Of a stretch of 64,000 nt of DNA, positions 1 to 64,000 are shown in pieces. Below the pieces are notes generated by a model. The model saw nothing but the letters and a program-made list of their open reading frames with translations, made no database searches and had not been told where the DNA came from. Location: contig NZ_CP076128.1 of NCBI RefSeq assembly GCF_018736065.1, positions 1,364,001-1,428,000 on the forward strand, read 5' to 3'. The DNA is from Flammeovirga kamogawensis. GTDB lineage: Bacteria; Bacteroidota; Bacteroidia; Cytophagales; Flammeovirgaceae. Both the position numbers and the translations under genes were made by a program. The stretch's first letter is position 1. Every line of letters starts with the position of its first letter.

Positions 1-331
1 CATAGCTATTAATATAAAATCCTTCTATTTGCAGATTGATTTCATCTAATAATAAGTTATGTTTTATAATAAAATGATTATCCTTTGATTCGTAAAAAGA
101 TGGATTAATTGTTTCAGTCAAAAGAAAAGACTGTCGTGTAGTTTTAATCTTCTGGATTTTATCACTTAATTCATTTAGTTCTGCAACCAATGCTTCTGCA
201 TTTTGGGTTATATTTCTGATAGAACCGAAAGCAATAAAAACAACAAAAATAATAACTAAGTTAGCTGCAAAAGACCAGATTAATCTTGTCTTTATACTTT
301 TAGCTTGCCTTTTTTTGGGTGTTAATTTCAT
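1..331 (-). CDS. Membrane sensor protein, N-terminal part only (cut by window edge)
   Basis: The reading frame is open from an ATG at 329-331 to the left edge and gives about 110 residues. After a basic start (MKLTPKKRQAK) there is one membrane segment at about residues 17-36. It is followed by a predicted helical extracytoplasmic region (about 40-110) with the heptad-like pattern of a four-helix-bundle sensor input domain, as found in histidine kinases and chemoreceptors. The ATG lies 12 bases after the stop of the PstS-like gene, so the two genes are probably co-transcribed. This suggests that the binding protein feeds this receptor. The output domain lies outside the window, so histidine kinase is inference from the architecture and the neighbour. 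Confidence 0.6.
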   Translation of the reverse strand, partial: MKLTPKKRQAKSIKTRLIWSFAANLVIIFVVFIAFGSIRNITQNAEALVAELNELSDKIQKIKTTRQSFLLTETINPSFYESKDNHFIIKHNLLLDEINLQIEGFYINSY

Positions 332-343
332 GATAGTTTTTAT

Positions 344-1177
344 TTAAAATACTGGAATGTATCCTTTATGTGCAATAATTTGTTGTCCTCTGTCTGACAA
401 TGCGAAATTGATGAGATAGTCGACCTTTAATTTATCAGATTTTCTGTAGTATAAATAAAGAGGTCTAGATAAAGGGTAAATTTTCTGAAGTGCATTCTTA
501 AAAGACGGATAGATATATTTATTATTTCTATCACATATAGCAAGTGGCTTTACAATTTCTTCTACATAAGCAATACCACAATAGCCTATAGCACCACGCT
601 CTAAACCGACCCTCTGTACCACACCTGCGTTAGATCTAGAAACAATACATGTGTTTGTAATTGCTTCATCATTTAAAATAATTGACTCCATAAATCCATA
701 ACTTCCAGAGTTTTTATCTCTAGAAATCACTACAATTTGTAAATCTTCTCCTCCTAGTTGTTTCCAATTTGTTATTTCACCTTTGAAAACCTTTTTAAGT
801 TGAGCTATAGTTAACTTGGTAACTTTATTAGATGGGTGAGTTATAATAGAAAGAGCATCATATGCTATAATATTTTCAAGTAATTGATCATATTTCTTTT
901 CTATTTTTACTTTCTCATTTTCTTCTACTTTTCGAGATGATAAAGCAAATTCAATGTCGTAATTAGTTAATCCTTTAAAACCTAAAGAACTCCCTCCACC
1001 AATTATATCTACGGATTTAGTGGTTCTAGCTTTATAAATTTTTACCAGTTCTTCCATTAACGGAAGCATAGTATCACTCCCTTTACCTTTAATGTTTTGT
1101 CCATTTAGTTGTTGAATGCTTGAGAGAATTAAGATAGATAGTATTGCTAGCTTGCTATATTGTATTAATCTGTTCAT
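344..1177 (-). CDS. PstS-like periplasmic phosphate-type substrate-binding protein
   Basis: This 277-residue exported protein has a signal peptide at about residues 1-26. The PBP-like fold of the PstS family follows: GSDTM at 33-37, the GGGSS anion-binding loop at 60-64, and an R-x-x-x-SGSY loop at about 153-160. These correspond to PstS loops that hold the phosphate oxygens. It is close to normal PstS length. No pstC, pstA or pstB is adjacent; instead the next gene, 12 bases on, begins a membrane sensor. That context favours a role in sensing an oxyanion over ABC uptake, which is an inference. It is one of the short PstS-like proteins common in Bacteroidetes. Confidence 0.8.
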   Translation of the reverse strand: MNRLIQYSKLAILSILILSSIQQLNGQNIKGKGSDTMLPLMEELVKIYKARTTKSVDIIGGGSSLGFKGLTNYDIEFALSSRKVEENEKVKIEKKYDQLLENIIAYDALSIITHPSNKVTKLTIAQLKKVFKGEITNWKQLGGEDLQIVVISRDKNSGSYGFMESIILNDEAITNTCIVSRSNAGVVQRVGLERGAIGYCGIAYVEEIVKPLAICDRNNKYIYPSFKNALQKIYPLSRPLYLYYRKSDKLKVDYLINFALSDRGQQIIAHKGYIPVF

Positions 1178-1370
1178 CAGTTTCTAAATATTAGTTGTAC
1201 TACAAAAGTCGGGTTCAAAAATGAATTGAATAAGAATTAAATGTTTACATTTTGTTGATTTATATGACTTTTCCAACAACAGAAAATGAATAAATGAATG
1301 CTAAAATTTGTCGTTTAGTATTATTATCTCAATATTGGCAGGCTATTGTAAAGAAAATCATGTTACGTTA

Positions 1371-1916
1371 ATGAGAACACTGAGTATTTGGCTTTTTAAG
1401 CTGTTGGGATGGAAAATAGAAGGAGCCTTACCTGAAGATGTTAAGAAATTCGTAGTTGTAGTCGGACCACACACTAGTTTTTGGGATTTTATCTTAGGTA
1501 TTCCTGCTCGGAAAATTGTAGGCGTCAAATCTAAATTTTTTATTAAAAGTTCTCTTTGTAAGGGTATACTAGGAAAATTTTTAATCTCATTAGGTGCAAT
1601 TCCTGTTGATCGATCTAAAAATACGCGTCTAGTTGATAATGTGATTAGTGAATTTAATTCTAGATCTGAGTTAATTATGGCTGTTACTCCAGAGGGTACT
1701 AGGTCTTATAACGACAATTGGAAGACAGGTTTCTATAGGATTGCAAGAGGTGCTAATGTTCCTATATATATGGTGGGAATATGCTTTAAAACAAAACGAT
1801 TTGTTTTTGGGGCTAAAGCTAACTTAACTGATGATATGGACAAAGACATCTACAACATCAAAAAATATTTGAGTCAATTTGAAGGTAAACATCCACAAAA
1901 AGGAATACATGTTTAA
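1371..1916 (+). CDS. PlsC-like 1-acylglycerol-3-phosphate acyltransferase family protein
   Basis: This is a lysophospholipid acyltransferase-fold enzyme of about 181 residues. The catalytic H-x4-D motif is in GPHTSFWD, near residue 33 from the chosen start, and the substrate-binding PEGTR motif is in VTPEGTRS. Both sit at the usual family spacing. An upstream TTG at 1308 keeps the frame open, but the extra 21 residues are not family-like. I chose the ATG at 1371, which puts the hydrophobic WLFKLLGWKIEG start at the N terminus as in homologues. The exact acceptor (lysophosphatidate or another lipid) cannot be told from sequence. A strong hairpin terminator follows the stop. Confidence 0.75.
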   Translation: MRTLSIWLFKLLGWKIEGALPEDVKKFVVVVGPHTSFWDFILGIPARKIVGVKSKFFIKSSLCKGILGKFLISLGAIPVDRSKNTRLVDNVISEFNSRSELIMAVTPEGTRSYNDNWKTGFYRIARGANVPIYMVGICFKTKRFVFGAKANLTDDMDKDIYNIKKYLSQFEGKHPQKGIHV

Positions 1917-1920
1917 CTAT

Positions 1921-1957
1921 AAATGGCATTTGATTATTAATTAATCAAATGCCATTT
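1921..1957. terminator. Bidirectional hairpin terminator
   Basis: A perfect 16-base inverted repeat (1921-1936 with 1942-1957) separates the convergent acyltransferase gene and small lipoprotein gene. The A-rich and T-rich flanks let it act on either strand. Confidence 0.8.
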
Positions 1958-1960
1958 ACT

Positions 1961-2110
1961 TTAATAAGGATATGTAGGATAATAAGGATCTTCATCTTCT
2001 GGAGGATCTCTAAAATCAATTTCTTCATGCGGAGAAGGTTCTTCTTCTTCTGTGCACGAAGAAAAAAATAATGGCGATAATAAAAGAAATAAAGCAAAAT
2101 ACTTTTTCAT
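1961..2110 (-). CDS. Small acidic lipoprotein, hypothetical
   Basis: This is a 49-residue protein. MKKYFALFLLL leads to a lipobox ending FFSSC, so Cys19 should be lipidated. The mature part is only about 31 residues, rich in Glu, Asp and Pro, and ends in a Tyr/Pro tail. A start 15 codons upstream (2155) is also open but would put a charged stretch before the signal, so I prefer 2110. I do not recognise a family. The run of acidic residues straight after the cysteine resembles the Bacteroidetes signal for surface display of lipoproteins; that comparison is inference. Confidence 0.55.
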   Translation of the reverse strand: MKKYFALFLLLSPLFFSSCTEEEEPSPHEEIDFRDPPEDEDPYYPTYPY

Positions 2111-2265
2111 AGGTATCTTATATTTTGATAAATGCTGTTTGTAAAAACTCTTCAAATTAATTCTATCAAGAATTTCTGATTTGTCTCTTAAGCAAAAGTA
2201 AAATTAAATGAATCACTTTTGAAACAATGTTTCCTACAATTAACATTATATACAATCCTTTAAAA

Positions 2266-2306
2266 TAAAAAAGGTATTGAAGTGCACTACTTCAATACCT
2301 TTTTCT
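2266..2306. terminator. Hairpin terminator after the ABC-F gene
   Basis: The long stem AAAAAGGTATTGAAGT pairs with ACTTCAATACCTTTTT. It lies just after the stop of the minus-strand ABC-F gene and has T/A tracts on both sides, so it could also stop plus-strand transcription. Confidence 0.8.
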
Positions 2307-2322
2307 ATTTGATAAATAGTTT

Positions 2323-3963
<1,641 letters not shown>

Positions 3964-4190
3964 TTATCTTGCAAATGTATCAGAATGTTTTTAACCCTAC
4001 AAAATTGACATACAAATACTTTTGAATGAACCAGTATTTCTCAAAAAAATAGCTAATTGATTCACTTTATTCTACCTAAATCTATAAATATGCAAATAGA
4101 TTCTTTTGATATTTACTAAAGTAGGCTTTAAGTTCATTATTGGACTCGGTATATGTTGTCATATTCTAAATGAACTACTAAATTGCCTAA

Positions 4191-4445
4191 ATGAATGATC
4201 AAATAGCAGTGCTTATTAAAAAGTACAAAGACTTATCAAAAGAATCGGAGCATGAAGCTGCTGCAAAAATTACTAAAGAATATGTTTCTGGTAAATATAG
4301 AGAACGTGTAATTGAAGCTGCTTTTGGAATGCTTGCTGAAAGTGATAAATATGATGAGGACCATCCTTTGGGAGGCTATTACTACATCATTTATGAAATG
4401 CTGCATGCTGGAGCATATTTATTAGCAAAAGAAGATAAATCATAA
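4191..4445 (+). CDS. Conserved hypothetical protein
   Basis: This is an 84-residue soluble, mostly helical protein with no signal peptide, beginning MNDQIAVLIKKY and rich in charged residues. I do not recognise a domain. It ends 4 bases before the DUF3467 gene, so the two almost certainly form one transcript that stops at the hairpin at 4775. The tight pairing is the only functional clue. Confidence 0.65.
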   Translation: MNDQIAVLIKKYKDLSKESEHEAAAKITKEYVSGKYRERVIEAAFGMLAESDKYDEDHPLGGYYYIIYEMLHAGAYLLAKEDKS

Positions 4446-4449
4446 TATA

Positions 4450-4773
4450 ATGGATCAAGAAGAAAAAAAACCAGAAAATCAAATTAACATCGAATTAACA
4501 GACGATGTAGCTGAAGGTACTTATGCTAACCTTGCAATGATTGCCCACTCTAATAGCGAGTTTGTAATTGATTTTATTAGAATGATGCCTGGCTTACCAA
4601 AAGCAAAAGTTAAATCAAGAATAATCTTAACTCCAGAACATGCAAAACGCTTGTATATGGCTTTACAAGATAACTTAAAGAAATATGAAGGTCAATTTGG
4701 CCCTATTGGAAAGACAGAGGAAGCTCCTAAGTTTCCAATGAATTTCGGTATGACAAATACAGATCCTCAATAA
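4450..4773 (+). CDS. DUF3467 family protein
   Basis: This 107-residue cytosolic protein matches the DUF3467 pattern: an EL/TDDVAEGTYANLAMIAHS segment (about 15-35), then SEFVIDFIRMMPG, then AKVKSRIILTPEHAKRLYMAL. The family is widespread in bacteria and has no established function. It is the second gene of a two-gene unit with the 84-residue hypothetical protein and is followed directly by a strong terminator. Confidence 0.85.
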   Translation: MDQEEKKPENQINIELTDDVAEGTYANLAMIAHSNSEFVIDFIRMMPGLPKAKVKSRIILTPEHAKRLYMALQDNLKKYEGQFGPIGKTEEAPKFPMNFGMTNTDPQ

Positions 4774-4774
4774 T

Positions 4775-4812
4775 AAAAAAGCCTCATTGATTATCTCAAT
4801 GAGGCTTTTTTA
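4775..4812. terminator. Bidirectional hairpin terminator
   Basis: The stem AAAAGCCTCATTGA pairs with TCAATGAGGCTTTT around a short loop. It lies between the convergent DUF3467 and csaA genes, with an A-tract on one side and a T-tract on the other. Confidence 0.85.
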
Positions 4813-5151
4813 CTACCCAATTCTACTCCCATTTTTCACTTTTAAACCAGGGTGTAAAAGTGTAACATCATGTTCCTCTCCAATGGCACCTAAAACCAAG
4901 CATTCTGACATTATAGTTGCAATTTGCTTTGGTGGGAAATTTACCACTGCAATAATTTGTCTATCAATTAAATCAGACGGTTTGTATAATTTAGTAATCT
5001 GGGCAGATGTTTTCTTTTGTCCAAATTCACCAAAATCAATTATCAATTTATAAGCAGGATTTCTAGCTTCTTTAAATTCTTCTGCCGAAATTATAGTACC
5101 CACTCTCATTTCAACTTTCAAGAACTCATTCCAATTTAAATCAGTATTCAT
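4813..5151 (-). CDS. csaA: CsaA-like tRNA-binding domain protein
   Basis: This 112-residue protein consists of a single OB-fold tRNA-binding domain of the type appended to methionyl-tRNA synthetase. It shows the CsaA pattern: an F-x-KVEMRVGTI start, then KLIIDFGEFGQKKTSAQIT, then VNFPPKQI and the closing LVLGA...HPG. The length is that of Bacillus CsaA, which is described as a secretion-related chaperone in that organism; the role in Bacteroidetes is not established. Its start lies one base after the stop of the upstream membrane-anchored hypothetical gene, so they share a transcript. Confidence 0.85.
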   Translation of the reverse strand: MNTDLNWNEFLKVEMRVGTIISAEEFKEARNPAYKLIIDFGEFGQKKTSAQITKLYKPSDLIDRQIIAVVNFPPKQIATIMSECLVLGAIGEEHDVTLLHPGLKVKNGSRIG

Positions 5152-5152
5152 T

Positions 5153-6055
5153 CTACTTTGTAATTTTCTTTAATGAACCATCTTTATTCAATTTTGCAGT
5201 TACTTGTTTTATAACCTTTGCTCCATATGTATTATTTTCTCTGTACGTCATTGTTACATTCAGTACCCTACCTTTTTCTGATAAATTTGTTTCTACATGT
5301 TCAAAACTTTCAGGATCATTCATATTACTTTTTATTTCATCTACTAATGAAATGATGGCACCTTCTTCATTAATTTGAGAAGATAGAGATTCTTTTAATG
5401 ATATTTGTTCTGAAACAGATTTTACTAATTTTTGATCAAAGTCTGGAGATACTTTTAAGAGTTCATCACGTGCGTCATCAAACTCTTTTATGCGTACAAA
5501 TTCTAATGTATTTTCAATAAATAGTTCATTTTCTAATTCAAAAATCTTTTTCTTTAATCCTAATCTCGTTCTTTCTCTATAAGAAGAATCAATTTTAGAA
5601 TAATAAACTTTTGCTTTATCAATGTTACGTTCTTTTATGTAGTTTTTAGTTTTGGTGACATTTACCTCTATCAAAGCAGAATTTAATTTATTTCTGATTT
5701 GACCTACTTCATTTTGTTTATATTCAGGATCAATTAATTCAAGATATTGACTACAGCTCCCATACCACTTCTTCTGAAGGCAAACTTTTGCGTTTACCAT
5801 TGCTGTCTCGTTTAAATTATTGATTAAAATAGAAACACTGTCCTTCTTAAAATCACTACTAATTAAGTCTAGTTGTAATTTTGCTTGTGATAGACTTTCA
5901 ACTTTACCTTGTTTTATAAACTTTTGAATACTCACAAATCTACCTTCATCAAATTGTAATGTATTCTTAATCTCTCCTGCAAAAAAGAAATATCCTGCAC
6001 CGCCTACAAAAAGTAAAATAAGAACAGTAAAAAAATATAAGATCCCTTTTTTCAT
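5153..6055 (-). CDS. Membrane-anchored hypothetical protein with a long helical region
   Basis: This 300-residue protein has one N-terminal membrane helix (about 4-25) and the rest probably in the periplasm. Residues 30-220 are charged and helical, with weak repeated units that resemble tetratricopeptide-like or coiled-coil packing. The last 75 or so residues (about 225-300) look like a separate small domain, with a DPESFEHVET motif and alternating strand pattern. A similar motif occurs at the end of many unrelated secreted hypothetical proteins. Function is unknown. It is translationally adjacent to csaA (one-base gap). Confidence 0.6.
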   Translation of the reverse strand: MKKGILYFFTVLILLFVGGAGYFFFAGEIKNTLQFDEGRFVSIQKFIKQGKVESLSQAKLQLDLISSDFKKDSVSILINNLNETAMVNAKVCLQKKWYGSCSQYLELIDPEYKQNEVGQIRNKLNSALIEVNVTKTKNYIKERNIDKAKVYYSKIDSSYRERTRLGLKKKIFELENELFIENTLEFVRIKEFDDARDELLKVSPDFDQKLVKSVSEQISLKESLSSQINEEGAIISLVDEIKSNMNDPESFEHVETNLSEKGRVLNVTMTYRENNTYGAKVIKQVTAKLNKDGSLKKITK

Positions 6056-6519
6056 TTCTAAGTATTGTTAATTAGCTCAATTGTTTACTATAAATCTGTG
6101 TATTAGTTCTTAATACCAAAGTTAAACAATGCATCTTATAAACTTCTTTTTTCTTCAAAATTTTAAGTGTAAATATGATTTTGTAAATTTTAACATCAAT
6201 TTATACAAAAAAGTCACAGCCCAAATAAAATTCTGTTTAAAGTTGTTTACATAAAATAAAATTAATGAATGGCCACTCACTTAACTGTATAATCCTATTA
6301 TTTATACTAATTTTCACATTCTATATAAAATTATCAAAAAGTGTGAAAAATTCTCATAACACTGAACAACAGACAAAACGATAAAAAACTAAAGTTTTAG
6401 CTTTGGATATGAACATAATTTCACCGTATATTTATATCATAAAGCAGCAATAAGAAATAGTTTTTGGGTTATTAAAGGAATTAAAAAGTCAACCGCGATG
6501 TGGTTGACTTTTTTTATTT
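6056..6519. other. Intergenic region, 464 bp, with a truA terminator
   Basis: No open frame or RNA gene is visible here. The stretch is very A+T-rich. At its right end a 12-base stem (6483-6494 with 6502-6513) followed by T residues forms a clear terminator for the minus-strand truA gene. The left part must hold the promoter of the minus-strand hypothetical-csaA unit, but I could not pick a convincing box. Confidence 0.7.
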
Positions 6520-7317
6520 TTAGACAATTTCGTCATCGTAACTCATTGCATTAAGGTTTAAACCAGAAGCTGGAGCTATGTAACCTAAAGGTTTTTTAAT
6601 ATCACTAAATTCTAAAGACTCTTTAATTTGATCTAATGTCAATTCTCCTTTTCCTAACATAAATAAAGTTCCCATAATCAGCCTTACTTGGTTTCTCATA
6701 AAACCTTTACCATGTACATTTAGAACATAACTATTTTCCGGAAAAAATGAAGCTGTTACTACATCATTTATTTTAATCTCGCACAAATCAATAGTTCTTG
6801 TTAGCTCTACTCCTTCTTTTGGAGCTTTACAGTATCTACCAAAGTAGTGTTGTCCTTCAAATAATTTGGCACCTTCTATCATTACATCAATATTAAGGTC
6901 ATCCATTACAGAAACCATAAAAGGTGCACAGAAAGGATGGTTTTTAGCTCCGAAGGTAAATAAATATTGGTACTCTTTAATTTTAGAACTTTGAATTACA
7001 TTAAATTCATCACTTACTTTTTTAATAGAGAGTGCCTTTATATCACTTGGCAGATTGATATTGAATTCTTTTAAAAATTCTTCTTCATCAAGTACATCAA
7101 ACACAAACAGCTCAAAGGCTGAATGATTTGCAGATACCATTGCATCAGTTCTACTTGTTCCTAAGGTTTTGAATTTTATTTCTCCTCCTAAAACATAATT
7201 AATTGTTTTATCAATCATGCCTTGTACCGTTTTTAAACCAGGCTGTACCATCCAACCATGGTATCGATACCCGATATATTGGATTTCAAAGAGGTAATTA
7301 TGTCGTTTTTTCTTCAT
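6520..7317 (-). CDS. truA: TruA-like tRNA pseudouridine synthase
   Basis: This 265-residue protein is predicted to convert uridines 38-40 of tRNA anticodon arms to pseudouridine. The catalytic aspartate is Asp58 in SRTDAMVSA, which replaces the more usual GRTDAGVHA. A YIGYRYHGWMVQPG opening (14-27) and the second-domain signature GKGFMRNQVRLIMGTL support the family. The loosened active-site motif is the form I know from Bacteroidetes homologues. The genome could also hold a canonical TruA, so it may be a paralogue with a narrower target. A strong terminator follows. Confidence 0.85.
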   Translation of the reverse strand: MKKKRHNYLFEIQYIGYRYHGWMVQPGLKTVQGMIDKTINYVLGGEIKFKTLGTSRTDAMVSANHSAFELFVFDVLDEEEFLKEFNINLPSDIKALSIKKVSDEFNVIQSSKIKEYQYLFTFGAKNHPFCAPFMVSVMDDLNIDVMIEGAKLFEGQHYFGRYCKAPKEGVELTRTIDLCEIKINDVVTASFFPENSYVLNVHGKGFMRNQVRLIMGTLFMLGKGELTLDQIKESLEFSDIKKPLGYIAPASGLNLNAMSYDDEIV

Positions 7318-7450
7318 TATTAAAAAGTACTTTTATAACTTCTTTACCTAATTATTAATTTATAACTCAAAGAAGTCCTTTCATTACATAAACTTATGTA
7401 TATTATTTATAAAATACATCTCGTTTAACTTACCTTATTATTAAATCAAA

Positions 7451-7972
7451 ATGGTTGAATTAATTGATGCTTCAGAAAATTTTAATACACTTTGGGATAT
7501 TTACTTAGAAGCGTTTCCTAAAGTCGAGCAAAGGTCCAAAGAGGGAATAATTTCTTTAATGGATACACCCAATTTTTATTTTGAAGGTATCTATGTAGAA
7601 AAAAAGTGCTGTGGTTTAGTATGCTATAGAGAATTAGGTGATTTTATATTTATTGAATACTTAGCAATGCATGCAAACAGTAGAGGTTCTGGTGCTGGTT
7701 CTGCATTTTTACACTACTTTATTGAGAAATATAAAGGCGAAAAAATAATTCTTGAAGTTGAACACCCAGTAGAAGATATTCAAAAAAGAAGAGTAGGTTT
7801 TTACGAGAGAAAAGGGTTCCATTATAATGATAAGATTTTTATGGCACCTCAAACAATTGAAGGAGGACAAGCACTACCATTAAATTTTATGTCGTACCCA
7901 CTGTTGTTGGAAACTCAAGAGTATGAACAAGTAAAAAAATTACTACTAGATAAAGTATATAACGAAGATTAA
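7451..7972 (+). CDS. GNAT family N-acetyltransferase
   Basis: This 173-residue cytosolic protein has a GNAT core. A central strand (FIFIEYLAMH, about 69-78) is followed by the acetyl-CoA pyrophosphate loop SRGSGAGSAF (about 80-89). A later strand/helix pair (EVEHP to RRVGFYERKGF) is the usual motif B. The substrate cannot be inferred. It converges on the MaoC-like gene, and the two stop codons overlap in a TTAA. Confidence 0.8.
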   Translation: MVELIDASENFNTLWDIYLEAFPKVEQRSKEGIISLMDTPNFYFEGIYVEKKCCGLVCYRELGDFIFIEYLAMHANSRGSGAGSAFLHYFIEKYKGEKIILEVEHPVEDIQKRRVGFYERKGFHYNDKIFMAPQTIEGGQALPLNFMSYPLLLETQEYEQVKKLLLDKVYNED

Positions 7973-8844
7973 AATTCGCAACTCCCTACCATTAATGAAT
8001 TACCATTCTTATCTTCTAGAGCAATTTTATAAGAATTGTTACTTTCTTGTTTTTGAGAAAGCATTACTTGAAGGTGATCATTTGGTAGTTTAACAGGGCG
8101 GATAAAACGAACACTCATTTGTTTTAATGGCTGATTTTTATAGTTCTGAATTATTTCAAAGGTTTTTGTGTACATTCCGAAGCCATGTAAAATTGTACCC
8201 TTAAAAGGGGTTGCTTTTGCTATAAAATCTACCCAATGTAAAGGGTTCAAATCACCAGAAAGGATTCCAAAACGTAAGCCATCTTTTTTATCAACACTCC
8301 ATGTTGCAATACGTTCTAAAGGAGTTTCATCAATTTGATGTTCCTTTTTACCATTACGTGCTCTTTTACCTATTATAAAAGCTGTAAAGAGATGTACCTC
8401 AATACAAATATCTTCTTTAGAGTTACCAATTTCCATTCTCTGATGAACTCTTGCACGTCCATTTTCTTCGGTAATCTCTACAAACTCAGTCTTTAAATAA
8501 ATTTTACTAGCAGTAACATCTCCAAAAACTTTAACTTCTACCCCTTGATTAATAATTTTTGCCAATGGATAAGGTAACTTATTAAGCAAATCTAATCCAA
8601 ATGATAATGCATATTGACAAAACATATGAGGAGGTAAACTCTTATATCGCCCTTCCTTAACTCCCGTCCATTCAGAATAAGCTTTTAATAAAGAATTGGT
8701 AGGAGGTTTTACAAACGTCTCTTGAGCGGGAACTTCTTTTGAACCTTTTTTCTTAAGAAAAGGAAGTACAGTCTGTACAAAAGTTCTACTAACAACATAT
8801 ATCATAGGGCGTTGTTGCCATAAAAAAGTTTTAGAGACGTTCAT
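7969..8844 (-). CDS. MaoC-like hot-dog fold protein
   Basis: This 291-residue protein has two hot-dog domains. The C-terminal one (about 180-291) carries the hydratase motif LSGDLNPLHW followed by FKGTILHGFGM. That motif supplies the catalytic Asp and His in MaoC-like enoyl-CoA hydratases, and R-hydration of an acyl thioester is the expected reaction. The N-terminal half (about 40-160) is a diverged hot-dog unit, as in eukaryote-type double-hot-dog hydratases. No beta-oxidation gene is adjacent, so the pathway is open. It overlaps the end of the GNAT gene by four bases. Confidence 0.75.
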   Translation of the reverse strand: MNVSKTFLWQQRPMIYVVSRTFVQTVLPFLKKKGSKEVPAQETFVKPPTNSLLKAYSEWTGVKEGRYKSLPPHMFCQYALSFGLDLLNKLPYPLAKIINQGVEVKVFGDVTASKIYLKTEFVEITEENGRARVHQRMEIGNSKEDICIEVHLFTAFIIGKRARNGKKEHQIDETPLERIATWSVDKKDGLRFGILSGDLNPLHWVDFIAKATPFKGTILHGFGMYTKTFEIIQNYKNQPLKQMSVRFIRPVKLPNDHLQVMLSQKQESNNSYKIALEDKNGNSLMVGSCEF

Positions 8845-8895
8845 TCTTAGTTTGGATTCTGATGTTAAAAACGTAAATATATAGTATTAATAACT

Positions 8896-8932
8896 AAAAA
8901 AGCATGTACTGATAGACAATACATGCTTTTTT
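8896..8932. terminator. Hairpin terminator after the rhodanese gene
   Basis: The stem AAAAAAGCATGTA (8896-8908) pairs with 8920-8932. It lies downstream of the minus-strand rhodanese gene and upstream of the MaoC gene start. The T-tract continues on the minus strand. Confidence 0.8.
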
Positions 8933-8953
8933 ACGCTGTAAGAATTCTATTTC

Positions 8954-9217
8954 TTACAATAAACTCTCCCAACCACCAGCGTTATATACTTCTTTAACTC
9001 CAGCTGCCTCAATTAATGCTTTTGCAACACCTGCTCTCCCGCCAGATAAGCAACAAACAACCAATGGAGATCCTAATTCTTTCACCTCAGTAATTCTACT
9101 TTGAACATCATTTACAGGAATATTTACACTTCCTTCAATATGTCCTTCATTAAATTCTTCTTCAGAACGAACATCTAATAATTTAACTCCTCCTGATATT
9201 AATTCCTTATAATTCAT
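8954..9217 (-). CDS. Single-domain rhodanese-like protein
   Basis: This 87-residue protein spans one rhodanese domain: LLDVRSEEEFNEGHIEGSVNIP near the start and an active-site loop CLSGGRA with the catalytic cysteine near residue 60. Such proteins carry persulfide sulfur or act as thiosulfate/thiol sulfurtransferases. An upstream ATG at 9241 is in frame, but the internal ATG at 9217 (MNYKELISGG) gives the standard domain start, so I use it. Confidence 0.85.
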   Translation of the reverse strand: MNYKELISGGVKLLDVRSEEEFNEGHIEGSVNIPVNDVQSRITEVKELGSPLVVCCLSGGRAGVAKALIEAAGVKEVYNAGGWESLL

Positions 9218-9402
9218 TGTGTTTAAGTTTGATTTATGCAAAACTAAAGACTAAATAAGTTACAGTTTGTAACATTTATCACACAGTTAAAATTCATAAT
9301 TAAGGTTTAATAACAGTTACATTGTTACCTTTTTGTTTTATTTCACGTTACACAAACTATTATTAGATCTAACACTTATTATATTATTTATATATCTCAA
9401 TT

Positions 9403-10521
9403 ATGAAATTTTTATACTTCTCAATACTCTCTTTTGTAACACTGTTTCATTCTTTTAGTTCAAATGCTCAAACTATAGTTGATAAAACACATCAACATAA
9501 AGATAAAATCAGTGCAGATACATCTTTAATTATGAGAACTAATCATGATTATCCCTACAGATTACCAATTCTTGGTCAAAAAGTTTACGACAAAGGATAT
9601 TCTCTACCATTACCAATTGGTTTTAGCGTGAGCTACGTGAACACTTCTATGGGAATGGGTATTTCTGACCTTGGAGTTGGTTTCAAAGGAGTTGATAGTA
9701 ATAAACCTTATTTTGGAGCTAATATTCCTCAAGAAAAAATTGATCAGATTGTTAAAGGTCCTATTTTAGAATCGTTAAATAATAATGTTACAATGGCCAC
9801 TGCTACTGGTATGAACTATAGAATGGATATGTATATTCTCCCATTTTTAAATGTTTATGGTATGGTCTCTGATGTAAGCGGATCTACAACTGTTGGCCTT
9901 GGAGGAGGAGGCGATAATGGTGGATTCGGATCTACTGTAGATTTTGACGCCTTGGCATATGGTGGTGGTTTTACACTTGCTTATGGTTATAAAGGATGGT
10001 TTTCTTCTATAGATATTAATTATGCTTTAAGTGATACCGACCTATTAGAAGATCAAATTGCAATAGGAACTTACTCTATTAGGTTAGGTAAGAAATTTAA
10101 TATAAACCACGGTAAACAAAGTATTGCGGTATATATAGGTGCAATGAACCGTAATTTTACGAATGATAGCTCTACTCCTGGTTCTATTAACTTAAATGAT
10201 GTTATTAAAAATGATATTGATTTAAGTCAGCCTATAGAGAACATTTACAGTGGATTAAGTAGAACACAACAAGCATTAGTTAAACAAATTTTAGGCGGTG
10301 CACCTGATGGTTCTAGATTAAACAACCAAATGAATGGTATGATTGATAATACTGTTGTAGAATATGAAATCAAAAAAGACTTATTGCAAACATGGACTGT
10401 GCAATGTGGATTTAGTATTGAATTAAATAAACACTTAGCAATAAGAGGTGAATATGGTATTGCTGATAATAATAAATTTTTAATGACAGGTTTAAATTAT
10501 AGATTCGGTATCAAAAAATAG
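9403..10521 (+). CDS. Exported hypothetical protein, probable outer-membrane beta-barrel
   Basis: This 372-residue protein has a signal peptide ending near residue 23 (SSNAQT). The mature part alternates short hydrophobic and polar segments with many Gly, Tyr and aromatic positions. It ends in a Phe-containing strand (MTGLNYRFGIKK), as outer-membrane barrels do. A glycine-rich loop (GLGGGGDNGGFGS) lies near residue 165. I do not recognise a named family. It stands alone between two terminators, so there is no context for a ligand. Confidence 0.6.
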   Translation: MKFLYFSILSFVTLFHSFSSNAQTIVDKTHQHKDKISADTSLIMRTNHDYPYRLPILGQKVYDKGYSLPLPIGFSVSYVNTSMGMGISDLGVGFKGVDSNKPYFGANIPQEKIDQIVKGPILESLNNNVTMATATGMNYRMDMYILPFLNVYGMVSDVSGSTTVGLGGGGDNGGFGSTVDFDALAYGGGFTLAYGYKGWFSSIDINYALSDTDLLEDQIAIGTYSIRLGKKFNINHGKQSIAVYIGAMNRNFTNDSSTPGSINLNDVIKNDIDLSQPIENIYSGLSRTQQALVKQILGGAPDGSRLNNQMNGMIDNTVVEYEIKKDLLQTWTVQCGFSIELNKHLAIRGEYGIADNNKFLMTGLNYRFGIKK

Positions 10522-10552
10522 ATCCTAAGTTTAGAGTTTTTAATCTGTTAAT

Positions 10553-10585
10553 TACCCCTAAGTAAACCTTAGGGGTATTTTTTTG
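10553..10585 (+). terminator. Hairpin terminator
   Basis: The stem TACCCCTAAG (10553-10562) pairs with CTTAGGGGTA (10568-10577) and is followed by a run of T. It ends the upstream exported-protein gene. Confidence 0.85.
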
Positions 10586-10632
10586 TAGTTCAATTTATTG
10601 TAATTTGATACTATTACTTAGCCTTTTAAAAT

Positions 10633-11172
10633 ATGACTGAAAAAGAAAAATTATTAGCAGGTTTGCCTTATGATGGCAATAATATTGAACTAATAAAAGA
10701 TAGAAGGAATTGTAAAATTCTGTGCAAAGAATACAATGACAATCCTGTTGATTTAGACATAAATGTGCTTTCAAAAATTATTGGGAAGAAAACAGAGGCA
10801 CATATAGAAGCTCCTTTTAAATGTGATTATGGATACAATATATCCTTTGGTAAAAACTTCTATGCTAATTTCAACCTAATCATTTTAGATTGCTCAAAAG
10901 TAACTTTTGGTGACAACGTTTTTATTGCTCCAAATGTTCTTATCACTGCGGTTGGGCATCCAACAGACCCCGTTGAGAGAAATACAGGAATTGAATACTC
11001 TAAACCTGTAACAATCGGAAATAACGTATGGATTGGTGGGAATGCAACTATTTTACCTGGAATTACTATTGAAGATAATGTAACAATTGGAGCGGGTAGT
11101 GTAGTGACTAAATCTATACCCGCAAATTCTATTGCTGTTGGTAACCCCTGTAGAGTAATAAAATCAATATAA
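10633..11172 (+). CDS. Maltose/galactoside O-acetyltransferase-like hexapeptide protein
   Basis: This 179-residue left-handed beta-helix acetyltransferase belongs to the Maa/LacA/NodL group. It has the N-terminal MTEKEKLLAGLPYD segment typical of this group, then hexapeptide turns from about residue 65. The catalytic His is expected at 109 in VGHPTDP, and the C-terminal turns IGNNVWIGGNATILPGITI are conserved. It should move an acetyl group from acetyl-CoA to a sugar hydroxyl; the acceptor cannot be named. It is a single gene flanked by terminators. Confidence 0.85.
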   Translation: MTEKEKLLAGLPYDGNNIELIKDRRNCKILCKEYNDNPVDLDINVLSKIIGKKTEAHIEAPFKCDYGYNISFGKNFYANFNLIILDCSKVTFGDNVFIAPNVLITAVGHPTDPVERNTGIEYSKPVTIGNNVWIGGNATILPGITIEDNVTIGAGSVVTKSIPANSIAVGNPCRVIKSI

Positions 11173-11174
11173 AT

Positions 11175-11210
11175 AAAAAGCCTAAAGATTTTGAGATCTT
11201 TAGGCTTTTT
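11175..11210. terminator. Bidirectional hairpin terminator
   Basis: The perfect 15-base stem AAAAAGCCTAAAGAT (11175-11189) pairs with 11196-11210. It lies between the convergent acetyltransferase and peroxidase genes. Confidence 0.85.
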
Positions 11211-11230
11211 ATATTAGATATATACTTCAC

Positions 11231-12130
11231 CTAATCTGCTAGGATAGTTTTTAAATCTTCTAAAGAAGGTGCAAAAGAATATGCTCCTGTTGTAGCTTTA
11301 GAATAGTTCATCATTTGATCATAAACCCCATCTTTTGTATTCCCTAACATTCTTTCTAATTGAATATCAATACGGAAAGGATCACAAGTGTATGCAATAA
11401 AGAATAATCCTTTTTCAGTTGCTGACCCAAAAGGAAAAGATCTTCTCCATATTTTCATCGCAACTCCCTCATGACTTGCATCTGTTCTAGATACATGAGA
11501 ATCTGCAGGCATAGCGTCTCCTTCAAGTTCAATACTGTCAGGTTTTGTTCTACCAATTACTTTTTCTTGAATACTAACAGGCAGTTCATTAAATTTAACT
11601 AAATCATGTACCCATTTCTGATGGAAAACAAAACTACCACCTGCTGCAGGTTCACCTTCTGGTACAATTGCGGCTAGATATTTCTTTTCTTCTTTTGGAT
11701 TTGCAGAACCATCTACAAAACCAGTTAAATCTCTATGATCTTTATATACAAAGCCATTTTCTGATATTACAATTGTAGTAATATCTTTTAAGGCTTCTTG
11801 AATTTGAATTGTCTTGTCTAATACTTGAGAATTATCAATACCAATAACTCTAAAATATAAATCAGCTTGGTTAGAAGGCATTACAAAGTCATTAACCCCA
11901 TTCAGCTGTACATAGTTTTTAAAACCTTTTGGTTGTATTTGAGGTGCTAATACTTCTAGAATATCTTTACCAAAAGATACGACTACCTCAATTTCTTCCG
12001 ATTTACCATGTAATGCATTATTAAGTGCTTTTTTAATTCTAGACGAAGAGATATTTTCATTTACTTTATATTCTGTAACATTGAAAATGTTCGCTTCTTC
12101 ATTAAATATTCCTAATTGATAATTTTGCAT
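11231..12130 (-). CDS. DyP-type heme peroxidase
   Basis: This 299-residue protein carries the DyP signature GFVDG (137-141), whose Asp140 is the expected acid-base residue. The proximal heme ligand is likely His212 in the SHVSR segment, and the distal Arg lies in WRRSFPFG (about 229). The length fits the compact P-type (YfeX/DypB) subgroup. There is no signal peptide, so it is cytosolic unless loaded into an encapsulin. I see no encapsulin gene and no obvious C-terminal cargo tag. The native substrate is unknown. Confidence 0.9.
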   Translation of the reverse strand: MQNYQLGIFNEEANIFNVTEYKVNENISSSRIKKALNNALHGKSEEIEVVVSFGKDILEVLAPQIQPKGFKNYVQLNGVNDFVMPSNQADLYFRVIGIDNSQVLDKTIQIQEALKDITTIVISENGFVYKDHRDLTGFVDGSANPKEEKKYLAAIVPEGEPAAGGSFVFHQKWVHDLVKFNELPVSIQEKVIGRTKPDSIELEGDAMPADSHVSRTDASHEGVAMKIWRRSFPFGSATEKGLFFIAYTCDPFRIDIQLERMLGNTKDGVYDQMMNYSKATTGAYSFAPSLEDLKTILAD

Positions 12131-12343
12131 TTCTTTATATTATTTGATTTATATCTATCCGTATAAATATACAAACGTTTCTGAATTTATATCAGTTATT
12201 TATATTATAATTCTTTAAATAAAAATTTGTTTAATATATCTCTTAAAATAACACAGAACACCTCAAACAACTGATAAACAACGCTTAAAGCATTAAAATA
12301 TTTAGACATAAATAAAGTTTAAACAAATATTAATAATTGATTT

Positions 12344-12351
12344 TATATTTG
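12344..12351 (+). promoter_or_regulatory. Candidate Bacteroidetes -7 box
   Basis: TATATTTG fits the Bacteroidetes TAnnTTTG element and lies 53 bases before the first acyltransferase start. No clear -33 TTG partner was seen. The match is short, so chance is possible. Confidence 0.35.
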
Positions 12352-12404
12352 ATATTTTTATATATTTATACTTTCAAAAAAGTAGCAGATTATCAGAACT
12401 CTTT

Positions 12405-13295
12405 ATGTTGACAAAACTATTTTACAGGGTTTTTATTTACCCTATTACAATTTTACCATTCAGTATATTATACAAAATTTCAGATTTCTTATATCTAATT
12501 CTATACAAACTAATAGGTTATAGAGTTAAGACGGTTAGATCAAATTTAAAAGGTTCTTTCCCAAACAAATCTAATGAAGAACTAAGAGAAATAGAACAAG
12601 AGTTCTATAAGCATTTGTGCGATTTAATAATTGAAAGTTTTAAAGTCTTTAATATTAAAGAAGAAGAACTTTTAGAAAGGTGTGTGTATAAGGATTTAGA
12701 CCTACTCAATAAATACAAAGACAGAAATTTATGTATTATTGGTCCGCATTACAATAATTTTGAATATGCAGCAACTACAGCAACCGTATCTGTAGGGAGA
12801 ACAATAAGTTGCTTATTTTCTAAGTTATCTAATGATTTTTTCAATCAAAAAATCACAGCTTCACGAAGTCAATTTGGACTTAATATGATTCAGAAAGATT
12901 TTGCAGCAGACTACTTTTCTAAAGAACATAAAGAACCTTTCGGTTTAATTTTTGGAGCAGATCAATCTCCAACATACAGTAAAAATGTAATTTGGATTGA
13001 GTTTTTAAATAGAGAAACAGCTTGTTTTTATGGTCCCGAAAAATATTCTAAAGAACATGATATGGTTGTTATTTTCACTAAAATAACTAAAGTTAAAAGA
13101 GGTTATTATGAACTCAATTTTGAATTAGTTACTGATACTCCGTCTAAAGAACCACATGGATTCATAACAGAAAGACACAATCGCATTTTAGAAAGTGAAA
13201 TTCTGAAAAAGCCTCAATATTGGCTTTGGGCTCATAAAAGGTGGAAGAGGAAGAAACAAGAAAATGAAGAAATAATCCCATCTTCAAGTATATAA
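12405..13295 (+). CDS. LpxL/HtrB-like lipid A acyltransferase (first copy)
   Basis: This 296-residue member of the lysophospholipid acyltransferase superfamily belongs to the lauroyl/myristoyl (LpxL/HtrB) type. A hydrophobic N-terminal helix (about 8-38) anchors it to the inner membrane. The catalytic motif is H115-x4-E120 in GPHYNNFEYA. The GADQSPTYSKNV segment is at about 184-195. The C terminus ends in PQYWLWAHKRWKRKK, as expected for this family. It should add a secondary acyl chain to lipid A or a related lipid. It is followed by its own terminator and then by a close paralogue. Confidence 0.85.
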   Translation: MLTKLFYRVFIYPITILPFSILYKISDFLYLILYKLIGYRVKTVRSNLKGSFPNKSNEELREIEQEFYKHLCDLIIESFKVFNIKEEELLERCVYKDLDLLNKYKDRNLCIIGPHYNNFEYAATTATVSVGRTISCLFSKLSNDFFNQKITASRSQFGLNMIQKDFAADYFSKEHKEPFGLIFGADQSPTYSKNVIWIEFLNRETACFYGPEKYSKEHDMVVIFTKITKVKRGYYELNFELVTDTPSKEPHGFITERHNRILESEILKKPQYWLWAHKRWKRKKQENEEIIPSSSI

Positions 13296-13303
13296 AATGT
13301 TAG

Positions 13304-13343
13304 AAAAGGTTAGTATTTGATAAAAAAATACTAACCTTTTTTG
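13304..13343 (+). terminator. Hairpin terminator between the two acyltransferase copies
   Basis: The stem AAAAGGTTAGTATT (13304-13317) pairs with AATACTAACCTTTT (13327-13340) and a T-tract follows. It separates the paralogues into two transcripts. Confidence 0.85.
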
Positions 13344-13392
13344 TTTTCCGTAACATTAACTAAGTTTTTAACGATTCTACTATTTAATTGCA

Positions 13393-13400
13393 TACTTTTG
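13393..13400 (+). promoter_or_regulatory. Candidate Bacteroidetes -7 box
   Basis: TACTTTTG fits TAnnTTTG. It lies 50 bases before the second acyltransferase start, nearly the same distance as in the first copy. Confidence 0.35.
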
Positions 13401-13450
13401 ATGCATTGCTACACAATTTTATAGGGCAGGATTAGTTTGACACCTATTAT

Positions 13451-14338
13451 ATGACTAGAATTTTATATTTATTATTTATTAAACCAATATCTCTGCTCCC
13501 GTTCAGAGTATTGTATCTGTTATCAGATTTCCTTTATATTATTTTATATAAAGTTGTTGGTTATAGAACAAAAGTGGTTAGACAAAACCTGACAAACTCT
13601 TTTAAGGATTTGTCCAACGAAGAAATTAAAGACATTGAATCTAAATTTTATCACCACCTATGTGATATTATCTGTGAAAGCCTAAAAGTTTTCAGCATTA
13701 GTGAAAAAGATCTTTTTGAAAGATGTATTTACAATGATCTGGATCTTATCAATAAATATAAAGATAGAAACCTATGTATTTTAGGTGGACATTACAACAA
13801 TTGGGAATACGCAGGAACGGTTTCTACTAAATATGCTAATAGAGAAATAGGTGCTTTATTTACAAAGTTATCTAATAAATTTTTCAACAATAGAATAACA
13901 CGTTCTAGAGAAAGATTTGGTCTTAAAATGATTGATAAAAACCTTGCAAAAGAATATTTCAATTCTGAAAATAATAAACCAATAGGTATTATTTTTGGGG
14001 CAGATCAATCTCCAACATACAGTAAAAATGTTGCTTGGACAGAATTTCTTGGTCAGGATACTGCTTTGTATTTTGGGCCGGAGAAATACTCAAGAGAAAA
14101 TGATATGGTTGTGATTTATACTCAAATTGTAAAGAAGAAAAGAGGCTTTTATGAGTGTAACTTCGAACTTATCACTGATGATGTAACAAACACAGAACAT
14201 GGTGAGATTTTAGAAAAGTATACTCGTCTTTTAGAACGTGATATTAAAAATGAGCCCCAATATTGGTTATGGACTCATAAACGTTGGAAAAGGAAGAAAA
14301 AAGAAGGTGAAGAATTATTAGAGACTTCAATGGTATAA
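13451..14338 (+). CDS. LpxL/HtrB-like lipid A acyltransferase (second copy)
   Basis: This 295-residue protein is colinear with the first copy and by eye about 60% identical along its whole length. The catalytic motif is H114-x4-E119 in GGHYNNWEYA; the Pro of the first copy's motif is Gly here, and Phe is Trp. The basic C terminus THKRWKRKKKEG is kept. A 32-base stretch coding GADQSPTYSKNV is identical in both genes (12957-12988 and 14000-14031). Two diverged copies could serve two acyl positions or two acyl lengths. Each copy has its own terminator and a candidate promoter. Confidence 0.85.
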   Translation: MTRILYLLFIKPISLLPFRVLYLLSDFLYIILYKVVGYRTKVVRQNLTNSFKDLSNEEIKDIESKFYHHLCDIICESLKVFSISEKDLFERCIYNDLDLINKYKDRNLCILGGHYNNWEYAGTVSTKYANREIGALFTKLSNKFFNNRITRSRERFGLKMIDKNLAKEYFNSENNKPIGIIFGADQSPTYSKNVAWTEFLGQDTALYFGPEKYSRENDMVVIYTQIVKKKRGFYECNFELITDDVTNTEHGEILEKYTRLLERDIKNEPQYWLWTHKRWKRKKKEGEELLETSMV

Positions 14339-14342
14339 AAGC

Positions 14343-14380
14343 AAAAGGTCAATCTAGAACGAACTAGATTGACCTTTTTT
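14343..14380. terminator. Hairpin terminator
   Basis: The stem AAAAGGTCAATCTAG (14343-14357) pairs with CTAGATTGACCTTTT after a six-base loop. It lies between the second acyltransferase and the convergent exported-protein gene. Confidence 0.85.
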
Positions 14381-14395
14381 ATTGATCCACTTTTT

Positions 14396-15640
14396 TTATT
14401 CAATAACAATTTTATTACTAGAAGTATTTCTTCCGTTGGAAATTCTCAGAATATAAACACCTTTCTGTAATACTTTTGGTACTTTATATAACGTGATAAT
14501 ATTTCCCTCTGCATTGTTCAATACTATATCATGAGATAACACTTTACCCTTAGTAGAATAAAATACACCAACTATAGGGTTATTCGCATCTGCCCCATGA
14601 ATCTCTAAAGTCAAATCTACTCCATTTGCTAATAACGATGGGTAAGCTTTACATTGAAAACTATTTTCAGTATCTACGAACGTAACAATACCAAAATATT
14701 CTTTTTTGCCATCAAAATCATGCTGAACCAACCTATAATATTTACCAGAATAGTTAATATCCAAGAATTCATACTTTAAAGTAACATTGCTATTACCTCC
14801 AGCTTCTACTCTTCCAATTGTTTTCCAATTTGCTTTATTATTAGAAGATTGAACTTCAAAATGACTTGAATTTTGTTCTGACGCCGTTTCCCAAATCAAT
14901 AAATTCCCTTTTGAGGTTTGTTGTCCTTTAAAGTAAGTTAAGGATACTGGGAGGTCAATATCTCCACAAAAATCATTTCCAGAGGCATAATTACAACCAT
15001 TATCACAATCTCCATCAATGCCAATAGAAACATTAGAATTATCAAAATCACTACTTTGACATTTATAATTTAAATCACCCCCATTTCCATCACTATCCGC
15101 TTCTACTATTATTTGCCCATGATCATGATCAGCAATTCCGCAATGTTTAATTTTCAATCCTTGATCAGCATCTAAATTACCCCCATGAATTTTTAATAGA
15201 CCACAGACTGCAATTGTAGTCCCTCCTCCATTAGTATAAGTTAAATCACCATTGATTGTTAAAGTACCATGAACTGTTAATATCTGTCCAGAATTTGTTG
15301 ATCGAATTGAAGATAACGTAGCATTAGCCGTTTGATTAACTGTAAAAGTTTGTCCTGAATTTGCTAATATTAAACTTAGGTTATCTGATATTTCATCCAA
15401 GTTAAAGTTAATTGTGATAGATTGTTTATAAGTACCACTTGTTGACATATGTACAATATCATTACTAGTAGGATACCCCAAGGATGAAGAACCCGATTCT
15501 AAATTCCAATTTGATGTTTTCCTCCAATCCGCTGCTGAATTAAATATATGATGTTTGGGATTGAATTTACTCTGTGCATTTACTAGTTGAATTGAGAATA
15601 AAAATATTATTAGAACAATTGAAGAATAAAAATTAAGCAT
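14396..15640 (-). CDS. T9SS-exported beta-helix-like protein with C-terminal sorting domain
   Basis: This 414-residue protein has a signal peptide ending near residue 22 (VNAQ). Residues 30-190 are Thr/Ser/Asn-rich repeats (ILTVHGTLTINGDLTYTNGG) with the look of a right-handed beta-helix adhesin. A Cys-rich patch (about 185-225) follows. The LPVSLTYFKGQ...LLIWETASEQNSSHFEVQSS module is a common Bacteroidetes pre-sorting unit. The last 85 or so residues form a type A T9SS sorting domain ending in YILRISNGRNTSSNKIVIE. It should be secreted or bound to the cell surface. The ligand or role is unknown; it could be an adhesin. Confidence 0.75.
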   Translation of the reverse strand: MLNFYSSIVLIIFLFSIQLVNAQSKFNPKHHIFNSAADWRKTSNWNLESGSSSLGYPTSNDIVHMSTSGTYKQSITINFNLDEISDNLSLILANSGQTFTVNQTANATLSSIRSTNSGQILTVHGTLTINGDLTYTNGGGTTIAVCGLLKIHGGNLDADQGLKIKHCGIADHDHGQIIVEADSDGNGGDLNYKCQSSDFDNSNVSIGIDGDCDNGCNYASGNDFCGDIDLPVSLTYFKGQQTSKGNLLIWETASEQNSSHFEVQSSNNKANWKTIGRVEAGGNSNVTLKYEFLDINYSGKYYRLVQHDFDGKKEYFGIVTFVDTENSFQCKAYPSLLANGVDLTLEIHGADANNPIVGVFYSTKGKVLSHDIVLNNAEGNIITLYKVPKVLQKGVYILRISNGRNTSSNKIVIE

Positions 15641-15840
15641 GTCTATTTAGTTTAGATATCAATTGATTAGGTCGTTTACTTTTCGACAGTCAATACAAAT
15701 ATTGATCTAATTCAATAGGACTTTTATAATTAAAAACTGTATTTTGCTAATAAACATCAATAACAATATACACATCAATTATTTATAGAAACTTACTAAA
15801 TTTCATCTTAAAAAATTAAATAATAAGTAGTTTTAAAATC

Positions 15841-15877
15841 AAAAAAGGTTGTCTTAGTACAACTAAAACAACCTCTT
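15841..15877 (-). terminator. Terminator at the end of the glycan locus
   Basis: A hairpin of GAGGTTGT and ACAACCT arms with a second inner stem is followed by T residues on the minus strand. It lies just after the GH97 stop. Confidence 0.75.
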
Positions 15878-15897
15878 CTTTTAAAACTAAAATAATT

Positions 15898-17931
15898 TTA
15901 TTGCAACACCTCAAAGTGAATTGCTGTACCGCCACCTGAATTCATTTGAATCAATAATGCTTCGGTTGAGGTTACATTTTTTTCTGTTACAACATATTTA
16001 GTTGGTGCTAACAAATATGTACTACCTGGAGCATCTGCATAAATTGTTGCTTTATAAACTTTGTTTGGTTCTAAGAAATCAAGACTTACACTTACAGCTC
16101 TCCCTGTTTCATCTGTTGCTGCTCCTAACAACCATTCCGTTCCTTTTCTTCTTGCTGTAATAGCAAACTGCCCAACTTCACCATTTAACATGATACTTTC
16201 ATCCCAATCTGCTGTAGAAGATTCTAAGAATTTAAATGCCTTCAACTCTTTCTCATAATTTTCTACTAGATCAGAAGCCATTTGTAAAGGACTATACAAG
16301 ATAATTGACAACGCCAATTGTTTTACTAAAGTAGTATTTACTCTAGCTTCGTTCATTATCTCTGCTGTTGTATTCCAAGCTACTCTATTTGGAGAGTTTT
16401 CATACTTAACGTCAAAGATACCTGGCGTATAATCAAGTGGTCCGCCTAACATTCTTGTAAATGGTAAAATTAATGTATGATTTGGAGGGTTACCATCACT
16501 CCAACCGTTCCATTCCATTCCTTTTACACCTTCACGAGTCATCATGTTTGGCCATGTTCTTCTAATACCTGTTGGTTTAATAGGTTCATGTGCATCTAAA
16601 ACAATTTCATATTTAGCAGCCATCTCTACAACATGTCTATAGTGATTAACCATAAACTGACCGTGATGATGTTCTCCCCTTGGGAAAATACCTCCTGCAT
16701 AACCCGTTTTTAAAGCATGAATACCTAGCTTTTGATACAATTTAAAAGCCTGATCCATATATTTTTCATAAGATGGAATATCTCCACCTGTTTCGTTATG
16801 CATTATTAAAGATACATTATTGTCTGCTGCATATTTAGCAACTTCTTCTAAGTCGTAACCTTTTGCAGGAGTGATGTGGTCAAATGCGTTCTTTTGTCCC
16901 CATTTGTCCCAACCAGAATTCCATCCCTCTACAACTACACCCCCAATATTATGGTTCGCTGCAAAATCAATATATTTCTTTGCAGACTCAGTTGTTGCAC
17001 CTTGTCTAGGCCCTTCTTTCCATTCTTTAGTTCCGATATGAAACTCCCACCAAATTCCGATATACTGCATTGGTTTAATCCAAGAAGTATCTTCTATTTT
17101 AGAAGGTTCATTAAGGTTTAAAATCATATTAGAATTTACAAGATCTGCCGCTTGGTGCCCTACTTGGATTGTTCTCCAAGGAGTTTTTGATGGTGCAGAT
17201 GTTCTTACTTTATCACCATTAGCCCAAGGTACTAATGCAGATTCATAACTATATTTACCATCTTCTTTCATTTTCAAAGTCATGCCTGCATAATCTGTCA
17301 ATGCTGCTTCATGAATACTGATATAATGATTGTTCGCCGTTTTAAACGTCACAGGAGTTGCTACCCAAGTTGCAGAATCTATCGTTGTGTGGTTGTACAG
17401 TTTTTCATAAGTATCATAATCTGCCCAAATCCACCAAGCTTCATGGTTGTTAGAGAAATTAAATTGAGATTTCTCATCCATTATCACAAAATCAGTTAGA
17501 TTTTCTTGCTTAGGAAACTCGTAACGAAAAGCCATACCATTATCAAAAATTCTAAAAATGATATTTAGCTTTCTCTTTAAACCAGATTTTTCCTGTAAGG
17601 ACACGGTTAATTCATTATGGTGATCAACCACTTTTTTGTTCTCTCCCCAAGGCTGTTCCCAAGTTTGGTTTAAGGTATTTCTAAGTTCACCAATTACCTC
17701 AAAATTGCTTGATAATGGTTCTTGCCCTTTGATATCAAATCCTAAATAAGATTGTTCTATGATAGATTCCCCTGCCCAAGTTAATTTATACCAAGGCTTG
17801 CCGTCTTTATCTAAATCAAATTCTAAAGTTAATGTTTCATCCGGAGATGTTGAGGTTAAGTAAGTAGGTGTACATGAGAACATGCACATGCTAAATATTA
17901 TAGCAATACTTAGGTTTATATAGTTTTTCAT
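15898..17931 (-). CDS. GH97 family glycoside hydrolase, lipoprotein
   Basis: This 677-residue protein has a lipobox ending at Cys20 (MFSC). Residues 25-285 are the N-terminal beta-sandwich, about 290-580 the barrel, and the rest a C-terminal beta domain. The GH97 pattern is clear: WWEFHIGTKEWKEG near 295, HNETGG at 378-383, KTGYAGG at 408-414, and AHEPIKPTG at 447-455. Family members are inverting alpha-glucosidases (SusB type, catalytic glutamates) or retaining alpha-galactosidases with a catalytic Asp. The Gly-Tyr after KT and the Glu in AHEP favour the inverting type. In this locus it could remove terminal glucose from glucosylated mannose arms, which is inference. It is nine bases behind the phosphoesterase gene. 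Confidence 0.88.
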   Translation of the reverse strand: MKNYINLSIAIIFSMCMFSCTPTYLTSTSPDETLTLEFDLDKDGKPWYKLTWAGESIIEQSYLGFDIKGQEPLSSNFEVIGELRNTLNQTWEQPWGENKKVVDHHNELTVSLQEKSGLKRKLNIIFRIFDNGMAFRYEFPKQENLTDFVIMDEKSQFNFSNNHEAWWIWADYDTYEKLYNHTTIDSATWVATPVTFKTANNHYISIHEAALTDYAGMTLKMKEDGKYSYESALVPWANGDKVRTSAPSKTPWRTIQVGHQAADLVNSNMILNLNEPSKIEDTSWIKPMQYIGIWWEFHIGTKEWKEGPRQGATTESAKKYIDFAANHNIGGVVVEGWNSGWDKWGQKNAFDHITPAKGYDLEEVAKYAADNNVSLIMHNETGGDIPSYEKYMDQAFKLYQKLGIHALKTGYAGGIFPRGEHHHGQFMVNHYRHVVEMAAKYEIVLDAHEPIKPTGIRRTWPNMMTREGVKGMEWNGWSDGNPPNHTLILPFTRMLGGPLDYTPGIFDVKYENSPNRVAWNTTAEIMNEARVNTTLVKQLALSIILYSPLQMASDLVENYEKELKAFKFLESSTADWDESIMLNGEVGQFAITARRKGTEWLLGAATDETGRAVSVSLDFLEPNKVYKATIYADAPGSTYLLAPTKYVVTEKNVTSTEALLIQMNSGGGTAIHFEVLQ

Positions 17932-17940
17932 ACTCTATTA

Positions 17941-18780
17941 TTATTGTAATTCTACAAAAACTGGAAGATGATCTGAAGGGAATTTATGATCTTTTGCTTC
18001 CGTAATATGTGCATATCTAACTACTTTAAAGTAGCCGTGCACCATTATATAATCAATCTGATCTATTAAATCGCTGTTGTAATCAAATGCTTGGAATGTA
18101 CCAGTAGGTCCTAATGGAGCCAATAAAGATAAAGGTCTAGTATCTTGGAAAACACCTTGTAACTCTAATACTGCTGCAGAAGTTGGAATACTGTTTAAAT
18201 CTCCCATTAAAACAACAGGAACTTTACCATTTTCTGCCATTTCCTGTGCCTTTTTACTTATCAATTTAGACGACTGAACTCTAGCTTCAGCTCCCATATG
18301 GTCGTAATGTGTATTCATTACAACAAGTGTTCTTTTAGATGCTTTGTGTTTTAATTTTACCCATGTGCACACTCTTGGTAATGCTGCATCCCAGCCTTTA
18401 CTTGGTGTTTCTGGTGTTTCTGACAACCAAAATGTTCCAGAATCAATTAGCTTAAATTTATGAGTATTAAAGAAAATAGAAGAAAATTCTCCACCTTCTT
18501 TCCCATCATCTCTTCCTACTCCAACAGCAGTCATTTCTGGTAAACTCTTCTTTAAATCATTTAACTGACCTAAAAGAACTTCTTGTGTACCTAGTATATC
18601 TACTTTATTAAATTTTATAACATCAGCAACCCAATCTTTACGGTTAGGCCATGCATTTTCTCCATCATTAGGTGTATTCATCCTAATATTGAAGCTCATC
18701 ATGTTAATGCTTTTATCTTGTGCTTGCGTAATAATTGATCCGCCTAATAATAGGAATAGTAAGATTATAGTATTTTTCAT
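17941..18780 (-). CDS. Secreted endonuclease/exonuclease/phosphatase (EEP) family protein
   Basis: This 279-residue protein has a signal peptide ending near residue 20 (TQAQ). It shows the full EEP metal-site series: MSFNIRM (28-34), GTQEV with the metal Glu (about 65), NTHYDHMG (about 156), GDLNS (about 193) and the closing SDHLPVFV. The fold serves DNases, sphingomyelinases and sugar or inositol phosphatases. In a glycan locus and outside the cytoplasm, a phosphodiesterase or phosphatase acting on phosphorylated glycans, such as mannose-phosphate, is more likely than a DNase. That is inference. It leads the last small operon (EEP-GH97) of the locus. Confidence 0.8.
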   Translation of the reverse strand: MKNTIILLFLLLGGSIITQAQDKSINMMSFNIRMNTPNDGENAWPNRKDWVADVIKFNKVDILGTQEVLLGQLNDLKKSLPEMTAVGVGRDDGKEGGEFSSIFFNTHKFKLIDSGTFWLSETPETPSKGWDAALPRVCTWVKLKHKASKRTLVVMNTHYDHMGAEARVQSSKLISKKAQEMAENGKVPVVLMGDLNSIPTSAAVLELQGVFQDTRPLSLLAPLGPTGTFQAFDYNSDLIDQIDYIMVHGYFKVVRYAHITEAKDHKFPSDHLPVFVELQ

Positions 18781-18954
18781 CTGTTACTTTAAAAAGAGTA
18801 TTGTCACATTCTGAATTGTTAAGTTCTAACAGAAATGTGTAATACAGTAATTTATTGAATATTGATAACAAATTTATCTTTTTTTATCAATCATGAAGAT
18901 GATAAAAGTCTTCAAAAACACTTATATATAGGTAGTTTTCAGCTAGTAAGTAAA

Positions 18955-19001
18955 TAAAAAAGTACTCAAACTTATCATCTGATTCAATAAGCTAGAGTAC
19001 T
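18955..19001 (-). terminator. Hairpin terminator inside the glycan locus
   Basis: The outer stem AGTACTC/GAGTACT and inner stem CTTAT/ATAAG are followed on the minus strand by TTTTTT. It separates the GH2-to-GHL10 unit from the EEP-GH97 unit. Confidence 0.75.
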
Positions 19002-19016
19002 CTTTTTTCTTGAAAT

Positions 19017-20090
19017 TTATATTTTCTTTAAAGCATTCCAATGTGGTGCTTTCATTCCTCCTAAATCAAAAATTGCAAATCCCTTTGCTCCACCTTTTTT
19101 AGAAAGTTTAATGGCTTCTACTACATCCTCTTCTTTTGGTAAAGCAGGAGTATATAAACCTGTAAATAATGGTTCTTTGTAATTCTGTTTTAGGTCTTTC
19201 ACGCCTTGTTCAACAGCAAATTTTATCCATTCTGTAGGCTCCTCGTAAAAACTATTATATACCATCGGGAATACCATATCTAGTTTAAAATCATCCCAAG
19301 ATTGACGGCAAATTTTACGTGCTAATTCAGGGTAAGGAAAAACTGCAGCAGATAATAATTTACCCTCTTTGTGTACAGCATCATAAATCTTGTCCACAAG
19401 GTGAGTTACTGCATCGTATCTAAATTGTCTCCATTCTTCTGATGCTGTAGGGTCTTTAACCTTGTAAATATCTGTTCCTGTTTCGTGTAAAAATTTATCT
19501 CTACATGTCTGGCAGTAACAGAAATCCCATTCAGGGTATTCTTTGTCTTGTACTATGCCATAAAGCGGCTGTAAAGAAGAGGCTAAAATTACATCAGAAA
19601 AACGCACATAATCTAAATGTACTCCTTTTACACCTTCAATTTTTGCTAACTCAACTGCTTGTTTTATAATGTGCTCTTGTACTGGTTCTTGAGACGGGCA
19701 AACCCATTGGTAATAATCTACGTAAGGATGATATTCTGAACAAGACCTGCCATCTCCACTCACAGTATACCATTCAGGGTGTTTTTTTGCTTCTTCGTCG
19801 CCATTTCTATTTAGCGTCCACATCCAAGCATGCATTTCAATATCTCTTGCTTTTAAGAGTGGGTACATTCTCTCGAAAGTAGCTTTATTCCCTCCTAATA
19901 ACACACCTTGAATATCAATTTCTTTTAACTGATCTAATTTCTCTTCCCATTTAGCATCTGTCCAATCGTCGTGTGCATGTAACCACATCCAACGTTTTGG
20001 TAATTTTGTTGATTTGCCAAATAAAGGAAGTCCAACCATCATTCCTGTAGCGGCTAGACCAGATATTTTTAAAAATTCTCTCTTGTCCAT
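19017..20090 (-). CDS. Putative glycosidase of the GHL10-like TIM-barrel group
   Basis: This 357-residue protein starts with a Tat-like leader (MDKREFLKISGLAATG), although only KR replaces the twin arginine. The rest reads as one TIM barrel: WMWLHAHDDW (34-43), EMHAWMWTLNRNG on the third strand, then HLDYVRF (158-164), a hallmark of DUF187/GHL10-type hydrolases. A four-cysteine patch (CYCQTC, about 191-196) and MVFPMVYNSFYEE follow. Catalytic carboxylates are likely Asp160 and an acid near the FPMVYN strand. The substrate is unknown. It sits between the CBM9-like gene and a terminator, so it probably acts on a part of the same N-glycan or glycoprotein. Confidence 0.65.
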   Translation of the reverse strand: MDKREFLKISGLAATGMMVGLPLFGKSTKLPKRWMWLHAHDDWTDAKWEEKLDQLKEIDIQGVLLGGNKATFERMYPLLKARDIEMHAWMWTLNRNGDEEAKKHPEWYTVSGDGRSCSEYHPYVDYYQWVCPSQEPVQEHIIKQAVELAKIEGVKGVHLDYVRFSDVILASSLQPLYGIVQDKEYPEWDFCYCQTCRDKFLHETGTDIYKVKDPTASEEWRQFRYDAVTHLVDKIYDAVHKEGKLLSAAVFPYPELARKICRQSWDDFKLDMVFPMVYNSFYEEPTEWIKFAVEQGVKDLKQNYKEPLFTGLYTPALPKEEDVVEAIKLSKKGGAKGFAIFDLGGMKAPHWNALKKI

Positions 20091-20118
20091 TCTAATCTAT
20101 TTTTATGTGTGTTTTTAT

Positions 20119-21204
20119 TTATTTTATTGAGATTACATCTGAAGAACTATCATGACGTACCACATAAATTTTATCTTCTTGAGGTACTTTTAAAACTACT
20201 TCAAAACCACCTGCTACTTGATTCAATTCAGGCTGTAGTTCTTCGGAGTTATATTTCATGATTGTTTTCCAGCCTAGTTCATCAAAAGTTTTGGCATAAA
20301 CCCTGTGCTCGTACCAATATTTTTTCTGTAATCTATAAATATCAAATAATTGACGATGTAAACGTTCTCCTTCTGTTTCAGAGACATCTATCTTCTTTTT
20401 ATCACCTACTTTATTTTCTGTAAACTGAATATATCCCCATTGTTCTGGCATGTGCATAGCAATTTCTCCTTGTGCAGACCATACCCAATTGTATTCTGCT
20501 GCAGGCTTGCCTGTATTAGGGTCTATATGTTTTACATACTTACCGTTTTCAACATCTAAATCCCAATTCACTCTAGAAAAATTAATTCTCCACCTTCTAC
20601 CCTCTTTTGGATAAATTAGAGTAGGTTTTTCTTGCCCGATGACTTTCCAAGGAAAAGCAATTTCTAAAGTCCATTTCTCGTCTACATCAGACGGTTCGTT
20701 TAAAGTACCGTACATTTTAACTGCAGATTTTAAACCATCAATATGCCATGAGTTCATGTAAGACCCTCCATCTCTATACGGTTTAGTCATTATTAAATCC
20801 CAAACAGTATTTAATAAATTCATTTCAAACTCGTAATACATTTGTGATGATGGATTAGGATTAATAAATACCTCAAAATCATTATCATGATAAATTACAG
20901 CATCTCTCTCTGTAATTGTACTCCACAAATTGGGTTCGTGAAGTTCCGCTGAGATATATAAATACTCATCATCCCAAAGCATTTTAGCTCTTGTGTTATA
21001 TTTAGGTAAAGGTTTTTTATCTCCTTCTATATCCACAAATAAATCAGTCCATTCGGCTTTTTCCCAATCCTTTTCGTCTATAATTCCGTCAACATTAATT
21101 GGTTTAGTTGATTTATAGCACAAGTAACTTTCTGGTGTAGGGTATTCTTGCCCAAAAGATGGACTTAAAAAAGTTAAGATAAATAATGTTGATAGTAATC
21201 TCAT
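20119..21204 (-). CDS. Exported carbohydrate-binding family 9-like protein
   Basis: The protein has 361 residues from the chosen ATG, which opens a good signal peptide (MRLLSTLFILTFLSPSFGQ); the open frame extends 17 more codons upstream (21255) without one. Residues 30-235 form a CBM9-like/DOMON-like domain: PINVDGIIDEKDWEKA, then AKMLWDDEYLYISAELHEP, then YHDNDFEVFINPN and the long WRINFSRVNWD end. No catalytic module is seen in the C-terminal third. Such proteins bind sugar or substrate next to glycosidases. It is 28 bases ahead of the GHL10-like gene. Confidence 0.75.
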   Translation of the reverse strand: MRLLSTLFILTFLSPSFGQEYPTPESYLCYKSTKPINVDGIIDEKDWEKAEWTDLFVDIEGDKKPLPKYNTRAKMLWDDEYLYISAELHEPNLWSTITERDAVIYHDNDFEVFINPNPSSQMYYEFEMNLLNTVWDLIMTKPYRDGGSYMNSWHIDGLKSAVKMYGTLNEPSDVDEKWTLEIAFPWKVIGQEKPTLIYPKEGRRWRINFSRVNWDLDVENGKYVKHIDPNTGKPAAEYNWVWSAQGEIAMHMPEQWGYIQFTENKVGDKKKIDVSETEGERLHRQLFDIYRLQKKYWYEHRVYAKTFDELGWKTIMKYNSEELQPELNQVAGGFEVVLKVPQEDKIYVVRHDSSSDVISIK

Positions 21205-21277
21205 TCTGTAAAAGTATAATAGTACAAGGCGTAACTTCTGATGCAGTAAATACATTAAGAATGTTACGCCTTACTTT

Positions 21278-22705
21278 TTATTTTAATAACTCAGGGTGTT
21301 GCTGATAAACTTTATATACCAGCTCTCCAAAGAGTGTATTTGTCCAAGCAAACCAAGAACGTGTGTATTTTTTAGGATCATCTTTATGGAAAGATTCGTG
21401 CATAAAACCAGTATCGGCATGCGTTGCTTTTAGCTGATCTAAACACCATTTCATCTCTTCAGGATTTTGAGAAGTTAAGCCTTTCTGAATGATAGACATT
21501 GGCCACACATAATCAAGACCCACGTGAGGGCCACCAATTCCTTCATATTTACCTTTAAAGAAATAAGGATTACTGTCACTCCAAACAAACTTACGTGTAG
21601 CTTGGTAAAGAGGATCATTTACATCCATACAATCTAAATAAGGCATTGATAATAAACTCGGCACATTAGCATCGTCCATAAAATACTGATTACCATAACC
21701 GTCTACCTCAAAAGGTAGAATTTCTCCAAAATCTAAATGCTTTTTTACAGCATACTTTTTAAGGGCAGCTTTTACCTCTTCCGCTAAAGCGATACACTCG
21801 TCTGCAAAGGCATTGTCTTTTACAACGTTTGCGTAGATATCTGCCAGCTGCATTAAAGAAGCAACTGCAAAATAATTTGATGGAATTAAAAATGGAAGTA
21901 AAGTAGAATCATCAGAAGGTCTGAACGACGAAACAATCAATCCGCATGGTTTCATAGAAGCACCAGCTCCCCAGTTTGCCATTGTATCTTCGTACTTTTG
22001 AGTTACTCTTGAAAAAGTATAAGGTCCAACTCCATCTTTTCTTTGTTGCTCTTTAAAAGTTTTGACAATTAACCTTGTCGATTTCTGCCAAGTTTCATCA
22101 AAAATAGATGCGTCTCCTGTTTTTTTCCAATATCCATTTGCTAAACGAACCGCATAACAAAGTGAGTCAATCTCCCATTTACGCTCGTGCGTTCCTGGTT
22201 TCATGTCTGTAATATCAGTTTTTGCCCATTTCGATTTTACTGTCGGGTCTTTCTCAAATGCATTTGCATAAGGGTCTAATAAAACACACGCTGCCTGACG
22301 GTTAACCAAACCTTTTATCATCAACTTTAGATCGTCATCATCGTTTGCCAAAGGTAAATATGGCCAAACTTGAGCAGTTGAATCTCTAAGCCACATTGCA
22401 GGAATATCTCCTGTTATTACAAATGTATCTGGTCTATCACCATTCATTGTAAATTCTACTGTGGTATCTAATGTATTTGGATAACAGTTTACAAACATCC
22501 AACGTAACTCTTCGTCGCCAATTTTTTTAGCCACTTGTTTAATTACTTTTTCTACTGCTTTAGAAGTAAACTTTCGTTCTCCAACGGCAGGTCGGTGCGA
22601 TGTAAATTTATCTTGTAATAAGTCTGAAGCTAATGTACTTCCTCCTGCCATTGTTAGGCCAGAAGCAAATACGCCTGTTGTTTTAATAAAATCTCTGCGT
22701 TGCAT
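21278..22705 (-). CDS. GH125 exo-alpha-1,6-mannosidase
   Basis: This 475-residue protein has a Tat leader (MQRRDFIKTTG). The body is a single (alpha/alpha)6 barrel of the GH125 (formerly DUF1237) family: RWMFVNCYPNTLDTTV (68-83), TGDIPAMWLRDSTAQVWPYLPL (98-119), WEIDSLCYAVRLANGYW, and GPHVGLDYVWPMSI near 400. Known members are metal-independent, inverting exo-mannosidases that remove alpha-1,6-linked mannose. Together with GH92 and GH2 it can take an oligomannose glycan to its chitobiose core. It lies 22 bases after the beta-mannosidase gene. Confidence 0.92.
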   Translation of the reverse strand: MQRRDFIKTTGVFASGLTMAGGSTLASDLLQDKFTSHRPAVGERKFTSKAVEKVIKQVAKKIGDEELRWMFVNCYPNTLDTTVEFTMNGDRPDTFVITGDIPAMWLRDSTAQVWPYLPLANDDDDLKLMIKGLVNRQAACVLLDPYANAFEKDPTVKSKWAKTDITDMKPGTHERKWEIDSLCYAVRLANGYWKKTGDASIFDETWQKSTRLIVKTFKEQQRKDGVGPYTFSRVTQKYEDTMANWGAGASMKPCGLIVSSFRPSDDSTLLPFLIPSNYFAVASLMQLADIYANVVKDNAFADECIALAEEVKAALKKYAVKKHLDFGEILPFEVDGYGNQYFMDDANVPSLLSMPYLDCMDVNDPLYQATRKFVWSDSNPYFFKGKYEGIGGPHVGLDYVWPMSIIQKGLTSQNPEEMKWCLDQLKATHADTGFMHESFHKDDPKKYTRSWFAWTNTLFGELVYKVYQQHPELLK

Positions 22706-22727
22706 TTTAGTATATGATAAGGGGTAG

Positions 22728-25322
22728 TTATTTTAAATTATTTAGGCACTTAACAGTTAGTACTTTCTTTAGTTCGGTAGCTGTTAACTCTGTACGTGTT
22801 ACTGTTATGTATTTTTCCATTCTTGTAGGTAAATGGAAATAATTATCAGAAAAATGAGCTACTGCATCTCCTTCGATAGTTAAGGCTACACTCTCTGTAA
22901 ATACATCAGATGATAACTTAATAAAAAGCTGACCATCTTCTTCTATAACATCTGTACTAATTGTGGCTTGTGGTAATTTCTGATCTTTAGGTTTAACAAA
23001 GAATGCATAATTATGCGCATCATTACGTCCTGATTCTTCTACAGAACGTAAAATCATATACATTCCTTTTCTTTCTTTTAAAGTAGATTTTCGACCTAAA
23101 ATTTCTGTAAGTGATGTTTCAAGTACAACTTTACTTTCGTTACCTCCAATTTCTATTGGGTAGCGTTTTGTTGCTAAAGTCTCTCCTTTAAAAGTTCTCC
23201 ATTCTACTTCTAATGTTGATTTTCTTGACGACCATTCGTCATTTACTAACCACACCTTAAGTTGTTCTCCTTCTATATCAGATGATAATATTTGAGGTCT
23301 AAACGCTCTTTCTACAGCATAATGTAATGCCTTCCACTCTCCATAATAATCAATTGATGACCACGAAGCTGCAGGCCAACAATCGTCTAATTGCCAATAC
23401 AAAGTCCCCATGCAATACGGCATTCTACGTCTGTGTGTTTCAAAACCCTGACGCATTCCATCTGCCTGTAACAACATACCAACGTACACAAAGTCTTCAA
23501 AATTAGACGGTACTTTAAAGTCTCGTTCCATATACACCTTAATCAGTCCGTTACCTGTATAACTTTTCTGATGCGTGTTCATTACATCCGTTTCTAAACC
23601 CCAATCTTCTTCAATTGTAAATTTCTTTATTGCTTTAAAAGATGGGAACGCTTGGAAGCCATACTCACTCATGAAACGAGGTACGTATTCTTTAAAGCTT
23701 TCGAATGGATATTTTCCATGCCATACACCCCAGAAGTGATTATCTCCTTTTGAGAAATCTTCTAACTTACCCCAATTTGATATTGGAGATGATGGGAAAT
23801 AAAAACGTCCTTTATCGTAAGTCTTGACCATTTCTGGTAGTACTTCTTTAAACAACCTATTGTAATCTGCTACTAATTGGTCTTGTACTTCTTTGCTCCA
23901 ACCGTAAGAATCTTGCCATCCCCAATTGTCCCAAGCTACACCAACTTCGTTATTACCACACCAAAGTGCTAAAGAAGGACGATTTCTTAAACGTTTAATA
24001 TTGTATTCTGCTTCAGCTTTAACCTTCTTAATAAAATCTTTATCACCTGGGTAAAGTGTACAAGCAAACATAAAATCTTGCCATACCAAAAGTCCTTTTT
24101 CATCACACTGATCATAGAAATAGTCACTTTCGTAAATTCCTCCGCCCCAAATACGCACCATGTTCATGTGCACACTTGTCATACTTTCTATCATCCAATC
24201 GTAACGTTCTTTCGTTACAGATGGCAAGAAGCTATCTTGTGGAATATAATTTACCCCTTTCATAAATACGGGCTGACCATTGACTTTTACAAAGAAACTT
24301 TCTCCTAAACTATCTGGCTCATTAATAAGCTCTACAGTTCTTAAACCAATCTTCTCTATCTTCTGATCAACAATTTCATCTCCAACCATTAAATCAGTTG
24401 AAATTGCATATCTACGCTGTTCTCCTAAACCATTTGGCCACCATCTTTCTGGTTGATCAATTGTAGCTTGAAGTGTAATACTATTTTTTCCTTTTTCTAA
24501 GCTAATGTCTTTTTTATCTGATGAAAATGTATGCTCATCCGCTTTTAATCTGATTTTAGCAGTAGTTTTTTGATCTGAATAGATCTCAACCGTAGCTGTT
24601 AATTCTGCCTTCTGATCTGTAAGAGAAACTTGTTGAATATAAACATCTTCAATTTTCGCTGTTTTCCAAACCATCAAGTTGATGTTTCTCCATATCCCAG
24701 ATGTTACGAAACGAGGGCCCCAATCCCATCCAAAAGAATAAGGTGCTTTACGAGAATAAATACTGTATTTTTCTGCCCTTGCATCGTTATCTGCAGGGTA
24801 TTCATAACCGGCCTTATCTCTTAAAGGCTTTGTCATTTTTATAGGCGAGTGGAAATAAACTTCTAACGTATTTCCTTTTTCTTTTAATAATGATGTTACT
24901 TCTTTTTCATAGCCCACAAACATATTATCAGCAGACAATATCTTTTTGCCATTTAAAGTTACATCAGCATATGTATCTAATCCTTCAAATTGTAAAGAAA
25001 ATCTATTTTTTTCTATTACAGAAACAGGAGCATCGAAGGTAGTTTTATATACCCAATCCTCCTCTTCTATCCATTGTAAGTCTTTTTCATTCTGACGATA
25101 AAATGGATCTTCAATAAGTTTATTAGCAAATAAGTCGGTATGTACCACTCCAGGTACAGTAGCTGGGTACCATTGTTTTTTGGAAGCCTGTTTAAACTCC
25201 CAATTATTATTTATTGGAAATAGTTTTTTGGCGTTAGATGTATCCATCCAATCTTCTGTACAACCTACTGTTAATACGGAAAATAATACGAGAATAAAAT
25301 TCTTAAAATTGATAGTCTTCAT
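22728..25322 (-). CDS. GH2 beta-mannosidase, lipoprotein
   Basis: The protein has 864 residues from the ATG at 25322, which opens a lipoprotein signal ending in LTVGC (Cys21); the frame is open 17 codons further up but without a signal. Order: jelly-roll sugar-binding domain (to about 200), immunoglobulin-like domain, TIM barrel (about 315-620), C-terminal beta domains. The acid-base Glu lies in LWCGNNEVGVAWDNW and the nucleophile Glu in RFMSEYGFQAFPS, both as in bacterial beta-mannosidases. It should cleave the single Man-beta-1,4-GlcNAc link of the N-glycan core. A hairpin separates it from the PNGase gene upstream, so it may have its own promoter. Confidence 0.92.
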   Translation of the reverse strand: MKTINFKNFILVLFSVLTVGCTEDWMDTSNAKKLFPINNNWEFKQASKKQWYPATVPGVVHTDLFANKLIEDPFYRQNEKDLQWIEEEDWVYKTTFDAPVSVIEKNRFSLQFEGLDTYADVTLNGKKILSADNMFVGYEKEVTSLLKEKGNTLEVYFHSPIKMTKPLRDKAGYEYPADNDARAEKYSIYSRKAPYSFGWDWGPRFVTSGIWRNINLMVWKTAKIEDVYIQQVSLTDQKAELTATVEIYSDQKTTAKIRLKADEHTFSSDKKDISLEKGKNSITLQATIDQPERWWPNGLGEQRRYAISTDLMVGDEIVDQKIEKIGLRTVELINEPDSLGESFFVKVNGQPVFMKGVNYIPQDSFLPSVTKERYDWMIESMTSVHMNMVRIWGGGIYESDYFYDQCDEKGLLVWQDFMFACTLYPGDKDFIKKVKAEAEYNIKRLRNRPSLALWCGNNEVGVAWDNWGWQDSYGWSKEVQDQLVADYNRLFKEVLPEMVKTYDKGRFYFPSSPISNWGKLEDFSKGDNHFWGVWHGKYPFESFKEYVPRFMSEYGFQAFPSFKAIKKFTIEEDWGLETDVMNTHQKSYTGNGLIKVYMERDFKVPSNFEDFVYVGMLLQADGMRQGFETHRRRMPYCMGTLYWQLDDCWPAASWSSIDYYGEWKALHYAVERAFRPQILSSDIEGEQLKVWLVNDEWSSRKSTLEVEWRTFKGETLATKRYPIEIGGNESKVVLETSLTEILGRKSTLKERKGMYMILRSVEESGRNDAHNYAFFVKPKDQKLPQATISTDVIEEDGQLFIKLSSDVFTESVALTIEGDAVAHFSDNYFHLPTRMEKYITVTRTELTATELKKVLTVKCLNNLK

Positions 25323-25364
25323 ACTTTTGATAATCGTGCGTTCTTTCACCCAAATTCGAATAAT

Positions 25365-25402
25365 AAAAACCATCCGCCAAGTATTTTCGACAGATGGTTT
25401 TT
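25365..25402 (-). terminator. Hairpin terminator after the PNGase F-like gene
   Basis: AAAAACCATC (25365-25374) pairs with GATGGTTTTT (25393-25402), with T-rich flanks on the minus strand. Confidence 0.75.
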
Positions 25403-25407
25403 ATCGC

Positions 25408-26652
25408 TTAATTCAACTCACCGAATAAGTAGGCAGATACAAACCAGAAATTTTGATGGTCTCCCTCTAATTTCTGAGCTGTAGGCATACTTACTGTTAT
25501 TTTATGTTTCCCAGTAACCTTATCCATAGGAACAATTACTGGAGGAACATCAGAACCAGGGCACCAGTTTGATCTAGAATAATCTGATGATGCAATAGGT
25601 TCTTCAACTTCTTTTTTCTCATATCTTCCTTTTTTGAAATCAATGTAAGCTACTTCTCTTTTCTCTAACCAAACACCTGATGTTGGGTTAAATCTTCTGA
25701 AAGAAGCACAGTCTGTTCTCCAAGGAACAAATTGATAAAAAGGAGTATCGTCTAACTTGATAATATTTTCAGTTTCAACAAACTCATCACCTCCACTATG
25801 TCCACCATGGCCAGTAGTAATGTAGGCTAAGTTTACATTTTTAGCATTTGTAGGTATTGTAACTTCTGTTCCTACATCTGCACGCTGAAATTTATCACAA
25901 CCTCTTTGTGGAGGAATATATCTTACAGAATTTAATACCGGTGCTACCCAACGCTTTTTAGCTGGAGCATACGCATTTTCTGATTCATCAAAACGTATTT
26001 TTACATCTACGTTATATCCTTCTTTAGTCCAAGTATCAATATGTACACCAACATATACTTCACCTTCTAAAAGAGGTAATAATTGTGTAATATCTTGTTT
26101 CCACATTGCTTTTTTAGCCCAACCATCAATATACACAGGCATACGGTTAGGGTATTTTGCAGTATCACGTTCAGAGTAAAAACCAACTCCAAAAGGAGTC
26201 ATGAAACGCATTAATTCTGTTGCTGGTGTAAATTCACCTTCAGGAATCATACCCGGATAACTATCTGTTGCTTCAGCATCTTCTGTGTTCTTTAAAACGT
26301 ACTCCCCTTTAGCTACGCTTAATAAGTTTGCACTGTTTGTTGGCATCACAAAAACAGAACCCGATTTATCCCATCTATCTCCAGCAGAAGTTTCTTCTAC
26401 TATAATTGTTACTTTAGTATCTCTTTCAAACTTAGGTATAGAGATCTTACGTAACATAATTCTGCCAGATTCAATATAAAATGGCTCAGAATCACTTTCT
26501 TTAATACCGTCTTTCGTTAAATCTGGATCAAAATATAAATGTTGTTGATCGAAAACGTGGTAGACCTTATCTCCTATTGCAGGAATTTCTTTTGGTCCAC
26601 AACTAACTACTAAAAATGTTAGTGAGAGCAAGTAAATGATTTGCTTTTTCAT
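25408..26652 (-). CDS. PNGase F-like peptide:N-glycosidase, lipoprotein
   Basis: This 414-residue protein has a lipobox ending at Cys18 (LVVSC). From about residue 60 it aligns by motif with the two jelly-roll domains of Elizabethkingia PNGase F. GDRWDKSGSVFV (91-102) matches its EWDRYANVYV, so Asp95 corresponds to catalytic Asp60. HIDTWTKEGYNVDV (204-217) matches TETWLAKGREYSVD, but the Glu118 position is Asp206. GDE290 fits the Glu206 site, and SNWCPGSDVPP (361-371) matches AGWCPGMAVPT. The enzyme should free whole N-glycans from Asn. The N-terminal 40 or so residues have no counterpart that I know. It follows cutC by 15 bases and leads into the exo-mannosidases. Confidence 0.85.
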   Translation of the reverse strand: MKKQIIYLLSLTFLVVSCGPKEIPAIGDKVYHVFDQQHLYFDPDLTKDGIKESDSEPFYIESGRIMLRKISIPKFERDTKVTIIVEETSAGDRWDKSGSVFVMPTNSANLLSVAKGEYVLKNTEDAEATDSYPGMIPEGEFTPATELMRFMTPFGVGFYSERDTAKYPNRMPVYIDGWAKKAMWKQDITQLLPLLEGEVYVGVHIDTWTKEGYNVDVKIRFDESENAYAPAKKRWVAPVLNSVRYIPPQRGCDKFQRADVGTEVTIPTNAKNVNLAYITTGHGGHSGGDEFVETENIIKLDDTPFYQFVPWRTDCASFRRFNPTSGVWLEKREVAYIDFKKGRYEKKEVEEPIASSDYSRSNWCPGSDVPPVIVPMDKVTGKHKITVSMPTAQKLEGDHQNFWFVSAYLFGELN

Positions 26653-26667
26653 ATTCTGCTAATTCTT

Positions 26668-27405
26668 TTAAATTTGATTTTTGAGAGATTCTACTGTGTC
26701 TTTACAAGTTATTGAGCGACTATACTCAGAACCTGAACTTTCTTTGCTCATTGCTACTCCATCATTTTGGAATGTCATTTGGCTACTTACCATCTTAGAA
26801 GCAGATGAATGTACTGCTGTTACACCAGATTTTAAGATAATTTCTTTCACATTCACAGGTAAAACCCCGCTTCCTGCCATTATCTCAATTCTGTCATCAG
26901 CTTGTTCTACTAGTGCTTTCAATTCTTCAACTCCTTCTAAAGCAGTCATTTTTGCTCCAGAAGTTAACACTCTATCAACACCTAACTCAATAAGATCTTC
27001 AAGAGCCTCTTTCATGTCTCTAGTCATATCAAAAGCTCTATGGAATGTTACACCCATAGGTTTTGCAGCTTCTACAAGAACTTTGCAACGTTCTTTATCA
27101 ATTCTAGCATCTGATGTTAAAGCACCAATTACTACTCCATTCATACCAACACGTTTTGCCGTTCTGATATCCTGAAGCATTTCTGCAAATTCTAGATCTG
27201 TAAAAAAGAAGTCACCTCCTCTGGGTCTAATAATCGGATAAATATCAATCTGAACGTTTTCTCTTGCAGTAATCATCATCCCTTCACTTGGAGATGTCCC
27301 GCCTTCTAAACGTCCTCCACACAACTCTACTCTATCTGCTCCACCTTTCTCTGCGTTTATTGCAGAATCAACAGTATAAGAGCAAATTTCTAATGTCGTT
27401 TTCAT
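26668..27405 (-). CDS. CutC family TIM-barrel protein
   Basis: This 245-residue cytosolic protein has the CutC pattern throughout: LEICSYTVDSAINAEKGGADRVELCGG (5-31), EGGTSPSEGMM, then IYPIIRPRGGDFFFTDLEF, VIGALTSD, VTFHRAFDM and RVLTSGAK. The family was named for copper tolerance in E. coli, but no enzyme activity is established. Its placement between GH92 and the PNGase gene, with 15 bases to the latter, suggests a role in sugar metabolism, which is inference. No signal peptide is present, so it would act on imported product. Confidence 0.88.
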   Translation of the reverse strand: MKTTLEICSYTVDSAINAEKGGADRVELCGGRLEGGTSPSEGMMITARENVQIDIYPIIRPRGGDFFFTDLEFAEMLQDIRTAKRVGMNGVVIGALTSDARIDKERCKVLVEAAKPMGVTFHRAFDMTRDMKEALEDLIELGVDRVLTSGAKMTALEGVEELKALVEQADDRIEIMAGSGVLPVNVKEIILKSGVTAVHSSASKMVSSQMTFQNDGVAMSKESSGSEYSRSITCKDTVESLKNQI

Positions 27406-27459
27406 CGTTAATCAATTAAAGGGAGAGTATGAATCAACTCTCCCAATGTTATTCTCTTC

Positions 27460-29721
27460 TTAAATCTTATTTGACGGAGGAGGTGTATTTACCCCCAACT
27501 CTTTATTAGGTTTATCAGACATTTCGAAGATTAGTGTACCACCATCCATAATTTCTTTATGCTTGATGTATAACCTATCTAATGCCTTTCCATTTAAAGT
27601 AACTGACTTAATGTAAATGTTCTTTTTACTTACATCTTTTGCTTCTACTTTAAACACTTTTCCATTTGATGTATTTATTTCGGCTTCTTCAAATATTGGG
27701 CTACCAAAAGCGTAAATTCCTTGCGCTGGGTTAACAGGATAGAATCCAAGACTACTAAATACATACCAAGCAGACATTTGACCACAGTCCTCATTACCAG
27801 AAATACCTTCTGGAGTGTTATCGTACTGTGTTTCTAATATCTCTCTTACTTTTTCTTGTGTTTTCCAAGGAGCACCTGCATAATCATATAAATACGCAAT
27901 GTGATGACTTGGTTCATTTCCATGAGCATATTGTCCAATTAATCCTGAGATATCTGGGGAAACATTATCTCCTGTTAATTCAGAAGATGCTGTAAATAAC
28001 TCATCTAACTTTGCAACAAATGCTTCTTTTGAAGGAAATAAATCAATTAACCCTTGAACATCTTGTAAAACAAACCAACTATGTTGATATGCATTACCTT
28101 CTGTATAATCTGTATTTTCTCTGTGGTTTGCTTCTGCTGGATCAAATGGCAATCTAAATTTGCCGTTTGTTAAGCGACCACGCATAAACTCAGTTTCTTT
28201 ATCAAAAAGAGGTTTATATCCTTCTGATCTTTTCATGTATTCTTGGTATGCTTTTTCATTTCCAATATGTTTTGCTACTTGAGCAATACACCAGTCATCG
28301 TAAGCATATTCTAATGTTTTTGTTACAGATTCCCCTCCTTTATCAGAAGGTATAAATCCATATTTCTTATACATTTTCAAGTCTCGTGCATCTTGTAAAG
28401 ATGTAGCTTTCATTGCCTCAAAAACTCTATTTGCATCTATTCCTTTGATGTTTTTTAAAACGGCATCTGCCAAAACAGGCATTGCATGGTATCCTGTCAT
28501 ACAATTGGTTTCATTACCAGCTAAAGACCATACAGGAAGAATTCCCGTTTCATCATAATGTGCTAACATCGTATTGATAAAATCAGCATTCCTTTTTTGT
28601 GATTCTATAATAGTAGACAGTGGATGAACAGCTCTAAATGTATCCCAAAGAGAGAAAGTACTGTAATATGTAAATCCTTCTGCTTTATGAATTTTATGAT
28701 CTGCTCCTTTATACTCTCCCAATGCATCTGAATGTGTTACAGGTGCAATTTTAGAATGATACAATGCCGTATAGAATATTTCACGTGCTTTTTTATCTTT
28801 AGTCGTCACTTTTATTTGCTTCAATGCTTTTTCCCAAATAGTTGATGCAGCCTGACGTTTTAAATCAAATGAATAACCTTTAGCTTCTTGCTCTAAAGCT
28901 ACATGTGCTCCTTCTACAGATACAGAAGAAATACCCATTGCTGCTGTTACTTGATTTTGATTATCAACCCCATCAAAAACAACTTGAGCAATTAAACGGT
29001 TCCCACTTTTCTCTATCTTAATATCTTTTATATCTCTTGAGAAATTCATCTCAAAGTAAACTCTTTGGTCTTCCGCCCATCCTTTAGACAAACGTTTACC
29101 AATAATTGTATTTTTCCCTTTTTCTGAAAGTGCTGTTTCTGTTACACCATCCCAGTTAGTTGCGTACCCTAAATTAATAATCATAGAAGGTGCTTTAGCA
29201 TTAGCAGGGTAAGTCCATCTATGAAAACCTACACGCAAACCTGTTGTCATTTCTGCTCTAATACCACTATTCTCTAATGTAACAGCATAATAACCAGGGT
29301 GAGCTATTTCTGTATCATGAGTATATTTTTCTGTATAAGTTAATTTAGCTCTATCGTTTTCTTTTGGATCTAAGGTATGCTCTTTATCTGTTGGTAAGAT
29401 AATTAAATCATTAAGGTCGCCAATACCTGTACCACTTAAATGTAAATGTCCAAAACCAACTAAAAGTGAATCTGAAATATGATAACCAGAGACCCAATCC
29501 CAACCACTTACACCATTTACAGGGCTACATTGTACACCACCATAAGGCAAAGTTGCTCCTGGAAAAGTATGACCATGTTCTCCTGTTCCAATAAATGGAT
29601 CAACATAATCGACTAATTTTTCTGTTTCTGCCTCTTTCGGCATTTCTGTCTGACAACTTAACAACGCTGATCCCATTGCTAGTACAGTCAAACTTTTTTT
29701 AATGTAATTGATTGTTGACAC
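27460..29721 (-). CDS. GH92 alpha-mannosidase, lipoprotein
   Basis: The protein has 753 residues from a GTG at 29721, which gives a lipoprotein signal (STINYIKKSLTVLAMG to LLSC). The longest frame begins with ATG at 29802, but it lacks a signal and would overlap the operator-like repeats at 29805-29836. GH92 motifs: DYVDPFIGTGEHGHTFPGATLPYG, LLVGFGHLHLSGTG, SLWDTFRAVHPL, HGNEPSHHIAYLY and GNEDCGQMSAWYVFSSLGFYP. The family is calcium-dependent and inverting. It mostly cleaves alpha-1,2- or alpha-1,3-mannose; the exact linkage cannot be fixed by eye. It heads a GH92-cutC-PNGase unit. A weak hairpin (27421-27444) follows. Confidence 0.9.
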   Translation of the reverse strand: MSTINYIKKSLTVLAMGSALLSCQTEMPKEAETEKLVDYVDPFIGTGEHGHTFPGATLPYGGVQCSPVNGVSGWDWVSGYHISDSLLVGFGHLHLSGTGIGDLNDLIILPTDKEHTLDPKENDRAKLTYTEKYTHDTEIAHPGYYAVTLENSGIRAEMTTGLRVGFHRWTYPANAKAPSMIINLGYATNWDGVTETALSEKGKNTIIGKRLSKGWAEDQRVYFEMNFSRDIKDIKIEKSGNRLIAQVVFDGVDNQNQVTAAMGISSVSVEGAHVALEQEAKGYSFDLKRQAASTIWEKALKQIKVTTKDKKAREIFYTALYHSKIAPVTHSDALGEYKGADHKIHKAEGFTYYSTFSLWDTFRAVHPLSTIIESQKRNADFINTMLAHYDETGILPVWSLAGNETNCMTGYHAMPVLADAVLKNIKGIDANRVFEAMKATSLQDARDLKMYKKYGFIPSDKGGESVTKTLEYAYDDWCIAQVAKHIGNEKAYQEYMKRSEGYKPLFDKETEFMRGRLTNGKFRLPFDPAEANHRENTDYTEGNAYQHSWFVLQDVQGLIDLFPSKEAFVAKLDELFTASSELTGDNVSPDISGLIGQYAHGNEPSHHIAYLYDYAGAPWKTQEKVREILETQYDNTPEGISGNEDCGQMSAWYVFSSLGFYPVNPAQGIYAFGSPIFEEAEINTSNGKVFKVEAKDVSKKNIYIKSVTLNGKALDRLYIKHKEIMDGGTLIFEMSDKPNKELGVNTPPPSNKI

Positions 29722-29804
29722 GGTTAATAAATTTAAGTAAGGTTCCTTGTAGATTAATAGTATAATAAGTGTTTCATCTACGACAAAAATAATAAATATC
29801 ACTC

Positions 29805-29836
29805 ACATTCACGCAAACAAACATGCATAAACATGC
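29805..29836. promoter_or_regulatory. Candidate DeoR-family operator upstream of GH92
   Basis: Direct repeats ACATTCACGC (29805), ACAAACATGC (29817) and ATAAACATGC (29827) share the consensus AYRAACAYGC with the repeats upstream of the deoR gene. The last two are tandem at exactly ten bases, one helical turn. The site lies about 85-115 bases before the GTG start of GH92. Confidence 0.55.
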
Positions 29837-29941
29837 AGTTTTTCTGCTAACTTATGTAAACAAGAATAAATACATTCTTAACTATGCTTATTTAAAGTCT
29901 TTTTAGTAATGAAACAAGAAAATACAAAGATGTATAAAAGC

Positions 29942-29981
29942 AAAAAAAGCCACCATTCAAATTAATGAAAGGTGGCTTTAG
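29942..29981 (-). terminator. Hairpin terminator after susD
   Basis: AAAGCCACC pairs with GGTGGCTTT around an interrupted inner stem, followed by TTTT on the minus strand. It splits SusCD from the enzyme genes. Confidence 0.75.
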
Positions 29982-29993
29982 GTTTATCTATTT

Positions 29994-31871
29994 CTAGTTA
30001 TCTTTAGAACTGTACCATTGTTTTACAGCTATAAAGTTGGTAGACTGACCAGTACCAGCATCAGATCTTTGTCTTTGCATAGCAGCCTCTGTGTTTGTAG
30101 GGCTTACTGTTAATTCTCTATTCGGATATGGGAAACGAGAAGGACGAACTCCGTTTGTTACACCAAACGAATGAAGTTCTACATTTTTAACTCCAGTTTT
30201 AACTTCTGAAGGATTTAAAATAGGGTCATTAGTGAAGGTAGGTAGATCATATGTTCTATCATCAGCTGTTAAAGTTGATTTAACTATTGATGGTAAATGT
30301 GTTCTATTCCAATTAGCAAACGACTCGTAACCATTTCCAATTAATGCTACCCAGTTCTCATAAGCTACTACTTCTAACTTATCTGCTGTAGCGCTTGCTC
30401 CTTGATAAGCAGCAATGGCATTATTCACATAATCAGCAACTGCAGCATCATGAGAATAAGTTGCATCTGATTGTCTTTTATATAACGCCTCATATTTTAT
30501 CTCTGTATCTTTACCAGGGAAAGGAAGTGCATCATATTTAGTCATTGCTAAATTAACTGCATTAGTATATGCAGCTTCAGCATTTCCAACACCATATCCT
30601 CTAAGATTAGCTTCTGCAATCATGAATTGCACTTCATCAGCACCAATTACGATAGATGGAGATAATCTATTAAAGGTGGCTGGACTAATTGCTGCTAAGG
30701 TAGCAAACTCACCTTTGCCTTTAAAATCTGGATAATTATCATTTTGACCAATCCAATAGGCAGATTGGATAGCTTTATCAGCTGTTTGGTTAAAATAAAT
30801 ACCTCTATTTCCATCAGATCTATCACCTAATCTTACTCCTCTGTAAGAAACTTTTTCAAAATCCCCTTCATTTCCAGAAGTTAAGAATGGATTAAAGCTA
30901 GTATACTGTGTAGTATCACCCATTGCAGCAACTATACCACCTTCATACGTTAAATGATGTGTTATTCTAAACAATCTAGGATCTTGTTTTGTTTGCATTT
31001 GTTGTAAAGCCAATTCAGACATATACGCATAAGATGCTCCACCAACTTGCCCTTCAATTGCAATACCAGAACCATTAATATGTTGACCCCATGGTCCACC
31101 TTCACCAACGTGAGCTACATATACTGCATCATTCCATGTTTCGATATAACCACCAGTACCATTAAAACCTTCTTTAAAAATTCTAGCACCTTCAGTTGCA
31201 TCACCTTCAGACATCATTAAACCAATTTTCATCAGTAAAGAATTACAAAGTTTTGCGTATTTAGCAGAACCAACTATACCTGAAGAGTATAAGTCGTAAG
31301 TAAAAATATAAGTATCTTTATCTGCTAAAATGATATCTCTAGCCTCGTTCAATTCTTTTGCCATGTCGATTAAGACATCTTTCTGAGGGTCTAATTGAGG
31401 ATAATAATTTAATTCTGTATAACCTTTACCGGCTTCAAAATAAGGAATATCACCATACATCTGAGTTGCTCTAAGTAGATTTACTACTCTTACAATTCTC
31501 ATTTGAGCAATTTTAGGTTCAGAATTCTCTTCATTCTCTAAACGAGACATTACATCTGTGATATTTTTTATTATATCACCAAAGATCAAATCCCATGTTG
31601 GACTAGTAAAACCATCTGACACTCCAAATCCGCCAGCAGTACTGTATAAATTAGCAGAGTTTTGTGCATAAGGACCTGACATAATTAAGTTACCTCTCCA
31701 TCCTTCATGCCCTGAAGCAAACATTTTCAACTGTGAGAATGTAAATAAATGTTTCACATCAAGGTCATTACTTGTCCAAGGATTTTTATTCATCTCCTCG
31801 AACTTATTTGTACAACCCATTAGAGTAGCAGCTGCAACTGCTGATCCAATTAATATCTTTTTTAAATTCAT
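29994..31871 (-). CDS. SusD-like surface glycan-binding lipoprotein (SusD_2 type)
   Basis: The protein has 625 residues from the ATG at 31871 (MNLKKILIG), which gives a lipobox ending LMGC; an ATG three codons up is also possible. The body matches the SusD/RagB fold: FTFSQLKMFASG near 45, RIVRVVNLLRATQMYGDIPYFEAGKGY (the tetratricopeptide-like part), and a late EVQFMIAEANLRGYG helix. It should bind the released or bound glycan at the cell surface and act as the lid of the SusC barrel. It starts 11 bases after the susC stop, the normal pair arrangement, and a terminator follows. Confidence 0.92.
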   Translation of the reverse strand: MNLKKILIGSAVAAATLMGCTNKFEEMNKNPWTSNDLDVKHLFTFSQLKMFASGHEGWRGNLIMSGPYAQNSANLYSTAGGFGVSDGFTSPTWDLIFGDIIKNITDVMSRLENEENSEPKIAQMRIVRVVNLLRATQMYGDIPYFEAGKGYTELNYYPQLDPQKDVLIDMAKELNEARDIILADKDTYIFTYDLYSSGIVGSAKYAKLCNSLLMKIGLMMSEGDATEGARIFKEGFNGTGGYIETWNDAVYVAHVGEGGPWGQHINGSGIAIEGQVGGASYAYMSELALQQMQTKQDPRLFRITHHLTYEGGIVAAMGDTTQYTSFNPFLTSGNEGDFEKVSYRGVRLGDRSDGNRGIYFNQTADKAIQSAYWIGQNDNYPDFKGKGEFATLAAISPATFNRLSPSIVIGADEVQFMIAEANLRGYGVGNAEAAYTNAVNLAMTKYDALPFPGKDTEIKYEALYKRQSDATYSHDAAVADYVNNAIAAYQGASATADKLEVVAYENWVALIGNGYESFANWNRTHLPSIVKSTLTADDRTYDLPTFTNDPILNPSEVKTGVKNVELHSFGVTNGVRPSRFPYPNRELTVSPTNTEAAMQRQRSDAGTGQSTNFIAVKQWYSSKDN

Positions 31872-31882
31872 TGTAATCAATA

Positions 31883-34800
31883 TTAGAAATTAGCGTTTAA
31901 TTTGAATCCGTAAGTTCTTGGTATTGTTAAATTTGAGTATTCAATACCTTGTCCGTTACCAGATGTGAAAGAAGATTCAGGATCAATATTGTCCGTATTC
32001 TTCCATAAATAAGCTATATTAAACGCGTTAGCAGATAAAGATAAATTTCTAAGTGGTGTCTTCCCGATCACGTTATTAGAGAATCTATACGTTAAGCTTA
32101 CTTCTCTTAATTTTATAAATGAAGCATCATAGATAAATTGTTCTGCAACACTACTTACTGCTGCATAATATTGTTCTGGATCTACATTTCCAGTAAAAGG
32201 AGTACCATCAGATAATACAAAATCATTTGAAGGCAACCAATTTCCACCATTATAATATTCTTCTCTACCAACTAAAGTCTCCTTATGTTTACCTGAAGCA
32301 TACATACTAGATTCGGTATTAGAATAAATATCACCACCCCACTTGCTATCAATTAAGAAAGAGAACGATACATTTTTATAATTAAAGGTATTTCTCAAAC
32401 CGGCCATCCATGGTTGAACTCCATTCCCTATTTCATGTACTCCATCCATTTTTTGAGGGCGACCATCTGCATCAACAACAATTTTTCCTGTTGCATCATC
32501 TCTTAAATATTTAGAGCCTACAATTACGCCATAAGACTCACCTGGTCTTGCTTGAACAGAAACACCATTAATTGACATCAATTGGAAAGACTCTACTCCA
32601 TCTGTTAATGAAACTACTTTGTTATCATTATAAGATGTATTGAATGTCATATTCCAAGAGAAGTTATCCGTTTTAATTGGATTATAATTCAACATAATTT
32701 CCACACCAGAGTTATCAATCTGACCTGCATTAATTAATGCTGATTCAAAACCTGAACCTTTAGAAATATCAACTCCTAAAATCTGATCAACCGCTGATGA
32801 TTTGTAGTAAGCTACATCAATTCCAAATTTATCTTCAAAGAATCTTAAATCTAAACCAATCTCATATGATGTTTGAATTGATGGCTTTAAAACTCTGTTA
32901 GGAATTTGATTTCCTTCAACACCACCAATATTAATTCCATTATGGTTATTACCATCAAGGTTATATTGTAAAGCTAATAAATAAGGGTCTGTATCACTAC
33001 CTACTTGTGCTAGGTTAGCTCTCAACTTACCAAATGACAACCAATCTGGAGTATCCCAATCCATATCAGAGAATACCCATGATGCACTTACTGAAGGATA
33101 AAAGAATGAATTATTTGCGATTGGTAACGTAGAAGACCAGTCATTTCTTGCAGATACATCTAAGAATAAATATCCTTTATAACCAACTGAAGCAGTAGCA
33201 TAAACCGAAGCAATTGCTTTTTCATAAGAACTATAAGATAAGAATCTATCCTGACCTGCTTGAGGATTTTGAAAGTCTGGAGAATTAAATCCACTAGAAC
33301 CTGTATCAGAATAATCTCTTCTATTTTGCATGTAAGAACCACCCAAGTTACCAGTAATATCAAAGTCACCAAATTGTTTATGGTACATCAATAAGAAATC
33401 AAAGTTGTTTTCACGTTCAATATTTGATCTTTGATAAGCTCTACCCTGCTCATAATAAGGCGTATACAAAGGTTGTAATACATCTTGCTTAAAGCTATTA
33501 AAGTCTGTACCAGCTCTACCCATTAATTTTAAGTAATCTGTAAACTCATACGTTAAGCTTGCCATACCAATTAAACGATCCAATTGATCTTGATTGACAA
33601 CTTCATGCATTGTCCAATAAGGGTTAGATTCTTTATCATTATAACCTTTTGGACGGCCAGTAACTGGATCTTTATAATCACTCAACCAATTCTGATCAAT
33701 AGTAGTAGGTAAACTTAACATATTACCCATATAGTTATTTACACTATTACCCATTTCCATACGGTTGTATGCTTTTTGATTAATGTAAGAGACTCTTGAA
33801 TCTAACTTCAACTTGTCATTAATCATTTTTGTAGTTCCGCGTAAATTGAAAGTATTACGTTTGTATGTACTGTTATCAACCATTCCTTTATTATCCATAT
33901 TTGAATATGAGAAACGTACTGTCGATTTATCTGTACTTCCTGTTAAAGCGACGTTTGTATTCCAAGTCTGACCTGTGTTAAAGAAAGATCTATAATTATC
34001 ATAACCAGATACTACTCTTTCCTTACCATCATAATATGCTTTAGATTTCTGACCTGTTATCTTTGGTCCCCACATAGATGTCTGGTTTTTAGGATTAGAA
34101 GGTGCTGTACCTAGAGTACCCTGTGCATATTGCATTTGATCATTTGGAGTAATACCAACAGCATCAAATGTAACACCAGTATTAAAATCAATTCCTAATG
34201 CTTTTCCTTTAGTTCCACTTTTTGTTGTGATTAAAACCACACCATTAATTGCTCTAGAACCATATAAAGCAGTTGCAGAACCACCTTTTAATACCGACAT
34301 AGATTCAATATCATCAGGGTTAATTGAAGATAGACCGTCACCTGTGTTTACATCACCAGAATCTGAAGAGTCTCCTGCATCTTTTAATGTATTATTTGAA
34401 ATCGGCACACCATCAATTACATATAACGGTTGGTTATTACCTGATAAATTTGCGTTACCACGAATAACAACACGAGAACCCGAACCAGCTCCACCGCCTA
34501 CTGGAGCAACTTGAACACCTGCCACTTTACCAGATAAAGAGTTCATTACATTTGATGAAGATCCAGCTGATCCTAAATCTTCTGAAGAAACTTCTTGCAT
34601 TGCATAACCTAAAGAACGTTCTGAACGCTCAATACCTAATGCTGTAACTACTACTTCTTCAAGTTCTTCAGCATCGATATCTAGTTTTACTGTAATATCT
34701 GATGCATTTGTCATTGCCACTTCTTTAGAAGTATAACCAATAAACGAAAACACCAATGCAGTTTGATCAGAAGTTAATGAAATTGAGAATTTACCATCTA

Positions 34801-34966
34801 AGTCTGTAACAGTACCACTAGCTGTACCTTTAATTAGAACGTTAACGCCTGGAAGAGGTGAGTCATCCGTCACGTCTTTTACAGTACCCGTAACTACTCG
34901 GTCTTGAGCATACGCGTTACTGAGCATCAAAAAGATGCTACACAACAGTAATAAATGTTTTTTCAT
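31883..34966 (-). CDS. SusC/RagA-type TonB-dependent transporter
   Basis: This 1027-residue protein has a signal peptide (1-20, NAYAQ), then a carboxypeptidase D-like regulatory domain (about 24-105, VVTGTVKDVTDDSPLPGVNVLIKG). A TonB box-like EEVVVTALG precedes the plug (about 115-250, with VVIRGNANLSGNNQPLYVIDG), and a 22-strand type barrel ends in YGFKLNANF. It imports oligosaccharide in an energy-dependent way with its SusD partner. There is no N-terminal DUF4974/FecR-type signalling extension, so it is probably not coupled to an anti-sigma factor. That agrees with control by the adjacent DeoR-type protein. Confidence 0.95.
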   Translation of the reverse strand: MKKHLLLLCSIFLMLSNAYAQDRVVTGTVKDVTDDSPLPGVNVLIKGTASGTVTDLDGKFSISLTSDQTALVFSFIGYTSKEVAMTNASDITVKLDIDAEELEEVVVTALGIERSERSLGYAMQEVSSEDLGSAGSSSNVMNSLSGKVAGVQVAPVGGGAGSGSRVVIRGNANLSGNNQPLYVIDGVPISNNTLKDAGDSSDSGDVNTGDGLSSINPDDIESMSVLKGGSATALYGSRAINGVVLITTKSGTKGKALGIDFNTGVTFDAVGITPNDQMQYAQGTLGTAPSNPKNQTSMWGPKITGQKSKAYYDGKERVVSGYDNYRSFFNTGQTWNTNVALTGSTDKSTVRFSYSNMDNKGMVDNSTYKRNTFNLRGTTKMINDKLKLDSRVSYINQKAYNRMEMGNSVNNYMGNMLSLPTTIDQNWLSDYKDPVTGRPKGYNDKESNPYWTMHEVVNQDQLDRLIGMASLTYEFTDYLKLMGRAGTDFNSFKQDVLQPLYTPYYEQGRAYQRSNIERENNFDFLLMYHKQFGDFDITGNLGGSYMQNRRDYSDTGSSGFNSPDFQNPQAGQDRFLSYSSYEKAIASVYATASVGYKGYLFLDVSARNDWSSTLPIANNSFFYPSVSASWVFSDMDWDTPDWLSFGKLRANLAQVGSDTDPYLLALQYNLDGNNHNGINIGGVEGNQIPNRVLKPSIQTSYEIGLDLRFFEDKFGIDVAYYKSSAVDQILGVDISKGSGFESALINAGQIDNSGVEIMLNYNPIKTDNFSWNMTFNTSYNDNKVVSLTDGVESFQLMSINGVSVQARPGESYGVIVGSKYLRDDATGKIVVDADGRPQKMDGVHEIGNGVQPWMAGLRNTFNYKNVSFSFLIDSKWGGDIYSNTESSMYASGKHKETLVGREEYYNGGNWLPSNDFVLSDGTPFTGNVDPEQYYAAVSSVAEQFIYDASFIKLREVSLTYRFSNNVIGKTPLRNLSLSANAFNIAYLWKNTDNIDPESSFTSGNGQGIEYSNLTIPRTYGFKLNANF

Positions 34967-35182
34967 GTTGATAAAAATGAATAGAAATTAGATAAATTTT
35001 AGCTAAAATTTCAATAATGATATCTTGTATCTTATGTGTTATTTATTTCAGAAATCAATTATTAAAACCTTAGTAGATTATATTAAAAATTTGAATAGAT
35101 AAATATTATTATAAGTGTATGAATAGTATATGTAAATCGTTGAAGGGAAAAGAATAAAATATCAGATGAATAAAGGAAGGTT

Positions 35183-35968
35183 TTATAAAATTTCTAACCC
35201 TTCCTGCTTAAAACCTTGAACAATACCATCATTAGCATTGAGCTCTGTTATAAGCATATGAATTTTATTTATTGGAATCCCTAAAAATGGTTGAGAAGTC
35301 ATCAATTTATCTGAAGTAGCAACTGATACAACTTTTAATGCTGCATTACTCATTGCACTTTTCACTTCAACTTCTTCTCTGTCAATATCTGTAATACCTC
35401 GCTTTAAATCGATACTTCTTGTACCCATAAAACAAAGGTCTGCTCTTATTTCACTAAGTTCTTTCATTACTGAGTTTCCAACAGTAACTAAAGCATTTGG
35501 TAACATTTTACCACCTAAAAAGTATACATCAATAAATCTGTAAGGGGCAAGACTAGTTGCTACAGGTAAACAGTTGGTGATAATTGTTGCTTTTAAATCT
35601 TTTGGAAGTCTTTTAGTAATTTCAAGATTTGTGGTCCCTCCATCAATTAGGATAACCATATCATCTTTAATTAAAGAAATAGCCTTATCTGCGATTACTT
35701 CTTTATTGGCTTTACTATATACTTCTCTATCTTCGTAGCTAAATGGAATATAAGATGAAACATCCTCCATTCCTCCACTTATATTATTCTGATTTTTTAC
35801 GGCTCCTCCATGTACTCTACGGATTGTACCTAAATCAGACAATTCTCTTAAATCTCTTCTTATTGTATCTTCTGAGACATTTAAAGACGTACTCAATTCC
35901 GAAGAAAGAACTTTATTATTTTTTCTTATTTCATCTAAAATAAACTGTTGTCTTTCTTCCTTTAACAT
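35183..35968 (-). CDS. DeoR-family transcriptional regulator
   Basis: This 261-residue protein has an N-terminal winged helix-turn-helix (about 18-54: SSELSTSLNVSEDTIRRDLREL then RRVHGG). A DeoR sensor domain of the sugar-phosphate-binding type (ILIDGGTTNLEITKRLP, ADLCFMGTRSID) follows. It is probably a repressor relieved by a phosphorylated sugar made inside the cell, such as mannose-6-phosphate or N-acetylglucosamine-6-phosphate; the ligand is inference. It lies upstream of susC in the same direction with a 216-base gap. Candidate operators sit before its own start and before the GH92 gene. Confidence 0.9.
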   Translation of the reverse strand: MLKEERQQFILDEIRKNNKVLSSELSTSLNVSEDTIRRDLRELSDLGTIRRVHGGAVKNQNNISGGMEDVSSYIPFSYEDREVYSKANKEVIADKAISLIKDDMVILIDGGTTNLEITKRLPKDLKATIITNCLPVATSLAPYRFIDVYFLGGKMLPNALVTVGNSVMKELSEIRADLCFMGTRSIDLKRGITDIDREEVEVKSAMSNAALKVVSVATSDKLMTSQPFLGIPINKIHMLITELNANDGIVQGFKQEGLEIL

Positions 35969-36018
35969 ATCGTACTAAAATTAAATGAATAATTATTATT
36001 AAGTGTTTTGACTACACC

Positions 36019-36048
36019 ACAAACATACATGAACACGCATAAACACGC
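36019..36048. promoter_or_regulatory. Candidate DeoR-family operator before the deoR gene
   Basis: Three tandem ten-base direct repeats are seen: ACAAACATAC, ATGAACACGC, ATAAACACGC. They begin 51 bases upstream of the ATG. The reverse strand shows TGTTT cores, as in operators of LacR- and FruR-type DeoR regulators. A weaker pair (GCAAACAAGC, ACAAACAATT) follows at 36081-36100. Confidence 0.55.
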
Positions 36049-36145
36049 AAATAATAGTTCCTTTTTTTTAATAAATAAATGCAAACAAGCACAAACAATT
36101 GATAATGTAAAATAAAATCATGCAATAAAAGCATCTTTTTATACA

Positions 36146-36179
36146 AAAAAAGGCATTTACCCATTGGTAAACACCTTTT
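36146..36179 (-). terminator. Hairpin terminator after ispH
   Basis: AAAAGGTGTTTACC pairs with GGTAAATGCCTTTT, with two G-T wobbles, and T residues follow on the minus strand. Confidence 0.75.
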
Positions 36180-36225
36180 ATATCTTTAAAAATCTAAAAT
36201 CGATTTATCTTAAATTAATTCTGTT

Positions 36226-37122
36226 TTATTCGGTTATTGCCGAAATACTCTCTTCTAAATAGCTTTTCACCTGTTCCATTAACCACATTGGGGTTGATGT
36301 TGCACCAGAAATACCTACTTTATCATTAGGTTTAATCCAATCTAGATCAATTTCTTTCTCATTTTCCACAAAATAACTTCTTGGGTTATTTTTTAGACAA
36401 ACGTTATAAAGAGCCTTTCCATTAGATGATTTCTTTCCACTTACAAAGATAATCACATCCATCTCACCCGAGAACTTTACCATTTGAGGCTCTCTGTTAG
36501 AAACCTGACGACAGATACTATCATTAGCATTGAATAACTCTTTATGAGCATCTTCACCATGTTCTGCATCAATTCGCTTCTCTATTTCAGCTTTCAGCTC
36601 ATAAAAGCCTTTTGTACTTTTAGTTGTCTGACTAAATAAGGTTACAGGCCTTTTAAAATCTACTTTTACTAGGTCATCTATTGATGAAACAATAATACAA
36701 TTATCTCCAGTCTGACCAGTTAATCCGATAACTTCGGCATGCCCTGGTTTTCCATAAATAATTAATTGCCCTGCTTTAGCATCAGTTTTATCGTATGCAT
36801 TCTTTACTCTATTTTGTAGTTTTAGAACTACAGGGCAAGACGCATCAATAAGTTCTATATTATTTTCAATGGCCGTTTTATAAGTTGCTGGAGGTTCACC
36901 ATGAGCACGAATTAAAACTTTACAATCATGTAAATCTGCTAATTGTTCACGATCAATTATTACAAGTCCTTTTTCACGTAAACGCTTAACTTCCATACTA
37001 TTATGAACAATATCACCTAAGCAATATAACTTACCAGATTCATCCATTTCCTCTTCTGCCATCTGAATGGCAAACTCAACTCCAAAGCAATATCCCGACT
37101 TTTGATCAATCGATACTTCCAT
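36226..37122 (-). CDS. ispH: 4-hydroxy-3-methylbut-2-enyl diphosphate reductase
   Basis: This 298-residue enzyme makes isopentenyl and dimethylallyl diphosphate in the last step of the MEP pathway. The three cysteines that bind its iron-sulfur cluster are Cys12 (GYCFGV), Cys96 (ASCPVV) and Cys204 (DSICRQVSNRE). An RAHG segment at 72-75 and the FSQTTKS motif complete the family pattern. The ispH product feeds both uppS and the carotenoid operon in this window. It has its own terminator and no close operon partner other than speD, 49 bases upstream. Confidence 0.95.
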   Translation of the reverse strand: MEVSIDQKSGYCFGVEFAIQMAEEEMDESGKLYCLGDIVHNSMEVKRLREKGLVIIDREQLADLHDCKVLIRAHGEPPATYKTAIENNIELIDASCPVVLKLQNRVKNAYDKTDAKAGQLIIYGKPGHAEVIGLTGQTGDNCIIVSSIDDLVKVDFKRPVTLFSQTTKSTKGFYELKAEIEKRIDAEHGEDAHKELFNANDSICRQVSNREPQMVKFSGEMDVIIFVSGKKSSNGKALYNVCLKNNPRSYFVENEKEIDLDWIKPNDKVGISGATSTPMWLMEQVKSYLEESISAITE

Positions 37123-37171
37123 AATAACTATTCAAGTTTGACTAATAATTCACAAAATTAATGCTTTTCTT

Positions 37172-37588
37172 TTATTTAAGCGATTTATTTGCTGTATGAT
37201 CTGCAATTTCTTCAATCTTGTGAAGGTCACCTCTATTCACTTCCTTTAAATCATAAGATGTAGGCTGCAATACCTCAACTAAATAATCCATTGCTTTTTC
37301 TGGAAAAGCTGTAGATCCACATGTGTAAAAATCTACAGAAACAAAATTATGTTCAGGCCACGTATGAATGGCAAAATGACTTTCTTGTATCACAACAACT
37401 CCTGATACACCATGTGGTGAAAAATGATGAAAAACAGACTGCACAATCGTTGCATTTGCCTTTAGTGCAGCTTCTTCCATTATTACCTTTACATCCTCAG
37501 GGTTATTTAAAGCAATATGATTACATGAATACAATTCGCCTAAAAGTTGTTTCCCTAAGAAAATTTCTTCTCCTTTATAAAAACTCAT
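37172..37588 (-). CDS. speD: S-adenosylmethionine decarboxylase proenzyme
   Basis: This 138-residue prokaryote-type enzyme makes decarboxylated S-adenosylmethionine, the aminopropyl donor for spermidine. Autocleavage should occur at Glu69-Ser70 in ESHFAIHTWPE to create the pyruvoyl group on Ser70. His75 and the Cys90 in DFYTCG are the expected processing and catalytic residues. The length is typical. No spermidine synthase (speE) is adjacent. Confidence 0.95.
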   Translation of the reverse strand: MSFYKGEEIFLGKQLLGELYSCNHIALNNPEDVKVIMEEAALKANATIVQSVFHHFSPHGVSGVVVIQESHFAIHTWPEHNFVSVDFYTCGSTAFPEKAMDYLVEVLQPTSYDLKEVNRGDLHKIEEIADHTANKSLK

Positions 37589-37616
37589 TTGTCAATTTAT
37601 CTATAAGTCATTTTGT

Positions 37617-38351
37617 ATGCGACAATTCCTTTTCCTTTGTATTTTAATAATTTCTAGTTGTAAACATCAAGAAACTAATTTAACAAACAGTGTTTTTAAT
37701 GACAAAGAAAACTTTCTAGGTAACACAGAACACAATATTAATAAAATAATATCCAATGATTTAAGACAAAGCATGTATTGGAAATCAATTGCTGATTTAC
37801 CTGATTCATCATTTGTAGAATTAAACAAACTCGATAGTTTATTTGTTTTGGATATTCGTTATGCTACTACCAATAATTTCACAAAAACCATATTGTATTC
37901 TTGCCCTAAAGCAATGTTACGTAAAGTTGTCGCCTTACAATTAGTAAAAGTACAACAAGAACTGATAAAAAAAGGATTTAAGATTAAATTATTTGATTGT
38001 TACAGGCCTTTAAGTGTCCAATGGAAGATGTGGGAAGTGTATCCTGATAGAAGATATGTAGCTGACCCGAGGGTTGGATCTTGGCACAATAAAGGTTTAG
38101 CCGTTGATCTGACAATCTGTGACTTAAATGGGAAACAAATAGAAATGGGAACACCTTATGATTTTTTTGGTAAAGAAGCATGGCCCACGTATAAACAACT
38201 GCCACAAAAAATTTTAAAGAATAGAGATTTATTAGCAAAAACAATGTGGAAATTTGGATTTAGACCAACATCTACAGAATGGTGGCATTATTCTTACAGG
38301 CATGCTACTTTTCCAATTTCGAATACTCCATTCGATTGTAATGATTTTTAA
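37617..38351 (+). CDS. VanX/DdpX-like D-alanyl-D-alanine dipeptidase, lipoprotein
   Basis: This 244-residue protein has a lipobox ending ISSC at Cys15. The body is peptidase family M15D: LDIRYATTNNF (about 78-88), FDCYRPLSVQ (about 123-132), SWHNKGLAVDL with the zinc His and Asp (about 157-167), and EWWHYSY with the catalytic Glu and third ligand. The family cleaves D-Ala-D-Ala and was recruited in vancomycin resistance. A lipoprotein form and the absence of vanA/vanH point to murein recycling or turnover rather than resistance. Confidence 0.88.
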   Translation: MRQFLFLCILIISSCKHQETNLTNSVFNDKENFLGNTEHNINKIISNDLRQSMYWKSIADLPDSSFVELNKLDSLFVLDIRYATTNNFTKTILYSCPKAMLRKVVALQLVKVQQELIKKGFKIKLFDCYRPLSVQWKMWEVYPDRRYVADPRVGSWHNKGLAVDLTICDLNGKQIEMGTPYDFFGKEAWPTYKQLPQKILKNRDLLAKTMWKFGFRPTSTEWWHYSYRHATFPISNTPFDCNDF

Positions 38352-38502
38352 AAAAGTTTAATTTATCTAAATAAGGTACTGCTAATAAATTAATTAGCAA
38401 TTTTTTTCCTACATTGAATTTGTAGTTCATACCTATTATTTTTAGTGGGTGTGAATAAGTTATCGTCTTTAAACGTTTTTCTTTTGAACCCTTACTTCCA
38501 AC

Positions 38503-38913
38503 ATGATTATCTTTAAAAATACTACCGCTACAGTCGAGTGGGATGTACTAGCCAAGTCTATTGAATGTACTTGGAAACATTATAGTAATGTAGATGAGAT
38601 GGAAGAAGTAATTCTAGCCATAATTGACTTATCTGAGGCCAATGATATTGATTTTTACGTCTCCAACCGTACAGATCTCACATTCATATGGAGTGGCCAT
38701 AAGGAATGGTCAATGTTTAAAAAATTCAATTTTAACTTAAGACATCAATTTTCTGATATTTTTATATTAGATCATCAGAAAGAAAAGAATCTTCCGTTTT
38801 TCTTAGCATTGAGTAAGACTTTGGATGTCAATTTTAATTACAAAAAAAGTAATTACTTTAGGCATAGGCGTGTTTTAGATGCACACATAAAAGAAATCAG
38901 TTTAAAAAATTAA
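38503..38913 (+). CDS. Conserved hypothetical protein, STAS-like size
   Basis: This 136-residue cytosolic protein has alternating strands and helices (TATVEWDVLAKSIECTW, then EVILAIIDLSEANDIDFYVS). The pattern resembles the small SpoIIAA/STAS-like proteins of Bacteroidetes, but I cannot name a motif. It is a single gene ended by a terminator. Confidence 0.55.
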   Translation: MIIFKNTTATVEWDVLAKSIECTWKHYSNVDEMEEVILAIIDLSEANDIDFYVSNRTDLTFIWSGHKEWSMFKKFNFNLRHQFSDIFILDHQKEKNLPFFLALSKTLDVNFNYKKSNYFRHRRVLDAHIKEISLKN

Positions 38914-38915
38914 AC

Positions 38916-38952
38916 AAAAACGTCTCATGGTTTTAAATCATGAGACGTTTTC
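38916..38952. terminator. Bidirectional hairpin terminator
   Basis: AAAAACGTCTCATG (38916-38929) pairs with CATGAGACGTTTT. It lies between the convergent hypothetical and acyl-CoA dehydrogenase genes. Confidence 0.85.
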
Positions 38953-38976
38953 TGTATAATTCAATCTCTATTTTAT

Positions 38977-40116
38977 TTAAGATAAAACACTTCTTGAAAT
39001 TACAATTTTTTGTATTTCTGAAGTACCCTCATAAATCTGAGTAATTTTAGCATCACGCATTAGTCTCTCAACATGATATTCCTTCACATAACCATATCCT
39101 CCATGAATTTGTACTGCCTCAACAGTTACATCCATTGCTACTTCAGAAGCATATAATTTAGCCATTGCAGATGCTTCAGAATAATCTTTCCCTTGATCCT
39201 TTAACCAAGCTGATTTATAAACAAGCATTCTTGCAGCTTCTATTTTGGTTACCATATCAGCTAGTTTAAAAGCAATAGCTTGGTGTTCACAAATAGGCTT
39301 ACCGAATGTTTTACGTTCTTTAGAATATTTTAATGCTAACTCATAAGCCCCGGCTGCAATACCTAATGCTTGTGCGGCAATTCCTATACGTCCACCATTT
39401 AATGTACCCATAGCAAATTTAAAACCGAAACCATCTTCTCCTACTCTATTTTCTTTCGGTACTTTTACATCCGTAAAGCTAAGCATGTGCGTATCAGACC
39501 CTCTAATTCCCAGCTTATCTTCTTTTTTACCTACAACAAAACCTTCCATCCCTTTCTCTACAATTAGACAGTTGATTCCTTTATGTCCTTTACTCCTATC
39601 AGTTTGAGCAATTACAAGGTATATAGAAGCAGAATTACCATTAGTAATCCAATTTTTTGTACCGTTTAGTAGATAGTGATCACCTTTATCTATTGCTTCA
39701 GTTGTTTGAGAAGTAGCATCACTACCAGCTTCAGGTTCAGATAAACAAAAAGCACCAATTGACTCTCCTGAAGATAACCTTGGTAAATATTTTTGTTTTT
39801 GTTCTTCAGAGCCAAACTTCTCAAGCCCCCAACATACTAGTGAATTATTAACCGACATAGAAACAGAGGCAGAAGCATCTATCTTAGATATTTCTTCCAT
39901 GGCAATTACATATGAAAGTGTATCCATACCTCCTCCACCATACTTTGGGTCTACCATCATTGACATAAAGCCAAGTTCCCCCATTTGTTTAACTTGATCT
40001 TTAGGAAAACGTTGCTCCGTATCTCTTTCAATTACGCCTTCCAATAATTCTGATACGGCAAAATCTCTTGCTGCTTCTTTAACAGCTAATTGCTCTTCTG
40101 TTAGTTCAAAATTCAT
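38977..40116 (-). CDS. Acyl-CoA dehydrogenase (short-chain type)
   Basis: This 379-residue flavoenzyme is predicted to oxidise acyl-CoA to enoyl-CoA and pass electrons to an electron-transfer flavoprotein. Family motifs are complete: GAFCLSEPEAGSD (137-149), WITNG flavin contacts, RKTFGKPI, QIHGGYGY near 340 and the catalytic Glu in IYEGTSEIQ near 365. It has the 380-residue length of butyryl-CoA dehydrogenases. The chain length it prefers cannot be fixed by eye. It has its own promoter-like TATATTTG upstream. Confidence 0.92.
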   Translation of the reverse strand: MNFELTEEQLAVKEAARDFAVSELLEGVIERDTEQRFPKDQVKQMGELGFMSMMVDPKYGGGGMDTLSYVIAMEEISKIDASASVSMSVNNSLVCWGLEKFGSEEQKQKYLPRLSSGESIGAFCLSEPEAGSDATSQTTEAIDKGDHYLLNGTKNWITNGNSASIYLVIAQTDRSKGHKGINCLIVEKGMEGFVVGKKEDKLGIRGSDTHMLSFTDVKVPKENRVGEDGFGFKFAMGTLNGGRIGIAAQALGIAAGAYELALKYSKERKTFGKPICEHQAIAFKLADMVTKIEAARMLVYKSAWLKDQGKDYSEASAMAKLYASEVAMDVTVEAVQIHGGYGYVKEYHVERLMRDAKITQIYEGTSEIQKIVISRSVLS

Positions 40117-40163
40117 GTGTGTAAATTGGTAAAATTCAATTGTATTGATTGTGAATAATTACT

Positions 40164-40171
40164 CAAATATA
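40164..40171 (-). promoter_or_regulatory. Candidate Bacteroidetes -7 box for the acyl-CoA dehydrogenase gene
   Basis: TATATTTG on the minus strand matches TAnnTTTG and lies 48 bases before the start. Confidence 0.35.
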
Positions 40172-40301
40172 CAAACCTTATCCGAAAAGAAAAGTATTTA
40201 GTGTCTTGTTTACGTTTTAAATATTATTATTCATGAACAAATATTCATTTATTAAATTACTATGGGGGTTTAGTAAAATTTTACACAAATAAATTTTCGC
40301 A

Positions 40302-40332
40302 AAATAAAAAAAGCCTTCCAAGTTGGAAGGCT
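40302..40332 (-). terminator. Hairpin terminator after bamA
   Basis: AGCCTTCCA pairs with TGGAAGGCT across a three-base loop, followed by TTTTTTT on the minus strand. Confidence 0.85.
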
Positions 40333-40367
40333 AATTATTTTATTGAAAAATTGAATGAAATCAATTA

Positions 40368-42905
40368 TTATCTTAACTGTTGACCAATTGTAAAATGGAA
40401 TTGGCTACCACTTGGATCAAGACGTCCCGGAGGTGCATCGAAACCATACGCCCAGTCAATACCTAACATACCAAATGCTGGCATGAAGATACGAGCACCG
40501 AAACCTGCTGATTTATACATATCAAATGGGTTAAACTCATCTATAGATGCCCAGTTATTACCACCTTCTGCAAAACCTAAAACATAAATTGTTGCTGCCG
40601 GATTTAATGATACTGGATAACGAAGTTCCATTACAAACTTGTTGTAAGCAACACCACCTAAACCATCTGTTTCATAAGGTACAATAGAGTTATTTTCATA
40701 ACCTCTTAAACCAATTGTTTCTGTACCTAATAATGCATATTGTTGTGTTAAACCATCACCACCCATAATAAATCTTTCAAAAGGTCCTAAACCTTTATCC
40801 TGATTATAGGCTGCTAAGAAACCAAAGTGTGCTCTTGCTGCTAATACTAAATCACCTGCAATTGCCTGATACCAAGCATTATCAAACATCCATTTATTGT
40901 ATTCTACCCATTTGTATCTTTCCTCATCTGTAATATCAGCTGAAGAGAAATCTTTATCTTGCATTAATGAATACGGAGGAGTTAAACTAATACTTAATGA
41001 TATCTGAGAACCTCTACGTGGGTATGTTGGCTGATCGACACTATTTCTTGCAATTGTTGTATTGAAAGTTAAGTTATACGATTTACCATTATTGTAATCA
41101 CCAAAACCAGTAGCGTACCAGTTATTCAAGTCATACACAAGGAATGATAATGAATTGGTCATTGTAAACCAGTCATCTGGCCATTGTAAACGACGTCCTA
41201 ATGATACGGTTGCTGCATTAATACCTAAACTACCTACTTTTACATCTCCACTATAAGAGTTTTGATTAGAGTAGTTATAACTTACAGTTAATGAGTTTGG
41301 CTTACGACCACCTAACCAAGGTTCTGTAAATGAAATAGAGTACGTTTGATACTGAATACCTGACGCTTGAACTCTTAATTGTAATCTTTGGCCATCTCCT
41401 GCTGGAAGTGGTTTCCATTTAGAGAAATCACCAACATTTCTTAGTGAGAAGTTATTAAATACTAAACCAACTGTACCTACAAAACCGTAGTAACCACCCC
41501 AACCACCAGAAAGTTCAATCTGGTCATTTGCTTTTTCTGTCAAACCGTAATGAATATCTACAGTACCGTTAGACATATTTGGCTTAGGTTGTATATCAAT
41601 TGTTTCAGGGTCAAAATATCCTAAAGTTGATAATTCACGTTGCGTTCTAATTAAATCTGCACGGCTAAATTTCTGACCTGGTAAAGTTCTAACTTCACGA
41701 TAAATTACGTGATCGGAAGTTTTAGTGTTACCATTTACTACAATTTTAGATATATATGCTTGTTCTCCTTCAAAAACACGCATTTCAATATCTACCGAAT
41801 CTCCTACAACTAATACTTCTACAGGTGTTACATTAAAGAATAAGTACCCATCATCCATGTACAAAGCAGAAATATCTGCTCCACTTGGATTAAACGATAA
41901 ACGCTTATTTAATTCAGAAGTATTGTAGACATCACCTGGAGAAATACCTAATACACGTCCTAATTGCTCATCAGTATATTTATAGTTACCCGTCCATTTA
42001 ATACTACGATAGTAATAACGCTGACCTTCGTACATATCAATTTCGACATTTACCGATCTATCAGTAACATCATAAACTGTATCTCTTAAAATTTCAGCAT
42101 CACGGAAACCTTCTTCGTTATAATATTCAACTAAACTCTTTTTATCATTTTTATACTCTTCATCAATAAATTTAGATGGAGTAAAAATACGACCAAAGCG
42201 TTTTTCTTTTGTTTTCTTCATCTTACGCTTTACCTTTTTCTCGGTAAGCTCTTCAACACCTGCCAACTTAATTTCCTCAATTTTCACTTTGGATTTTTTA
42301 TTGACATCAATTCTAAGAATCACAGAGTTGGCTAATACAGGATCTTTTTCTCTTACGATTTTAACCTCAGTATTTCTAAACCCTTTTTCAGCATAATGCC
42401 CTTTAATAACATTCTGAGTATTACGAATCATTGATTCAGTAACAATTCGTCCTCTTACTAATTGAACCTTATCTGTAAGTGTTTTTGCTTGTCCCTTTTT
42501 AATTCCTTCAAAATAGAATCGAGATAATTTAGGACGTTCTGTTAGGGCTATTTGTAGATAAGCATCATTGCCTTGAATCTCAGTAATGTTGATTTTTACA
42601 TCACCAACAATACCTAATTTCCACAGTTTTTTAACCGCCTTACTAACAGCATCACCTGGAATAGTAATTTTCTCTCCTACTTTAAGTCCAGAGATGTTAA
42701 TCAATGCATTTTTATCATTAAAGTCTGCACCGACTACATCAATACCAGCTATAGTATATTCTACAGGAGTTCCGTAGTCTACCTTATACTTGCCACTTTG
42801 AGAACCATAATTGGTACCAAATTGAGCATGTGCTGAAGTTATTGCGAATGTCCAAATTGAGATGAACGTCAACAGTCTATAAACTGCTTTTTTAGTTGAT
42901 ATCAT
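40368..42905 (-). CDS. bamA: Outer-membrane protein assembly factor BamA
   Basis: This 845-residue Omp85 protein folds beta-barrels into the outer membrane. It has a signal peptide (1-28, SAHAQ) and about five POTRA domains (about 45-440), including a Lys-rich stretch near 215-240 (EKKVKRKMKKTKEKRFGRIF). A 16-strand barrel follows with the conserved FMMGGDGLT-like loop (RFIMGGDGLTQQY). It ends in a terminal Phe strand plus a short tail (FHFTIGQQLR). It shares a transcript with uppS just upstream, a common Bacteroidetes arrangement. Confidence 0.95.
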   Translation of the reverse strand: MISTKKAVYRLLTFISIWTFAITSAHAQFGTNYGSQSGKYKVDYGTPVEYTIAGIDVVGADFNDKNALINISGLKVGEKITIPGDAVSKAVKKLWKLGIVGDVKINITEIQGNDAYLQIALTERPKLSRFYFEGIKKGQAKTLTDKVQLVRGRIVTESMIRNTQNVIKGHYAEKGFRNTEVKIVREKDPVLANSVILRIDVNKKSKVKIEEIKLAGVEELTEKKVKRKMKKTKEKRFGRIFTPSKFIDEEYKNDKKSLVEYYNEEGFRDAEILRDTVYDVTDRSVNVEIDMYEGQRYYYRSIKWTGNYKYTDEQLGRVLGISPGDVYNTSELNKRLSFNPSGADISALYMDDGYLFFNVTPVEVLVVGDSVDIEMRVFEGEQAYISKIVVNGNTKTSDHVIYREVRTLPGQKFSRADLIRTQRELSTLGYFDPETIDIQPKPNMSNGTVDIHYGLTEKANDQIELSGGWGGYYGFVGTVGLVFNNFSLRNVGDFSKWKPLPAGDGQRLQLRVQASGIQYQTYSISFTEPWLGGRKPNSLTVSYNYSNQNSYSGDVKVGSLGINAATVSLGRRLQWPDDWFTMTNSLSFLVYDLNNWYATGFGDYNNGKSYNLTFNTTIARNSVDQPTYPRRGSQISLSISLTPPYSLMQDKDFSSADITDEERYKWVEYNKWMFDNAWYQAIAGDLVLAARAHFGFLAAYNQDKGLGPFERFIMGGDGLTQQYALLGTETIGLRGYENNSIVPYETDGLGGVAYNKFVMELRYPVSLNPAATIYVLGFAEGGNNWASIDEFNPFDMYKSAGFGARIFMPAFGMLGIDWAYGFDAPPGRLDPSGSQFHFTIGQQLR

Positions 42906-42946
42906 GCGTTTTGCTTGATCTCTTTTTATTTAAGCCTGCTAAAAAA

Positions 42947-43696
42947 TTATGAAAGTTGTTCACTTGTTTTTCCATATCGACGCTCACGTCCTTGGAATAC
43001 ATGTAATGCTTCATGAAGCACTTCCTTTCTGAAGTCAGGCCAAAGTACATTAGTAAAAAATAATTCAGTATAAGCAATTTCCCATAACAAGAAATTACTA
43101 ATTCGTTGTTCACCACTCGTACGAATGAGGAGTTCAGGATCTGGTATATTTGCAGTTGATAAATAACTTTTTATCGTATCTTCTTCAATTGCATCTATTT
43201 TTCCAGATTTGTAATCCTCACACATTTTTTGAGTCGCTTGAGTAATATCCCATCGACCACTATAACTTAAGGCCAACACTAAAGTTAGACCCGTATTATT
43301 CTGTGTTAGTTGTATTGCTTCTTGTAATTCTTTCTGACAATCTTTTGGTAACATAGAAATATTACCAATTGCCTTAAGTTTTACATTGTTTTTTGTCAAT
43401 GTTTTTGTTTCTGAACGAATAGTAGACACTAATAATTGCATCAGTCCAAATACTTCTGCTTTGGGTCTATCCCAATTTTCTGTTGAAAATGCATACAATG
43501 TCAAAAAGTCAATACCTAATTCAGCACAACCTTCAGTAGCATCTCTAACAGCTTTGATAGCATTTTTATGTCCAAATATACGTTTAGCTCCTTTACCTTT
43601 TGCCCATCTTCCATTACCATCCATGATAATAGCTATATGTTTAGGTAGATTTGCTTTATCTATATTATCATTCATTACTAAATTCTTCAAGAACAA
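42947..43696 (-). CDS. uppS: Isoprenyl (undecaprenyl) diphosphate synthase
   Basis: This 249-residue cis-prenyltransferase makes the lipid carrier for cell wall and glycan synthesis. Asp26 in IIMDGNGRWA is the catalytic residue. LTLYAFSTENW, SYSGRWD, and RTSGEQRISNFLLWE are the other conserved blocks. An internal ATG at residue 8 (43675) is also a possible start. It lies 41 bases ahead of bamA and is the first gene of the pair. Confidence 0.95.
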   Translation of the reverse strand: MFLKNLVMNDNIDKANLPKHIAIIMDGNGRWAKGKGAKRIFGHKNAIKAVRDATEGCAELGIDFLTLYAFSTENWDRPKAEVFGLMQLLVSTIRSETKTLTKNNVKLKAIGNISMLPKDCQKELQEAIQLTQNNTGLTLVLALSYSGRWDITQATQKMCEDYKSGKIDAIEEDTIKSYLSTANIPDPELLIRTSGEQRISNFLLWEIAYTELFFTNVLWPDFRKEVLHEALHVFQGRERRYGKTSEQLS

Positions 43697-43918
43697 TTAC
43701 TTTAATAGTAGTTACAATAAATATTGTATACCGAACGGCGAAATTAAAGATAAATCGAGCAGATAACAACAAAAAAAGAATCTGATATTAAAACATTTGG
43801 CACTTATTTTAGAATAAAGTGTATTTTTATATAAATTCACCCTCTCAAAGCAACAAGCCAACGATCTATGTACATTCACATTATCAACAAGATAATGATT
43901 TTTTAAGGTAAAAAAACA

Positions 43919-44428
43919 ATGATATTCTCTTACAAATCTATAAATCTGTTAAATAAAAAAATTGGACATTTTGTTTCTTATTTTAGTATCCTTTTGATCA
44001 TAATTGTATGTTTTGATGTATTTAGCAGATATGTTTTTAATTATACAACTGCTGCAATTGCAGAACTAGAGTGGCATTTATTTGCTTGTATCTTTCTTTT
44101 AAATGCAGGAAACACACTCCGATTAGACAAACATGTTCGTGTTGATGCACTCTATTCTAATTTCTCACCTAAGGTAAAATCAATCGTAAATATTTTAGGT
44201 TTTTTTATATTTCTATCACCTTTCTGCTATATCATTATTGATGCGAGTATACCTTATGTTAAAAACTCGTTTATCATAATGGAAACTTCTACAGACCCGG
44301 GGGGCTTACCTTTCCGTTTTTTAATTAAAGCATGTATTCCTATCAGTATACTTTTACTTTTTTTACAAGGACTAAGCAATTGTATAGAGAATACGCTTTC
44401 ACTTTTTAATTCTTCAGAAACAAACTAA
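43919..44428 (+). CDS. TRAP transporter small permease (DctQ type)
   Basis: This 169-residue membrane protein has four helices (about 16-36, 50-68, 88-108, 132-152). The DctQ motif ELEWHLFACIFLLNAG...RLDKHVRVD links the second helix to the third. It pairs with the large subunit that overlaps its stop by one base (TAATG). It should form the membrane part of a TRAP transporter, which needs a DctP binding protein. None is encoded in this window. Confidence 0.9.
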   Translation: MIFSYKSINLLNKKIGHFVSYFSILLIIIVCFDVFSRYVFNYTTAAIAELEWHLFACIFLLNAGNTLRLDKHVRVDALYSNFSPKVKSIVNILGFFIFLSPFCYIIIDASIPYVKNSFIIMETSTDPGGLPFRFLIKACIPISILLLFLQGLSNCIENTLSLFNSSETN

Positions 44429-45735
44429 TGGTACTACTTCTTTTATTTTTATGTCTATTTGCTGCTCTCCTTTTAGGTTATCCTGTAGCATTTACATTAG
44501 CAGGTGTTTCTTTAATTTTTGGTTATTACACTTTTGGACTTGATTTATTCTACTTATTGCCTCTGCGTATTTTTGGTACAATGAGTAATCAGATTTTAAT
44601 TGCAGTACCCCTTTTTGTATATATGGGCGTAATGCTAGAAAAATCTGGTATTGCAAGTAGGCTGCTTAATACAATGGCCATTATACTTGGTAAAGTAAAA
44701 GGTGGACTTGCTATTTCTGTCGCTTTAGTTGGAGCTATGCTTGCTGCTTCTACAGGTATAGTTGGTGCAACTGTTGTTACTATGGGTTTAATGAGCTTAC
44801 CTTCTATGCTTAAAAGAGGTTACACTCCAGAATATGCTACAGGTATTATTGCAGCTTCTGGTACATTAGGTCAGATTATCCCACCTAGTATCGTCTTAAT
44901 TCTGATGGGAAGTGTAATGAACATTTCAATTGGTGAATTATTTATTGCAGCTGTAGTACCGGGGGTACTTTTAGTAATATGCTATATTTTTTATGTTTAC
45001 ATCTATGCTGTTATCTACCCAGATGATGTCCCTCCAATTCCCGACGAAGAAATTGCTGCATTCAAAAAAGATCTAACATTTTCTCTTTTAGTAAGAACTT
45101 TTGTATTACCCTTCCTTTTAATTTTATCAGTTCTTGGTTCTATATTTTTAGGAATTGCCTCTCCAACTGAGGCTGCTGGTGTTGGTGCAATGGCTGCCAC
45201 TTTATTAACTGCGTTAGAAGGAAAACTTACTTGGAAAGCAGTAAAAGAATCTGCTTTTGAAAGTGGAAATTTAACTAGTATGGTATTTATGATACTTGTT
45301 GGAGCAACTGCTTTTGGTCTAGTTTTCAGAGGATTAGGTGGTGATGATTTACTTGTTGAATTAATTCAATCCGCTGATTTAGAACCTTATACTTTTCTTG
45401 CTTTAGTAATGATAGGTATTTTTATTGCTGGTTTCTTTATTGATTTTATAGAGATCATATTTATTTTTATGCCTGTTGTTACTCCAATATTCGAAATGTA
45501 TGGTTTAAACACATTATGGATCGCCATATTAGTTTCTCTAAATTTACAAACATCATTTCTCACTCCCCCTTTTGGATTTTCTTTATTCTATTTGAAAGGT
45601 GTTGCACCCAAGGAGATTAAAACAAAACAGATTTACAAAGGAATAGTACCGTATATTGGTATTCAGATTTTACTAATCACAGGAATTATATTTTTCCCTG
45701 AGATTGTTACTTGGCTACCTAATTTTTTAGATTAG
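44428..45735 (+). CDS. TRAP transporter large permease (DctM type)
   Basis: This 435-residue protein has about 12 membrane segments and the DctM signatures: LLLGYPVAFTLAGVSL near the start, QILIAVPLFVYMGVML, and ASGTLGQIIPPSIVLILMG (about 147-165). The second half repeats the fold, with FLTPPFGFSLFYLKGV (about 376-391). It is a sodium-driven symporter subunit for an organic acid or sugar acid; the ligand is not predictable without the binding protein. The stop overlaps the carotenoid cyclase stop by four bases. Confidence 0.92.
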   Translation: MVLLLLFLCLFAALLLGYPVAFTLAGVSLIFGYYTFGLDLFYLLPLRIFGTMSNQILIAVPLFVYMGVMLEKSGIASRLLNTMAIILGKVKGGLAISVALVGAMLAASTGIVGATVVTMGLMSLPSMLKRGYTPEYATGIIAASGTLGQIIPPSIVLILMGSVMNISIGELFIAAVVPGVLLVICYIFYVYIYAVIYPDDVPPIPDEEIAAFKKDLTFSLLVRTFVLPFLLILSVLGSIFLGIASPTEAAGVGAMAATLLTALEGKLTWKAVKESAFESGNLTSMVFMILVGATAFGLVFRGLGGDDLLVELIQSADLEPYTFLALVMIGIFIAGFFIDFIEIIFIFMPVVTPIFEMYGLNTLWIAILVSLNLQTSFLTPPFGFSLFYLKGVAPKEIKTKQIYKGIVPYIGIQILLITGIIFFPEIVTWLPNFLD

Positions 45736-46403
45736 GTAGTTGATTTAAATTTCAAATTCCAACCTTTAATACAAAGAAGTAGCATACCTAAAAGGTAGAT
45801 AAAATCTTCTGATGGAATAGTTCCGATTCGAACATTACTAAATTCTCCACTATTGTACCACACTACTGGCTCTTCTGTAATTGCTCCAGTTAAAACTCCA
45901 TTAAATAATAAAAATGGAATTAAAGTGAGTAGATAAGTCCACCAAAATGCATTATTTAGCTGATTAAATGTTACTAGTAAAGCAAGTAATAAAACAGATA
46001 AATTAAAGTAAGAATACATTCCACCATAATAAGCTTGGCTAATTGCTATGCCTATAAAAAAGTAAGCTGGTAAGAACGTTTTTTGTTTTGTGGCAGGAAA
46101 ATAAGCCAATACTACCTCATAAATAAAAAGGAAACAGTATGGAATGATTAAGAAAAACATCCATTCTTCAAGTGGTAAATGGAAGATTTCAATTTTAATA
46201 AGATAATCAGGATTGAACCCCCAATACATCATGATGGTAAAAAACACATCCCATGGAATGTATATTGCCCACAAGAAAAATAAGGCAGGTATAAATTTAG
46301 GCCAATGTTTATAGAAGGCTACTTTCTTATCAAAACTAAGAAAAAAAGGACCTAAAATAGCAAGTATATTTAGGTACAAATATAAATTAAACTGTTCCGG
46401 CAT
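45732..46403 (-). CDS. crtYcd: Fused CrtYc-CrtYd-type lycopene cyclase
   Basis: This 223-residue membrane protein has about seven helices. The two halves correspond to the separate CrtYc and CrtYd subunits of actinobacteria: a conserved LPLEEWMFFLIIPYCFLFIYE block lies near 78-98, and a weaker counterpart in the second half. It should close one end of lycopene to a beta ring. The start overlaps the crtZ end by 17 bases. It is the last gene of the carotenoid operon. This is not the soluble FAD-type CrtY, which is a useful phylogenetic mark. Confidence 0.85.
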   Translation of the reverse strand: MPEQFNLYLYLNILAILGPFFLSFDKKVAFYKHWPKFIPALFFLWAIYIPWDVFFTIMMYWGFNPDYLIKIEIFHLPLEEWMFFLIIPYCFLFIYEVVLAYFPATKQKTFLPAYFFIGIAISQAYYGGMYSYFNLSVLLLALLVTFNQLNNAFWWTYLLTLIPFLLFNGVLTGAITEEPVVWYNSGEFSNVRIGTIPSEDFIYLLGMLLLCIKGWNLKFKSTT

Positions 46404-46881
46404 TTTTGTGTTTTTGAGTTACTTTTTTACCTTTAGCTTCTATCCAATATTTCATTGGTATTATTAGCATGCCAAAACAAGCACCGTCTTCTTTTGTCAT
46501 TTTCTTATGATGAACTTTATGTGCTTTTCTGATAGCCCTAAAATATCGATTATTTGTATTATCAAACCATTTAAACCTTCGATGAATAAGCACATCATGC
46601 GTTAAGAAATAACATAACCCATAAAGTGCAATACCAGCACCTATCCATACAAAAGTATATTGATTATAAATCATTCCTAACATTATCCCTAACCATGATG
46701 GGATGGCAAAAATTAAAAAGAAAAGATCGTTCTTTTCAAAAAAGTTCTCGTGAGGTCCATGATGATCTTCATGTAAATACCATAAAAAACCATGCATCAC
46801 ATATTTATGAGTTGCCCATGCAACAAACTCCATAACTAAGAAGGTTGTAAGAACAATTAGAATATCTATAAACATTGCCAT
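46387..46881 (-). CDS. crtZ: Beta-carotene 3-hydroxylase (CrtZ)
   Basis: The protein has 164 residues from the ATG at 46881. A longer frame starts at 47016, but it would run 130 bases into cruF and carries no family sequence. The enzyme belongs to the fatty acid hydroxylase fold. Histidine boxes HKYVMH, HEDHHGPHE, HDVLIHRRF and HKVHHK supply the diiron ligands. It adds the 3-hydroxyl to the beta ring. It begins six bases after the cruF stop. Confidence 0.92.
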   Translation of the reverse strand: MAMFIDILIVLTTFLVMEFVAWATHKYVMHGFLWYLHEDHHGPHENFFEKNDLFFLIFAIPSWLGIMLGMIYNQYTFVWIGAGIALYGLCYFLTHDVLIHRRFKWFDNTNNRYFRAIRKAHKVHHKKMTKEDGACFGMLIIPMKYWIEAKGKKVTQKHKNAGTV

Positions 46882-46886
46882 ATAAT

Positions 46887-47549
46887 TTAAAAATTTGCGA
46901 TTACTTGTAAAATGAAGTAACCAAAGAATGTTAGATATAAATAAATAGACAGTGGATTCCTTGAAGGAAAAAACTTTATTCGAATATAAATGAAAATACT
47001 CATAAAAACCCACCAACTAATATAATTAATCATTGGCGGCATACCTTCGTCCCATTTCCAAAAGCCCAATGGTTCGCAAACCATCTCTATAAATACATCA
47101 AGAATTACCACTAGTCCTCCGCCTATAACACTTGAGATTATTTTATTCCACTTAGGAATATATTTAAAAATTAATTCACTACCAGCCACTGCCAATACTA
47201 GCCAATTGACTGGAATAACCAATGGTACACCATCTAATTTTAATCCTAAATTATTTAAGTAAACATAATCTCCGAATAAAATACCTGTATGCACGCCATA
47301 CCATTCTATGAAAAAACTTGCAACATACACAAAAATAAACCATCCAATTACACCCTTACTTTTTACTTTTTCAAAATAAAAAAGACATAAAAAGGAGGTA
47401 AATAATAAAAATGGTGAAAAAGGAAGAAGAAGCTGGTTGAAAGGCGTAAAAGCAACTACGCCACCTACTATGTAAAATACTGCTAATAGTATTTTAGTTA
47501 TTTGAAGATTTGTTAGTTCAATTTCTTTTTGAAATGCGCGTACCTGCAT
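46887..47549 (-). CDS. cruF: CruF-like carotenoid 1',2'-hydratase
   Basis: This 220-residue membrane protein of the CruF/DUF422 family has about seven helices. Conserved blocks are ASFFIEWYGVHTGILFGDYVY (about 77-97) and GGLVVILDVFIEMVCEPLGFWKW (about 145-167). The family adds water across the terminal double bond of the acyclic end, giving the 1'-hydroxyl of myxol or saproxanthin. It starts four bases after the crtD stop. Confidence 0.88.
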   Translation of the reverse strand: MQVRAFQKEIELTNLQITKILLAVFYIVGGVVAFTPFNQLLLPFSPFLLFTSFLCLFYFEKVKSKGVIGWFIFVYVASFFIEWYGVHTGILFGDYVYLNNLGLKLDGVPLVIPVNWLVLAVAGSELIFKYIPKWNKIISSVIGGGLVVILDVFIEMVCEPLGFWKWDEGMPPMINYISWWVFMSIFIYIRIKFFPSRNPLSIYLYLTFFGYFILQVIANF

Positions 47550-47553
47550 AAAA

Positions 47554-49008
47554 TTAAGTCTTTGCTACTAATGATGATACAATTTTTGCACTATTTAAAC
47601 ACAAAGGTATTCCTCCTCCTGGGTGAACGCTTCCTCCTACAAAATAAAGATTTTTATATTTTGATGATTTATTCCTCTGCCTGTACAAAGCATGTGTTAA
47701 TTTGTTACTATTTAAACCATATAATGCTCCTTTCCAACTCATTGTATCTTGTTCAATTGTTTTAGGCGTCCAATGAGAAGAATAGGTGATTTTACTTTTT
47801 AAATCAATTGATAATGATTGAGAAAGCTTACTTATTAATTTCTCTTCAATCTTTTTGACGACCTCTTCAGAAAACATTTCAGGAGCAGCCGGAACATTAA
47901 TCATTACAAACCAATTTTCTCCTCCTTTTGGAGCATCAGTATGATTTATTTTACTACTGATATGTACATAAATTGTAGGGTCTTCTGGTATTTTAAACTC
48001 CTCAAACAATTGTCTAAACTCTTCATTATAATCTTCAGAAAAGAAAATATTGTGTAGGTCTAACTGAGAGAAAGAATGGTTAATACCCCAATAAAATACC
48101 AATGCAGATGACGACAGTTCTTTCGTTTTAGGAACATGCACTTTTTCTTCTATCACATTCGGTAAAAAGAAATTAACATCAGCATTAGAAACAAATAAGT
48201 CAGCAGAAAACATTTCATTAATTGTCTCTACACTTACAATTTTATTCTTTAATGTCTTAATACTTTTTACTTTCTGATCGGTCAAAAAATTTATTCCTTC
48301 CTCTTCTGCTAAACGTATTAGAGATGTTGCTATACTTCTCATCCCATTTTTTGGAAAGAATACACCATCAGAATGCTCTAATGCACTAATTACACGCATT
48401 ATGGAAGGTGTTTGATAAGGATTTGAACCGTTATACGTTGCATATCTATTAAACAATTGAACAAGTTGTTCATGTTTAAAATGCTTTTCATTAAATGCAT
48501 TGAGCGATTCAAAAATACCTAACCTTGTGAGTACTGGCAAAGCTTTCATCACATCTTTGTTTAAAAGATCTGATAAATCTGTTAAAGCACTTTCTAAGAA
48601 AATAGGAGCTGTTTTTTTATAATCTCCGATTATCTGCTGCAACACCTTATGTATATCAACTCCCCATTGTTTTTTTACAGCTAAACCAAATTTATCTGGA
48701 TCGCTCCATCCAATAAATTCAGTATTATCCGAAAAAAAGTATTTAGTTGCTATTTCATTTTCAGTATAATCAAAATATTCTTTGGGATCTTTATTATACA
48801 ATTGAAATAATTCCGTAACCAAATGAGGTAATGTAAATAAAGATGGTCCTTGATCAAAAGTAAACCCATTATCCGTTTTGAACTGACGGAGCTTACCTCC
48901 TAATATTGAAGTTCCTTCAAGTACAGTTACTTTATACCCTAATTTATTTACTCTCAATGCTGCGGCAATTCCTCCTATTCCAGCACCTATTACAACTGCT
49001 TTTTTCAT
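47554..49008 (-). CDS. crtD: CrtD-type carotenoid 3,4-desaturase
   Basis: This 484-residue FAD-dependent protein belongs to the CrtI superfamily. It has the dinucleotide loop GAGIGGIAAALRVNKLGYKVTVLE (8-31), then GGKLRQFKTDNGFTFDQGPS, and a GGSVHPGGGIPLCLNSAKI tail. It is clearly the more diverged of the two desaturases here; CrtI is the one at 50403-51896. With CruF in the same operon, 3',4'-desaturation of the hydroxylated acyclic end is the likely job. It begins 11 bases after idi. Confidence 0.85.
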   Translation of the reverse strand: MKKAVVIGAGIGGIAAALRVNKLGYKVTVLEGTSILGGKLRQFKTDNGFTFDQGPSLFTLPHLVTELFQLYNKDPKEYFDYTENEIATKYFFSDNTEFIGWSDPDKFGLAVKKQWGVDIHKVLQQIIGDYKKTAPIFLESALTDLSDLLNKDVMKALPVLTRLGIFESLNAFNEKHFKHEQLVQLFNRYATYNGSNPYQTPSIMRVISALEHSDGVFFPKNGMRSIATSLIRLAEEEGINFLTDQKVKSIKTLKNKIVSVETINEMFSADLFVSNADVNFFLPNVIEEKVHVPKTKELSSSALVFYWGINHSFSQLDLHNIFFSEDYNEEFRQLFEEFKIPEDPTIYVHISSKINHTDAPKGGENWFVMINVPAAPEMFSEEVVKKIEEKLISKLSQSLSIDLKSKITYSSHWTPKTIEQDTMSWKGALYGLNSNKLTHALYRQRNKSSKYKNLYFVGGSVHPGGGIPLCLNSAKIVSSLVAKT

Positions 49009-49019
49009 TCCTTTGCCTT

Positions 49020-49550
49020 TTAAGCTATTGCACGGCTATTTTTGTCTAATTCATTTTTAACTTTTTCCCAACACAAAGGAAACCAAGCTGTAAAATCAGA
49101 TGGTTTATCTATTAACCATTGGTCAAGGTCTTTTCTTGAAATAAATTGTACTTGCTCAACTTCTTCTGGATTAAAATTTATTTGCCCATTGTATTCTCCT
49201 ATAAAAATATAATCAAATTCATGCTCAATTAAACCATTTCCAAAAGCAGCTTTATATAGTATTGAATCGATTTCAATGACTTGAGTTGTAAAACCCAATT
49301 CTTCTTGTAACCGTCTTTCTGTAGCAAAGTTCAATGTTTCATTTACCCTTGGGTGGCTGCAACAAGAGTTAGTCCAAAGACCTCCAGAATGGTATTTAGA
49401 AAGTGCTCTTTGTTGCAATAACAAATCTCCATTCTCATTAAATATAAAAATAGAAAATGCTCTATGGAGAAGACCTTCAACATGTGCCTGAAGTTTCTCC
49501 ATTTTACCTACTGGATTATCCTGCTCATCTACTAATATTACCTCTTCCAT
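49020..49550 (-). CDS. idi: Isopentenyl-diphosphate delta-isomerase (type 1)
   Basis: This 176-residue Nudix-fold enzyme interconverts isopentenyl and dimethylallyl diphosphate, the start units of the pathway. Signature parts are FSIFIFNENGDLLLQQRALSKYH, then GLWTNSCCSHPRV (active-site Cys) and RLQEELGF (metal Glu). It is one base downstream of crtB, so the two are probably translationally coupled. Type 1 isomerase inside a crt operon raises the supply of precursors. Confidence 0.95.
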   Translation of the reverse strand: MEEVILVDEQDNPVGKMEKLQAHVEGLLHRAFSIFIFNENGDLLLQQRALSKYHSGGLWTNSCCSHPRVNETLNFATERRLQEELGFTTQVIEIDSILYKAAFGNGLIEHEFDYIFIGEYNGQINFNPEEVEQVQFISRKDLDQWLIDKPSDFTAWFPLCWEKVKNELDKNSRAIA

Positions 49551-49551
49551 C

Positions 49552-50388
49552 TTATAAAATATTTACTTGATGACGAACGTAAGATTGGAAAAATAAAGCA
49601 TATTTCTTGGGATCAGGAATTCTCAGACGTTCTTTAAGAATTACATTTGCCGGCGTTTTCTTCACTTTATTAAATAAACGAGTATAATAGATATATGCTA
49701 AATAAACCCCAAAACGAGCTTTTTTAGGTAATTGCTTTATACCCTCAAAACCTGCATCAAAGTCTTGTTGAATATCAGCTTCTAATTCTTTCTTAACATC
49801 ATCATTAAAAACTGAAATATCGATATTAGGGAAATAAACTCGTCCTAAATCACGAACGTCTGCTTTTAAATCTCTTAAAAAGTTAATTTTTTGGAATGCT
49901 GAACCTAAAGCCATTGCAGACGGCTTTAATCTTTGGTACTCTTTTTCATTTCCTTCTAAAAATACTCTCAAACACATTAAACCTACAACTTCTGCAGAGC
50001 CTAAAATATAATCTTTGTATTCTTGTTCAGAGTACTCTTTTTTATTTAAATCCATACGCATACTTTTTATAAAAAGAGTAATCAGTTCTCTTTCTATACC
50101 GTATTTATTTACAACTTCTTGATAACATTGTAAAACTGGATTTGTACTAATACCTGTATCAATTGCTTTGTAACAATCATTCTCAAATTCGTCTAGTAAC
50201 TCTTCTTTATTGTACCCATGGAATGAGTCTACAATTTCATCAGCTACTCTAACAAAACCATAAATTGCATAAATAGGGTTTCTTAATTGAGGAGCTAAAA
50301 AACGAATACCAATAGCGAAAGATGTTGTGTATTTTTTAGTTATGATCCGAGACAAATCATATGATAAATCATCATATATTTTTTTCAT
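49552..50388 (-). CDS. crtB: Phytoene synthase
   Basis: This 278-residue squalene/phytoene synthase fuses two geranylgeranyl diphosphate molecules to phytoene. The first aspartate motif is D50-x3-D54 in VADEIVDSFHG, and the second is NFLRDLKADVRDLGR near 168-182. The length fits the bacterial family. It lies 14 bases after crtI and one base before idi. Confidence 0.95.
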   Translation of the reverse strand: MKKIYDDLSYDLSRIITKKYTTSFAIGIRFLAPQLRNPIYAIYGFVRVADEIVDSFHGYNKEELLDEFENDCYKAIDTGISTNPVLQCYQEVVNKYGIERELITLFIKSMRMDLNKKEYSEQEYKDYILGSAEVVGLMCLRVFLEGNEKEYQRLKPSAMALGSAFQKINFLRDLKADVRDLGRVYFPNIDISVFNDDVKKELEADIQQDFDAGFEGIKQLPKKARFGVYLAYIYYTRLFNKVKKTPANVILKERLRIPDPKKYALFFQSYVRHQVNIL

Positions 50389-50402
50389 AGTGTATTTTAA
50401 GA

Positions 50403-51896
50403 TTAAGCGTTAATTTGAGGTGTTAAGGATAATTTCTTTTTTAATATTTCTCTAGCAACTAATTCACCAGAGATAATTGATGGTGGCACTCCTGGGCCGG
50501 GAACAGTTAACTGCCCTGCCATAAGTACATTATCTAATTTTTTAATTTTTATTGAGGGCTTTAAAAAGGCCGTTTGTTTAAGAACATTAGAAAGACCGTA
50601 AGCATTCCCTTTAAAAGCATTATATTCTGATACAAAATCGTTATGAGCAAAAGTTCTCTTTACAATAAGGTGTTTAGAAATATCAACGCCTGTCGATTTT
50701 TTTATCCTATCTACTAATATATTGAAATATTTTTCTCTTACCTCTTCTGTATCTTCCATTCCTGGAGCTACCGGAATTAAAAGCATTAAATTTTCTTTGC
50801 TTTTGGGTGCAATAGTATCATCTGTAACTGATGGAGCACAGATATAAAATAATGGATCTTTTGGCCAAGCTGGGTTGTCGTAAATTTCTTCCGCATGTTC
50901 ATCAAAAGGTGTGTCGAAATATAAATTATGATGATGAATGTTTGGAATTTTTGTATCTAAACCAATGTAATACAATAGGCATGATGGAGCCATTTTACGG
51001 CTACCCCAATATTTCTCATCATAATTACGGTAAGCTTTTGGAAGTAAATTCTGTTCAAAATGATGATAATCACATGAAGCAACCCACTCATCGTGTTGAA
51101 TAGTTTCTCCATTCACTTCAACTGAAACCATTTTCCTACCTTCACAATTTACTTTACTCACTGCTGAGTTAAAGTGAAAAACAACTCCTTTTTCAATAGC
51201 TAATTTTTCAAACCCTCCTACAACTTCTGTCATTCCACCTTTAGGATACCATGTCCCTAATTTTAAATCTGCGTAATTCATCAGACTATAAAGTGCAGGA
51301 GTTCGTTTTGCTACATCTCCTAAAAATAAGACAGGGAATTCTAATATTTTTAAGATTTTTTCGTGTTTAAAATACTTACGTACATAAGTGGCAAAATCAG
51401 AAATCAAATGTAAACGAGGAACATTTTTAATAACTTGCCATTCCGCAAAATCCATAAAAGAATAAGAAGGTCGATGTACAAAATCGTCCATACCTATTCT
51501 ATATTTGATTTCTGCTTCATCAATAAAATCAAAAAGTTTTTTTCTTGCACCAGTTTCCCATGACTCAAATAAATCACCAAGTTTATCTAATTGTGCAGGA
51601 ATATCTGTGTAATCATTTTCTGACCAATAAATTCTATAAGATGGATCTAAACGTGTTAAATCGTAATAATCACTTACTTTTTTACCAAATTTACCAAAGA
51701 AATTCTCAAAAACATCTGGCATCCAATACCATGATGGACCTAAATCAAAAGTAAAGCCTTCTGTTTGCCATATTCTCGCACGGCCTCCTGCCATCTCGTT
51801 TTTTTCATAAACATGAACTTCATGCCCTTTGTCTGCTAAAGTTATTGCCGCACATAATCCAGTGAAACCAGATCCTATTACTCCTATTGAAGCCAT
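50403..51896 (-). CDS. crtI: Phytoene desaturase
   Basis: This 497-residue FAD-dependent enzyme turns phytoene into lycopene. The N-terminal dinucleotide motif is GSGFTGLCAAITLADKGHEVHVYE (8-31), then the MAGGRARIWQTEGFTFDLGPSWYWMP block (about 36-61). The C-terminal GQLTVPGPGVPPSIISGELVARE is the CrtI signature. It is the first gene of the carotenoid operon. The 281-base gap upstream must hold the main promoter. Confidence 0.95.
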   Translation of the reverse strand: MASIGVIGSGFTGLCAAITLADKGHEVHVYEKNEMAGGRARIWQTEGFTFDLGPSWYWMPDVFENFFGKFGKKVSDYYDLTRLDPSYRIYWSENDYTDIPAQLDKLGDLFESWETGARKKLFDFIDEAEIKYRIGMDDFVHRPSYSFMDFAEWQVIKNVPRLHLISDFATYVRKYFKHEKILKILEFPVLFLGDVAKRTPALYSLMNYADLKLGTWYPKGGMTEVVGGFEKLAIEKGVVFHFNSAVSKVNCEGRKMVSVEVNGETIQHDEWVASCDYHHFEQNLLPKAYRNYDEKYWGSRKMAPSCLLYYIGLDTKIPNIHHHNLYFDTPFDEHAEEIYDNPAWPKDPLFYICAPSVTDDTIAPKSKENLMLLIPVAPGMEDTEEVREKYFNILVDRIKKSTGVDISKHLIVKRTFAHNDFVSEYNAFKGNAYGLSNVLKQTAFLKPSIKIKKLDNVLMAGQLTVPGPGVPPSIISGELVAREILKKKLSLTPQINA

Positions 51897-52120
51897 CTCA
51901 ATGTAAATGTTTAATGGTTCTTTAAAAATTCTAACTATTTGTATAAACAGATGGGTTAAAAAATTGTTTAAACAAAGTATAGTTTTAAAAGTTATTTCTT
52001 CTACAAATTACTGATTGTATACCGATTAATCATCACAAAATTCTATTTATTTACGTATCACTAAATAAATTTTATTAAATCAGAATTTTATTTTAATGAT
52101 TGACACTAAACATATCACAC

Positions 52121-52147
52121 AAAAAAAGGATACTCAATTGAGTACCC
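52121..52147 (-). terminator. Hairpin terminator after the six-hairpin glycosidase gene
   Basis: GGGTACTC pairs with GAGTATCC on the minus strand (one G-T wobble), followed by seven T. Confidence 0.75.
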
Positions 52148-52177
52148 TTTCTAAGTTATTTTTAAATTATAAAATTA

Positions 52178-54865
52178 TTATTCTGCTTTACCAAAATAAA
52201 CGTTCTCTAAAAGTGCTGTATTTACATCAACATTCATGTTTTCATTATGATCTTCAAACTGAACTGATATTTTATTTTTCCCTTTGTTAAGAGTTACTTT
52301 CATTCTATTCGTTAGTCCAATACTTGACCATTCGTCTGTACCTCTTTGAGACATAACTATTGTAGCTTCTTCTTCACCGTTAATCTGTAAACTTCTTATT
52401 GCACATTTGTTATCAGTGTTCCAAGGTCCACTCCCGTTGGCATACGAGAACCAAATAAAGTAAGTCCCTGCTTCTTTAACAGAAATAGTAAAGTTTATCT
52501 TCTTATTTCTCGATTTAGATAACTCTAAAGTTCCAGAGGGAGCACCTTTAATTGCTATTTTTTTATTAGCTCTAGAAATGCTAGAAACATTTTTAGCAAC
52601 GATTGGTCCTACATTAACCGGTTCAGATATGTAAGATGCATAACCGGTTTTGTCAATTGCTTGAACGGCATATTCTTCTAAATTCAATGCTTTAGGCAGA
52701 GTAAATGTAGTTCCTTTAACCTTTTGAATCACTTTACCATTTTTAACCACTTCATAACTTTCGGCTCCAACAACTTGCTTCCATGTCAAAACATTTCCTT
52801 TTAATTCAGCTTGAGGTGTTTCCAAATGAAAACGATTTGCTACTTTATTAGATGATGTTCCTGTTGTGATATCATTATCTGCTAAAATTATTTCTATAGA
52901 ATGTCTTCCTCCTTTTTCTAAAGAAATTGCATGTGCACCATCTTCAACTCCATCAATTGTAAAACTTTTGATTTTATTACCGAAACCACTCAATTTAATA
53001 GATAGTTCGTTGTTCCAAAGTTTTACGTTTTTCAATTGTTTAGTCCCTTTATATGCTGCAGGAACTGTTGGATGAAAAGATAATACGCCATTTCTGTCTA
53101 TTTCCATTCCATAAAAAACATGATAGATCATTGCCATATTACCAGATAAACTCCATAACATTTCATCAGAGTTTACTTCTGTTCCCATGTAATCACCATC
53201 TTCTGCTACAAAATTCTCTTTATTTGTTAAGAATAGTGCTGCAGGTCTATAAATTGATGCTAAACCTTGCTCTAAAGCTGTTCCATTACCCGTTTTTGCT
53301 GCCGCAATGTTCCAATATGCTTGTACAAATGGCCAAATTCCATTATTATGATAAGGAGGAATACCCGGTATTTGAGGGTAAACACATGCAGCTCCAAAAG
53401 GAACAATAGGAGATTTAGTAACAATCTCTGCACTTCTTTTGCTATCGCTTACTTCAAATAAAACAGCTAGTGCTTCTCCTAAAGCTTCAAATTTTGGTGA
53501 TAACATCATTGTATTACGGCCGTATAAATATTGAGCATAATATCCTTTATCATCCATCCATAAGTGAGTATTTATGGCATTTTTTAAATTTGTTGCCAAC
53601 TCACTGTAATGATTCATCTCTTTAGATTTCCCCAATACATTTGCCATTCTTTCGGCAATTTTCATTGCTTCAAAATGCACCACATTGGTTCCTAAATTCA
53701 TAGAACGATAAATATCACCATTATCCATCCATCTTGGATATGTTTGCTTTCTCCAATCTAAAAATGATGATTCTCCACGCATAAGCCCTGTTTGCTTATC
53801 GTAAACAATATACATATCATCATCAATTGTATTTGTGATTACTTTAAATGCTTCTTTTAACCAATCTTTATCCCCTGTGGTTGTGTATACATTCCAAGCA
53901 GCTAATGCCCATGTCACTCTATCAGAAGAAACAGGCCACGCTCCTCCAGAACCTGTATCTTGAATAATACGATCTCTTTTTACTTTTTTTCTAAGTGATG
54001 TTTTTGCTCTTTCAGGATCTAAAATTGATAAACTTAAAACAATAGAATAACTAATATCTCTTGTCCAAACTCCACCCCATTCTTTCCCTGTTCTAAAAGT
54101 CCCATCTGCTTCAGAATCAGCCACAAGTTCATTTAACGCTAAATTATACAGGGCATCTACTAAAGGAATATCTGATGTAAAAGTTGGATACTTATCTATC
54201 TTTTTAGCAGATTTCCATACAGGCGATGTTTGCTTTTCTGGATCTGGGGCATTCATCATGAAAGTTATTTCATAAATACCGTCCCCATCTTTATCTAATA
54301 ATTGTTCTCTTTCACTTAGGTTTTCAAAGTCCCAACGTAAAGGAGCACTACCTCCGGCAATAAAAACTCCTTTAAAATCTTCTTTTGAAATTTTCTCTCC
54401 GTGAATATCGATATAATACCCTTGCTTTTTAAAAGCGTCTAATACGGGTGACATATCTAATTTGAAAGTCACTTTTGTATTCTTTTCCAACCAGTCCATT
54501 TGATCAACCTTTTCAGTCATTGCCCAAGGTTCACCAAACTTCATAGTTTTAGTAGTAAAACTTCCATTTTTTGGGTGAATCACTATTCTATGGTTAATGC
54601 CATAGGCAAGTTCATCGTCTTTGCCATTAATACTAAATTTAAACTCTACAGCTCTACTGTAGGCATCTTGTAATGGACTTTTATAATTTGATGTCATTTC
54701 CTTAGAAGAAATAACTTTTGCCTCAAAATCACCTTGGGTTACATGATCTCGGTAAACTTTATACGTTGATGACGAATATAAGAGTTCGTCTTTACCTGAA
54801 TCACAGGCTGAAAATAGAATTGCTGATAAACACAGCAAGAAAATAAAGTGTATAGTCTTTTTCAT
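52178..54865 (-). CDS. Six-hairpin glycosidase with C-terminal binding domain, lipoprotein
   Basis: This 895-residue protein has a lipobox ending FSAC (Cys21). Residues 30-215 form a beta-rich N-terminal region. An (alpha/alpha)6 barrel follows (about 225-590), with EWGGVWTRDISYS (262-274) and SGNMAMIYHVFYG marking the active-site face. A beta domain (600-665), a fibronectin III-like segment (about 680-752) and a CBM6/35-like domain (about 765-893) follow. The fold is shared by GH78, GH63, GH37 and related families. I cannot assign it to a numbered family by eye. The TRD motif suggests the acid. It stands alone, between the carotenoid operon and the cellulase, with a LacI-like site upstream. 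Confidence 0.65.
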   Translation of the reverse strand: MKKTIHFIFLLCLSAILFSACDSGKDELLYSSSTYKVYRDHVTQGDFEAKVISSKEMTSNYKSPLQDAYSRAVEFKFSINGKDDELAYGINHRIVIHPKNGSFTTKTMKFGEPWAMTEKVDQMDWLEKNTKVTFKLDMSPVLDAFKKQGYYIDIHGEKISKEDFKGVFIAGGSAPLRWDFENLSEREQLLDKDGDGIYEITFMMNAPDPEKQTSPVWKSAKKIDKYPTFTSDIPLVDALYNLALNELVADSEADGTFRTGKEWGGVWTRDISYSIVLSLSILDPERAKTSLRKKVKRDRIIQDTGSGGAWPVSSDRVTWALAAWNVYTTTGDKDWLKEAFKVITNTIDDDMYIVYDKQTGLMRGESSFLDWRKQTYPRWMDNGDIYRSMNLGTNVVHFEAMKIAERMANVLGKSKEMNHYSELATNLKNAINTHLWMDDKGYYAQYLYGRNTMMLSPKFEALGEALAVLFEVSDSKRSAEIVTKSPIVPFGAACVYPQIPGIPPYHNNGIWPFVQAYWNIAAAKTGNGTALEQGLASIYRPAALFLTNKENFVAEDGDYMGTEVNSDEMLWSLSGNMAMIYHVFYGMEIDRNGVLSFHPTVPAAYKGTKQLKNVKLWNNELSIKLSGFGNKIKSFTIDGVEDGAHAISLEKGGRHSIEIILADNDITTGTSSNKVANRFHLETPQAELKGNVLTWKQVVGAESYEVVKNGKVIQKVKGTTFTLPKALNLEEYAVQAIDKTGYASYISEPVNVGPIVAKNVSSISRANKKIAIKGAPSGTLELSKSRNKKINFTISVKEAGTYFIWFSYANGSGPWNTDNKCAIRSLQINGEEEATIVMSQRGTDEWSSIGLTNRMKVTLNKGKNKISVQFEDHNENMNVDVNTALLENVYFGKAE

Positions 54866-54929
54866 ATTGTGTAATTACTTATAGTAAGTAAGTTACAATA
54901 ACTTTTTGATTCATAACAGTGATTTTTAA

Positions 54930-54943
54930 TGCAATCGGTTACA
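54930..54943. promoter_or_regulatory. LacI-family-like operator candidate
   Basis: TGCAATCGGTTACA fits TGNAANCGNTTNCA, the general LacI-family operator form with a central CG. It lies about 65 bases before the six-hairpin glycosidase start. It is a single site, so chance cannot be excluded. Confidence 0.4.
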
Positions 54944-55026
54944 TGAAAAGTTAAGAGATTTAAAGAGTATTACAGCATTGATATTTTATACTATCTAAGT
55001 ATACTAATCACCTTTAAAAAATACAA

Positions 55027-55055
55027 AGACACCCACAGCAAAACCATGGGTGTCT
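55027..55055 (-). terminator. Hairpin terminator after the GH9-GH48 gene
   Basis: AGACACCCA pairs with TGGGTGTCT and a T-rich tract follows on the minus strand. Confidence 0.8.
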
Positions 55056-55083
55056 TCTCTTTATTTGGACTATCTATTACTCG

Positions 55084-58000
55084 TTACTTTTTAATAATTT
55101 TTTTCCTTACAATCTCATTTGTTGATAAATGTGTAAGTTCTAAAATGTAAGGCCCTGATGGTAAATGGCTAAATGATAGCTGCATCATTTGTGAATTTAC
55201 TGCATCAATTTCTTTAGCATATAGCATCTTGCCCATCAAATTGTACACTCTAACTACAGTATTCTCTAATTGTATATTTGATGCAACTTGTAGTGTATGT
55301 TCTGTTGGATTTGGACTTACAACTATCGCTAAAGATGCTGATGAATTATTTAAATCAGTAGCTATCTCTGCTGTAGTTGAAGTTGTTCTCGCTGATGATG
55401 ATACTTCATCATCACCAAAGAAGAAACCATATTCTGCATTAGCCAATGCTACTTCAATCTGTGCCCAACCTCTGTGGTATTTCTGAGTATAAACCTCTCC
55501 TGCATTATAAGCCGCTTCTAAACGGGCAAACTCAGGATCATCTTTATATTGAGGACGAATATCTAAGAATGTCACTCCTGGCTCAATTGTAGCTCCAGTT
55601 GCTGTAGTACCGCTGAAACTTGATGGTATGTAAACTTCTTCTTCAAAGAATCTTGTATAATCTGCTCTTTCTTCTAAAGAAGCTACACCTTTTTCATCAC
55701 GGTAAGTAACCCACATTCTATCTAGAATTTCTCTCGCTAAATCTCTAGCTGCAGTATCTAAAACAGCATGCTTTTCTGTTGCTGCGGCATAATAAATTAA
55801 TGCCTTCGCAGTTGAAGCGGCTATACCTAAATCATGATTGTAACTTACTACCTCTACATGAAGTTCACTATTGTCTCCAGGATTGTTCGCATTCCATGTA
55901 TCAGGTTCGCCTGTCCACTCTAATCCAGCAGGCATATCAAAATCATTTTCACCAACTAAAACAACGACATCAACAACCCATGCGGCCCATTTTTCTATCA
56001 ATGCTTTTGCCATAGGATCATTACTGATATAATAATATTCAGCAACTCTTTCCATTGACCATGCTTGCCAGCCAAACCATCCTCCAGAACCCGGATCATG
56101 GTACACTGGGTGAACATCAAATGCCATATCATAGAATGTTGATTTGCCAGCAGGATAGGTACTATAATCACCATTCCAGCTATTTGTTGCTCCACCTGCG
56201 ATAGCTCCTTCACTTGATTGCAACCAAGTATAGAACTCCATTTGGCGCTGTAAACTTACGTCCCAATCTCTTGCTCCATTTTGAGAAATAGGTTGCATTT
56301 CATCTATTTGAGAAAGAGCATAAGCAGCCATTGGATTTTGGTAACCAAAGTGACAATGTGATGAACCAATTCTAAAGGCCCATGGTGCTGAACTGTCTGC
56401 AGAACCACCCCATGACATATACCATGACATTAAGTAATGTGCATTATCATAACTTGATTGTGATGTAGCAGTAGGTGATTGTGCTCCTAATGGCTTGAAA
56501 TATTTATCAAACATAGCAATACGTAGATAATCACCCATTTTAGTTGCCTTATCTAAATCAAGATCATTTAAATTTGCACCTTGTTCTTTAGCATATTCTA
56601 ATGCCCAATACATTACTTGAACTGCTCTTGCATCAGCATCTGGAGCACTTGTATATCTCCACTGCTCTGTATAACTATTATCTTGCGTAAATAATGGTAA
56701 GAAACCACCTTCTGTACTACCCCAATCAAAACTCTCCCATGATGGGTGTGGTACTGTTTCGTAAACAGATTCTTGTTCACCTCTTTGGAAGGTATTAATG
56801 TAAGAAGGAGTACTTATACCATCTCCTCTATTACCATATCCATAGAAATTATCATTATCCAACAACCAATGCATTTGATAAATATCTGATGTACCATAAG
56901 CTGCTTTTAAATCATCTGATACATAATCTCCATTCACAGAAACTCCAAATTCTAATTTTGAAGGATAACCTGATGGAAGTGGATGTTCAGCTGCATAAGC
57001 TGCAGGGTTTGTAGCACTATAAGCACTATTATTAGGTTGATCTAAAGCTGATGGAATAATAAACTGTTCCGTTTTCCTCCATACTTCTTTTAACGGTTCC
57101 CAATCGCCTGAAATACGACCGTGCATTACCTCTAACCACATCCAATATGAGTATAACTCACTTGTAGACTCATGACCATGATCTGGAGCTTCTACTAATA
57201 ATGTTTCTATAGAATGATGAGGTGATCCATCTGCACTGAAATAACCATTTGCTGGATCGTAGTAAATGTCTCTCATCTCTACAAAACGATCAATGTATTT
57301 ATTGTCACCTGTTGGAGGATCAATAATGATATCACCTTCTGAAACTGTAATAGATACTATCGCCTCATCAGATGCCCCTTCAGTATCTGTTACAATGAGA
57401 GAAACACTATAATCCCCTACTAGTGAAAAAGTATGAGCAACTACTAATCCTGCCTCTGATGTACCATCACCAAAATCCCATGCATACGTTAACGCGTCTT
57501 CGTCAGCATCTGTAGAACCTGAAGCATCAAAAGTTATTGCTAATGGTGCTTTTCCACTTAATTTATCAACATCAATTACTGCTGTTGGTACTTGATTTTC
57601 GTCTGGATCAACTGTACCACATTCTGGTGCTGTTGATGAATTACTGAAATAGATTGTATATCCATCTGTTTTTGATACCAATACAAAATTATCTCCATCT
57701 GCTGTTGCCCAATAAGCACCGTCTAAACCACTAATTCCTGAACTAGTAATCGTTACTGAAGGTTGAGCACTAGAGAATGTATGCGAAACATTCGGTAACA
57801 AATCAATATACCAACTAGGTGATCCATTATTTGTATTGAATGAGAATTGATATAAACCATTATTTGCCGCATCCCAATTCATTGTAAAATCTCTCATATT
57901 TGAAAGATCTGGGCCTCCTGTTCCTATTACATGGATATTCGTAAATGCCTCACTAGATACGCCTGTAAGAGACATACTTTGTGGCGTATCAAATGTGCAA

Positions 58001-61000
58001 TCTCCTTCTACAGGAGGAACATTCTTATCGGTTACAATTATTGTTGTGCTTGTTAAATCAGAAGCTCCTTCTGCATCTGTCACTGTTAAAACAGCATCAT
58101 AATTGCCCACTTCTGAATAAATATGACTTACAGAAACACCTGTATCTGTCATTCCATCACCAAAGTTCCATGCATACGTTAATACATCTCCATCTGCATC
58201 TGTAGAACCTGAACCGTCAAAATTAACAGTAAGTGGTTTATCTCCACTATTCTTATCTGTTGTTATAACAGCTACAGGCGCTGTGTTTTCTTCTGGATCA
58301 ATTACACCTCCACAATCTGGTGCTGTAGCAGAAGTACTGAAATAAATTGTAAATCCTGCTGTTTTTGAAACTAACACAAAATTATCTCCCTCTGTTGCAG
58401 TCCAGTATTCTCCATCAAGTCCTGAAATACCAGAACTAGTAATCGTTACTGAAGGGCTAGCACTATTCAAGGCATGCGTTACACCACTTAATAGATCAAT
58501 ATACCAAGAAGGAGACCCATTGGCAGTATTCATTGAGAATTGGTATAAACCATTGTTTACTGCATCCCAGTTAATAGTGAAATCTCTAATATTTGAAAGA
58601 TCTGGACCTCCATTTCCTAATACATGAATATGCTCATATTTTAAATTGACTAAAGAAGTCATTCCACTACTTAATGGAGTACCAAAAGTACAATCTGATT
58701 CGATTACTTCTGAAACAGTAACAGTAGATGTTATCATGTCAGCTTCACCATCAGTATTTGAAACTGTTAGTGTTACTGTATATTCTCCAATCTCTGTAAA
58801 AATATGATTTGCAGTAATACCATTTCCCACTGTTCCATCACCAAAACTCCATGCATACTCTAAAGCTGTTTCAATACTATTTGTAGAAGAGGAAGCATTA
58901 AAAACTACTGATAAAGGAGCTGTTCCTGAAGTTGGAGTAGCTGTAAAAGAAGCTTTTAATTCTGGAACAACAACTTCATTCACCACAATTGTTTTAGAAA
59001 CTGTAGATGATACATTCTGTCCATCACTTACCGTTAATTCAATAGTGTAAACACCTGGTAAAGTATAAGTTACTGAAGGAGCAACAAGTGTTGACGTTTG
59101 TCCATTTCCTAAATCCCATGCATAAGATAAATTATCTCCATTTGGATCTGAAGAAGCAGAAGCATCTACATTCACTTCCAAAGGAGCGTATCCTTCTGTT
59201 ACATTCGCAGTAAAAGATGCTGATGGTGTGTTTCCTCCGCCAGGCTCTTCTCCAAATACTAATACGCCATTATCATAAACTGGAATTCTTGGTGTTTCAG
59301 CCTCTGAATCTAACCCTAGTGCAGACCAGTCATTTGATGTATCATAAGGAACACCCGATTTTACTTTTACATTGATTTGTGCGTCTCTTCTGAAAGCTGG
59401 ATCACCAATAGGAGCAATTTGTTCTCCTTCTAATGAAATCTCAGCATAATAAATATTTTGAGAAGCATCCCAAGCTTTTACATCCAAAGTAGCATTACCT
59501 TGAGCATAACTTAATTCTACCTCATAATCTGCAATTGAATATCCTTGATCTACTGCTTCCGAGATGTCAAAGAAATAACGGAACTTCAATTTATCAGTAA
59601 CTCTAGCAGGCCATGCTGTTCTGTTTTGAACCAAAACTCTTACAGTACTGCTTGTACTATTATTGCTATTGAATTTAGATACAGACCTGATTTCTGCTCT
59701 ATTAGGAACTTCTGGAACTGGAAAAGTACTTAACGGACTTCCTCCATACTCATCATACATTCTTGCTAATGCCCCTGTAAAACAAGCATTATAATCACAA
59801 GCTACCTCATTAGCAATATAATCACCTCTATCATCTTCAAACTGATCATTTGCAGTACCAGGACCACCTACTAATGCACCATAAAGTATATGGCTTGCAT
59901 CATCAGGCTTATATTGTAAATTATTTGCCCATGCTCCATGTGCCGCTCTATGGTGAGGATTATTTGCAGGATTGTTACCAAAACCGACCATAAAACTACG
60001 GTTAATTGGGTTATCACCTAAAGCATAATTGATTTGTCTTACAGCAAAGTCATGGTATTTTGCTTTCTTAGCAGTAGTAATTTTATCACTATATACAAAG
60101 GCTAAAAATGATGTATTCGAACTATGACGTAAAGATCCCCAAGTCACTAAGTGTGCTTGTCCACCTGGGCTATACGTAATTCTATCTCCATTATAACCAT
60201 CTGTCCAATAGTCTAAATGACGTTCAGCATCCTGCTTATACTCTTCATCACCCGTTAAAACAGACATTAAAATATAAGCACCATACGATTTATCGTCCCA
60301 TGCTAATCCCCATTTATAGGCTTTTTCAGCACTTTGTCCTTCATTTGAAAGTAATTGATATTCTGACTCAGCTTTAGTCAAATAAGAAGCATTACCTGTT
60401 GCTCTATACAGCCAAGCAGCACCCCATACTAACTCATCTTGATATCCACTAAATGATCTATAATACCCTGCCGCATCTGTAATTGCATCAGAATAAGCTC
60501 CTCTATATTGATCTGCAAAACTATATAATTGCTCTGCGTGTTGAAGAAGTAAAGCACTGTATGCAGGATCATCATTTTGATACAGCATACTTACCGCTGC
60601 CATTGCTGCGGCTGTTTCTGCGGCTAAATCTGAACCTGGACTTGAAGCGTCAATCTTAAACGCAGGACGCTCCATTGTCATTACTTCTGATGATCCCCAA
60701 TACGCATGATCGGGTCCTCCACCACCAACTTGTCCATAAAATTCATTTGGAGCTGTATGACATTTGATAAAGTAATCTGTAACGAAGCGAAGGTTACGTT
60801 TTAGTATATCTAACTGACCACTACTTCGGTAAGCATCTTCGTATTCTATTGCACCCCAAGCCAATACGGTGACAGAGTAAGCCATCGGGAAACCAAATTT
60901 AACATGATCTCCAGCGTCATACCACCCACCCGAAAGATCATGACCTACGTCTGATCCATCAGAAAGTGCAGAGTTAGCTCTCCAATTTACCCTATTCCAT

Positions 61001-61143
61001 TCAGGTAATTCTCCTGATTGTTGTGCTTCGTAAAAAAACAGTGACTTCTGTAATGCCTCCCCATAATTAAATTCTTGGGCATACAGATGCAAACAAGATA
61101 AATGTAGTAGAAATACTACACCTAACTTAGAAATAAATTTCAT
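55084..61143 (-). CDS. Multimodular cellulase GH9-CBM3c-PKD2-X-PKD-X-PKD-GH48 with T9SS sorting domain
   Basis: This is a 2019-residue secreted protein. Signal peptide 1-22. GH9 25-470: GGWYDAGD (72-79, Asp76/Asp79), NPHHRAAHG (395-403), and Glu446 in DYIANEVACDYNA as the acid. CBM3c 478-632 (NRTAWPARVTDKLKFRYFFD), the type fused to processive GH9 endoglucanases. PKD domains lie at about 637-723, 729-812, 954-1038 and 1186-1268. Two copies of an unrecognised module, X1 818-945 and X2 1048-1177, sit between them. GH48 1280-1911: VEAPDHGHESTSE (Glu1329 as likely acid), SAPDADAR, SSHCHFGYQNPMAAYALS and RFFEEEVYIPSSF. T9SS sorting domain about 1937-2019 (YILELTHLSTNEIVRKKIIKK). It should attack crystalline cellulose both internally and from chain ends. 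It ends with its own terminator and is divergent from the sulfatase. Confidence 0.92.
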   Translation of the reverse strand: MKFISKLGVVFLLHLSCLHLYAQEFNYGEALQKSLFFYEAQQSGELPEWNRVNWRANSALSDGSDVGHDLSGGWYDAGDHVKFGFPMAYSVTVLAWGAIEYEDAYRSSGQLDILKRNLRFVTDYFIKCHTAPNEFYGQVGGGGPDHAYWGSSEVMTMERPAFKIDASSPGSDLAAETAAAMAAVSMLYQNDDPAYSALLLQHAEQLYSFADQYRGAYSDAITDAAGYYRSFSGYQDELVWGAAWLYRATGNASYLTKAESEYQLLSNEGQSAEKAYKWGLAWDDKSYGAYILMSVLTGDEEYKQDAERHLDYWTDGYNGDRITYSPGGQAHLVTWGSLRHSSNTSFLAFVYSDKITTAKKAKYHDFAVRQINYALGDNPINRSFMVGFGNNPANNPHHRAAHGAWANNLQYKPDDASHILYGALVGGPGTANDQFEDDRGDYIANEVACDYNACFTGALARMYDEYGGSPLSTFPVPEVPNRAEIRSVSKFNSNNSTSSTVRVLVQNRTAWPARVTDKLKFRYFFDISEAVDQGYSIADYEVELSYAQGNATLDVKAWDASQNIYYAEISLEGEQIAPIGDPAFRRDAQINVKVKSGVPYDTSNDWSALGLDSEAETPRIPVYDNGVLVFGEEPGGGNTPSASFTANVTEGYAPLEVNVDASASSDPNGDNLSYAWDLGNGQTSTLVAPSVTYTLPGVYTIELTVSDGQNVSSTVSKTIVVNEVVVPELKASFTATPTSGTAPLSVVFNASSSTNSIETALEYAWSFGDGTVGNGITANHIFTEIGEYTVTLTVSNTDGEADMITSTVTVSEVIESDCTFGTPLSSGMTSLVNLKYEHIHVLGNGGPDLSNIRDFTINWDAVNNGLYQFSMNTANGSPSWYIDLLSGVTHALNSASPSVTITSSGISGLDGEYWTATEGDNFVLVSKTAGFTIYFSTSATAPDCGGVIDPEENTAPVAVITTDKNSGDKPLTVNFDGSGSTDADGDVLTYAWNFGDGMTDTGVSVSHIYSEVGNYDAVLTVTDAEGASDLTSTTIIVTDKNVPPVEGDCTFDTPQSMSLTGVSSEAFTNIHVIGTGGPDLSNMRDFTMNWDAANNGLYQFSFNTNNGSPSWYIDLLPNVSHTFSSAQPSVTITSSGISGLDGAYWATADGDNFVLVSKTDGYTIYFSNSSTAPECGTVDPDENQVPTAVIDVDKLSGKAPLAITFDASGSTDADEDALTYAWDFGDGTSEAGLVVAHTFSLVGDYSVSLIVTDTEGASDEAIVSITVSEGDIIIDPPTGDNKYIDRFVEMRDIYYDPANGYFSADGSPHHSIETLLVEAPDHGHESTSELYSYWMWLEVMHGRISGDWEPLKEVWRKTEQFIIPSALDQPNNSAYSATNPAAYAAEHPLPSGYPSKLEFGVSVNGDYVSDDLKAAYGTSDIYQMHWLLDNDNFYGYGNRGDGISTPSYINTFQRGEQESVYETVPHPSWESFDWGSTEGGFLPLFTQDNSYTEQWRYTSAPDADARAVQVMYWALEYAKEQGANLNDLDLDKATKMGDYLRIAMFDKYFKPLGAQSPTATSQSSYDNAHYLMSWYMSWGGSADSSAPWAFRIGSSHCHFGYQNPMAAYALSQIDEMQPISQNGARDWDVSLQRQMEFYTWLQSSEGAIAGGATNSWNGDYSTYPAGKSTFYDMAFDVHPVYHDPGSGGWFGWQAWSMERVAEYYYISNDPMAKALIEKWAAWVVDVVVLVGENDFDMPAGLEWTGEPDTWNANNPGDNSELHVEVVSYNHDLGIAASTAKALIYYAAATEKHAVLDTAARDLAREILDRMWVTYRDEKGVASLEERADYTRFFEEEVYIPSSFSGTTATGATIEPGVTFLDIRPQYKDDPEFARLEAAYNAGEVYTQKYHRGWAQIEVALANAEYGFFFGDDEVSSSARTTSTTAEIATDLNNSSASLAIVVSPNPTEHTLQVASNIQLENTVVRVYNLMGKMLYAKEIDAVNSQMMQLSFSHLPSGPYILELTHLSTNEIVRKKIIKK
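57613..58002 (-). repeat. Repeat X2 inside the cellulase gene
   Basis: Codes for residues 1048-1177, from DCTFDTPQS to APECG. It is colinear with X1, including nearly identical stretches (GGPDLSN-RDFT-NWDA, SPSWYIDLL, SVTITSSGISGLDG). The DNA itself is similar; both hold CTAGTAATCGTTACTGAAGG on the plus strand. Confidence 0.85.
58309..58692 (-). repeat. Repeat X1 inside the cellulase gene
   Basis: Codes for residues 818-945, from DCTFGTPLS to APDCG. It is the partner of X2. A Cys at each end suggests a disulfide that closes the module. It is flanked by PKD domains. Confidence 0.85.
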
Positions 61144-62053
61144 AATTAGTTTTGTTATAAGTGTGTGTGTATAGAAGTGAAGTACTTAAGCCAATAAAAT
61201 AAAACTATTGTAGTATGTTACTTTTGGTATGGTGTGTACTAAAAAATTGACAATAGTGATCAACCACTCAATTTTAAGAGCGCTAACGTAAAATACTATA
61301 CTATATTATTTTGTAAATAGAGGGTCAAAAAAGAGAAACTAGTTTTTGACTACATACTCAAGTACTTTTTAGAAGCACAATGTGTTTTAACTATCAGATA
61401 AAATAGTGTGATAAGCCTACAGTATGTCTAATCAATGTCAATAAACCACTATATACCAGGGATTGACATGCCATAGGCAACGCTACATCCTATCATTAAT
61501 AGTTTTAAAAAACTAAAGCTGATCATGCACCATTATGCTTCATAATTTACAAAAGGAGTGTTAGCTATATTCCATTAAAAATGAAATACAGGGTATAATA
61601 GTCGCTAAAAATGACGAATAGAAAGACCTAATTTTAGTATCAGAAATATTGTTGTACAGTGAATAGTTCTACTTAAAAACACAGTAGTGACCTTTCTTAC
61701 TTACATTATTAGTTACAATTATTTTGGACAATTAAATTAACTGCTACCATTTAGATAGCATATTCTTATTTAGATAATTACCGATTACAAGCTTTTATAG
61801 TCTATTCAATGAGACTATTTAATTTTTATTTAAAAACGCTAAGTTCGTAGTTGTCCAAAGGATGTTAACACATAACCATCCTTTAACTATTTCATATCAT
61901 TATATCAGTTGATTTGAGTTTTTATTGAAATTCTATTTATTTTTAGCTGGTACAGTGGTTTATATTTTGATGTAAGCAATTTAATAAAAAATCTCCGAAA
62001 CAAACAATTTTTCAACTCAAAAATAAATCATTTAGTTATCAGATTAACAAGAG

Positions 62054-62065
62054 GTTACCGATAAC
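62054..62065. promoter_or_regulatory. Palindromic site before the sulfatase gene
   Basis: GTTACCGATAAC is a 12-base palindrome (one wobble pair) with a central CG, as in LacI-family operators. It lies about 146 bases upstream of the sulfatase start. A related half (ATTACCGATTACA) is at about 61777-61789. Confidence 0.35.
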
Positions 62066-62143
62066 ATTGTTCACTAATCACTTTGCTTAAAAACTAAAAA
62101 AGACTTCTTACCATAGATCAATTTTTATAATAAACTCAGTTTT

Positions 62144-62151
62144 TACATTTG
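62144..62151 (+). promoter_or_regulatory. Candidate Bacteroidetes -7 box for the sulfatase gene
   Basis: TACATTTG fits TAnnTTTG and lies 59 bases before the ATG. No clear -33 partner. Confidence 0.4.
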
Positions 62152-62210
62152 TATCGTTGATTTAGTTTAATATCAAACAAATATAATTTACTATTATAAA
62201 ATTACATACT

Positions 62211-63779
62211 ATGAAAAAGATACTATACTTTAGCATCAGTCTATTCTCCATATTATTTTCAATTACAAACAGTTTTGCAAAAAATAAACAACCAAATATA
62301 TTAGTGGTATGGGGCGATGACATTGGTATTTCAAATGTATCTGCCTATAATCTTGGTATGATGGGATATCAAACGCCAAATATTGATAAAGTTGCCAACG
62401 AAGGTGGTTTATTTACACATTATTATTCTCAGCAAAGTTGTACCGCGGGTAGGGCATCGTTTATTTTAGGTGAAGAACCCTTTAGAACAGGTCTACTTAC
62501 AATTGGTTTACCGGGTTCTCCTCATGGTATTCCTGAATGGGCACCAACAATTGCAGATTTACTTAAAGAAGAAGGGTATACCACAGGTCAATTTGGTAAA
62601 AACCACTTGGGTGATCGTGATGAACATTTACCTACGGAACATGGTTTTGATGAGTTTTTTGGTAACCTCTATCATTTAAATGCAGAAGAAGAGCCTGAGT
62701 CTTATTATTACCCAAAAGATGAAGAATTTAAAAAGAAATATGGTCCAAGAGGTGTTATTCATTCTTATGCAGATGGTAGAGTTTCTGACACAGGGCCTCT
62801 TACTAAAAAACGTATGGAAACAATAGATGATGAGCTTTTAGAAGGCGCTACTTCTTTTATGGAAAAAGCCGCAAAAGCAGACAAACCTTTCTTTTTATGG
62901 TTTAACTCTACAAGAATGCATATCTGGACACACTTAAAAAATGAGTCTGAAGGGGTGACTGGTGTTGGTGAATATGCAGATGGAATGGTAGAACACGATA
63001 GACATCTTGGTGTTTTATTAGATAAATTAGAAGAACTAGGTATTGATGACAACACTATTGTTATCTGGTCTACTGATAATGGCACACAAAAATTCACATG
63101 GCCTGACGGTGGCGTTTCTCCTTTTAAAGGGGATAAAGGAACGACTTGGGAAGGTGGTTTCCGTGCTCCTTGTGTTGTAAAATGGCCAGGTACTATTAAG
63201 CCAGGCACTAAATACGATGGTATGGCTTCTCATATGGATTGGATGCCTACATTATTAGCTGCTGCTGGTAAAGAAAATATTGTTGAGGATGTAAAAAATG
63301 GCTATGAGGCAAATGGAAAAACTTGGAAGGTCCATTTAGATGGGTATGATTTAACAGATTATCTTTCAGGTAAATCTAAAGAATCGCCTAGAGAAACATT
63401 TTATTACTTCTCCTCTACCGGTGACATGAATGCAGTCAGATGGAAAGAATGGAAAGTAAGCTTTGCAATTCAAGAAGGTGATATGTCTGAAGCTTACCGA
63501 ATGGTTCCTGCCTTTCCTAAAGTCGTCAATTTAAAACTTGATCCATTTGAAATGGCACAAGATCAATCCAAAACTGCTTTTAAGTGGTATGTTGAAAATA
63601 TGTGGTTATTTGGCTCTATTGGTGAACAAGTAGAAAAGTTTGTAAAAACTGTCCCCAATTATCCATTCCAACCTGCCGCTGCTAGGGCTGACAAAATTGG
63701 CTACGATATGTTTAAACAAATGAAAGACCTCCAACGTTTGAATAAAGTAGAGGAAGAGGTAAAAAGTTTAAATAAATAA
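62211..63779 (+). CDS. Type I (formylglycine) sulfatase
   Basis: This 522-residue protein has a signal peptide (1-23, NSFAK). The metal-binding pair is GDD (35-37). The sulfatase signature is SCTAGRASFILG, with Cys77 as the residue to be oxidised to formylglycine (C-x-A-x-R form). Later blocks are GKNHLG, the conserved DNGT and FKGDKGTTWEGGFRAPCVVKWPG. It removes sulfate from a sugar or a related ester. Length and order fit family S1. The subfamily and substrate cannot be assigned by eye; a marine sulfated polysaccharide is a fair guess. It diverges from the cellulase gene and has a clear terminator. Confidence 0.9.
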   Translation: MKKILYFSISLFSILFSITNSFAKNKQPNILVVWGDDIGISNVSAYNLGMMGYQTPNIDKVANEGGLFTHYYSQQSCTAGRASFILGEEPFRTGLLTIGLPGSPHGIPEWAPTIADLLKEEGYTTGQFGKNHLGDRDEHLPTEHGFDEFFGNLYHLNAEEEPESYYYPKDEEFKKKYGPRGVIHSYADGRVSDTGPLTKKRMETIDDELLEGATSFMEKAAKADKPFFLWFNSTRMHIWTHLKNESEGVTGVGEYADGMVEHDRHLGVLLDKLEELGIDDNTIVIWSTDNGTQKFTWPDGGVSPFKGDKGTTWEGGFRAPCVVKWPGTIKPGTKYDGMASHMDWMPTLLAAAGKENIVEDVKNGYEANGKTWKVHLDGYDLTDYLSGKSKESPRETFYYFSSTGDMNAVRWKEWKVSFAIQEGDMSEAYRMVPAFPKVVNLKLDPFEMAQDQSKTAFKWYVENMWLFGSIGEQVEKFVKTVPNYPFQPAAARADKIGYDMFKQMKDLQRLNKVEEEVKSLNK

Positions 63780-63811
63780 TTTGAAAACGATATTTATTAT
63801 CAACGTATAAA

Positions 63812-63845
63812 AGCAAGGTCACTTCTAGAGAGGTGACCTTGTTTA
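63812..63845. terminator. Hairpin terminator after the sulfatase gene
   Basis: CAAGGTCAC (63814-63822) pairs with GTGACCTTG (63833-63841) and a T-rich tract follows. It also serves the convergent zinc-ribbon gene. Confidence 0.8.
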
Positions 63846-63850
63846 TTATA

Positions 63851-64000
63851 TTATTTTTCTGAAATAATACTCGTACCACATTTAGAACAATAAGGTAAAT
63901 GTGCATAATTTTCTGTTCCACAATTTGTACACGGTTTAAACAATTCTAAACCACAATACCTACAGAAATTAGTAACAATTCCATAGCCTTGTGCTTTAAA
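63851..64000 (-). CDS. Zinc-ribbon protein, C-terminal part only (cut by window edge)
   Basis: The frame is open from the right edge to a TAA at 63851-63853, giving the last 49 residues. Three Cys-x-x-Cys pairs are seen (CRYC, CTNC, CSKC) with a short acidic/polar tail. They form one or two treble-clef zinc ribbons of the kind appended to many membrane or hypothetical proteins. The N-terminal part and function are outside the window. Confidence 0.7.
   Translation of the reverse strand, partial: FKAQGYGIVTNFCRYCGLELFKPCTNCGTENYAHLPYCSKCGTSIISEK

Follow-up and report, generated by a model that had tools for sequence, protein, structure and literature searches.

A single ATG-to-stop frame of 2,019 aa occupies positions 55084-61143 on the minus strand of the 64-kb window (the whole stretch of Flammeovirga kamogawensis DNA analysed here), flanked by an 895-aa glycosidase-like gene (52178-54865, minus strand) and a sulfatase gene (62211-63779, plus strand). 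From the N to the C terminus, the encoded modules are a signal peptide, GH9-CBM3c, PKD, PKD, CBM113, PKD, CBM113, PKD, GH48 and a T9SS sorting domain. An earlier note on this DNA had described one continuous frame with GH9-CBM3c, four PKD domains, two repeats, GH48 and a T9SS tag, and the Pfam, NCBIfam and PDB matches confirm this; no frameshift separates the parts, and seven further Flammeovirga genomes likewise have an uninterrupted fused frame. A putative Sec-type signal peptide (aa 1-22, 61078-61143; MKFISKLGVVFLLHLSCLHLYA, followed by QEFNY) was judged by eye. PKD domains 1 (aa 640-723, 58975-59226), 2 (aa 729-812, 58708-58959), 3 (aa 956-1039, 58027-58278) and 4 (aa 1186-1269, 57337-57588) were placed by Pfam matches (PF18911/PF00801 for PKD 1) and profile positions. 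The T9SS type A C-terminal sorting domain (aa 1942-2019, 55087-55320) matches PF18962 and TIGR04183, both over cut-off; the Por_Secre_tail Pfam match covers aa 1943-2017 with 42 bits (cut-off 27), and NCBIfam too calls a T9SS type A sorting domain. The T9SS translocon was sought by SprA, which is present in the genome (2,356 bits, cut-off 200), and tag and SprA together support the proposed export by T9SS.

The GH9 catalytic module (aa 24-459, 59767-61074) matches PF00759 over aa 27-459 with 510 bits (cut-off 27.7), and the CBM3c (aa 484-634, 59242-59694) contains the sole CBM_3 stretch of the protein (PF00942, aa 492-569, 45.6 bits, cut-off 22.4). Thermobifida fusca E4, an endo/exocellulase solved as a GH9 + CBM3c unit without a GH48 half (PDB 1js4), aligns over the whole unit (aa 24-634, 759-762 bits), and by this collinearity the CBM3c probably belongs with the GH9 as a processive-endoglucanase unit. 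The GH48 catalytic module (aa 1281-1911, 55411-57303) matches PF02011 over aa 1283-1909 with 923 bits (cut-off 25) and covers the full model (positions 1-619 of 619). The best-scoring solved GH48 is PDB 4fus, which we take to be from Hahella, a marine gammaproteobacterium; this chain, solved without a GH9 half, aligns over aa 1281-1934 with 839-847 bits. PDB 4el8, presumably the GH48 of CelA, reaches 826 bits against the GH48 half. The PDB tables give an organism for 1js4 only (T. fusca). The residues that we take to be catalytic are conserved: E4 positions 55, 58 and 424 (putative catalytic Asp76, Asp79 and Glu446 here) are D, D and E in 60/60 aligned GH9 rows, and in the GH48 the putative catalytic Glu1318, Glu1329 and Asp1502 are invariant in 67/67 rows and Asp1504 in 66/67. 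The genome holds one GH48 and one GH9-CBM3c, a second GH9 being a weak match (E 7.9e-5).

The two repeats had been described earlier as unknown X modules. The repeats exist, but their unknown status was dropped: copy a (aa 818-945, 58309-58692) and copy b (aa 1049-1176, 57616-57999) match PDB 9kvn, the UKD domain of CelAly, with E-values of 4.8e-43 and 6e-43. UKD is classed by its authors as CBM113, a cellulose/alginate binder described in 2026, and judging from the solved structure and its mutants it contacts cellulose with three aromatic residues that together make a flat plane (PMC13235733). The positions of this plane (Tyr50, Tyr63 and Tyr64 in UKD) are Y, W and Y in both copies, all aromatic. 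Among the alginate-tied residues, Arg36 and Lys110 are kept in both, and Lys100 is replaced by Thr in copy a and by Ala in copy b, which lowers the claim of alginate binding and leaves the sequence kinship with CBM113 untouched. No CBM113 other than these two was found in the genome.

Instead of crystalline cellulose like that of plants, the natural substrate could be the brown-algal cell wall, a cellulose-alginate composite in which CBM113 would anchor the enzyme to both polymers. We hold this as a tentative possibility, consistent with the retained Arg36 and Lys110, with binding of both polymers by the CelAly CBM113 (PMC13235733) and with F. pacifica, for which alginate supported better growth than any other polymer tried (PMC5385347). 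However, one of the three alginate-tied residues is lost in both copies, and a Pfam scan of the window protein found no alginate lyase module on the chain. Moreover, across 96 CBM113 copies of GH48-bearing proteins, the cellulose plane is aromatic in 96/96, whereas Lys100 is kept in only 8 (Arg36 in 28, Lys110 in 79); this count omits L012, L013, L015-L017, L019, L020, L094 and L096, along with every copy no longer than 100 residues.

Two known proteins resemble this layout. CelA (CbCel9A/Cel48A) of Caldicellulosiruptor bescii likewise has an N-terminal GH9-CBM3c, a C-terminal GH48 and binding modules between them in one secreted chain (PMC3865294, available text). CelA, the product of a thermophilic Firmicute, has two CBM3b, whereas the window protein carries two CBM113, four PKD and a T9SS tag and comes from a marine Bacteroidota. 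The module calls thus bear out the CelA-like GH9-CBM3-GH48 layout claimed earlier, with PKD and X modules instead of CBM3a/b; because no CBM3b lies between the halves, with CBM113 and PKD in its place, we regard the protein as probably working like CelA and do not file it as a CelA-type member. CelAly of Aquimarina sp. 2-A2 (GH5, two Big, CBM113, PL31 and a sorting domain) shares two catalytic modules, CBM113, the sorting domain and a marine Bacteroidota origin, but as described in the available text it joins a cellulase to an alginate lyase, whereas the window protein joins two cellulase families (PMC13235733).

GH48 was found over cut-off in 3/395 sampled Bacteroidota genomes, the window's own included, in agreement with its claimed rarity. 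A GH9-CBM3c match (E 1e-20) occurs in 2/296 sampled Bacteroidota genomes (the window's own and G142), both of which have GH48, and in 14/14 selected GH48-bearing genomes or records. The implied uniqueness of the protein does not hold, as many close Bacteroidota homologues share its architecture: 53 GH48 loci were found in the phylum, and at 45 of them GH9-CBM3c and GH48 stand in one T9SS-tagged protein. The fused loci come from at least five genera, called marine here after the habitats of the genera. Two adjacent genes replace the fusion at 6/53 loci, the sorting domain is present at 53/53, and at least one CBM113 at 52/53. The contig scan behind these loci used two short peptide patterns and was not exhaustive; three Fulvivirga strains tabulated with GH48 in the available part of PMC10113389 were missed by it. 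One candidate GH48 relative, L021 of genome G288, was rejected: it scores 22 bits, below the cut-off, and is made up of Ig-like and reelin-like repeats. Within Flammeovirga, the gene occupies three chromosomal sites, and the window site is empty of it in 7/8 other genomes; the eighth (G002, L018) has the gene there. In six of the seven, the 895-aa gene adjoins L018_505 and the carotenoid cluster without this gene, and in G003 the 895-aa gene adjoins the sulfatase gene, again without it. In the literature searched (without bioRxiv and with few subscription papers), no description of the GH9-CBM3c/CBM113/GH48 family or of head exchange was found, and the available parts of PMC7565076 and PMC10535946 hold nothing on the window protein. 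CANDy, in its available text, lists Bacteroidota among the GH48 phyla and 27 architectures beyond characterised ones, which may include the present one (PMC11238990).

Trees of the GH48 half (67 rows) and the GH9 half (60 rows, including four of five PDB chains with 7unp omitted, rooted by choice on 1g87 and 5gxx) were 'quick' trees with SH-aLRT support only, and in the GH48 tree support is weak for 20/64 inner branches. The GH48 tree omits the short copies L001-L011, L021 (L011 and L021 being a weak hit), the partial L096, the same-contig rows L012, L013, L015, L016, L017, L019 and L020 (on the contigs of L022, L025, L023, L071, L024, L046 and L051), L094 (contig of L092), 15/19 Cellulomonas loci and hits H2, H5 and H6. 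The two trees conflict (AU test p 1.3e-7 on GH48; p 2.4e-8 and 3e-52 on GH9, the groups for both GH9 tests having been chosen after seeing both trees). Two deeply separate GH9-CBM3c head types, A and B, about 50% identical, sit on alike GH48 tails, and identity profiles of the relatives place a sharp switch of heads at the CBM3c/PKD1 border, just before PKD 1. Among 51 rows, 19 heads are type A and 32 type B; L045 and L047 (both types) and rows without GH9 in the locus are left out, and L053, L056, L063, L064 and L092 are typed by a stand-alone GH9 gene adjoining the GH48 gene. One genome has a GH5 head on its GH48 protein, and in one a deletion scar marks the place where a GH9 head was lost. 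At L045, the fused gene shares a 1,195-bp stretch with the stand-alone GH9 gene at 99.9% identity. The L045 contig is called NODE and is probably from a short-read assembly. This tandem identity and the heads crossed relative to L047 could therefore be assembly error; the other conflicts are independent of L045.

The tree conflict and the border point to the GH9-CBM3c head as an exchangeable cassette, presumably moved by recombination. Since the relatives have a common design and often another front enzyme, the front appears to be a plug-in part, and we consider it probable that the family is a plug-and-play cellulase in which a GH48 tail, exported by T9SS and joined to CBM113/PKD linkers, has repeatedly received heads (two GH9-CBM3c lineages and once GH5) at CBM3c/PKD1, with adjoining stand-alone head genes as donors. 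Alternatively, two ancient fused paralogues, one with an A head and one with a B head, may have had their GH48 tails homogenised by gene conversion before one copy was lost. Tandem genes may convert, as the L045 stretch (possibly an assembly error) would illustrate, and 3/13 genomes have two full-length GH9-CBM3c matches. We judge this history unlikely, because the other 10/13 have a single such match, no second GH48 match was found in the eight Flammeovirga and five family-level GH48 carriers, and the switch is sharp at CBM3c/PKD1.

In the GH48 tree, all Bacteroidota rows fall into a single group (57 rows, SH-aLRT 95; 58 with Persicobacter, 84), within which Reichenbachiella and Cyclobacteriaceae rows are nested among Flavobacteriaceae. 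These nested rows, the three Flammeovirga sites and the window site empty in 7/8 genomes argue for horizontal spread, so this part of the earlier claim of acquired foreign units stands; a direct Firmicutes donor, its other part, is unsupported. The nearest non-Bacteroidota GH48 row is 4fus, followed by CelA and CelS, and 4fus (presumably Hahella), Persicobacter and Pseudarcicella sit between CelA and the window protein. In the GH9-CBM3c tree the nearest such row is E4, with which the GH9 half groups apart from three other solved GH9-CBM3c chains, including Cel9G. Recent direct acquisition from Firmicutes (Caldicellulosiruptor/Clostridia) would explain the CelA-like layout and the score of 826 bits against 4el8, but is very improbable given the single Bacteroidota group, these neighbours and the CBM113/PKD linker where CelA has CBM3b; outgroups are sparse, Firmicutes being represented in the GH48 tree by a plasmid gene of Paenibacillus and two PDB chains. 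GC content gives no hint of foreign origin, either for the gene against the window (37.6% vs 33.0%) or at third positions against four neighbours (GC3 of 0.188, slightly below 0.197-0.243). Finally, that two genes were joined by an error of assembly or annotation, as 6/53 loci with adjacent genes might suggest, is rejected given the fused frame at 45/53 named loci and in 8/9 Flammeovirga genomes and given a genome that was reported as complete (PMC8653839).

Together, we estimate a probability of about 85% that the protein is a cell-exported, two-headed, CelA-like hydrolase of crystalline cellulose from a family that has moved between marine lineages, its GH9-CBM3c head being exchangeable at CBM3c/PKD1. 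It most likely works as CelA does, with T9SS export and CBM113 binding; the analogy draws on the available text of two CelA papers (PMC3865294, PMC4195899). The Sec signal peptide would act first, and T9SS would then carry the chain over the outer membrane via the C-terminal domain, judging from the tag and SprA. By analogy with UKD and its mutants (PMC13235733, available parts), the two CBM113 would bind cellulose by their three-aromatic plane, with the four PKD as spacers. GH9-CBM3c would cut internally and processively, as in E4 and CelA, creating chain ends along which the GH48 would move, releasing cellobiose, and tethering would, as in CelA, lead to synergy. The CelA GH48 half with its CBMs is reportedly ineffective on cellulose, whether crystalline or amorphous (PMC3865294), so exo-activity in the window protein is an assumption. 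As the chain carries no CBM3b, CBM113 would have to be enough for work on crystalline cellulose. F. pacifica, which carries a relative (L022) with a GH48 79% identical to that of the window, could grow when cellulose was supplied in the form of CMC, and a crude extracellular enzyme from it acted on CMC too; this substrate is soluble and two GH9 genes are listed for the strain (PMC5385347), so the activity need not come from L022.

The family forms a second line of GH9-GH48 pairing, found in several genera of Gram-negative marine Bacteroidota, with a T9SS tag and another binding module. Its members are candidates for crystalline-cellulose work beyond thermophiles, and the defined exchange border is of use in enzyme engineering. 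Alike GH48 tails with two GH9 heads or a GH5 head offer a natural experiment on which part sets activity. Bacteroidota are often said to lack exocellulases, and this family suggests a route by which they may attack crystalline cellulose in the sea.

The frame at 55084-61143 (reverse strand) encodes a single continuous polypeptide of 2,019 aa that, as the earlier note claimed, carries GH9-CBM3c, GH48 and a T9SS tag, with modules recognised in the order signal peptide, GH9, CBM3c, PKD, PKD, CBM113, PKD, CBM113, PKD, GH48 and T9SS type A sorting domain. The T. fusca GH9-CBM3c enzyme E4 aligns with both the GH9 and CBM3c modules as a single piece, and the GH48 part aligns to PDB 4fus and PDB 4el8, the GH48 of Hahella and of the Caldicellulosiruptor GH9-GH48 cellulase CelA, respectively. 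The two repeats that the note called unknown match the UKD module of the Aquimarina cellulase/alginate lyase CelAly (solved, PDB 9kvn), which its authors assigned to class CBM113 (PMC13235733); CBM113 was found nowhere else in this genome. Every single module is already known, as is the CelA layout, whose GH9-GH48 order the window protein shares, and GH48 in Bacteroidota is already on record (PMC11238990, PMC10113389). Among the matches listed from open-access full texts, no paper described a GH9-GH48 fusion that has both a T9SS tag and CBM113, and none described an exchange of heads in such a fusion. A carotenoid gene cluster adjoins the cellulase (45732-51896); Pfam identifies a lycopene cyclase and an amine-oxidase/desaturase-like gene in it, and the rest are named by eye.

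The gene is present in 8 of 9 Flammeovirga genomes and in 0 of 49 further relatives covered by the same search. The GH48 cut-off was passed by 3 of the 395 genomes sampled across the phylum, including that of the window, and the family of one of these three holds 5 carriers in 397 genomes. A pattern scan of named genomes yielded 72 GH48 loci, 53 from Bacteroidota and 19 from Cellulomonas. GH9, CBM3c and GH48 share a single frame in 45 of the 53 Bacteroidota loci, all 53 have a C-terminal sorting domain, and 52 have at least one CBM113; the architecture is therefore that of a conserved protein family of several Bacteroidota genera and no singular accident. These genera are mainly marine. Outside the fused count are L039, where a contig end cuts the gene and the sequence starts inside it, six loci (L053, L056, L063, L064, L092 and L069) with a separate GH9-CBM3c gene, bearing its own sorting domain, directly upstream of the GH48 gene, and L054, with its GH9-CBM3c gene elsewhere in the genome. 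GH9-CBM3c and GH48 travel together: at E 1e-20, GH9-CBM3c matches occur in 2 of 296 sampled Bacteroidota genomes (that of the window and G142), both GH48 carriers, and in 14 of 14 GH48 genomes or records of a set that we picked.

Some loci vary in other ways. The linker between GH9-CBM3c and GH48 in an uncultured Cyclobacteriaceae (L040:1141-6936) consists by eye of five copies of a repeat of about 100 aa that has no Pfam match and is neither PKD nor CBM113 by the profiles used. In three Tenacibaculum and Aquimarina loci (L042, L053, L049), more T9SS-tagged genes with CBM3, GH5 (L053), PKD and CBM113 modules lie downstream of the GH48 gene, surroundings that resemble a cellulose-degradation cluster. 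A tagged 2,330-aa protein beside the L063 cellulase (L063:12465-19457) combines cytochrome c, PKD, CBM3 and CBM113 modules, and could conceivably be a redox partner.

The N-terminal GH9-CBM3c head appears to have been switched at the border between CBM3c and the first PKD, as seen in residue-identity profiles of three pairs of loci. L038 and L043 are 55% identical in GH9 and 40% in CBM3c, then 82% in the first PKD and 89% in GH48; L042 and L057, from the same genus, repeat this pattern (54% and 41%, then 80% and 90%). L038 and L042 share 91% in GH9 and 85% in CBM3c; identity is then 64-70% across the PKD and CBM113 modules and reaches 84% in GH48. All three pairs have about 70% identity over the first 60 residues, a stretch that is uninformative on the switch. 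In the GH9-CBM3c tree, heads form two deep groups, A (21 sequences, support 100) and B (34 sequences, support 97, including Flammeovirga), about 50% identical to each other, whereas their owners are interspersed in the GH48 tree. That one tree requires at least 8 changes of head type, versus 1 if both histories agreed, and 200 shuffled labellings each required at least 11 (mean 15.6), so head type is partly, not fully, inherited; the figure of 8 is not firm because 20 of 64 inner GH48 branches are weak. Well-supported groups with mixed heads are Tenacibaculum (six sequences, 100) and A. spongiae/acroporae/mytili and kin (five sequences, 98). A single clade of the A owners, the set defined on the GH9 tree, is rejected by the GH48 data (log-likelihood 182 lower, p 1.3e-7). 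The Tenacibaculum group (960 lower, p 2.4e-8) and the five-sequence Aquimarina group (719 lower, p 3e-52), both chosen after viewing both trees, are rejected by the GH9 data.

In both sister loci L045 and L047 a stand-alone GH9 gene lies upstream of the fused one, and the heads match crosswise: identity is 89% between the stand-alone head of L045 and the fused head of L047 and 93% between the fused head of L045 and the stand-alone head of L047, versus 51% for heads in like position. The tandem GH9 and GH9-GH48 genes of L045 (L045:2857-12220) are 99.9% identical to each other over 1,195 bp from the CBM3c/PKD border on; barring an assembly error, this has the look of a recent gene conversion. 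Aquimarina 4-651 (L092:6968-12169) carries a GH5 head (168 bits) on the GH48 tail, as GH5-CBM113-GH48-sorting domain, with the GH9-CBM3c unit as its own gene upstream. In Flavivirga jejuensis (L054:9191-12187), the GH48 protein opens with about 45 residues that match the start of the fused protein in a relative (65% identity over 46 residues). They comprise the signal peptide and about 20 residues of GH9 and lead straight into CBM113; an internal deletion probably left this scar, which would indicate that a GH9 head was formerly joined there. Split forms, 8 of the 56 sequences considered, are dispersed over the GH48 tree and need 6 changes there, so joining or splitting occurred more than once. 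In Pseudarcicella, which falls outside the main GH48 group, two genes lie side by side, so a gene pair is a possible ancestral state.

Within Flammeovirga, the gene sits at three different chromosomal places. The window's site also holds it in G002; in six other Flammeovirga genomes the carotenoid cluster, the glycosidase-like 895-aa gene (52178-54865, reverse strand) and the next gene are contiguous there without the cellulase, and G003, where the search found no GH48 anywhere in the genome, has the sulfatase gene (62211-63779, forward strand) and two more frames there, again without it. In four other Flammeovirga genomes the gene is flanked by a cobalamin cluster; the window's genome has this cluster on its second replicon, with no cellulase gene beside it. 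Reichenbachiella and one Cyclobacteriaceae sequence fall among Flavobacteriaceae in the GH48 tree. Together these findings support transfer among Bacteroidota, and no sign of foreign base composition was seen in the window gene. The Firmicutes source that the note suggested does not emerge from the trees, in which outgroup sampling is thin: Bacteroidota GH48 forms one group (57 sequences, SH-aLRT 95; 58 with Persicobacter, 84) joined next by 4fus (87), with CelA and CelS only beyond that, and the GH9-CBM3c part joins T. fusca E4 (98). The deeper Persicobacter sp. JZB09 GH48 (L097, 57% identical, with PKD and sorting domain) is on an 859 kb plasmid, CP012860.1, that also holds a separate GH9-CBM3c match (56%).

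By homology and from the published behavior of CelA, the GH9-CBM3c head would open internal chain ends in cellulose and the GH48 tail would run from these ends, while the CBM113 pair would hold the chain on its substrate. Wild-type CelA released from Avicel twice the glucose equivalents of a form without GH48, and GH9/CBM3c and GH48 constructs were synergistic, the GH48 construct alone being ineffective (PMC3865294); deletion of CelA lowered growth on Avicel by 77% (PMC4195899). The three positions of the CBM113 aromatic plane are aromatic in all 96 copies from GH48-bearing proteins, the only copies counted, and the alginate-tied residues Arg36, Lys100 and Lys110 are kept in 28, 8 and 79 of them (two of the three in both window copies); on this basis we expect the modules to bind cellulose and to have a weakened hold on alginate. 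The sorting tag, the presence of SprA and many other T9SS-tagged proteins in the genome (150 matches scored) suggest export by T9SS. The published growth of F. pacifica on CMC fits the proposed cellulase action; a table in that paper credits two GH9 genes, and its main text makes no mention of GH48 (PMC5385347).
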